From Phormidium tenue FACHB-886 (GTDB taxonomy: Bacteria > Cyanobacteriota > Cyanobacteriia > Elainellales > Elainellaceae): a stretch of DNA of 33,770 nt. Within the stretch, counting starts at the first letter, position 1. The number at the start of each line of letters is the position of its first letter. The position numbers and the translations under genes are program-made. Below are positions 1 through 33,770 of this stretch, piece by piece. Location: the NCBI RefSeq assembly GCF_014764505.1, contig NZ_JACXWX010000053.1:1-33770 (forward strand), given 5' to 3'. Under the pieces are notes generated by a model. The model searched no databases. It was given only the letters and a program-made list of their open reading frames with translations, and had not been told where the DNA came from.

Positions 1-150
1 GTAGCCACGATAGGTATAGCTGCAAATAAAGGTGCTCCGTTGGCACTGTTGATTACGACATTTGTAACGGGGTTTTCCAGCACTAGAGCGACCATGCCTG
101 ACGATATCATCACTGCCACAGTCTGGACAAACAACGGGTTCTAACACCAT
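1..150 (-). CDS. insA: IS1-family transposase InsA N-terminus (partial, runs off the left edge)
   Basis: Reading the minus strand from the ATG at 150 gives 50 codons that continue past the window edge. The peptide carries the IS1 InsA zinc-finger pattern: CPDCGSDDIVRHGRS, then RYKCRN, a CQRSTF stretch and the YTYRGY signature. In IS1 elements InsA is the DNA-binding protein that binds the terminal repeats, and it is made as InsAB' by frameshifting. The ATG lies 64 bp from the probable element end at about 214, the normal distance for IS1. Only the N-terminus is visible, so it is not known whether the element is intact. The family assignment rests on these motifs and is strong. Confidence 0.85.
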   Translation of the reverse strand, partial: MVLEPVVCPDCGSDDIVRHGRSSAGKPRYKCRNQQCQRSTFICSYTYRGY

Positions 151-214
151 GCTGCAATTTCAGAAAAAACATCTCTCTAATTCTCTCTCATTTCAACACG
201 TCTAGAACATTACC
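1..214 (-). mobile_element. IS1-like element, left end only
   Basis: The STAND coding sequence breaks abruptly at about 214-205. Read on the minus strand, the sequence from 214 begins GGTAATGTTCTAGACGTG, which resembles the GGTGATG... start of IS1 terminal repeats. An insA gene follows inward at 150. The exact boundary and the target-site duplication cannot be confirmed because the other end lies outside the window. Confidence 0.65.
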
Positions 215-2082
215 CCGGTTGCCAGTAAGCTGCCCTCTGGGTTAAGGCTGACTGACATCACGCTGCTTAAGGTCTCTGCAAACACAGATGTGGCTAAATC
301 AGCGTTGCGAAAATTGACACCTGCCAGGTTGACCGGCCGCAAGTCGGCTTGCCATATGCTTAGCCGCGAAAAGTCACAGCTTCGCAAATCGGCTTGCAGA
401 TGTACCAGCAGGTTGAGCAGGTTTCCAGCAGTATAGTTTGGCTGAGGTGCTTGTTGTTGCTGTTCTAATAGAGTTTTCAACTGCTGTTCAAGTCCTGCTG
501 AATTGCCAAACTGGAGCAGCAACTGTTCAGCGATCGGTTCCACAATCAATCGCTTTTGTATCTCTCGAACATAGTCTTTTGCCTGTGCTCTAATTAGCGC
601 ATGGCTTTGCAATAAGGTTGTCATTGGTCGTTTGTCATTTGTTCTTTGCATTTTACCTTCTGACGACGAATAACCAATGACAAATGACTGCTCTAATTCA
701 CTACAAACTTGCTTGATCAACCGCTCCGTGGCATATTCCAGTACAACAGGTTGAAGCAAGAACTGCTCACCCTCCTTTTCAATCAGAGATCGCCGTAACA
801 ATGACTGCAGTGCATCTGGAAGTCTGCGCCTGGAAGCCTTAGTTACTAAATTCTGATTCAACTCGGAAAGCGAGACGGGTTCCCGGTTAATCGCTAACTC
901 AAACAGCATTTCCTGCTCAATGTCAGTTAGGCGATCGAACTGGTGCTGGAGCAAGTCTCGAATATCATCAAAAACGGCCGACCCCTGCTGCACATATTTC
1001 AATATTTCAGCAATGCTGCCACTAAAAAGGTCTTGGGTTGTGGCTGCCACTAGTTTCAGCGCCAGAGGGTTGCCACCGTAATGAGTGACTAATCTCTCCC
1101 AGTCTGATTCTGTTCCCGTAAACGCTCCTTTATAGCGAAATAGTTCTTGTCCTGCTTCTGGGGTCAGTCCTTTTAGCAGCAGTGTTCGCACTGATTGCTG
1201 CGTTCCTTCTAGCGGCACAATCTCTCTAGGCTTTTCGCGACTCGTGAGCAGCAAGCAACTTTGATGGGCGACTCCCCCAATCTGTTTGAATAGCTGACCA
1301 TAGCCTTCATAGCCGATTCGATATTGTGCAGCTTGCCCGACACTCAGAATCGTCTCGACATTATCCAGGATCAGCAAACAGCGCTTTTGACGCAACCCCG
1401 ACCTTAGCTTCAGCAGTTTCCCATCCAAGCTGCTTGGCACACCGATGTCCTCTCCCTGTGCCCGCAATAGCATGGGTAACACCGTCTCTAGCCACTCTTC
1501 AAACGGTGGGGCATTTTGCAGCGATCGCCACACCACCACCTCAAACTTGGTTTGAATCTGCTGCACCAGTTTGGCAGCCAGAGTACTTTTACCGATTCCA
1601 CCAATCCCCAGCAGTGCCACGACTCGACAGCGCTCCGTCACAATCCATTGCTCCAGAGTTTGTAGTTCCCTAGTTCGCCCACAGAACTGGGTTACATCCA
1701 TCGCCTCTCCCCACTCAGCCTGGAGCTGAGGCAGAACGGTCTGAGCAGCGGTAGCTGAAGGCGAGGCACTTGGTGGCTCAACGACTAAAGTCTGGGTTTG
1801 GGTGGCATCAATCAATGACTGCCGCCACTGATGTTCTAATGCCCCTCGAAAGTTGGTTTTACTGACAGGCTCCCCGAAGGCTTGTTCCAGCAGATGCCAG
1901 AGTTTGGGACCAACGTTGCGCTTGATATAGCTGAGCGAATAGCCAGACACCTCAGCAATTTGCTCGTAGGTCTGCTCTTGCAAAGCACCCAGGAGAATAG
2001 CAGCTTCTACTTCATTGAGCCGTCTACCCACTTTGGCGAAGATGACGGAATTAGCAACGTGCAGGGCATCCTCTAAATCCAC
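202..2082 (-). pseudogene. STAND ATPase (vMAP-N / NB-ARC / WD40), 3' end removed by IS1
   Basis: A 626-residue product starting at a GTG codon (2082-2080). Residues 1-80 are a cyanobacterial vMAP-N type HTH region. Residues 134-250 are an NB-ARC ATPase with Walker A GIGGIGKST (159-167) and Walker B CLLILDNVE (235-243). The rest is a helical region followed by pentapeptide-like A(D/N)L repeats around 565-605. The frame then enters what looks like the first WD40 blade (SLNPEGSLLATG) and stops three codons later inside IS1 sequence. Relatives in this family usually continue into many WD40 repeats, so the sensor part is missing here. STAND proteins of this type act as ATP-driven signalling switches, and a protein without its WD40 propeller may be inactive or constitutive. 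The domain calls are firm. The loss of function is inferred. Confidence 0.85.
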
Positions 2083-2492
2083 TGTCTTTTACTTCATTAC
2101 TTTATGAACGGTAGTGGTCTGATTCTACCTCCAGGTCAGGTGAACTTTCTGTTTTGAGCATGACCAGACTAGAACTGAGGCAAGAGAGGGGATTTAGCTA
2201 AGTCAAACCAAAATAGATGACGAAAAAGTTCACCTATCCTTCAGTATTTAGCCTCGTCATATTGACCTCAAAGTAGTGAATTTATAGGTAACGACAAACC
2301 CCAAAAACTTCTCTAATGTAATGACATCAGGTTCAAAGGCACGAGGGAAAGGACTTAGCAAACCACTCACTCCTGGTCGCCTGATACCCTTCACAATTTC
2401 CCGATTTCTAGCAGTAACCCAGTCCTACGCCCCCAACCCGATCGCTAGGCTAAGTTTCTGCTGCAACGGATTCACTATCTAGGAGGTTCAGT
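2083..2492. promoter_or_regulatory. Divergent intergenic region with inverted repeats
   Basis: This 410-bp gap separates the minus-strand STAND gene from the plus-strand NmrA-like gene and must hold both promoters. It contains a perfect 11-bp inverted repeat, AGGTGAACTTT at 2138-2148 and AAAGTTCACCT at 2225-2235, 76 bp apart. A second repeat, GGTAG-N10-CTACC, lies at 2110-2129. No coding signal was seen. By chance alone about one 11-bp pair at this distance is expected in a window this size, so a regulatory role is only possible. Confidence 0.35.
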
Positions 2493-3248
2493 ATGAAGAT
2501 TGTCGTTATCGGTGGCACCGGACTCATCGGAACAAAGCTCGTGAACAATCTGCGTCAGCTTGGGCATGAGGTCGTGGCGGCATCACCCAGAGTAGGCATC
2601 AACGCTATCACCGGTGAGGGACTGGCTGAGGCACTTACAGGCGCTCAGGTTGTCGTTGATGTGGCAAACTCGCCTTCGTTTGAGGACAAGGCAGTTTTAG
2701 AGTTCTTTGAGACATCCGGTCGTAATCTTCTTGCCGCAGAAGCGATCGCTGGCGTGGGACATCACGTGGCGCTGTCGGTCGTCAATGCCGATCGCTTGCC
2801 CGACAGTGGCTACATGCGGGCAAAGGTTGCCCAGGAGAAGCTGATTAAGGATTCTAAGCTTTCTTATACGATCCTGCGTGCAACGCAGTTCTTCGAGTTC
2901 CTCAGTGGCATCGCTCAATCGAACACTGACGGGCAAACCGTTCGCTTGTCACCTGCCCTCGTGCAGCCGATTGCGTCAGATGATGTGGCTGCCGTACTGA
3001 CTGATATCACAGTCGGGGCACCCCTGAACGGCACGATCGAGGTGGCTGGTCCCGAAAAATTCCGTCTCGACGAACTCGTTCAACGATTCTTAATCGCAAA
3101 CAACGACACACGCAACATAATCACAGACATCCACGCCCGCTACTTCGGCATAGAGCTGAACGATCACTCCCTCACCCCCGGTGATGAACCGCGCATTGGG
3201 GCAACAAACTTCGATCAGTGGCTCGATCGCCAACGTAACGCGGCATAG
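2493..3248 (+). CDS. NmrA-like / atypical SDR NAD(P)-binding protein
   Basis: A 251-residue Rossmann-fold protein. The N-terminus MKIVVIGGTGLIGTKLV carries the GGTGxIG dinucleotide-binding loop of the atypical SDR/NmrA group. The sequence SVVNADRLPDSGYMRAKVAQEKLI followed by YTILRATQFFEF is typical of NmrA-like sugar-epimerase relatives that sense redox cofactor or reduce small substrates. The start is well supported by a perfect AGGAGG ribosome-binding site at 2481-2486, six bases before the ATG. It stands alone, transcribed away from the STAND gene. The substrate is unknown, and the gene may be a redox-sensing regulator rather than an enzyme. Confidence 0.85.
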   Translation: MKIVVIGGTGLIGTKLVNNLRQLGHEVVAASPRVGINAITGEGLAEALTGAQVVVDVANSPSFEDKAVLEFFETSGRNLLAAEAIAGVGHHVALSVVNADRLPDSGYMRAKVAQEKLIKDSKLSYTILRATQFFEFLSGIAQSNTDGQTVRLSPALVQPIASDDVAAVLTDITVGAPLNGTIEVAGPEKFRLDELVQRFLIANNDTRNIITDIHARYFGIELNDHSLTPGDEPRIGATNFDQWLDRQRNAA

Positions 3249-3486
3249 CCGACACTCGTTCATCCCATAGCTCTTAACGGTTGCTTCCTGCCCGTTGTGA
3301 CGAAGATGACGGGCGGGAGGTAGCCTCGCCAATCCCCATCGGTTCGTCATTCTGCGCTAGGCGATCGACAAACAGGTCAAACTGCGCAGATTTGAGAACC
3401 TAGCACGATTCGTAGACCGCATGAACGTCGATTCGATCTGAGATGAGGGCATCATACGGCGGATTTGTATTCAAAGGAGAACCCAA

Positions 3487-3942
3487 ATGTTCACTAGATT
3501 TCTCCACGGAGTTGCATTCGCAGCACTCTCCATATTCGCAGCTTTTTTCGTATTCACAGCACTTCCTGTATTCACAGCTTCAGCCGATGAAGTGTCTACT
3601 GATAAGTCTAAGATAACGCTGGTTTTTGATCACGCCCTTCCGAATGTGCCCGGCAAGAGTATAAAAGGCGTGCTGGTCGAATACCAACCGGGTGGCTCGA
3701 ATCCCGCGCATACCCATCCAGACTCGGCTTTCATCTATGCAACAGTCCTGGAGGGTGCGATTCGTAGCAAAATCAATGATAATCCGGAGCAGATGTATCA
3801 GGCTGGTGAGAACTTTTTTGAATTACCTGGCAATCATCATCTTGTCAGCGCAAATGCCAGCGATACTCAACCCATGCGCATGCTAGCTGTCTTTGTCGTC
3901 GATACCGATGAAACGAACCTGGTCACGCCCGACAAAGAGTGA
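3487..3942 (+). CDS. Secreted single-domain cupin protein
   Basis: A 151-residue protein. Residues 1-33 form a signal peptide with a long hydrophobic core ending in ASA, so cleavage probably occurs before Asp34. The mature part is a small beta-barrel cupin. Motif 1 supplies H75 and H77 (PAHTHPDS) and E89. Motif 2 (AGENFFELPGNHHLVSANA) supplies the fourth ligand, H117 or H118. The metal site therefore looks complete. A Shine-Dalgarno sequence, AAAGGAGA, lies at about 3474-3481. Cupins of this kind are often seen next to oxidoreductases such as the NmrA-like gene 238 bp upstream, but the reaction is not known. It could be a periplasmic dioxygenase-like or binding protein. Confidence 0.85.
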   Translation: MFTRFLHGVAFAALSIFAAFFVFTALPVFTASADEVSTDKSKITLVFDHALPNVPGKSIKGVLVEYQPGGSNPAHTHPDSAFIYATVLEGAIRSKINDNPEQMYQAGENFFELPGNHHLVSANASDTQPMRMLAVFVVDTDETNLVTPDKE

Positions 3943-4676
3943 GACGTAAAATCGGACATTAGAAAAGGAACGATCGTGTCACATCCCCGATTTGCCTCTG
4001 CTACTGCAAGTCCGCTCCAAAATCCTCAATGAGGAATTACAGTCCACTTTCCAACAATGGTATGCAGGATTTGCTGTCGAAGAGGTGAAACCTGCTCTCA
4101 CAGCCTGATTCCCCACGTTTTTTCCGTTCTCATTGTTCACCACCCTGATCCTTGTATCTTAAGAAGAGTGGTAGACGGTCAATCCTCGGGTTTCTTAAAG
4201 CCGTTGATGAGCATGGGTCGTCACGCTTCTCGAAGTGCTGAGAACTCGTAAAATCGCCTGGACTTTTAAGTCCGCATGGAGCAAGGAAGAGTGCAGCCTT
4301 CACCCCATTCCCTCTCATTTGGCCGTCTCTGCGGGAATAACGTAGTGAGATTGGGGAGGGAGTGACATTGGCTGAAATCCCTGATAGGTTCACATTGCCA
4401 ACATCGTAGGCAAGTCCTGCCAGAACGGCTCCATATATTAAGCAATATTCTCATACATTAAGCAATATTTTGCCACCAGTATCAAAAGCTCGGAAGAACC
4501 TTGCATTGACCCAACTGACAATTACATTGCCCACCTCAAACTTTCAAAGTTAGCAGTCACCTTTTCATTTGCGAAACTGATCAGATCGCACTGCTCAATT
4601 CATCAATATTGATCCAACGAGATTCCCGAAAGAAAAGACACTAGGATGCGTCCAAACAGCAATTCGAGACGACCTA
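3943..4676. other. Gene-poor stretch with probable gene debris
   Basis: No intact gene was seen in this 734-bp stretch. An open frame on the plus strand at 3977-4108 lacks a good start and reads like the tail of a protein (ILNEELQSTFQQWYAGFAVE, then stop). I do not recognise it, and it may be the remnant of a disrupted gene. From 4432 to 4471 there is a tandem 20-bp repeat. The stretch ends at the IS21 istA remnant and may include the old left end of that element. Confidence 0.4.
4432..4471. repeat. Tandem 20-bp direct repeat (two copies)
   Basis: Two adjacent units, CATATATTAAGCAATATTCT (4432-4451) and CATACATTAAGCAATATTTT (4452-4471), agree at 18 of 20 positions and share the exact 13-mer ATTAAGCAATATT. 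IS21-family elements are known to carry several internal repeats of roughly this size near their ends, where transposase binds. The repeat lies about 205 bp upstream of the istA remnant. A terminal binding-site array is therefore a reasonable inference but is unproven. Confidence 0.5.
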
Positions 4677-4915
4677 GTGCCCGTAGTAATAAAATATCAA
4701 CAGGTTCAACTGTACATGAACGCAAAGCAATTGGGACACTCCCAACAAACAGCGGCAGCCAAAGCGGGCATTTCACCGCGTACGGCTCGTAGCATTGAAA
4801 GTAGTAACCATCGACCGAAACGAGGACGACCGAGAGACTGGAAAGCCCGCAAAGACCCCCTCGATGGGCATTGGGAAGCAGATCTGTTGCCGATGCTAGA
4901 ACGGGACCCTCGACT
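4677..4915 (+). pseudogene. istA: IS21-family IstA transposase, N-terminal remnant
   Basis: The frame opens at GTG 4677 and stays open to 4970. Up to about residue 82 it matches the N-terminal DNA-binding region of IS21 IstA: QVQLYMNAKQLGHSQQTAAA, then KAGISPRTARSIE (HTH), then RGRPRDWKARKDPLDGHWEA and LLPMLERDPRLEP. In intact IstA the sequence continues into the rest of that region and the DDE core. Here it turns after LEPM into unrelated residues and stops. The DDE catalytic domain and the istB ATPase gene are absent. It is an inactive fragment left by deletion. Confidence 0.75.
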
Positions 4916-5080
4916 TGAACCCATGAACCCCTACCTCAAGCACGGTTCTGGAGACAAGCCGCCTCGGTGACGGGGTGGCTTAGTCTAACTCCCTCATCGC
5001 AGATGATTAAAGTCCCGAAGGAACTACTCGATTGTTGGTTCGACTTACTGTGCTACGCTGCTTAATTGGCTAAAGTCGAA

Positions 5081-6673
5081 CTAAGAAGAGGCATAGATAC
5101 GACTAACGGCTACCTCTGCTGCTAGCCGTCCAGTTTGAGCCGCTCCGTTCATATAGCCATAGAATTCATCGCTGAGATGCTCGCCTGCAAAAATAAGATT
5201 ATCAACATTGACGGTTTGAATTTTTTCGAGATTGTCTGACTCAAAGTACAAATACTCGCTAAATTCTGTATACTGCCCGGGTTTGAAGCTGGTATAACCG
5301 CCGCGCACGAGCGGGTCTTGCCCCCAAGCTGTACGAAGGAAACGATTGCTAACGGCATCTTTAAAGCCAGGAATTACTATGTTCGCTCGTTCAGCAAATT
5401 GGTTGCCCTGCCAATGGGTGCGATCTGCTCGTGAGGCGATTACTTCGCTGCCACCCAAGAAAAAGGTGAGTACCCCCTCAGCTTGATTCCCCTGCCACTG
5501 AGTGTCTTCCCAAGCCGCGCAGAAACCGAGATCGCTCCAAGCTTCTCCGACAAAGCCGTTGTCTTGTTGCCAAACCTTTGTGCGAAATCCCGCCAACAGC
5601 TTTTCATTCGCTCCGAGATTGACTTCGTGGATGAAACGTTTCAGTGTCTCCGGTAATTCTACCTGGAGCTGAACCTGCCGTAACACTGGGAATGGAATTG
5701 CCACGATTGCATAATCAGCAGTGACAACCGACGCATCAGCAAAGGTGATGCGAAATCCTGTTTCCTGTGCAGCCAGCTCTGTTAACCGCTTGTTGGTTTG
5801 AATCTGTCCAGATAGCTCCTTGGCAAGGCAATCGATGATTTTGCTGCTACCGCCTTCCACTAGAAACGCTTCATCGCTACTAATTAGTTCTGCTTCGTCA
5901 CCGTTGACGGTGGGTAAGTTAAATAGCAGCTGCAAGGCAGAAGACTCATGCGGTTCAACACCGTATTCACTGCGGATGGTGAGTTCGATTAGCGTGCGAA
6001 TGAAGGGTTGCGAAATTTTATCGGCATGGACATCAAGATAATCTGCAATAGAAAGTTGATCCAAACGCGGGGCATGTTGATCGAAATCCTCGTCTAGCAG
6101 GGCAACATCCTGAGCAATCTGCTGCGCTAGCGGATATAGATTTGTGGAAATTTCGGCTTCCGACCTTGCCTTTCCGTCTAACCAATAGGCAGTTTCGGGA
6201 AATGCTGATTGAGCGACCGCTTCAGCGCGATTGAATAAGCGCAACCCAAACTCTTCAACCAACGCCAACATATCGGTGTGGTCGGAGTTAATAAAACAAC
6301 CGCCCAGATCATTCACTAAACCGGGGCTGATGATACCAGTAACTGATTGAATTCGTCCACCAACCCGCGATTTGGCTTCATAGATGGTTGCAGGCAAGCC
6401 TACTTTTTTAAGCTGATAGGCGGCATTCAAGCCAGCCAGTCCACCGCCAACGATAGCGATCGCAGGGCTAGATTTGTTCCAGGCTTGCAATGATCGTGGC
6501 AAGACGGTGCTGGCAAGGGTAGTACCTCCTGCCAATGCGGATAGTTTTAAGAATCGTCGCCGCTTCAATGAAGAAGCATTAAGGGACAATGCAGAATCGT
6601 TGGTCGAGATAGGTTGTGGATGGGCTTTCCGTAAAACGCGGATGAGCATTTGAAAAAGGGGAGTGTGTGCCAT
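5081..6673 (-). CDS. Tat-exported flavin monoamine oxidase family protein
   Basis: A 530-residue FAD-dependent amine oxidase. A twin-arginine signal, KRRRFLKLSALAGG, occupies residues 37-50, which is unusually far from the start because of an extra N-terminal 36 residues. Residues 74-86 (IVGGGLAGLNAAY) form the FAD Rossmann loop and SRVGGRI (102-108) is the GG-doublet. The C-terminal block NLIFAGEHLSDEFYGYMNGA (about 490-510) is the second FAD contact of this family. The likely reaction is oxidative deamination of an amine or L-amino acid in the periplasm, releasing ammonia and peroxide. This would suit a neighbourhood devoted to nitrogen compounds. A shorter start nearer the twin arginines is possible. 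Confidence 0.85.
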   Translation of the reverse strand: MAHTPLFQMLIRVLRKAHPQPISTNDSALSLNASSLKRRRFLKLSALAGGTTLASTVLPRSLQAWNKSSPAIAIVGGGLAGLNAAYQLKKVGLPATIYEAKSRVGGRIQSVTGIISPGLVNDLGGCFINSDHTDMLALVEEFGLRLFNRAEAVAQSAFPETAYWLDGKARSEAEISTNLYPLAQQIAQDVALLDEDFDQHAPRLDQLSIADYLDVHADKISQPFIRTLIELTIRSEYGVEPHESSALQLLFNLPTVNGDEAELISSDEAFLVEGGSSKIIDCLAKELSGQIQTNKRLTELAAQETGFRITFADASVVTADYAIVAIPFPVLRQVQLQVELPETLKRFIHEVNLGANEKLLAGFRTKVWQQDNGFVGEAWSDLGFCAAWEDTQWQGNQAEGVLTFFLGGSEVIASRADRTHWQGNQFAERANIVIPGFKDAVSNRFLRTAWGQDPLVRGGYTSFKPGQYTEFSEYLYFESDNLEKIQTVNVDNLIFAGEHLSDEFYGYMNGAAQTGRLAAEVAVSRIYASS

Positions 6674-6993
6674 ATCACTTCACTGCTTGTGAATTTGAAG
6701 AGGAAATAGCAACGAGATTATCGAAGCAATCTTTGAAGTGTTTGATGAAATATGCTGAACGCATCTGTTTTGTCTCCAGGAGGATGCTTTAAAGAGCTTA
6801 GGTTGAGTGACCAAAGCTTAATGCTAGAGTTTATCACTCCATATCCATCTACAAATTAATCTGTCGTTCTCAATCTCTCAATGTGCAACTAGATTTTGAC
6901 GGGAACGGTGAGCAGATTTACAGCGGTTATTGCTTGAGCAAGCCACAATTTGATAGCCTGAGTACGTCTCGCAAGATCAGAAACTAGCTGCTC
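6674..6993. promoter_or_regulatory. Upstream region of the amine oxidase
   Basis: This 320-bp stretch separates the amine oxidase start from the IS630 remnant. A perfect inverted repeat, TTCAC-N5-GTGAA, lies at 6679-6693. It is five bases upstream of the amine oxidase ATG and overlaps its ribosome-binding region, so it could be an operator or a translation-blocking hairpin. The rest is AT-rich and shows no coding signal. The terminal repeat of the IS630 element is probably in the right part but could not be identified. Confidence 0.35.
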
Positions 6994-7581
6994 ATGCCTG
7001 CCCCTCTGTCTATTGATTTACGGCAAAGAATTATCGCTGCGTATGAGGCGAAAGAAGGATCTCAACGACAATTGGCAAAGCGATTCAAAGTGAGCCTATC
7101 ATTCGTCAGAGATCTAATGCGACACTACCTAGGCGAGCGCCTGTATGACAGCGAGGCTCCTAAGGATGGTGGTCGAAATATCTCGTTGCTTGGTGGCATG
7201 AGTATCAATGGGTTGATTGCCACTTTGAGCATTGTTGGCAGCGTCAATACTGACGTGCTCTTGTTCTACATCCAGGCAATTCTGATTCCTCAATTGTGGA
7301 CCGGAGCCATCATTGTGATGGATAACTTACCCGTTCATCATGCCTCGGTCATTCAAGAGACCATTGAAGCAGTTGTAGCAAAAGTGGTGTTTTTGCCACC
7401 TTATTCCTCTGACCTTTCCATTAAGTTATGTTGGTCAAAACTCAAGCAACTGTTGCGATCTGCTAAAGCTCGAACTAGAGAAGCACTTGATCAAGCGTTA
7501 ACCCAGATTATCAATGAGTGCACAGCGCAGGCACTAGTCTATCAAAGAGAGGTATATTCGCGAGAATTGAATGAATCGTAA
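6994..7581 (+). pseudogene. IS630-family transposase with internal deletion and lost catalytic Glu
   Basis: The frame encodes 195 residues, against roughly 340 for an intact IS630 transposase. Residues 1-45 are the N-terminal HTH (MPAPLSIDLRQRIIAAYEAK onwards). The sequence then jumps directly to the middle of the DDE domain (GERLYDSEAPKDGGRNISLL), so the linker and the strand carrying the first catalytic Asp are missing. The second Asp is present in IVMDNLPVHH. The third position reads SDLSIKLCWSKLKQ where the family has NPIE-x-x-WS, so the catalytic Glu is Lys. It is certainly inactive. It ends only 87 bp before the hydantoinase start and marks one edge of the metabolic island. Confidence 0.85.
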
Positions 7582-7668
7582 CAAACTTTGAATAGATATT
7601 TGAAGATCTTAACTGTGCAGTCTATCAAAATCCTTCAGAATTGTCTCACTGATGAATTCACTGCTGCC

Positions 7669-9093
7669 ATGACTTCTTTTGATCTGATCATTCGTAACGG
7701 GACGATCGCAACTGCTTCTGACATCACGCAATGCGATATTGGGATTCAAAACGGAAAAATTGTCTCATTGGCAGCACAGTTATCAGGAACTGTTGAAGAA
7801 ATCGATGCAGCCGGAAAATATGTCCTGCCCGGCGGGGTGGATAGTCATTGTCACATGGATCAGCCGATGGGGGGCGGAGTTGTGATGGCAGATGACTTTT
7901 ACACGGCAACGCGATCGGCGGTTTGTGGCGGCACGACGACCGTGATTCCCTTTGCCTGTCAGTTCAAGGGCGGTTCACTCAAAGATGCAGTGGAGGATTA
8001 TCATCGACGTGCCAATGGCAGAGCAGTTGCCGATTATGCCTTTCATCTAATTGTGTCTGACCCGACCTTAGCGGTGATAAGCCATGAGCTACCGACGCTG
8101 ATTGAGGCAGGCTACACCTCGTTCAAAATCTACATGACCTATGACGATTTAAAGCTGAATGATTATCAGTTGCTTTCAGTCCTGGCACTGGCGCGCCGGG
8201 AGCGAGCCTTTGTCATGGTTCACGCCGAAAATGCGGATTGCATTGCCTGGATGGTAGAGCAGTTGGAAGCAGCAGGGCACACTGCTCCCAAGTACCATGC
8301 CACTTCCCGTCCAATGGTCGTTGAACGCGAGGCAACTCATCGAGCAATTGCCCTTTCCGAACTGGTCGATGTTCCGATTCTAATTGTTCATGTTTCCGGC
8401 AAAGAAGCCGTGGAGCAGATCCAGTGGGCACAGAATCGTGGGCTTAAACTTTATGCCGAAACCTGTCCGCAGTATCTCTTCTTGTCAGAGGAGGATTTAG
8501 ACCTTCCTGGATTTGAAGGGGCGAAATGTGTCTGTAGCCCACCCCCACGCAGTAAGGCGAATCAGCAGGTGATTTGGAACGGTCTTGCAAGCGGTGTGTT
8601 TCAGGTGGTTTCTTCAGATCACGCTCCCTTTCGCTATGCCGACCCGCAGGGTAAACAGCTACAGGGACAAACCACGCCGTTTACCTCCATCCCCAACGGC
8701 ATTCCTGGCATTGAAACACGATTGCCGCTTTTGTTTTCTGAAGGAGTTGGCAAAGGTCGCATCGACCTGAATCAGTTTGTAGCATTAACGTCCACGAATG
8801 CTGCTAAGCTTTACGGTTTGTATCCCCGCAAAGGGACGATCGCCATTGGCTCTGATGCTGACCTGGTAATTTGGGATGCAGAACGGGAAGTAACCATAAC
8901 CAACGATCGTCTGCACCACAATGTTGACTACACACCCTATGAGGGAATGAAACTGCGCGGCTATCCTGAAATTACACTGTCGCGAGGTGAGGTAGTCTGG
9001 CGGGATGGCGAAATGCTGGCAAAGGAGGGACGAGGGTTGTTTTTACCGTGCGATCGCTCTCCCTATGCCCGTCCTAAAACTGTTCAGGAATAA
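7669..9093 (+). CDS. Dihydropyrimidinase / D-hydantoinase
   Basis: A 474-residue cyclic amidohydrolase that opens the ring of dihydropyrimidines or 5-substituted hydantoins to N-carbamoyl amino acids in the cytoplasm. The binuclear metal set is complete: H60 and H62 (DSHCHMDQP), carbamylated K153 (SFKIYMTYDD), H185 (MVHAEN), H241 (IVHVSGKEA) and D317 (SSDHAPF). I chose the ATG at 7669 because the protein then begins MTSFDLIIRNGTI, as the family does. A TTG at 7588 would add 27 unlikely residues. The gene is followed with no gap (stop TAA, then ATG) by another amidohydrolase, so they are co-translated. No obvious N-carbamoylase partner is adjacent. The M20 protein or the amidases further on could fill that role. 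Confidence 0.93.
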   Translation: MTSFDLIIRNGTIATASDITQCDIGIQNGKIVSLAAQLSGTVEEIDAAGKYVLPGGVDSHCHMDQPMGGGVVMADDFYTATRSAVCGGTTTVIPFACQFKGGSLKDAVEDYHRRANGRAVADYAFHLIVSDPTLAVISHELPTLIEAGYTSFKIYMTYDDLKLNDYQLLSVLALARRERAFVMVHAENADCIAWMVEQLEAAGHTAPKYHATSRPMVVEREATHRAIALSELVDVPILIVHVSGKEAVEQIQWAQNRGLKLYAETCPQYLFLSEEDLDLPGFEGAKCVCSPPPRSKANQQVIWNGLASGVFQVVSSDHAPFRYADPQGKQLQGQTTPFTSIPNGIPGIETRLPLLFSEGVGKGRIDLNQFVALTSTNAAKLYGLYPRKGTIAIGSDADLVIWDAEREVTITNDRLHHNVDYTPYEGMKLRGYPEITLSRGEVVWRDGEMLAKEGRGLFLPCDRSPYARPKTVQE

Positions 9094-10620
9094 ATGAACA
9101 ATTCGTCGCTGCTACTGAAGGGAGGACTGGTGTTACCGTCTGCGTCGGACGTAGCGATTCAGGCGGATATTTGGATTGAAGCGGGCATGATTCGGGAGAT
9201 TAGCCCCGACATCTTTCCCACATCCCAAACGCCCACACCTCAAACAATTGTTGATGCCTCTAAGCTTCTGCTCACTCCTGGACTGATTAACGGTCACTTT
9301 CATTCCCACGAACACTTCCACAAAGGGCGTTACGATAACTTGCCTCTAGAACTGTGGATGCATTTTGTGCGCCCACCCATTCCACCACACCCCCTCACAC
9401 CGGAGCAGGTGTATCTGCGGACGATGGTAGGGGCGATCGAAGCCCTGCGGACAGGGACAACCTTTGTGGTGGATGACGTGAACCAGGCTCCACTCTACTC
9501 TCAGGAGTGCGTTGATGCAGTATTTCAGGCGTACGACGATAGCGGTCTACGGGCATTGGTGAGCGTCAGTGTATTCGATCGCCCTTTCCACCGCGCCGTT
9601 CCTTTCTTCGATGAAGAGATGCCCGAGTTTCTGCGGCAGCAGTTAGATGCTCAAGGGCAACCCGATAGTGATAAACTCCTCGCCTTGGCAGAAAATCTTG
9701 CTCATCGCCGCCATCCGAAACAGCATCGAGTCGGTTACATTGTCGCTCCCTCGGCTCCGCAACGCTGTAGCGATCGTTTTCTCACCCAACTCTCAGACTT
9801 GGCTATCCGGCATAACTTGCCGATGATGATGCACCTGCTGGAAACGCGGCTTCAAGCAGTCACTGGCGGAATTCTCTATGGTCAGTCTATGGTTGAGCAT
9901 CTGGCAGAGTTAGGAGTGCTATCGCCTCAACTGGCACTACAGCATTGTGTCTGGCTATCACAGCGGGATGTGAATTTGTTGGCGGTGAATCAGACCACTG
10001 CAGTCTACAATCCGCTCTCCAATCTGAAGCTGGGCAGCGGACGAATGCCTGTGCGCGATTTTCTAGAGGCGGGGGTGAATGTCGCGTTAGCTAGTGATGG
10101 TTGCGGGTCGCGAGATAGCCTGAATATGCTGGCAGTTGTGCAGGGGGCAGCACTGCTCAACAAACACCCTTTAGACCCTCCTGAACGTTGGTTTTCGGCA
10201 GAAGGGGCATTTCGATTAGCTACAGAAGGGGGAGCTAGGGCGTTTGGGTTTGAGGGGCAGCTAGGGAAACTAGCACCCGGATATCGAGCAGATTTGGTGG
10301 GATATCGGCGTGATCGCCCTGCATTTGTGCCACTGAATCATCCCCTACGGCAACTGGTCTATGCAGAAACGGGCGCAGCAGTCGATTTGGTCATTGTAGA
10401 CGGCAACATTGTCATGCGGGAAGGTGAACTGACCCAGATTCGGGAAGCTGATTTAGTCAAGCGAATTCATCAAACCCATCAGGCAATTTTACCTGATTTA
10501 GAAGCATCGGAGGACAGTGTTAGAACCTTTTTACCCTACTACCGTAAGATATACGATCGCTGTCTCCAGGAGGCGATTGGTCCAAACATCCTGACGCCAG
10601 ATCACACGCTTAACCTATAG
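9094..10620 (+). CDS. TRZ/ATZ-type amidohydrolase (deaminase/chlorohydrolase-like), first copy
   Basis: A 508-residue protein of the cytosine deaminase/TrzN/guanine-deaminase group (COG0402). It has the HxH pair H68/H70 in LINGHFHSHEHFHKG, the MMMHLLETR motif with its His and Glu, a further His in LQHCVWLS, and the Asp in LASDGCGSRD. This is the mononuclear metal pattern of deaminases that remove an amino or similar group from a purine, pyrimidine or triazine ring. The start ATG abuts the hydantoinase stop and is preceded by AGGA, so the two genes form an operon. The substrate is unknown. Its partner suggests an aminated heterocycle that is deaminated here and ring-opened by the hydantoinase. 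Confidence 0.88.
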   Translation: MNNSSLLLKGGLVLPSASDVAIQADIWIEAGMIREISPDIFPTSQTPTPQTIVDASKLLLTPGLINGHFHSHEHFHKGRYDNLPLELWMHFVRPPIPPHPLTPEQVYLRTMVGAIEALRTGTTFVVDDVNQAPLYSQECVDAVFQAYDDSGLRALVSVSVFDRPFHRAVPFFDEEMPEFLRQQLDAQGQPDSDKLLALAENLAHRRHPKQHRVGYIVAPSAPQRCSDRFLTQLSDLAIRHNLPMMMHLLETRLQAVTGGILYGQSMVEHLAELGVLSPQLALQHCVWLSQRDVNLLAVNQTTAVYNPLSNLKLGSGRMPVRDFLEAGVNVALASDGCGSRDSLNMLAVVQGAALLNKHPLDPPERWFSAEGAFRLATEGGARAFGFEGQLGKLAPGYRADLVGYRRDRPAFVPLNHPLRQLVYAETGAAVDLVIVDGNIVMREGELTQIREADLVKRIHQTHQAILPDLEASEDSVRTFLPYYRKIYDRCLQEAIGPNILTPDHTLNL

Positions 10621-11001
10621 TGATTAGGTGAAACTTCGAGTTGTAACTCTGGCTGTCTAAACAAGTTTCTAGATAAAATCTAATGCGATTTTGTTGTCCT
10701 AATAAAATAGTAAGGAATTCATAGTAAGTTTTTTTACATTTATTTGGCAGGTTGAAAATTGATACAGGTGATACAGTTTTTGATTGATTGCTCCTCTTAA
10801 GATGCAGCTTAAATAGCTTAACTTGGCGTGGTTAAGACTCTAGAAAGTGCCGTTTGGCGCTAGCGCAACGTTTCGCAACTCGTCTATGCCAAGGAAAAAG
10901 TAATGAGTTTTTTTCAACTGCTAAAATTGATAGCTGCGTCAGTGCAACATCTAATCTGGATGTTCAATCTTGTATCCAAAACTATCCTTTCTAGGATTTC
11001 A

Positions 11002-11023
11002 ACTCCTGATTGCAATCAGGAGT
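11002..11023. repeat. Perfect 22-bp palindrome
   Basis: The half-site ACTCCTGATTG is followed immediately by its exact reverse complement CAATCAGGAGT, with no spacer. With equal base frequencies about 0.008 such palindromes are expected in a window this long, so it is unlikely to be chance. A loopless palindrome suits a dimeric DNA-binding protein better than a terminator, since no T-run follows. It lies 422 bp upstream of the second TRZ/ATZ gene and 382 bp after the first. Confidence 0.6.
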
Positions 11024-11154
11024 ACGTTATTAGCTGCTTTTCTTGTTGCTAACTTATCAACGCTGGACGATCGGGATTGATTGGTCAATAATGTTTTCAC
11101 TCAAGTAAGCGATCGCTTTATCGGTTTAAAGCTTAGATTTGAAGACATTCAGTA

Positions 11155-11412
11155 TCAAATTCGAGGTTTTGGAAGCATTTCGTAGGATAAGTAGGCAGGA
11201 AGCATAATCTTGTCCAAATGTTCATCTAGCAAGCTCAGTAAAATATCTTTCCAATAAGTAAAGATGACCAAAGGTATTCTAGGCTTTTCGCCAGTACCAA
11301 TTTCGCCAGTACCAATAAAGTTCAAAGTATAATTCCAGCGATCTGAAGATTCTGGAGTGAATTGCTTACTGTTTGAATATTTTAGTAGCGAGCACCACAG
11401 TATTAAACAGCA
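11155..11412 (-). other. Unrecognised open frame of 85 codons without ATG, possible gene fragment
   Basis: This minus-strand frame is open from just after a TAA (11413-11415) to a TGA at 11155-11157. It reads like real protein (SDRWNYTLNFIGTGEIGTGE, then PRIPLVIFTYWKDILLSLLD, ending MLPKPRI), with a believable alternation of polar and hydrophobic residues. There is no ATG or GTG near its start, so it could be the 3' part of a gene whose beginning was lost when the neighbouring amidohydrolase gene arrived. I do not recognise the family. It could also be a chance opening. Confidence 0.3.
11286..11315. repeat. Exact tandem 15-bp repeat
   Basis: TTTCGCCAGTACCAA occurs twice in a row (11286-11300 and 11301-11315). 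Being a multiple of three, it duplicates five residues (IGTGE) in the minus-strand open frame that covers it. It could be a slippage product in a decaying gene. Confidence 0.6.
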
Positions 11413-11444
11413 TTAATTGCTTATCTACAGCAGGAGTCGCAGCT

Positions 11445-12986
11445 ATGCCATCGTCTATCATTCGTGGAAAGCACATCATTTGCAAAACGATCGATCGATA
11501 TGAAGTGCAGATTGTTGATGACGGAGCCGTTTTCCAGCGAGATGGTCGCGTTGTTGATATTGGTTCCTATAACGACATTGCTGCTCGCTACGATGCAGAT
11601 ACAGTCATTGGGTCAAGCAGTCATGTAGTGCTACCTGGTTTTGTAAATAGCCATCATCACGTTGGGTTGACTCCTCTACAACTTGGTTCTTTGGACTTTC
11701 CCCTGGAGCAATGGTTCGCCACTCGGATGGCTTGCCGCAATGTGAATCTCTATCTGGATACGCTTTATTCGGCGTTCGAGATGATCGAGTCTGGAATTAC
11801 CACAGTACAACATATTCATGGCTGGCGGCCCGGACCTGCTTCCACTTGGTCCGGAATTGCCGAACAAATCCTCAAAGCCTATCAGGATATTGGAATGCGC
11901 GTATCCTACTGCTTTGGTTTACGCGATCAAAACCGCCTAGTCTACGAACCAGATGAAGACTTTGCCAATCGCCTTCCGGAACCGCTGGCTTCTGATATGC
12001 GAGCCATGTTCAAATCTCATACAGTTCCTGTGCAGGACTACATGGAATTTTTTGAATATTTGTGGAAAACCTGGGATCAGGGTGATGACGATCGCACTCA
12101 TATCCAATTAGCTCCCGCTAATCTCCACTGGTGTTCCGATAAAGCCTTAGAGGTCTTGCTCGAGTACTCCCAAAAGCATCAGGTTGGAATGCACATGCAC
12201 TTGCTAGAGACGGCTTACCAGAAAGAGTATGCCTATCGTCGCGCAGGCAAATCGGCAGTAAAGCATTTGCATGATATAGGATTTTTGGGAGAGCATCTCA
12301 CCCTCGGTCACGGAGTTTGGCTGAATGAAGAAGACATTGAAATGGTTGCAGCCAGCGGCACGATGATTTGCCACAATGCCAGTTCCAACCTGCGCCTGCA
12401 AAGCGGCATTGCTCCGCTCAATGAGTATGCAAAACGAGGCGTCAGGGTTGGGATGGGGTTGGATGAGGCAGGAATTAACGACGATCGCGATATGCTGCAA
12501 GAAATGCGGATGGTGCTAAAACTGCACCGCGTTCCGGGAATTGATGCGTTTGTGCCGACCGCCGCACAGGTGTTGCAAATGGCAACTGAGCACGGCGCAG
12601 CCACGACGGGATTTGCCAAGGAGGTGGGGAGTCTGGAAATCGGTAAGGCAGCGGATCTAGTGCTGATCAACTGGGATAAGTTAGCTTTCCCTTATTTAGA
12701 TAAGTTGATTCCGGTTGTAGAAGCCGTGATCCATCGTAGTAAAACGAGTGCTGTGGATGCAGTAATGGTTGGTGGCGAGGTCGTTTATCAGGACGGCAAA
12801 TTTACTCGCGTTGACAAGGATGCTGTTCTACAGGAGTTAGCTGAATCGCTGAAAGCACCCTTTACTCCAGAGGAATTGCGGATGCGAGAAATGGCAGGGG
12901 AGGTAGAACCCTATGTCAAGAAATTTTATGAGGGATGGCTTGATCATTCTAACTGCAATCCGTTCTACTGCCAGAGTCATCATTAA
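11445..12986 (+). CDS. TRZ/ATZ-type amidohydrolase, second copy
   Basis: A 513-residue amidohydrolase of the COG0402 deaminase/chlorohydrolase group. It has the metal-binding run NSHHHVGLTPLQLG, then MHMHLLETAYQKEY (His and Glu), LGHGVWLNEEDIE (His) and MGLDEAGINDDRDM (Asp). It is related to the 508-residue protein upstream but clearly diverged, so the pair probably acts on different substrates. The start at 11445 is set by AGGAG (11432-11436), eight bases before the ATG. An in-frame ATG at 11373 would add 24 unlikely residues. The TRZ/ATZ family includes 8-oxoguanine, guanine, cytosine and s-triazine hydrolases, and no residue seen here picks one. Confidence 0.87.
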   Translation: MPSSIIRGKHIICKTIDRYEVQIVDDGAVFQRDGRVVDIGSYNDIAARYDADTVIGSSSHVVLPGFVNSHHHVGLTPLQLGSLDFPLEQWFATRMACRNVNLYLDTLYSAFEMIESGITTVQHIHGWRPGPASTWSGIAEQILKAYQDIGMRVSYCFGLRDQNRLVYEPDEDFANRLPEPLASDMRAMFKSHTVPVQDYMEFFEYLWKTWDQGDDDRTHIQLAPANLHWCSDKALEVLLEYSQKHQVGMHMHLLETAYQKEYAYRRAGKSAVKHLHDIGFLGEHLTLGHGVWLNEEDIEMVAASGTMICHNASSNLRLQSGIAPLNEYAKRGVRVGMGLDEAGINDDRDMLQEMRMVLKLHRVPGIDAFVPTAAQVLQMATEHGAATTGFAKEVGSLEIGKAADLVLINWDKLAFPYLDKLIPVVEAVIHRSKTSAVDAVMVGGEVVYQDGKFTRVDKDAVLQELAESLKAPFTPEELRMREMAGEVEPYVKKFYEGWLDHSNCNPFYCQSHH

Positions 12987-13358
12987 TAGGCAGTTTGAGG
13001 AGTTAGTTTCTTATGTGATGCAATCACAGGAAACGAATCCTTTGCTAATTTGACATGAACTTGCTTTGTTATCCCAAATACAAATGGAGCGTGAAATATA
13101 TGGTTACTTCTTAATCAAGAAAGCCAAATTTCATTCTGATTCTCAAAAATTCTCCATTTCCTTAGTAGAGGTTTTGAAAAAAGTTAGTTCTACTGATGTT
13201 TTTTGTTTACCGTCAAAAGCTAAATTACTCCTGTCGATAATCTCTGATTTTCACGGCAAAAAGTTAGATCGGATGAGCAGCTAAAAATTCGGCGTTGCCT
13301 ACATTTGGTTGTAGCACTGTCTTTGTCATTGTCCATATGTATTTTGAAGAGGAACTCC
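12987..13358. promoter_or_regulatory. Leader region of the ABC transporter genes
   Basis: This 372-bp AT-rich stretch contains no convincing gene. A 72-codon frame from a TTG at 13066 looks like chance. The inverted repeat CTACA-N6-TGTAG (13299-13314) lies 44 bp upstream of the binding-protein ATG, where an operator could sit. No NtcA-type GTA-N8-TAC site was found, although one might be expected for a nitrogen gene in a cyanobacterium. Confidence 0.35.
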
Positions 13359-14426
13359 ATGATCAATCGTCTATCTAGTTTGCAAAGTGCATTCTCACGA
13401 CTAGGGCGGCGCAGATTTCTACAAATGGGATTAGCTGCTGCTGCAACGCCTGTTCTTGCTTCGACACTGAAGGGATGTGCTTCTGCTGAAAAAACCGCTG
13501 CTTCGGGTGGGTTGCGTCCAATTAAATTTTCTCACGGTTTTGGTCTTTGTAATATGCCCCTGTTTTACTCCCTAGAAGCAGGGCTGTTTGAAAAGAATGG
13601 CATTGCAGGTAGTGCAGTCATGGGGACCCTCGCAGGAGATCAGGCAACGCAACTGGCTTCCGGTCAGGTACAAATGGCAGTCGTTCCTTTCACCAATGCG
13701 ATCGCTGCCTACACGCAGGCTCCCACTTTTCAGGTTGTTGCAGGTAGCGGGGTACAGGGTTTGATTGTGGTTGCTAAACCAGAAATTCGCAGCATTAAAG
13801 ACTTAGCCGGCAAGAAAATTGCAGTAGCTCAGGCAGACACTCTGGAAGTAGTTGTGTACGACTATCTGAAGCGAGAAGGCATGAGCTACAGCGATGTAGA
13901 AATGGTTTACATTGCAGATGCCACAGAGGCAACAAATGCTTTCATTGCAGGTCAGGTTGATGCACTCAGTAGTATCGAACCTTACGCAACGAAGGCAAAG
14001 GCGGTTGTAAAAGGCAACATTCTGGGTGATGGCCGGGATCTATATGGTGACGGCTATCCAGATTGTGTACTGGCTGCCAGCACAGAGCTGATCGAGAAAG
14101 AGCCTGAAGTCGTAAAGCAGGCGATCGCCACCTTTTTTGATGCTCAGTACGATATCGAGAAAGGATTTGAACAAGCAGCAGAAAAGACGATTGGTAAATA
14201 CTATAAAACCGACATGGATAGCCTTCTTGCTGCGGCTCAGGCTCAGCCACCAGGGGTAGACATCCGCCAGCACAAAGAATTCATATTTGGTCGTGCGCAA
14301 AGTATGAAGGAAATGGGCTACATCACCAGTGATCCTAACAATGGCTTTGTAAACTTCTCGTTGCTAGAGCAGGTAATTTCTGAGAAGCCTGAGCTACTGG
14401 AGCGGGTGCGTACTAAGTCTGTCTAG
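13359..14426 (+). CDS. ABC transporter substrate-binding lipoprotein, NMT1/SsuA/TauA type, Tat-exported
   Basis: A 355-residue periplasmic binding protein of the NMT1/THI5-like family, used for nitrate, sulfonates, taurine or pyrimidine precursors. The start at 13359 follows a GAAGAGGA ribosome-binding site. Residues 17-23 (RRRFLQM) form a twin-arginine signal, and the hydrophobic segment ends in the lipobox LKGC (Cys40), so the protein should be exported folded and anchored as a lipoprotein. The body shows the family pattern GLCNMPLFYSLEAGLFEKNG and SIKDLAGKKIAVAQ. Downstream are the matching permease and ATPase genes. The neighbouring hydantoinase and deaminases suggest a heterocyclic or ureide ligand rather than nitrate or sulfonate. 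Confidence 0.9.
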   Translation: MINRLSSLQSAFSRLGRRRFLQMGLAAAATPVLASTLKGCASAEKTAASGGLRPIKFSHGFGLCNMPLFYSLEAGLFEKNGIAGSAVMGTLAGDQATQLASGQVQMAVVPFTNAIAAYTQAPTFQVVAGSGVQGLIVVAKPEIRSIKDLAGKKIAVAQADTLEVVVYDYLKREGMSYSDVEMVYIADATEATNAFIAGQVDALSSIEPYATKAKAVVKGNILGDGRDLYGDGYPDCVLAASTELIEKEPEVVKQAIATFFDAQYDIEKGFEQAAEKTIGKYYKTDMDSLLAAAQAQPPGVDIRQHKEFIFGRAQSMKEMGYITSDPNNGFVNFSLLEQVISEKPELLERVRTKSV

Positions 14427-14609
14427 GGTTGATAGGCAAAACTGAGCGCTTGTTCGAGCGTCCAACGATCGCCTGATTCACTGCCGAATTAACATCACAG
14501 CTCCTACTTGATTCGCTTCGTTCCAATATAGTCATTGAATGGAAAACGTTGCTCAATGACTTAATTTGCAGGTCAACCGTTTGTTCCAGTTTTTGGAGGT
14601 CAGAGACCG

Positions 14610-15518
14610 ATGATTAAGTCCAAAACCGACTCTTTCACAGAGGTAGAGGGTTCGCCACCCAAGAAAATTTCGAAGGTTGTATCTAAGGCTAAGTCGGCGC
14701 GATCGTCCTGGTGGAAGCAAACCCTGAATGGGGCAGGATGGTGGATTCTTTCTCTGGGGCTATTTCTGGGAATTTGGGAACTGGTTACGTTGTTTGGCTG
14801 GGTCAACACCACGATTATGCCACCGCCCCATAAGTTTCTGGCAGAGATTTTTTACCAGGATCAGTTTCTTGCTCCTCGTGTGGGAGTAGAGCGTACGGGT
14901 GGGCGCTTTGTCGCTTTGAGTGCGATCGTGGCGACCCTGCAGCGCGTTTTTTCTGGATTAAGCCTTAGCTTTATTGTCGCTCTCATTTTTGGTTGTCTGG
15001 CAGCCTATTTCAAAATCTTTGGTAAGCTGGTGCTGCCTACAATTACGCTGCTAGCTCCGATCGCTCCCATTGCCTGGATTCCTTTTGCCATTATGGCGTT
15101 TGGTGTGGGTAACGCTGCGGCTATCTTCGTCGTATTCGTCGGTCTGTTCTTTACACTGACTTTGGGTACGGTTAACTGCATCAATAATGTTGAACAGCTC
15201 TATATCAATACGGGTCGTGTTTTGGGTGCGAATCGGCTTCAGGTGATGCGACATATTGTGCTTCCAGCCATCATCCCCAATTTGTTTGTAATTTTGAGAA
15301 TGAACTTTTTTGGGGCGTGGATGGCAGTGCTAGCGGCAGAAATGGTGGGTGTGAACACAGGTTTGGGCGCTTTGATTATGGTGGCTCGGCAGATGTTCAA
15401 TACCAAACTCATGTTCTTAGGTATGGCAATTATTGGCGTTGTTGGCTATCTGCTAGATGTGCTGCTTCGTCAGGTACAACGCCGGGTTCTTTGGTGGAAA
15501 ACTGATGCCAATATCTAA
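14610..15518 (+). CDS. ABC transporter permease, SsuC/NrtB/TauC type
   Basis: A 302-residue inner-membrane protein. About 50 charged residues precede the first membrane helix (WWILSLGLFLGIWELVTLFG). The ATPase-coupling EAA loop reads NTGRVLGANRLQVMRHIVLP near residues 197-217, in the usual place for this family. The start has an excellent GGAGGT nine bases before the ATG. It follows the binding protein by 183 bp and precedes the ATPase by 72 bp, so all three subunits of one importer are encoded here. The spacer between binding protein and permease contains TCATTGA and TCAATGA, which could pair as a weak stem. Confidence 0.92.
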   Translation: MIKSKTDSFTEVEGSPPKKISKVVSKAKSARSSWWKQTLNGAGWWILSLGLFLGIWELVTLFGWVNTTIMPPPHKFLAEIFYQDQFLAPRVGVERTGGRFVALSAIVATLQRVFSGLSLSFIVALIFGCLAAYFKIFGKLVLPTITLLAPIAPIAWIPFAIMAFGVGNAAAIFVVFVGLFFTLTLGTVNCINNVEQLYINTGRVLGANRLQVMRHIVLPAIIPNLFVILRMNFFGAWMAVLAAEMVGVNTGLGALIMVARQMFNTKLMFLGMAIIGVVGYLLDVLLRQVQRRVLWWKTDANI

Positions 15519-15590
15519 GCTAATCTCTAATGTTTTTGCGATCGCTTTTCAATTACTCTTTTAATTTGCAACTTAATTGACGATAAATTT

Positions 15591-16397
15591 ATGGGCGAGA
15601 TTTCCTGCGAACATATCACTAAGGTTTGGGGCACTGACACGGGTGACGAAGTACTGGCGATTGACGATATTAACTTTACTGTCAAAGACGGTGAATTTTT
15701 GGTAATCATTGGTCCCAGCGGTTGTGGTAAAAGTACGCTGCTGCAAATGATGGCGGGGTTAGAAATGCCCACCTCTGGCGTCATGCGTCATAACGAACAG
15801 CCTATCACGGCTCCGAACCCCGATCGCTCCCTGATCTTCCAGCAGCCTTCTCTCTTTCCCTGGCTCTCTCTTATTGATAACGTTGCCTTTGGTCTAACCC
15901 TCAAGGGCATGAGTCAGAAGGAAAGCCATCGCCGTGCCGAGGTTTTCTTACAGGAAGTCGGATTACGTGCATTTGCCAACAAATATCCCAATCAGCTTTC
16001 CGGTGGAATGCAGCAGCGAGCCTGTATTGCCCGTGCCCTTTGCCTCGGCAGCGATATTCTGCTGATGGATGAACCGTTTGCCGCCCTTGATGTGCAAACC
16101 CGCTACAATATGCAAAAATTCTTACTGGATATTTGGGAAGGTTCTGGCAAAACGGTCGTGTTCGTAACTCACCATATCGATGAAGCGGTGTTTCTTGCCG
16201 ATCGGGTGATTATCCTTTCTGCTCGCCCCGGTCGGTTACTGGACTGTGTTTCGATCGATATGTCGCGCCCGCGTGATGTGGTGAGCAAGGAGTTTGAGCA
16301 GCACCGCGCGATGTTTGTGGAATATCTGCGATCTGAAGTGACAAAAGCTTTTGAAGAGCAGGAGTTAGCCGAGATGTTAGATACCCGGATGAAATAG
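15591..16397 (+). CDS. ABC transporter ATPase, SsuB/NrtD/TauB type
   Basis: A 268-residue nucleotide-binding subunit. Walker A is GPSGCGKST (41-49), the signature is LSGGMQQRACIARAL, Walker B is ILLMDEPFAALD, and the His-switch is in FVTHHIDEAV. Wording such as IFQQPSLFPWLSLIDNV is characteristic of the nitrate/sulfonate/taurine importer branch. It energises the permease encoded just upstream. No strong Shine-Dalgarno is visible before the ATG. Confidence 0.93.
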   Translation: MGEISCEHITKVWGTDTGDEVLAIDDINFTVKDGEFLVIIGPSGCGKSTLLQMMAGLEMPTSGVMRHNEQPITAPNPDRSLIFQQPSLFPWLSLIDNVAFGLTLKGMSQKESHRRAEVFLQEVGLRAFANKYPNQLSGGMQQRACIARALCLGSDILLMDEPFAALDVQTRYNMQKFLLDIWEGSGKTVVFVTHHIDEAVFLADRVIILSARPGRLLDCVSIDMSRPRDVVSKEFEQHRAMFVEYLRSEVTKAFEEQELAEMLDTRMK

Positions 16398-16481
16398 ACA
16401 TGACTGCTACAGCGTTTTCACTCTGTAACGTCCTCCATACCGCTTTTTTGTATCTGCTTAGGTGCAATTGTTTTTATTACA

Positions 16482-16964
16482 ATGTTTAAATCTCTATCTT
16501 TTGTACAGGAGTTAACTCGTCTGGTCGTTGGCAGCGATCAATCGGAAGATCAGGCAGCGGTCAATATTTGGGAATATGCAGAACCCGCTAATCCAGAGCC
16601 CGATCCGCTGAAGCGAAATATCCTACAGTGGCGGCGAATCATTACCGGGGAACGTGATCCTGTTGCCACATTTGCGGGTCAGCCTGTCGAGGTTATCGGA
16701 TTCGTTCATCGCACCGCGAATGATACACCTGAAACCTTCACGGTGGCGCGACAAATCATTCGCTGCTGCATGGCAGATGCCACGCCTTCCGGGCTGATTG
16801 TGTATTCTCCCAGAGCGTCACTCTATTCAACTGGAAGCTGGCTGCGAATCCGTGGAATATTTGGGGGGCGATCGCTTCACGGCAAACCTACGCTTGTCAT
16901 CGAGCCTGTTCATATTAAACGTATCCGCGAACCTAAAAAACGTTTCATCAACGGTGTGTTCTAA
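16482..16964 (+). CDS. Stand-alone YcgQ C-terminal domain protein (TIGR03943/DUF1980)
   Basis: A 160-residue protein matching the C-terminal half of the YcgQ/TIGR03943 family: QPVEVIGFVHRTANDTPETF, then IIRCCMADATPSGLIVYS with the conserved Cys-Cys-x-Ala-Asp-Ala, then SWLRIRGIF and KPTLVIEPVHIKRI. Normal family members have two to several N-terminal membrane helices and work with the YcgR permease. Here there is no hydrophobic segment and no ycgR neighbour. The gene lies 84 bp after the ABC ATPase and probably belongs to the same transcript, which suggests an accessory role in that uptake system. The function is unknown. The Cys pair could bind metal, but that is inference. Confidence 0.75.
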   Translation: MFKSLSFVQELTRLVVGSDQSEDQAAVNIWEYAEPANPEPDPLKRNILQWRRIITGERDPVATFAGQPVEVIGFVHRTANDTPETFTVARQIIRCCMADATPSGLIVYSPRASLYSTGSWLRIRGIFGGRSLHGKPTLVIEPVHIKRIREPKKRFINGVF

Positions 16965-16976
16965 AAGATTTAGCAG

Positions 16977-18305
16977 CTAGAGAATTGAAGCGATCCAATT
17001 GGCGACATTTAATAAACGAATGTCTTGACCACGAGCGCCCACAACTTGTATTGCTAACGGCAACCCGTTGTCTCCCGTTCCTGTCGGAATCGCTACTGCA
17101 GGCATTCCACATAGTGTCCACAGAACACAAAAAATAGGATTTCCTGTATTTTCAAGACCTGCCGGAGCCATACCTGTAGCGGGAGGAGTGAGAATCATGT
17201 CGAACTGGGTCAAAATTTCGCTGAGGCGTTGATTGTAAAAGTTGGTGGCATGGCGAGCGGCAGCGTAATCGACTGCGGAGAGCGATCGTCCTCGCTCAAT
17301 GAGCTGGCGAAATTTGGAGGAGAGCTGATTACCCACTCGTTCATAGTCATAACCGTGATTGAGTGCTAATCCAGCACACATCAGACAATTGGCATAGTCA
17401 AAGTATGCGTCAAATTCAGCAGGTAATTCGACCTCCACCACTCTAGCCCCTGCATCTTTCAGGTTCTGAGCTACCTGGAGTAACGTAGTCTGTCCTTCTG
17501 GCTCAACCAAATTCCAGAAGGGGTTCCTGACAAGGGCAATTTTAGGCAAATCGAGTAAGGGTGAAATCACCCAGTCAGAAGGGGCTAGATGCCCAGAAAC
17601 CCAACAGTCTGAGTCACGGCGATCGCCTCCTGCCAGAACAGAACCCAGCAATACCAGATCTGACACACTGTGGGCAAATACCCCAACGTGATCCAGTTCC
17701 CGACTGACACACAGTGCTCCAAATCGCGATACCAGCCCAAAACTGGGTTTATAGCCATACACACCGCAAAAGGAAGCTGGACGAATCACCGATCCCATTG
17801 TTTGTGAACCAATGGCGATCGGCACCATTCCATCGGCGACTGCTGCGGCTGAACCGCTGGAACTTGCTCCCGGTGTATGGTCAAGGTTGCGAGGGTTGCG
17901 CGTCCGGGAGGGGATGCCTGAAGCGTACTCTGTGGTAACTGTTTTTCCCAGGATGACGGCTCCCGCTGCCCGTAGTCGCTCGACCACTGCTGCATCATAG
18001 TTGAAATACTGTCCTGCATAAATTGAAACTCCCCACTGGGTTGGCATATCCGAAGTAGCGAAAATATCTTTAATTCCCACGGGAATGCCATGCAGTGAAC
18101 CCAGTAATCTTTCATGACGTTGGTGCGAATCACGATCGCGGGCTTGTTGAAGAGCATAACCTGCGTCAAGATATTCCCAGGCATTGACCTGTTCATCCCG
18201 TTCTTTAATCCGCTTCAAACACTGTTCTACCCATTCTTCTGAAGAAAGTGTTTGACTGTGAATTCTCTGTAATCCTTTTGTTGCATCGAACAGCTCGTTT
18301 TTCAT
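16977..18305 (-). CDS. Amidase signature family hydrolase (first)
   Basis: A 442-residue amidase of the GatA/AtzF group, which cleaves amide bonds with a Ser-cisSer-Lys triad. The Lys is K79 (GIPVGIKDIF). The cis-Ser lies in TPGASSSGSAAAVADG (S148 by alignment) and the nucleophile is S172 in SQTMGSVIRPASFCG. The glycine-rich loop reads GASSSGS where most relatives have GGSSGGS. All three catalytic residues are present. It is convergent with the DUF1980 gene (12-bp gap) and divergent from the PuuE-like gene (58-bp AT-rich spacer), so it may share regulation with the latter. Likely substrates are allophanate, carbamoyl or simple amide products of ring opening. Confidence 0.88.
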   Translation of the reverse strand: MKNELFDATKGLQRIHSQTLSSEEWVEQCLKRIKERDEQVNAWEYLDAGYALQQARDRDSHQRHERLLGSLHGIPVGIKDIFATSDMPTQWGVSIYAGQYFNYDAAVVERLRAAGAVILGKTVTTEYASGIPSRTRNPRNLDHTPGASSSGSAAAVADGMVPIAIGSQTMGSVIRPASFCGVYGYKPSFGLVSRFGALCVSRELDHVGVFAHSVSDLVLLGSVLAGGDRRDSDCWVSGHLAPSDWVISPLLDLPKIALVRNPFWNLVEPEGQTTLLQVAQNLKDAGARVVEVELPAEFDAYFDYANCLMCAGLALNHGYDYERVGNQLSSKFRQLIERGRSLSAVDYAAARHATNFYNQRLSEILTQFDMILTPPATGMAPAGLENTGNPIFCVLWTLCGMPAVAIPTGTGDNGLPLAIQVVGARGQDIRLLNVANWIASIL

Positions 18306-18363
18306 TGAAAAATTATTTCTGCTTTGTTCTTCATTCTATTTGTCAATTCTACATCTCATAAAA

Positions 18364-19260
18364 ATGGTACATCGCGATTTTTTAGGCTATAGCTCTACGC
18401 CTCCTAAGCCCGATTGGGCTAATGATGCTTATCTGGCCGTGTCCCTTGTAATCAATCTGGAAGAAGGGGCAGAACCTTCGATTGCCATGGGAGATGAGCG
18501 TAACGAAGCTGTCTACGAGGTGGTTGATGAAGTCATCGGATTCCCTGATCTTTGCATGGAATCTCACTATGAATATGGAACGAGAGTTGCCATTTGGAGA
18601 GTTTTAGATTTGCTTGACGTTTATGGAATTAAAGCAACCGTCAATGTTTCAGCTCGTGCGTTTGAGCTGTCTCCCTGGCTTGCGAAGGAAGTTGTTGCAA
18701 GAGGTCATGAGGTCTGTGGTCACGGCTATCGCTGGATTCCCCAATACCACATGGATGAAGCCGAGGAACGTGCGATGATTGCCAAAACGGTACAGGTCAT
18801 TGAGGCAACAGCGGGGGTGCGTCCGGTGGGATGGAAAACGCGATCGTCTTGCAGTATGAATACGCGCCGCTTATTGATAGAGCATGGTGGGTTTATCTAT
18901 GACTCTGATGCGTATAACGATGATTGTCCCTATATTGTTCAGGTAGCGGGTCACAGTCATGTCGTCTTACCTTACAGTTTCGACAGCAACGACATGCGCT
19001 TTGCAGGTTCGGAAACATTTCGCCTGGCTCGCGATTTCACCATCTATTTGATCGATAGCTTTGACTGGCTTTGGCAAGAAGGTCAGCAAATTTCGCGCAT
19101 GATGACGATCGGACTGCATCCTCGCACGATTGGGCGATCGGGACGGATTGTGGGTCTGAAAGAATTTCTCGATTATGCAGCCAATAAAGGACGGATCTGG
19201 TTCGCCCGAAGAGATGAGATTGCACAGCACTGGCGATCGCGCTTTCATATAGTAGATTGA
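18364..19260 (+). CDS. PuuE-like allantoinase / polysaccharide deacetylase family protein
   Basis: A 298-residue NodB-fold protein. Along its length it resembles the metal-independent allantoinase PuuE of Pseudomonas rather than chitin deacetylases: RDFLGYSSTPPKPDW, NLEEGAE, MESHYEYGTRVAIWR, GHEVCGHGYRW (114-124), RPVGWKTRSS, YDSDAYNDDCPY and WFARRDEIAQHW. PuuE opens the hydantoin ring of allantoin to allantoate. The start at 18364 matches the family start (MVHRDFLGY), though no clear Shine-Dalgarno precedes it. The gene sits alone on the plus strand between two minus-strand amidases. An allantoin-like or other cyclic ureide substrate is likely. A uricase and an HIU hydrolase are not in the window. 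Confidence 0.82.
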   Translation: MVHRDFLGYSSTPPKPDWANDAYLAVSLVINLEEGAEPSIAMGDERNEAVYEVVDEVIGFPDLCMESHYEYGTRVAIWRVLDLLDVYGIKATVNVSARAFELSPWLAKEVVARGHEVCGHGYRWIPQYHMDEAEERAMIAKTVQVIEATAGVRPVGWKTRSSCSMNTRRLLIEHGGFIYDSDAYNDDCPYIVQVAGHSHVVLPYSFDSNDMRFAGSETFRLARDFTIYLIDSFDWLWQEGQQISRMMTIGLHPRTIGRSGRIVGLKEFLDYAANKGRIWFARRDEIAQHWRSRFHIVD

Positions 19261-19312
19261 TACGATCTTGAGTAATTTAACATCGGTTAGTAGAATACTC
19301 TGTTGAATAATC

Positions 19313-20722
19313 CTAAGACCAGCAATGACGAAAATTTAGGGTTTCCTGTAGGAAATAAGCAAATTGTAGAAGTGCGGCTTCACCCTGCGGTTTGCCCACA
19401 AGCTGTATTCCAATGGGTAAGCCGGATTTTGTATAACCACAGGGAATCGAAAGGGCAGGCAATCCTGTGAGCGAAATGATATAGGTAATGGCGAGGTAGT
19501 CAATAATGGTTTGCAGTGGAATGCCGTTAATTTCCCGCACCTCCGTCTGGCTGACTGGAAAGGGTGGCACGCTGGCACTGGGAACGATCAGCACATCATA
19601 ATTCTCAAAAAAGCGTACGAAGTTTTGGTAGATGTGTCCTCTCTGAGCTTCTGCTTGCAGATATTGAGCAGCAGTCACACCATTGCCCTGTTCAATTTCC
19701 CAGCGAACGGTGTCTGTTAGCTGCTCGCCGTAGCGCTCTAGCAAAGGGTAATACATCTGGTACACCAGAGCAGCTCTCAGCGTTGCAAACGTCGCCTGTG
19801 CTCCAGCGCAGTCGGGATGGGCAGGTTTGACCTGGGAACACGGTCGATCGATCGCCCTCACTGCTGCCTCAAATACTTCCGTGACCTCTTGATGGATGAG
19901 CGTTACGCCCAAATCCATGCTATAACCAACTCGCGTTTGCTCCTGACCGTTTAAGGAAAAGTCGGGAATTGACCAGTTAGATTGGGCGATCGACACCGGA
20001 TCGCCTGCATCCCACCCCGCCATCACCGACAGCATCAGGGCAGCATCCTCTACGGTACGGGCTAGCACCCCATCGGTCGCCAAACATTCCCATAGAAGAG
20101 GTTTCGGCACACGGGGAATGCGTCCGATTGCAGGTCTTAGCCCTACAATGTTGCAGAAGCTGGCAGGAGTTCGCACTGAGCCACCCATATCGCCGCCGTG
20201 AGCCAGGAAACTCATTCCCGTTGCAACTACCACAGCAGACCCACCGCTGGAGTCGCCACAGGTGTAGTTGGGGTTGTAGGGATTTACCGTCGTACCAATG
20301 AGCGGATTATGAGTGCCTGTGCCAAAGCCGAATTCGGGAGTACTGGTTTTGCCGACGATAATCGCTCCTGCTGCTTTTAGCCGTGCGACGCAAAGATCGT
20401 CATCGTCTGGAATATGGTTTTCAAACAATTTAGAACCATAAGTTGTACGAATTCCAGCAGTTGCATTCAGGTCTTTGATCGCGATCGGAATTCCGTGCAG
20501 GGGACCGAGAATTTGACCTTGTTTGCGGGCTTTATCAGCGGCAATTGCCTCCTGTTCAGCCTGCTCTCGGCATAGGGTGATAAAAGCATTGAGCGAGGGA
20601 TTCAGCGAATCGATGCGATCAAAGCAGGCGAAAACTGCATCCACTGCGCTTACCATTCCATCGCGCAGTGCAGCAGCAAGTTGAGTTGCTGAGTGTTGAA
20701 ATAAAGGGACAGAGGTGACCAT
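19313..20722 (-). CDS. Amidase signature family hydrolase (second), last gene of the LacI-linked run
   Basis: A 469-residue amidase with the full triad: K83 (GIPIAIKDLN), S158 (GDSSGGSAVVVATG) and S182 (DMGGSVRTPASFCNI). I chose the ATG at 20722 because a GGAG lies nine bases upstream. A TTG at 20749 and an ATG at 20731 are also in frame. It follows the M20 gene on the same strand and probably ends the eight-gene transcript that begins at pfkB. It is convergent with the PuuE-like gene (52-bp gap). It is only distantly related to the first amidase, so the two probably act on different amides. Confidence 0.88.
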   Translation of the reverse strand: MVTSVPLFQHSATQLAAALRDGMVSAVDAVFACFDRIDSLNPSLNAFITLCREQAEQEAIAADKARKQGQILGPLHGIPIAIKDLNATAGIRTTYGSKLFENHIPDDDDLCVARLKAAGAIIVGKTSTPEFGFGTGTHNPLIGTTVNPYNPNYTCGDSSGGSAVVVATGMSFLAHGGDMGGSVRTPASFCNIVGLRPAIGRIPRVPKPLLWECLATDGVLARTVEDAALMLSVMAGWDAGDPVSIAQSNWSIPDFSLNGQEQTRVGYSMDLGVTLIHQEVTEVFEAAVRAIDRPCSQVKPAHPDCAGAQATFATLRAALVYQMYYPLLERYGEQLTDTVRWEIEQGNGVTAAQYLQAEAQRGHIYQNFVRFFENYDVLIVPSASVPPFPVSQTEVREINGIPLQTIIDYLAITYIISLTGLPALSIPCGYTKSGLPIGIQLVGKPQGEAALLQFAYFLQETLNFRHCWS

Positions 20723-20782
20723 ACAAGGCATCTCCAAGGAATGACTCAAGATTGGCTGTCCACAAGGAAATCCGATAATGAT

Positions 20783-21904
20783 TCAGGTTGTGGTGATCCA
20801 GCGTTGGGCGATCGTCGTGTAAGCTTCTACGGCTTCTTCAATCTTGGAGACGCAGCAGTACTCGTCTGTTTTGTGCGCCATTATGGGTTCACCCGGACCA
20901 AGAATGAATGTGGGAGGATGACCCAGTGCAGGGGTTAACACCGAGGCATCCGTGAAGAAAGTTGCCCCTCTAGGAACGGGCTGCGTTTTCAGGAAAGATG
21001 CCATGACCTCGAAGACCGTTTGCACCCATTCATGTTCAACTTCGGTTGCGATGCTGCTGACTTCATTCAGCAAATTGATTTCAACATCCTCGCCTAACAC
21101 TGCTTGCAATTGCTGGCGAATGGCTTGGTAGCTCTGCGCTGGAATCGTGCGAATATCAACGCCAATCACCGCGCGATCTGGCACTGAGTTAATGTTTTGT
21201 CCACCTAAAATCGTGCCTACATTCAGGGTCGGATGTCCCAGAATTGGGTGGGGTGCAATGGTAAAGTCAAATGATCGCAGTTTTAGAATTGCCTCTGCCG
21301 CTTTGTAAATTGCGTTTTCGCCCTGCTCCGGCATTGAGGCGTGGGCAGTGATCCCTTTCGTGCAAATCTCAAACCGCACCGCTCCCTTGTGCCCAATCCA
21401 GGGATAGTTTGCGGTCGGCTCTCCCACAATCAAAGTCCCAATTTCTCCAAGCTGAATCGGTGACTTCACCAGATGGTAGGCTCCCTCGCAGCAGGTTTCT
21501 TCGCCCGCCGTCAAGACAAGTTTCATGCCTGTTTGATGTGGAAGCTGTGCGAATTGCTGGGCAGCCAGCACCATTGCGGCAATTCCCGCTTTCATATCCG
21601 ATGTGCCTCTGCCGTAGAGTTTGTCGCCCTCCATTTCCCCGTTGAAGGGATCGGTGCGCCAGTAGGTTGCTCCTAAAGGAACAGTATCGAGATGCCCTGT
21701 AAAGCAGATGGGGGCTTTGTTGCGGTCGCCCTGCAAATCCGCAATAAGAGAAGTTCGATTGGGGGCAAATTCTGAGTAGCGAATCTGAAAACCGCTCTCT
21801 TCCAGTAAACCCCCCAGATATTGAGCGCACTCACGCTCTTGTCCGGGCGGGTTCATTGTATTGAACGAAAGGAGTTTGCGCGTTAAGGTAAGCGGAGAAA
21901 GCAT
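20783..21904 (-). CDS. M20 family metallopeptidase (ArgE/DapE/CPG2-like)
   Basis: A 373-residue zinc amidohydrolase. The binuclear site is complete: H71 and D73 in FTGHLDTVPLGA, D103 in GRGTSDMKAG, E135/E136 in TAGEETCCEG, a Glu in VGEPTANYPWIGHKG and a C-terminal His in PIMAHKTDEYC. The dimerisation domain contains ITAHASMPEQGENAI. The frame can be extended to 22093, but that would overlap the upstream gene by 143 bp, so the ATG at 21904 is preferred. Enzymes of this branch remove N-acyl or peptide groups from amino acids. In this cluster, hydrolysis of an N-carbamoyl or N-acyl product is the obvious possibility. Its motif is not that of the allantoate amidohydrolase subgroup. Confidence 0.88.
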   Translation of the reverse strand: MLSPLTLTRKLLSFNTMNPPGQERECAQYLGGLLEESGFQIRYSEFAPNRTSLIADLQGDRNKAPICFTGHLDTVPLGATYWRTDPFNGEMEGDKLYGRGTSDMKAGIAAMVLAAQQFAQLPHQTGMKLVLTAGEETCCEGAYHLVKSPIQLGEIGTLIVGEPTANYPWIGHKGAVRFEICTKGITAHASMPEQGENAIYKAAEAILKLRSFDFTIAPHPILGHPTLNVGTILGGQNINSVPDRAVIGVDIRTIPAQSYQAIRQQLQAVLGEDVEINLLNEVSSIATEVEHEWVQTVFEVMASFLKTQPVPRGATFFTDASVLTPALGHPPTFILGPGEPIMAHKTDEYCCVSKIEEAVEAYTTIAQRWITTT

Positions 21905-21950
21905 GATGAATGGGGTAGCGGTGAAGAAAAATCTGCTGGTGAGACCGAGT

Positions 21951-22697
21951 TTAGCGTTGAAGCAACCAGTCGATCGCCTGCTTCCAGAGTTGATTGTAAC
22001 CGTACCAATTTGTAAAGACTTCGGGGCACCAGTGCGGACCAATATCGGATGTCCAGGCGATCGATCGTCCCTGCCCAAACTCACCCACGACAAGCAGCGG
22101 CTCGTCGTTAATTGTGGCTAAGACGGTTGCATTAGGTTTGGCTTCCACGCGATTGTAGCCGAGCAAGATTTCCCAATTTGTATCAATTCCAGCGACAATC
22201 GAATGATTAGAATTGAGCACCTTTACTTCACCGCCTTCGGGAACTTCGACGCGATCGTCATAGGGTGAGATATTGACAGGCAAAACGGTTTCGACGGGTG
22301 TGCGATGGTAGAACGCGCCTGCATTCATGCCCTGAAACGAATAATAGCCGCCGCACATGATTAGCGCACCGCCGTTCAGCGTCCAGTCGCGGATGAGTTT
22401 TAGACGATTGGGTGTGGGTTTGCCGCGTAGCCAGGTATCGGGGTGGAGCAGCAGCGTATTTGCGCCCACATCCGACAGAATCAGCACATCAATGTTAGTC
22501 AGTCCTTCGATCTGCTGCGGAAAGTTTGACTGCGCTTCGTGAGACGGCATCCACTGCACTTCATGTCCAGCATTCTCGATCGCCTGCTTTAAGGGAGCCA
22601 CGCCGCTTTCATACGTGGTGCTATTGAACTGATCAAATCCTTTGAAGTGGGTGGCATTGGTAATCCAAGATTCACCCACGATTAATACATGCGCCAT
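21951..22697 (-). CDS. Putative glutamine amidotransferase-like protein (PF07090/ThuA-like)
   Basis: A 248-residue cytoplasmic protein with the flavodoxin-like class I GATase-like fold: MAHVLIVGESWITNATHFKG at the start, IDVLILSDVGANTLLL, then ALIMCGGYYSFQG, where the Cys sits at the nucleophile elbow position, and GRSIAWTSDIGPHWCPE near the end. Family members in bacteria are often encoded with sugar or amide catabolic genes, and their reaction is not established. It is nine bases downstream of the phosphotriesterase-like gene and in the same run. It could be a hydrolase or isomerase in the pathway. No glutaminase His/Glu dyad could be confirmed by eye. Confidence 0.72.
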   Translation of the reverse strand: MAHVLIVGESWITNATHFKGFDQFNSTTYESGVAPLKQAIENAGHEVQWMPSHEAQSNFPQQIEGLTNIDVLILSDVGANTLLLHPDTWLRGKPTPNRLKLIRDWTLNGGALIMCGGYYSFQGMNAGAFYHRTPVETVLPVNISPYDDRVEVPEGGEVKVLNSNHSIVAGIDTNWEILLGYNRVEAKPNATVLATINDEPLLVVGEFGQGRSIAWTSDIGPHWCPEVFTNWYGYNQLWKQAIDWLLQR

Positions 22698-22706
22698 AAT
22701 TTTTTC

Positions 22707-23750
22707 TTAACTGATTTTCAATGAATTGGATGATGCAAATACACATTTGGGATTTTCAATTAAAAGCTGATTTGTTTCTGCTTTGGTGAAGCCGTGACGA
22801 TACAGACGAGGTACAAAATAATCGAGGATGTGGGCATAGCCAGTGCCGCCATAGCGAACGAGCTGAATTTTGACAAATACATCCTGAGAGAGCAGAATTT
22901 GCCCTAAAAATCCAGATTCCTTCAAGCGAGCGATCGCTCCCGCATTTTCCTGATCGCATGGGGATTGCGCCGACTGCTCAGCAAAGTAAAAATCCATACC
23001 AATCATGTCGTACTCCAGCCATGCGCCCCGATCGGCAAGGGCAAGCTGATAATCCAGATCGCTGCCGCTTGGATTCATGTGACAAAGAATGGTGTGTCGC
23101 AGATCTGCACCTTCTTCGGCAACCACATCGAGGACTCGCCCGCCCAATCGTTCCCATCCGGGTAGATGCACTTCCAGTGGCACTCTGGTTCGAGCCTGGG
23201 CACGGGCAGCCGCTCGCAGCACTTTTTCTTCTTGATTCGTGAAGTCTTTAGAGATGCCGATTTCGCCAATAATACCAGCTCGAACTCCGTCAACGCCTTC
23301 AAGGATGTCCTGCTCGATTTCCTGGGCAATCGCCTCGATACTCATTTGCTTGACTTGCGGTGGGTGAGCAGATTCTAGATAGTAGCCTGCGCCCATCACA
23401 ATATGCAGTCCAGTTGCCTGAGCGATTCGCTGTAACGCTTGAGGATTCCGACCCACGCCACGACAGGTCGCATCAACGATCGTTTGTCCACCTTTGTCCC
23501 GAAACTGACTCACTTCTTCGATTGCGGTCTGTTCGTTATCAAGCCGACAGTTATCTTCACAGCGAAATGGATCGTTCCGAAGTGCACCCAGAATTTCGAT
23601 CGACACCACGCGATTGGTCATCATTTGCGCGTCCATTTTTGCCCGCTGCCAGAACCAGGGTGTTGCATCGAGCAGCAAATGTTCGTGCATCAGCGTAATT
23701 CCCATTTGCTCTGGCGCGATCGGTCCCAATACCGTCATCACCTGACTCAT
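22707..23750 (-). CDS. Phosphotriesterase-family (Php/PLL-like) metal hydrolase
   Basis: A 347-residue amidohydrolase-superfamily protein. Metal ligands are H22 and H24 (LMHEHLLLD), a bridging Glu in GIIGEIGIS in place of the carbamylated Lys of true phosphotriesterase, His in PLEVHLPGWERLG, His in TILCHMNPSG and Asp in LLSQDVFVK. The Glu variant is normal in the PHP branch, whose members act on lactones, carboxylate esters or unknown sugars rather than organophosphates. The first codons overlap the end of the permease gene by 4 bp (ATGA), indicating translational coupling to the transporter. In this context a sugar lactone or a similar ring imported by the CUT2 transporter is a fair guess. 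Confidence 0.85.
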   Translation of the reverse strand: MSQVMTVLGPIAPEQMGITLMHEHLLLDATPWFWQRAKMDAQMMTNRVVSIEILGALRNDPFRCEDNCRLDNEQTAIEEVSQFRDKGGQTIVDATCRGVGRNPQALQRIAQATGLHIVMGAGYYLESAHPPQVKQMSIEAIAQEIEQDILEGVDGVRAGIIGEIGISKDFTNQEEKVLRAAARAQARTRVPLEVHLPGWERLGGRVLDVVAEEGADLRHTILCHMNPSGSDLDYQLALADRGAWLEYDMIGMDFYFAEQSAQSPCDQENAGAIARLKESGFLGQILLSQDVFVKIQLVRYGGTGYAHILDYFVPRLYRHGFTKAETNQLLIENPKCVFASSNSLKIS

Positions 23751-24721
23751 CGCTTGCGTGCCTCCCCAAAACGGCTAAAGATGCGCGTGTTCACCCACAG
23801 AGCGAACAGCAGAATGCTACCCTGCACGATCGGCACAATAAATGGAGACAGCCGCAGCAAAATTAAGCCGTTGCCGATGACCGCGATCGTCAAAACCCCC
23901 AAAATCGTGCCCACGATCGTGCCGCGCCCGCCAAACAGATTTGTGCCGCCTAATACAACTGCCGTAATCACCTCTAGCTCAAATCCCACTCCCGCATTTG
24001 CCGAGCCTGAAGCGAGTCGCGCGGCGACAATCATCCCTGCCAGTGCTGCTGCAAGTCCGGTGAGCAGATACACCGACAGTTTGATGCGTCGCGTATCCAC
24101 ACCCGATCGTCGCACTGCTTCTTCGTTCGAGCCAATGCCTGTTACGTATTGTCCGTAGGGGAGTTGGGTCAATCCCACCCAGCCCAGCAATGCGACCAGG
24201 ATTGCAATCAAAGCAGGAATCGGCAGAAAGCCAATCCTTCCCTGCCCCAGAGCCGTGAAGAAGGAATTGGTAATTTGGATTGAGTAGCCCTGGGTTTGTA
24301 ACAGTGCGCCGCCGCGAATGACAGACAGCATTGCCAGCGTCACAATAAATGCAGGAATGCCCTGATACGAGCTAAACCAACCGTTAATCAACCCAATCAG
24401 CAAGCCCAGTCCCAGCATTGCTAATGCAGTCAGAACGGCAGGAAAATTAGCACTCAGCAGGGCGGCAGAGAGGGCACTGGTCAGCGCAACCATTGAACCG
24501 ACCGAGAGATCAATTCCGCCCGTTGTAATTACATAGCTCATAGCGACCGCTACGATCAGCGTGGGCGCACTTTGCCGCAGCAGGTTGAGGAAGTTATTAG
24601 GCGTGAGAAATGCCTCTGTGGTCGCGCCGAAAACTACGATCAAGAGTAGCAGCACACCCAGAATGCTAATCACTGCAATATTACGATAGAAAAAAAGCTG
24701 GAGTTGGGATTGCCTCAGCAT
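23747..24721 (-). CDS. CUT2 sugar-type ABC permease (RbsC-like)
   Basis: A 324-residue, highly hydrophobic inner-membrane protein with about eight to ten helices. Family landmarks are FLTPNNFLNLLRQSAPTLIV, YVITTGGIDLSVGSMVALTS, the EAA-like cytoplasmic loop GIGSNEEAVRRSGVDTRRIK and GFELEVITAVVLGGTNLFGG. The ATG at 24721 is chosen because it lies two bases after the ATPase stop and has a GGAG nine bases before it. A longer in-frame start at 24760 would overlap the ATPase gene. The importer family takes up ribose, xylose, fructose, inositol or nucleosides. Confidence 0.92.
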   Translation of the reverse strand: MLRQSQLQLFFYRNIAVISILGVLLLLIVVFGATTEAFLTPNNFLNLLRQSAPTLIVAVAMSYVITTGGIDLSVGSMVALTSALSAALLSANFPAVLTALAMLGLGLLIGLINGWFSSYQGIPAFIVTLAMLSVIRGGALLQTQGYSIQITNSFFTALGQGRIGFLPIPALIAILVALLGWVGLTQLPYGQYVTGIGSNEEAVRRSGVDTRRIKLSVYLLTGLAAALAGMIVAARLASGSANAGVGFELEVITAVVLGGTNLFGGRGTIVGTILGVLTIAVIGNGLILLRLSPFIVPIVQGSILLFALWVNTRIFSRFGEARKR

Positions 24722-24723
24722 CG

Positions 24724-25485
24724 TTAGTTCTCCCGTGCCATCCGCTGACCGACAATACACCGCACGACTTCTTCGAGATCTGTCTCTAAAACGCGCAGAT
24801 CAGCCGTATTTTTGCCTTCGTACATCACCATGATCCGATCGCACACCTCAAACAAATCCTGCAAACGGTGTGTAATTAAAATCACGGAAACCCCTTGCCG
24901 TGCTACTTCTCGAATGAGTTGCAGCACGGACTTAACCTCCTGGACTGCTAGTGCAGCCGTTGGCTCGTCCATAATCAACACTTTGGGGTGAAACGACACG
25001 GCTCGTCCAATTGCGATCGACTGCCGCTGTCCGCCTGACAAATTCCGCACAGGCAAGGTGGTGTGTGAAATACGAATATGGAGCGACTGCAAAATTCGAG
25101 CCGCCTCCCGATGCATCTGAGCGCGATCGAGCAAAAGTCCCCGTCGGGGTTCTCGTCCCAAAAACAGATTGCCTGCAACATCAAGGTCATCGCACAGCGA
25201 GAGATCCTGATACACCATTTCGATCTGACGGCGGCGGGCATCGCGAGGACTGGCGAACTGTACCCGATCGCCGTCAAGTAAAATCTCGCCTTGATCGGGA
25301 ATTTCGGCTCCAGCCAGAACTTTCATCAGCGTACTTTTGCCCGCCCCGTTGTCTCCGACGAGTCCTAGAACTTCACCGGGAAGCAGCGTCAAATTCACGC
25401 CGCGCAGCGATTCAACCGCGCCAAAGCGTTTGTAGATCGATCGCAGTTCAATGCGGGGAATTATGTCTGAAAAATCTGGCTGCAT
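24724..25485 (-). CDS. CUT2-type ABC transporter ATPase with a single nucleotide-binding domain
   Basis: A 253-residue ATPase: Walker A GDNGAGKST (44-52), signature RNLSGGQRQSIAIGRAV, Walker B VLIMDEPTAALAV and switch His in ILITHRLQDL. RbsA and most CUT2 ATPases are about 500 residues with two fused domains. This one has a single domain, as in the FrcA-type fructose importers, and would work as a homodimer. It sits 12 bp after the binding-protein gene and 2 bp before the permease gene. No good ribosome-binding site is visible, so coupling to the upstream gene is likely. Confidence 0.92.
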   Translation of the reverse strand: MQPDFSDIIPRIELRSIYKRFGAVESLRGVNLTLLPGEVLGLVGDNGAGKSTLMKVLAGAEIPDQGEILLDGDRVQFASPRDARRRQIEMVYQDLSLCDDLDVAGNLFLGREPRRGLLLDRAQMHREAARILQSLHIRISHTTLPVRNLSGGQRQSIAIGRAVSFHPKVLIMDEPTAALAVQEVKSVLQLIREVARQGVSVILITHRLQDLFEVCDRIMVMYEGKNTADLRVLETDLEEVVRCIVGQRMAREN

Positions 25486-25497
25486 GAGCTGAGTAAT

Positions 25498-26481
25498 CTA
25501 CTTGAACTGAGCGCGGAACTGTTCAACATTCTCTTGCGTGACGATCACGATCGGCACATCGATCGGATTGATAACCGTTTCACCTTTTTGCAACTTGACC
25601 AGAGCATTCACAGCTTCTACGCCCTCAGTGTAAGGGTCTTGCTGCACTACACCTGCAACGAAACCGTCATCAATCCCCTGAATCACAGATTGTGCTAAAT
25701 CCCAGCCAAACAGCGCAACGCGATCGGTCACGTTTTGCGATCGTGCTGCCGCCACTGCCCCAATCATTGCGGGTTCTCCGGTCGCGTAGGCAACGGTCAT
25801 ATTGGGATTAGCGGTGAATAAATCTTCAGCCGCTCTTTGCGCTGTTTCCTGCACGTTTTGCCCATCCACAACCTGTAGAATTCGGTGTCCGGCTTGCTCT
25901 ACCGTTTTCGTAAAACTATCTTGTCTCTGAATTTGAATTGCAGAGTTCAACGCACCAATCACGCCGATTTGTGCACCAGTAACATTGTTTCTTTGCGCCC
26001 ATTCATTCACAAATGCGCCAATTTGTTCGCCTGCTTTGCCGTTATCCACGCCCACTTGCACTTTCACTGCTGGACTGTTCACAACCGCATCCACAGCAAC
26101 GACAGGAATGCCTGCATCCGCCGCTTTCTGAATTGCGGGCTTGATTCCCTCAACATCAATCGCCACCACAACCAAGCCATTCACTTTCTGCTCAATGTAG
26201 TTCTCGATCGCTGTATTTTGAGCGGCAGGATCATTGTTCGCATTGAAGACCGTCACGTTCACGCCTGTGTCCCCAGCAGCCTTCCTTGCACCATCAATCA
26301 TCTGATTAAAGAATAGGGCTTGCTGGTTGATTGTCACCATTGCAAAATCACTGCCTCCACCCGCCGGAGATGCCGCAGGCGAACTCGCTGTCGTCGTGTC
26401 GGGGGCTTGAGCAGCACGACAGGCAACGATAAGAAATAGCACCGTTGCGGCAAGAACTATATTTCTCCAAAGTTTTTTCAT
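25498..26481 (-). CDS. CUT2-type substrate-binding lipoprotein (RbsB-like)
   Basis: A 327-residue type I periplasmic binding protein. The signal MKKLWRNIVLAATVLFLIVAC ends in the lipobox LIVAC (Cys21), followed by a Ser/Ala/Pro-rich linker of about 25 residues and then the ribose-binding fold (FAMVTINQQALFFNQMIDGA, AAQNTAIENYIEQKVNGLVV, GIPVVAVDAVV). The ATG at 26481 has an AGGA about nine bases upstream. An ATG at 26505 would add eight residues but lacks one. The ligand is probably a pentose, hexose, nucleoside or similar hydroxylated compound. The kinase encoded next to it would fit a phosphorylatable sugar or nucleoside. Confidence 0.92.
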   Translation of the reverse strand: MKKLWRNIVLAATVLFLIVACRAAQAPDTTTASSPAASPAGGGSDFAMVTINQQALFFNQMIDGARKAAGDTGVNVTVFNANNDPAAQNTAIENYIEQKVNGLVVVAIDVEGIKPAIQKAADAGIPVVAVDAVVNSPAVKVQVGVDNGKAGEQIGAFVNEWAQRNNVTGAQIGVIGALNSAIQIQRQDSFTKTVEQAGHRILQVVDGQNVQETAQRAAEDLFTANPNMTVAYATGEPAMIGAVAAARSQNVTDRVALFGWDLAQSVIQGIDDGFVAGVVQQDPYTEGVEAVNALVKLQKGETVINPIDVPIVIVTQENVEQFRAQFK

Positions 26482-26508
26482 TTTCTTTTTCCTGGAGTTG
26501 AACAAACT

Positions 26509-27414
26509 TTAGATCGCTGGCATTCGTCGCGTCACTTCGTCCCAGGTTGGCAAATGTCCTCTGGCTCCATAACTGTCGAGCGATAAGCCGCTAGCAGTGA
26601 CCGCAAATTGTCCTGAAAATTGAATCGATCTGCCCTGTAGCCAAGCGGCAAGAAATGCACCCGCAAATACATCGCCTGCTCCGGTTGTATCTCGCACCAC
26701 TGCATCTACCAGAGCAGGAATGAAATACTCCTCGCCTTCTTCTGAGGCAATCAGTGCCCCCTGTTCTGCCAGCGTCACGGCGACAGTTTTGGCTCCCGAT
26801 CGCAGCAGAAATTGAGCCGCATCTGCGGGCGAATTTGCCAGTTTCTCAGCCAAACGTCGATTGATAAACACGACATCCAGATCAGGGGCAGCCTGACGGC
26901 TCACAGCAGCGATCGCATCGGGTTCAATCCCATCCAGGTCGGCGGAAGTCAACAGTCCTCGGCTTTTTGCTTGCTGAAGTCGTGTCATGCCTTCAGGCAA
27001 TCGATAGCCGTCGAGATGTAGACAGGCAGACGGTGGGGTTACGGTAAGGGCAGTAGTCAGCGTGCTGTAGTCAAAGGCGAAAGGTTCGCTGATAATGGCT
27101 CGTTCGCCTTCAGGATTCAGCAGGATCAGAGCAATTGTGGTTGGACGATCGCTGCGGATAATGCCGTTCGTTTGCACACCAAACTGCTCTAGCTCCGCCA
27201 GGGCAGTAGCCCCAGCCGGATCTTTGCCAACAGTGCCAAAAAACTGCACCGATAGTCCAAGTTGTGCCGCCGCACAAGCTAGATTTGCGGTCATGCCTCC
27301 GCTCGATCGCGTTAAGGATTGCGCCGTTTCCCGTTCTCCAAAGGCAGGCAGACGATCCAGAACTGCCACCAGATCCAGGTTGAGATATCCCGCTGCGAGA
27401 AGAGTAGGGGGCAT
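26509..27414 (-). CDS. PfkB/ribokinase-family carbohydrate or nucleoside kinase
   Basis: A 301-residue kinase. The N-terminal sugar-binding signature is AGYLNLDLVAVLDRLP followed by TRSSGGMTANLACAAAQLG. The C-terminal ATP/catalytic signature is RDTTGAGDVFAGAFLAAWLQ, with the catalytic Asp in GAGD. It is the first gene after the two palindromic operators and has an AGGA four bases before its ATG. It probably phosphorylates the compound brought in by the adjacent CUT2 importer. Ribose, fructose, adenosine and pseudouridine kinases share these motifs, so the substrate cannot be named. Confidence 0.9.
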   Translation of the reverse strand: MPPTLLAAGYLNLDLVAVLDRLPAFGERETAQSLTRSSGGMTANLACAAAQLGLSVQFFGTVGKDPAGATALAELEQFGVQTNGIIRSDRPTTIALILLNPEGERAIISEPFAFDYSTLTTALTVTPPSACLHLDGYRLPEGMTRLQQAKSRGLLTSADLDGIEPDAIAAVSRQAAPDLDVVFINRRLAEKLANSPADAAQFLLRSGAKTVAVTLAEQGALIASEEGEEYFIPALVDAVVRDTTGAGDVFAGAFLAAWLQGRSIQFSGQFAVTASGLSLDSYGARGHLPTWDEVTRRMPAI

Positions 27415-27429
27415 CGCTTCCTAACGCTC

Positions 27430-27441
27430 TAAAACGTTTTA
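27430..27441. promoter_or_regulatory. LacI-family operator, proximal copy (TAAAACGTTTTA)
   Basis: A perfect 12-bp palindrome with a central CG, 16 bp from the pfkB ATG. CG-centred palindromes with AT-rich arms are the usual target of LacI/GalR regulators, whose hinge helix opens the central CpG step. The lacI-type gene is directly upstream. An identical copy lies 21 bp further from pfkB. Binding here would block transcription near the start. Confidence 0.8.
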
Positions 27442-27446
27442 CGTGC

Positions 27447-27482
27447 ATCATAAAACGTTTTACTTGTTCCTGAATTAGTCAA
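27447..27482 (-). promoter_or_regulatory. Possible promoter of the pfkB operon
   Basis: On the minus strand TATGAT (27452-27447) resembles a -10 box and overlaps the edge of the distal operator. A TTGACT (27482-27477) lies upstream, but the spacer is 24 bp, too long for a standard promoter, so the -35 element may be weak or absent. Repression by occlusion would follow from this arrangement. The hexamers are suggestive only. Confidence 0.3.
27451..27462. promoter_or_regulatory. LacI-family operator, distal copy (TAAAACGTTTTA)
   Basis: Identical to the proximal copy. The two centres are 21 bp apart, two turns of B-DNA, so two dimers would sit on the same face of the helix and could bind cooperatively. 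I saw no third copy in the window. Confidence 0.8.
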
Positions 27483-27506
27483 TTGTGTGTTTGCATACAA
27501 AACTTT

Positions 27507-28517
27507 TTATTTGGCTTGAGGAACTGCTGCGCTACTTTCCCGAATACAAAGGGTGCAGGGTAGTGTGGTTTGCGGTTCCGCTGCGTCCTGACCTCCGATC
27601 AGGGTTTTGAGACGATCGATCGCCACCTGTGCCATTGCCTCAACAGGCTGCCGTACTGTTGTTAACGCGGGTTCAACCAGAGAAGCTGCCTTGATATCGT
27701 TAAAGCCAACGATCGATAAATCTTGCGGAATTTTGCGTCCGAGTTGACGGGCAGCCCGCATCACCCCAAATGCCATTAAGTCGTTTGCGGCAAAGATTGC
27801 AGTAATTTTGGAGTGCTGGAGCAGCCCGAATGCGGCAGTCTGTCCACCTTCCAAACGGTAGTCGCCCACGGCAACGCAACTGGGCTGCAGCTCAACCCCA
27901 GCCGATCGCAGCGCGTCTTCAAACCCTGCCCGACGTTCTTGAGCCGTGGAAAAGAGCACAGGACCGCTCACTAAACCGAAGTGTCTGTGACCGAGTGCCA
28001 GCAAATGTTCTGCAAGCTGTTTACCACCCTCATAGCTATCTGCATAGACACCAACATAAGGCGTTGCTTCGATCTTCTCGTCGAGCGTGACAATCTTGAT
28101 GTTTCGTCTTGCCAGCGTTGCCAGCCCAGGTGCAGGTTGATTGCTGCTGCGAATATAAATGAGCCCTTCAACCTGCTGTTCCTGGAGGATCTTCAGGTAA
28201 TGGGCTTCGCGTGCCGCATCCATTTCTGTACTGCACAAAATCAGGCTATAGCCCTGTTCATACAGCCCCCGCTCGATCGCCTGTACAGTTTCGGGGAAAA
28301 ACGGATTGGTGATATCGGGAACGAGTAAACCGACCACGCGACTCTTGCCGACAATTAAACTTTGGGCAGCGCGATTCGGGCGATAACCCAATCGCTTTGC
28401 GGCTGCTAGCACCTTTTGCCGCACTGCCTCACTGGTCGATCGATTTCCCGTCAGTGCATTGGAGGCAGAGGCAACTGATACGCCCGCTACGGCAGCCACA
28501 TCTCGAATCGTAATCAA
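27507..28517 (-). CDS. LacI/GalR-family transcriptional regulator
   Basis: A 336-residue regulator. Residues 1-45 are the HTH (ITIRDVAAVAGVSVASASNA), followed by the hinge region PNRAAQSLIVGKS and a periplasmic-binding-protein-like effector domain (VVGLLVPDITNPFFPETVQA, then AIFAANDLMAFGVM and LSIVGFNDIKAA). The start is a TTG: an in-frame TAA lies seven codons upstream and no ATG or GTG is available, and no good ribosome-binding site is visible, so expression may be low. It faces the same way as the pfkB run, 92 bp upstream, and presumably represses it through the two TAAAACGTTTTA sites until a sugar- or nucleoside-like ligand binds. Autoregulation is not evident. Confidence 0.92.
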   Translation of the reverse strand: MITIRDVAAVAGVSVASASNALTGNRSTSEAVRQKVLAAAKRLGYRPNRAAQSLIVGKSRVVGLLVPDITNPFFPETVQAIERGLYEQGYSLILCSTEMDAAREAHYLKILQEQQVEGLIYIRSSNQPAPGLATLARRNIKIVTLDEKIEATPYVGVYADSYEGGKQLAEHLLALGHRHFGLVSGPVLFSTAQERRAGFEDALRSAGVELQPSCVAVGDYRLEGGQTAAFGLLQHSKITAIFAANDLMAFGVMRAARQLGRKIPQDLSIVGFNDIKAASLVEPALTTVRQPVEAMAQVAIDRLKTLIGGQDAAEPQTTLPCTLCIRESSAAVPQAK

Positions 28518-28629
28518 GCTTGCAGGAGAAGTTTAAATCACTACGTCCCTATTGATAGCGCGCATCGAGAAATTTTTGTAGCTTTGGTTCTGCTTACTTT
28601 GAATAAAAGATCATGCGCACGTTTCAGGA

Positions 28630-29103
28630 ATGAATATCCATCGTGCTTTAGTGGCTTGGAACAGGGGAATGTGCCCGATTGATGAGAACGGAAATTTAGT
28701 CGATGTGAGGTTGAACGAGAAGCGAGACATGGAGGCAGCAAAAGCGTTTTTTGCTCAAGCGCATGAGGTAGCAGAACAACCGCCGCACCGAGTAGCAACG
28801 GATGGACACAGGAGCTATCCCAGAGCGATCGCAGAAGAACTGGGAGAAGGGGTGGAACACGAGGTAAGAGATTGCCGAGGGAATCCGATTGAGCAGAGTC
28901 ATCGGGGGATCAAGCAACGGTATTACCCAATGTTAGAATTTGGAGCGTTTGAATCAGCGCAGCGATTTTGTCAAGCGTATGATGAGGTAAGAAACTTTAT
29001 GAGAGTACAGCGTTATATGGCAGAAGTAGTGTCTCTAGCTGAGCGAAGAGAACGATTTACAGAACGAGTTAGCGAACTACAAGCGATCTTCCAATCTGCT
29101 TAG
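28630..29103 (+). pseudogene. IS6-like transposase, 5'-truncated
   Basis: From about residue 17 (IDENGNLVDVRLNEKRDMEA) the frame matches the second half of the IS6/IS240-type DDE domain (COG3316). It includes the second catalytic Asp (VATDGHRSYPRAIAEEL) and the Glu (GNPIEQSHRGIKQRYYPM). The N-terminal HTH and the strand with the first Asp are absent, and the first 15 residues look unrelated. Intact proteins are about 230 residues, while this has 157. It is therefore an inactive remnant between the lacI gene and the redox cluster. Clear terminal repeats were not found. Confidence 0.8.
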
Positions 29104-29190
29104 CAAAGAGAAGGGAAGATATATCTATGAAAAAGAGACGGGATTTGTGTACTCAGTTCTGATAATTTCGTTGATAGTATTCGATATTAA

Positions 29191-30306
29191 TCAATCCTTG
29201 GGAGGAGAGTAAGTTGGAAAATCGATGTACCCTTCTTGCCCCAAGGAATACCAAACACTGGGATCAGCAGGTGGATTTAAAGACCAACCATTCGCAAACC
29301 GCTCAACCAGATCTGGATTGCTAATGACTAGTCGCCCAAAAGCGATTAAGTCAGCGTTGCCATTTTGGATGGCGGCTGAGGCGCTTTCTTGCGTGTAGCC
29401 ACTGTTAGCGATGATGGAACCCGTAAACACGTTGCGAAATTCGGCTAATGTCAATGGCTCTCCCAACTCATGAAAGCCGTTGAATCCTAACCCGTCGATT
29501 AGAGCCAGGTAGGCTAAACCATAAGCATTCAACTGCTGAGCGACATAGAAGAATGTTTCCCGAAAATCTGGAGAACCCATATCATTAAACGTACTGTTGG
29601 GAGACAGCCTCACTCCCACTCGGCTAGCAGGAAACACCGTTAAAATCGCCTCAATAATTTCTTTGAGAAAGCGATAGCGATTCTTCAGATTACCCCCATA
29701 TTGGTCTGTACGCTGATTCGTTTTGGATTGCAGAAACTGATCGATCAAGTAACCATTCGCTGCATGAATTTCCACTCCATCAAAACCAGCTTCTTTCGCT
29801 CGCTGGGCAGCCTGACGATAATCGTCTACAACTGAAGCGATCTCATGCGTTTCTAGAGCACGGGGAGTTTCATAAGGTTGTTTGCCAATTGGAGTATGGC
29901 TGTATTTTCCATTAAGTTTGATGGCAGAGGCAGAAACAGGTCGTTGACCATTTTCCTGAAAACTAGTGTGAGATGCCCGTCCAGAATGCCATAGTTGAAG
30001 AAAAAATGGCGTGCTTTTCGCATGAACCGCATTGACAACTTGTTTCCAAGCGTGCGTCTGTTCTTCTGAGTAAATTCCTGGGCTATGAAGCCAACCATTT
30101 GCCTGGTGCGAGATTGCCGTTGCTTCGGCAATAATTAACCCGACTGAAGCCCGTTGAGCGTAATACTCTGTCATCAAAGCGTTGGGTATTCGCTCTTTAC
30201 CTGCTCGACCACGAGTTAACGGAGCCATGACCACTCGATTCTTGAGGGTTAACCCTGCTAAATTAAAGGGACTCAGTAGAGTTGTCGCGAGTATTTGAGT
30301 TGTCAT
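29191..30306 (-). CDS. Old Yellow Enzyme family FMN oxidoreductase (OYE1, NemA-like)
   Basis: A 371-residue FMN-dependent ene-reductase that uses NADPH to reduce activated C=C bonds of enals, enones, maleimides or nitro compounds. Landmarks are LKNRVVMAPLTRGRA, the substrate-binding pair in GVEIHAANGYLIDQF (His-x-x-Asn plus the proton-donor Tyr), RTDQYGGNLKNRYRF and the FMN-phosphate region IANSGYT and AFGRLVISNPDLVERF. It shares about 84% of residues, without gaps, with the first 370 residues of OYE2 downstream in coordinates. It is the third gene of the minus-strand redox group, 171 bp after azoR, and has its own leader resembling that of OYE2. Confidence 0.92.
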   Translation of the reverse strand: MTTQILATTLLSPFNLAGLTLKNRVVMAPLTRGRAGKERIPNALMTEYYAQRASVGLIIAEATAISHQANGWLHSPGIYSEEQTHAWKQVVNAVHAKSTPFFLQLWHSGRASHTSFQENGQRPVSASAIKLNGKYSHTPIGKQPYETPRALETHEIASVVDDYRQAAQRAKEAGFDGVEIHAANGYLIDQFLQSKTNQRTDQYGGNLKNRYRFLKEIIEAILTVFPASRVGVRLSPNSTFNDMGSPDFRETFFYVAQQLNAYGLAYLALIDGLGFNGFHELGEPLTLAEFRNVFTGSIIANSGYTQESASAAIQNGNADLIAFGRLVISNPDLVERFANGWSLNPPADPSVWYSLGQEGYIDFPTYSPPKD

Positions 30307-30312
30307 CCATTC

Positions 30313-30354
30313 TTACCTCAAAAGATAAATGAACATGATCGCCACGCATCATTT
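30313..30354 (-). promoter_or_regulatory. Leader block shared by both OYE genes (copy 1)
   Basis: These 42 bp just upstream of OYE1 agree, without gaps, with 33126-33167 upstream of OYE2 at 33 positions. The block includes the GAGGTAA ribosome-binding region and a conserved AAATGATG plus GTGGCGATC stretch (minus strand). The duplication that gave two OYEs therefore included control sequence. Confidence 0.55.
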
Positions 30355-30477
30355 GTTTCAATGCGTGTAGATAATTGGCAGTTCCGTGAGCGCATCGCTA
30401 ACAGCATCACTCACCTGAACGATGTGCAAAGAAGTGTTGTGTTCTGATCAATGAATTGCGTATTCTAGACAACAATC

Positions 30478-31110
30478 CTATGCAGTAGCTAACTCAATAA
30501 TTTTGGCGCGAGCGTTGGCGATCGATTTTGCCAACCCTTCACTATCAACTTGATCCTTCTCAATATGGATAAAGGTGATATCAGTAACCCCCATAAATCC
30601 GAAAATTGTTTCGATGTAGGGATCTTGGTGATTCATCTTCCCAAATCTTTCCCCAGGACCAAAACCAGTATCCCCTCGCGCTGTAATGACAAACATTTTC
30701 TTGCCTAGAACAAGCGGCTTATAGGGGTTTTCAGTATCCTCTGGTTCATAGGCGGCGGTTCTGTCCATTCGCACTATCTGGTCAATGTAAGCCTTAAACG
30801 CGCTGGGAACACTGAAGTTGTACATGGGAAGCCCAATGACATAAATATCGGCAGCTAAGAATTCGTCCACCAGTTGGTCGCTGATGCGGATTGCTTCCCA
30901 CATTTCAGGAGTTCGCTCCTCTGGAGAAATAAAGGCGGCGGCAACCCACAGTTCATCGACATGGGGAACAGGATGACGACCGACATCTCTATAGGTAACG
31001 GTATCGCCTGGGTGTGTCTGTTTCCAAGCTTCAACGAATTCTTTTGTCATGCGGCGAGACTGAGAACGCTCTCCACGTGGACTCGAATCAATGTGCAGTA
31101 GATGTGCCAT
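30478..31110 (-). CDS. azoR: FMN-dependent NADH-azoreductase
   Basis: A 210-residue flavodoxin-like quinone/azo reductase. The FMN phosphate loop is HIDSSPRGERSQSRRMTKEF (residues 6-25). The family blocks IYVIGLPMYNFSVPSAFKAY and VITARGDTGFGPGERFG are clear. AzoR-type enzymes perform two-electron reduction of quinones and azo dyes and protect against electrophile stress. It is flanked on both sides by OYE paralogues on the same strand, which makes a coherent set of flavin reductases for quinones, enones and nitro compounds. An AGGAGA lies upstream of the ATG. Confidence 0.93.
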   Translation of the reverse strand: MAHLLHIDSSPRGERSQSRRMTKEFVEAWKQTHPGDTVTYRDVGRHPVPHVDELWVAAAFISPEERTPEMWEAIRISDQLVDEFLAADIYVIGLPMYNFSVPSAFKAYIDQIVRMDRTAAYEPEDTENPYKPLVLGKKMFVITARGDTGFGPGERFGKMNHQDPYIETIFGFMGVTDITFIHIEKDQVDSEGLAKSIANARAKIIELATA

Positions 31111-31181
31111 CGTTAATAAATCTCCTGTTGAATTGAAAAAGGATACGCTTAAGACGAAGCAGTGAGCTTGTTGAGCAGTGT

Positions 31182-33119
31182 TCAGTTCTGTGCGGCTTGC
31201 GCGACCGCAAAGGTATCTTCAAATAACCGATAACGGACAATTAAACTGTTTTGAACTGCAAATTCAAGGGCAAATTCACTTTCGATTACTTTTCCAGTCT
31301 TTTTGATTTGTGATGTAAATTCACCTAACACCACAGCTTTTTCTCCTTCAACCACGATCGAGCGAATTTCAAGCCGAATCGACTCATCTTGTTCTCTCAA
31401 ATCACGAATAAAATTTGCAACACCCCTCCGTCCTTTTCTGGTTCCAATCCAGGGAACAAGATTGACATCCCCTGTAATATCCCAATCCACATCCTCGCTG
31501 AAGAGAGCGGCGATCGCTTCGGGTTCTGCACCTGACTGGAGGCGATCGAAGTATTGCTTGACTACATTTCGAGTTACATCGCTGCTTGGCTGCTCACCTT
31601 GGAAGATCTGAATCCGATCGCGATCAGCACTGGTGAAATCGGGATCGACGTAGATGTATATCCGCCGAATCAATGCCCCGTCAAATTCAAACACATTGCA
31701 GAAGCGTCCCTGCGAGACAATTCCATCGGGACAGTACAAGCCACCTCGCATCACGCCCCGTTCTGTTCCTTCAACAACAACGAAGTTGCCAGAAACAATA
31801 TAATTGAATGCCTCAATATCGTGTTCAATCCTTTCCAACTGATTCATCATGATTTCTGAAAACTTGACCAGAGCATCTTTGCCATGAGCCAGACCAAATT
31901 TTGGAAAGAAGAGTTGAACATCGTCGGTGAAAAGATTAAGAACGGTGGAATCTCTGGTATTCACCTTTCTGAAATACGTATTGACTGCTTCTATGCGATC
32001 GCTGCTGTCTTGAGATTCAGAATAAGCTGGAAAATCGGTATAGCCTTCTTGAACCAAGGAATACCAGACCTTAGTGTCGGTAGGTGGATTTAAAGACCAA
32101 CCATTCGCAAACCGCTCAACCAAATCTGGATTGCTGATGATGGGTCGTCCAAAGCCAACCAAGTCAGCGTTACCAGCTTCGATAGCGGCTGAGGCCGTTT
32201 CTTGGGTATAGCCACTGTTTGCCATGATTGCACCCGTAAATGCATCGCGGAATTCGGCTAACCCCATTGGTTCTCCTAGCTCATGGAAACCGTTGAACTC
32301 CAGTCCATCGATCAGCGCCAGGTATCCCAGACTATACCTATTCAACTGTTGGGCAACATAGAGAAAAGTCTCTCGAAAATCCGGGGAACCCATGTCATTG
32401 TAAGCACTGTTGGGAGACAGCCTGACCCCCACTCGACTGGCAGGAAACACCGTCAGAATTGCCTCGATAATTTCTTTGAGAAAGCGATAGCGATTCTCCA
32501 GGCTACCTCCATACTGATCGGTGCGCTGATTGGTTTTCGATTGCAGAAACTGATCGATTAAATACCCATGACCGGCATGAATTTCTACTCCGTCAAAACC
32601 AGCTTCTTTCGCTCGCTGGGCAGCCTGACGATAATCTGCCACGATTAAAGGAATCCCGTTTGTCTCCAATGCTCGGGGCGTTTCATAGGGCTGTTTGCCA
32701 ATTGGGGTGTGGCTATAATCTCCAGTCAGCCTGAACGCAGAAGCGGAAACGGGGAGTTGCCCATTTTCTTGAAAGCTACTGTGAGACGCTCGCCCGGTGT
32801 GCCAGAGTTGAAGAAAAAATGGTGTTTCTTTCGCATGAACCGCATCGACAACTTGTTTCCAGGCTTGTGTCTGCTCCTCAGAGTAAATTCCAGGACTATT
32901 TAGCCAACCGTTCGCTTGTTTTGAGATGGTAGTCGCTTCAGAAATGATTAGCCCAACTGAAGCCCGTTGAGCGTAATACTCTGCCATCAAAGCGTTGGGT
33001 ATTCGCTCCTTTCCTGCTCGTCCACGAGTCAACGGAGCCATGACCACTCGATTCTTGAGGGGCAGCCCTGCTAAATCAAAGGGACTGAGTAGAGTTGGAG
33101 TTAATGCTTGAGTCGTCAT
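31182..33119 (-). CDS. Old Yellow Enzyme fused to two SnoaL/NTF2-like domains (OYE2)
   Basis: A 645-residue protein. Residues 1-370 are an OYE nearly identical in layout to OYE1, but with GVEIHAGHGYLIDQF, so the substrate pair is His-x-x-His instead of His-x-x-Asn. Residues about 375-505 (SDRIEAVNTYFRKVNTRDST, LFTDDVQLFFPKFGLAHGKD, GRFCNVFEFDGALIRRIYIY) form one SnoaL-like fold. Residues about 510-640 (VVKQYFDRLQSGAEPEAIAA, LFSEDVDWDITGD, IGTRKGRRGVANFIRDL) form a second. SnoaL-like domains bind small hydrophobic ligands or act as isomerases and cyclases. Typical OYEs stop near residue 370. The frame is open throughout, so this is a real fusion. Role is inferred: substrate capture or a second reaction step. 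Confidence 0.9.
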   Translation of the reverse strand: MTTQALTPTLLSPFDLAGLPLKNRVVMAPLTRGRAGKERIPNALMAEYYAQRASVGLIISEATTISKQANGWLNSPGIYSEEQTQAWKQVVDAVHAKETPFFLQLWHTGRASHSSFQENGQLPVSASAFRLTGDYSHTPIGKQPYETPRALETNGIPLIVADYRQAAQRAKEAGFDGVEIHAGHGYLIDQFLQSKTNQRTDQYGGSLENRYRFLKEIIEAILTVFPASRVGVRLSPNSAYNDMGSPDFRETFLYVAQQLNRYSLGYLALIDGLEFNGFHELGEPMGLAEFRDAFTGAIMANSGYTQETASAAIEAGNADLVGFGRPIISNPDLVERFANGWSLNPPTDTKVWYSLVQEGYTDFPAYSESQDSSDRIEAVNTYFRKVNTRDSTVLNLFTDDVQLFFPKFGLAHGKDALVKFSEIMMNQLERIEHDIEAFNYIVSGNFVVVEGTERGVMRGGLYCPDGIVSQGRFCNVFEFDGALIRRIYIYVDPDFTSADRDRIQIFQGEQPSSDVTRNVVKQYFDRLQSGAEPEAIAALFSEDVDWDITGDVNLVPWIGTRKGRRGVANFIRDLREQDESIRLEIRSIVVEGEKAVVLGEFTSQIKKTGKVIESEFALEFAVQNSLIVRYRLFEDTFAVAQAAQN

Positions 33120-33125
33120 GCGGTT

Positions 33126-33167
33126 TTACCTCAAAAAGAGAGTGAATGCGATCGCCACACATCATTT
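33126..33167 (-). promoter_or_regulatory. Leader block shared by both OYE genes (copy 2)
   Basis: The ungapped counterpart of 30313-30354. It lies just before the OYE2 ATG. The rest of the 270-bp gap up to the AraC-type fragment should hold the OYE2 promoter and that of the divergent regulator. No hexamers stand out. Confidence 0.5.
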
Positions 33168-33389
33168 TTAGCCACGGAAACTAGTGGTCATTGGGAGAGG
33201 CATTGTAGCCGTGAATGATATAAACGTGTTTGGATGCCATTTGGGTTAGCGCGGCTGAGTATTCACCATTTCAGCTTAGAGAAATGCTCTATCCTCAACT
33301 ATCAGATTCCTGGACAACTATCAAAATCCTGCAATCAGTTTTTGAACTGCTGAGTGCAAGACACTAAAAGTAATTACAATTGAAACTAG

Positions 33390-33572
33390 ATGAATTGGGT
33401 TTGCAGAATGAAGTCGTGCTGCTTCGCAGATACCGCAAGGGTTGCTACCCATCCAGTTGAGATGGCTCACTTACTCATCCTGTCGAGTCAGGCTCAAGGT
33501 TGGGACAATGTTTTGGTTGAGCAATTTCAGCATCCACCTGAAGAAGAACGCAACCATTTCACTGAAACACCG
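33390..33572 (+). pseudogene. AraC-family regulator, N-terminal fragment cut by an IS6-family element
   Basis: The residues from about 25 onward (MAHLLILSSQAQGWDNVLVE, then QFQHPPEEERNHFTETP) match the N-terminal sensor region of cyanobacterial AraC-type regulators, which often begin with GWxNxxVEQFxHPPGE. The match ends at 33572, exactly where sequence resembling an IS6 terminal repeat begins, and the frame stops at 33629. The C-terminal AraC HTH is not present before the window ends. The start is uncertain (33390 or 33462). It was divergent from the OYE/azoR cluster and probably regulated it. Confidence 0.6.
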
Positions 33573-33770
33573 GTTGTGTCGCAAAAACTTATAAAGGACA
33601 ACCGAGCGATATCGTTTGCATTCCCTTAAGCAGCAATTCCAAAGATTGCTTCAATAAATCTAACTTGAGAGACAATATCCCCTTGTTCAATTTCTTTCAC
33701 TTGTCCTTTCCGAATCATGTTCATCGCTTCGATTCCGCTCAAGGTTTTTCTGGCACTGTTGAACGTCTTC
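33573..33770 (-). mobile_element. IS6-family insertion sequence, one end (continues past the window)
   Basis: The terminal sequence GGTTGTGTCGCAAAAACTTA starting at 33573 resembles the GGTTCTGTtGCAAA ends of IS6-family elements. A transposase gene reads inward, ending 53 bp from the terminus, as expected. The other end is outside the window, so the target duplication is not visible. Confidence 0.7.
33626..33770 (-). CDS. IS6-family transposase, C-terminal part (runs off the right edge)
   Basis: The visible minus-strand frame encodes 47 residues ending in TAA (33628-33626): KTFNSARKTLSGIEAMNMIR, then KGQVKEIEQGDIVSQ and RFIEAIFGIAA. The FxTFxSARxTLxGIEAMxMIRKGQ pattern is the C-terminal signature of IS6/IS240 transposases, after the catalytic Glu. 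It is a different subgroup from the remnant at 28630. Intactness cannot be judged. Confidence 0.8.
   Translation of the reverse strand, partial: KTFNSARKTLSGIEAMNMIRKGQVKEIEQGDIVSQVRFIEAIFGIAA

Follow-up and report, generated by a model that had tools for sequence, protein, structure and literature searches.

The contig of Phormidium tenue FACHB-886 studied here (33 770 nt, called the window in the following) carries close to one end a long reading frame on the minus strand that looks like an Old Yellow Enzyme (OYE) extended by two SnoaL-like domains. This raises the question of whether the frame is a genuine gene, whether such a combination occurs elsewhere, and what a flavin-dependent reductase and a pair of SnoaL-like domains might do on one chain.

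A single reading frame spans the OYE and two NTF2/SnoaL-like domains

According to the ORF listing and its translation, the gene (33119–31182, minus strand) is one open frame from ATG to stop with 645 codons, so that the unbroken 645-residue frame given in the preliminary description stands. It begins with a full-length class-I OYE that reaches to about residue 367; two NTF2/SnoaL-like domains come after it, at about residues 372–495 and 515–640. Its parts are:

32007..33119, minus strand: OYE part of the fusion, residues 1–371, with PF00724 at residues 10–342; GsOYE and NostocER1 are the best solved relatives
31995..32018, minus strand: junction with the last OYE and the first SnoaL residues and a HIP1 octamer; single-copy in its own genome
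31608..32006, minus strand: SnoaL/NTF2-like domain 1 and linker, residues about 372–504, with DUF4440 at residues 377–478; NTF2-like model
31185..31607, minus strand: SnoaL/NTF2-like domain 2, residues about 505–645, with SnoaL_2 at residues 520–630; sequence relative of 7epn

The domain order proposed earlier, an OYE and two tandem SnoaL/NTF2-like domains, was recovered by Pfam. Oxidored_FMN (PF00724) covers profile positions 2–340 of 342 (E = 3.8e-78) and is thus a complete domain, and SnoaL_2 reached 91.6 bits (cut-off 27) in two stretches (E = 5.3e-26, the best being 520–630). The NTF2, DUF4440 (best stretch 377–478) and SnoaL_4 profiles were likewise above their cut-offs, and the SnoaL polyketide cyclase profile PF07366 remained below its own (26.3 bits versus 28.4). 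A stop-free run of 274 SnoaL codons would arise by chance with a probability of about 4e-8 at that base composition, and hence the stretch beyond the OYE is not a chance extension; the remaining two frames of the minus strand contain 29 and 34 stops over the SnoaL part.

We located the junction at about 31990–32020, in agreement with the previous estimate of about 31990–32010. A DNA search of its own genome with the junction matched only the junction itself and the 3′ end of a second OYE, and no 18-mer near the junction is repeated within the window. Among codons 356–435 four in-frame starts are present (GTG 386, ATG 424, ATG 425 and TTG 428), all of them within or past the first predicted SnoaL helix (370–388), and by eye none is preceded by a clear ribosome-binding site, for which reason we judged it unlikely that translation of the SnoaL part starts on its own. 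With a single-copy junction and no good internal start found, the expressed product should be the fusion. Alternatively, two genes might have been united by an indel error or by a misjoin in the assembly: the junction is only about 1.8 kb away from the end of the window, and a 41-bp exact repeat, present in both OYE copies, is found at a distance of about 65 bp. However, the junction is single-copy, no clear ribosome-binding site marks a start codon ahead of the SnoaL part, and a misjoin at the 41-bp repeat would still yield an OYE C-terminus fused to SnoaL, because the repeat sits inside the OYE half. An artefact of this kind is therefore very improbable. A HIP1 octamer, GCGATCGC, occupies 31995–32002, exactly on the OYE–SnoaL junction; the window has 17 of these octamers, among them one (33148–33155) just upstream of the fused gene.

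The OYE half is conserved and has an unfused paralogue

OYEs find wide application as biocatalysts and act mainly on activated C=C bonds. We take an active-site Thr, a His/His or His/Asn pair and a Tyr, with the motifs known from PETNR and OYE1, as the signature of an OYE, and the fused protein carries them as MAPLTR from residue 27 and HAGHGY from residue 181 (H181-x-x-H184-G-Y186). The latter aligns with HSANGY of GsOYE and HAANGY of NostocER1. With the N-ethylmaleimide reductase model NF007899 the fused OYE scored 348.3 bits, below the cut-off of 403, and the protein was thus classed as an OYE and not as NemA. Alignment to NostocER1 and GsOYE is near full-length, with about 50% identity to NostocER1 and the OYE motifs kept, and the OYE barrel of the AlphaFold2 model has a TM-score of 0.97 when normalised by the length of NostocER1 (6uff chain E). 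In contrast to class-I OYEs of the NostocER1, GsOYE, CtOYE and NemA/PETNR type, whose chains have about 350–400 residues, the fused protein adds about 278 residues beyond the OYE homology. By its relatives, the OYE half is predicted to bind FMN and to reduce C=C bonds with NAD(P)H.

The second OYE of the window (30306–29191, minus strand) has 371 residues, the length previously reported for it, and is 84% identical to residues 1–371 of the fused protein. At the DNA level the two copies are 80.9% identical over 1149 bp (29206–30354 versus 32019–33167). From these bounds the block ends at about OYE codon 367, and behind the second OYE the SnoaL part has no counterpart. We calculated a dN/dS of 0.093 for the fused against the second OYE and of 0.11 against the copy of the cyanobacterial relative G392; the comparison with the unfused neighbor shows the signature of strong purifying selection on the fused OYE. 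As the synonymous divergence of the two window copies is near 1, a large and rough distance, and dN/dS is 0.09, the duplication is not a recent one, and constraint seems to act on either copy. The OYE tree left the four copies of the window and G392 (two each) unresolved, and by synonymous distances, again large and rough, the fused OYE is nearer to the intact copy of G392. These paralogues differ in the active-site pair, which is His181/His184 in the fused OYE (HAGHGY), His/Asn in the second OYE (HAANGY) and His/Tyr in G392 (HAGYGY); the differing position is one that we take to contact the substrate in other OYEs.

The fusion was observed once, the tandem SnoaL pair more widely

Searching 386 cyanobacterial genomes with the OYE part, we obtained matches in 105 of them at E 1e-20, and among the OYE matches listed no frame but that of the window carried the SnoaL part. 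Of the long OYE frames, the check covered those of G001:C26 (851 residues), G007 (502) and G044 (531), which contain no SnoaL match and were rejected as fusions; other OYE frames of some length are those of G001:C1 (705), G125 (503), G352 (489) and G080 (479), besides shorter ones. Two Bacteroidota OYE frames of 519 and 520 residues (G630, G582) were discarded because their extension is N-terminal, and the long SnoaL-matching frames of G229, G123, G005 and G405 because they have no OYE match; a SnoaL-matching frame of 426 residues in G952 lay outside this check. No second OYE–SnoaL fusion occurred among the matches listed in the searches of cyanobacteria, Bacteroidota and the phylum of Rhodoferax. 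Apart from the three loci of the window itself, the frames of at least 60 codons in our set of 228 loci gave 135 matches to the OYE, 107 to the pair and none to both. In the literature covered, which included few subscription papers, we found no paper on an OYE + SnoaL fusion, on OYE + NTF2-like or on ene-reductase + SnoaL, and papers on OYE domain architecture and fusion, judged by titles and abstract openings, included none on OYE–SnoaL. The earlier remark that this is not a described architecture fits these results, whose scope was the matches listed and the literature searched, with InterPro-type architecture tables outside it. An OYE with two SnoaL domains is thus a novel combination of known families, observed once in these searches.

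The SnoaL part alone matched 16 of the 386 cyanobacterial genomes, and only in the window's genome did the match extend over both domains. Within the window's own order (one family here) the SnoaL part matches 11 of 36 genomes including that of the window, which is the only one with an intact pair. Broken remnants of the pair are present in five cyanobacterial relatives, namely G386, G387, G395, G392 and G289, the last of which belongs to another family. G386 retains the beginning of domain 1, which sits downstream of an SDR gene and is preceded by a start region of its own instead of an OYE. In G387, G395, G392 and G289 we found, at the loci L137 (G392), L140 (G387), L141 and L164, C-terminal tails of 23–36 residues with 65–75% identity, directly upstream of the same epimerase-type gene, which is truncated in G387; on their other side, G387, G395 and G289 have a RidA gene. 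The kept tail may be a regulatory region or may go back to one old deletion. In G392 (L137) an azoreductase accompanies an OYE that shares 85% identity with the one of the fusion, and about 2.5 kb further on the same strand the pair tail follows.

Outside the cyanobacteria, 18 of 296 genomes of the Chryseobacterium phylum match the pair, three of them (G700, G645 and G433) collinearly in one protein, and a fourth collinear stand-alone pair was found in Chryseobacterium lathyri (L063). These double-SnoaL proteins of Chryseobacterium-type Bacteroidota (L045, L063, L177, L178) are collinear with the whole pair at 40–43% identity but are encoded by separate genes beside a TetR-like regulator, with no OYE attached; L177 and L178 have an N-terminal extension that by eye resembles a signal. 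In the Rhodoferax phylum 28 of 398 genomes match, none with a single collinear match over the pair; in Rhodoferax the two domains occur as neighboring genes in reverse order, near SDR, pirin and LysR genes. Partial matches to both domains lie in two adjacent frames of G952. On plasmids, 66 of 72 556 records match, none over 80% of the pair (neighborhoods were inspected for 7 of the 66, two without annotation). With stand-alone pairs in Bacteroidota and the domains as adjacent genes in Rhodoferax, the tandem protein is broader in distribution than the fusion, and it is found in several phyla. Taking together the frame, the domains, the OYE motifs and the independent pair, the gene is best read as an in-frame fusion of a class-I OYE with a two-domain NTF2/SnoaL-like protein that existed beforehand.

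Conserved residues and predicted folds of the SnoaL pair

Domain 1 has single-gene relatives with up to 56% identity. By hand count, PKFG and H433 are present in 11 of 11 aligned rows of this domain and D434 in 10 of 11; of the 10 domain-2 rows, 9 keep D545 and 9 the ED of FEDTF. D547 presumably takes the position of the general-base Asp of ketosteroid isomerase (KSI), according to a hand alignment with the KSI motif, and Asp is found there in 6 of 10 domain-2 rows. Domain 2 matches 7epn, deposited as a ketosteroid isomerase (phmmer E = 4.4e-18; structural match with Z 19.2 and 35% identity); no paper on 7EPN/7EPO was found in the literature searched. 7epn/7epo and other SnoaL_2 proteins differ from the fusion in that they are single-domain with no flavoenzyme fused, and the presumed KSI-type base is not conserved throughout the domain-2 group. 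The domain 1 model resembles the folds of limonene epoxide hydrolase, KSI, LinA and NTF2 at 9–19% identity. For the pair, the top Foldseek match was 3rga (lasalocid; Lsd19-type tandem epoxide hydrolase), which aligns over both NTF2-like domains, with MonBI and MonBII ranking close behind. These proteins have no OYE, and with 16–17% identity and an rmsd of about 17 Å over both domains they share with the pair only the fold and the number of domains; although Foldseek ranks them high, no tandem epoxide hydrolase was among the 50 VIA-align rows listed.

AlphaFold2 predicted the full-length protein as an OYE barrel and two NTF2-like folds (mean pLDDT 82.4, pTM 0.60), with linkers of pLDDT <50 at residues 354–369 and 493–512. 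The pair modelled alone from five sequences gave a mean pLDDT of 75 and a pTM of 0.51. Given the low linker values and the pTM of 0.60, the model does not indicate docking of the SnoaL domains on the OYE. The same values would suit a real fusion in which the pair is a structural or oligomerisation appendage and the OYE does all the chemistry. Such an arrangement resembles JsFMO, a solved flavoenzyme bearing a SnoaL-like N-terminal domain that is reported to lie away from the active site (PMC10028610); that enzyme differs in being an FAD monooxygenase of another fold, with one SnoaL-like domain at the opposite end. On the other hand, the pair occurs free-standing and has the conserved polar residues of its own counted above (PKFG and H433, ED of FEDTF), and so it presumably functions without an OYE. 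We regard a mere appendage as unlikely.

The fused gene lies in a probable reduction cluster between transposase fragments

In the gene neighborhood of the fusion we identified the following features:

30478..31110, minus strand: FMN-dependent NADH-azoreductase-like gene, next after the fused gene with a gap of 71 bp; PF02525 above cut-off, AGGAG before the start
29191..30306, minus strand: second, unfused OYE of 371 aa, third same-strand gene, gap of 171 bp; PF00724, 84% identical to the fused OYE
33447..33566, plus strand: remnant encoding the N-terminus of an AraC-family regulator and divergent to the fused gene; a 40-aa alignment to residues 6–45 of the AraC-type regulator of the G392 cluster shows 75% identity
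28630..29103, plus strand: transposase frame beside the gene run; DDE_Tnp_IS240 (PF13610, E = 8e-22), partial, profile positions 24–137 of 139

The azoreductase-like gene meets the flavodoxin-like fold profile PF02525, and the NCBIfam azoreductase models match it below their cut-offs (PRK13556, 90.1 bits versus 188). The fused gene, this gene and the second OYE probably form an operon. We found no minus-strand promoter-like site before the genes: the region has two sites, both on the plus strand, compared to 7.5 expected from shuffles. The terminator scan gave four matches versus 5.2 in shuffles, that is, fewer than expected. The homology of the AraC remnant ends after about 50 codons with no significant match further on, so the likely AraC-type regulator of the cluster is broken in the window. 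The remnant lies between the fused gene and the right end of the window, where just past the remnant the DNA (33569–33769) shares 78% identity with Gloeocapsopsis DNA that carries the annotation IS6 family transposase. We read the fused gene best as part of a rearranging, transposase-flanked reduction cluster. In G392, two truncated OYE copies (L137 10592–10846 and L138 4924–5349) were observed besides the intact one, and this cluster is an unstable, rearranging one. Further away in the window (7588–20749), dihydropyrimidinase-like, two amidohydrolase-like, NMT1-type ABC transporter and two amidase-like genes were recognized by eye, which looks like a cluster for uptake and degradation of nucleobases or amides.

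In such surroundings the fusion could be an accident that left two ordinary enzymes without functional coupling. The class of locus is unstable, as the two truncated OYE copies of G392 illustrate, remnants of the pair remain in five relatives, transposase fragments stand on either side together with the broken AraC-type gene, and the fusion is a singleton. Moreover, most close OYE relatives have no SnoaL neighbor: in only 1 of 15 close cyanobacterial OYE neighborhoods (L137, L142–L145, L226–L228, L249 and L251–L256) did we observe an azoreductase or pair match, namely in G392 (L137). An OYE and a SnoaL-pair match come together in only five of the 228 loci (L148, its duplicate L163, L153, L183 and L184), and in two Chryseobacterium genomes about 9 kb separates the pair from the nearest OYE among the matches listed. 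TetR or LysR genes and redox enzymes are neighbors of some further relatives of the domains but not of others. Against an accident speaks that genes of these partner families also occur clustered but unfused elsewhere. In G622 (Bacteroidota) an AraC regulator, an OYE, an SDR, a beta-lactamase-type hydrolase, an azoreductase-like and a domain-1 gene follow each other in one direction, a run that by homology represents the partners of the window in another phylum. In G609 and G447 an OYE gene and a SnoaL gene of the domain-2 type are close to each other on one strand, and in the cyanobacterium G414 an OYE adjoins a weakly SnoaL-like frame (25% identity). In addition, the OYE half is under purifying selection, and so, by a less powerful test, is domain 1 (dN/dS of 0.19 against the G386 fragment over 80 codons), although neither test dates from the fusion itself. 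All in all, we consider an accidental fusion rather unlikely; were it no more than that, it would have little import beyond a new domain architecture.

A possible two-step reaction

The reading that we favor, with about even confidence, is a genuine lineage-specific fusion of a class-I OYE with a pre-existing NTF2/SnoaL pair, whose halves act on the same class of substrate in two tethered steps. That the fusion is known from one genome only counts against it. The presence of these domains on one chain, observed once in our searches, hints that the parts act on the same small molecule. By a simple route, a deletion or recombination would have joined the OYE to the pair. The OYE half would then use NAD(P)H to reduce an electrophilic C=C bond (of an enone, a quinone-like compound or similar). 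The same hydrophobic substrate, or the product, would be bound by the KSI/SnoaL-like half and undergo acid–base chemistry there: a C=C bond might be isomerised into conjugation, or the step might be a tautomerisation, an opening or a cyclisation. A detoxification or conversion pathway would thereby have two of its steps on one chain, carried out by neighbors tethered through flexible linkers. It is plausible, as originally suggested, that the SnoaL domains present a substrate to the flavin or process what the flavin enzyme releases. A natural fusion of an OYE to an acid–base domain pair suggests a two-step reaction, and it gives a handle on the function of the double-SnoaL protein found in several phyla.

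A chemical precedent exists within the OYE family. OYE2 is reported to isomerise the beta,gamma-unsaturated alpha-angelica lactone by acid–base chemistry and then to reduce it, and the authors liken the isomerisation to ketosteroid isomerase (PMC5574032); a fusion that isomerises and then reduces is thus chemically sensible. One could go further and assume a self-sufficient isomerase–reductase, in which the SnoaL half brings an unactivated C=C bond into conjugation or unmasks an enone and the tethered ene-reductase then reduces compounds that would otherwise be poor substrates or none at all, a specific proposal that we put forward as speculative and quite doubtful. With regard to the neighboring azoreductase-like gene, an azoreductase with 2-methylhydroquinone resistance is reported from mhq clusters (PMC12673573), and some Bacteroidota OYEs (L266–L268) lie beside genes that by eye resemble the mhq glyoxalase and dioxygenase.
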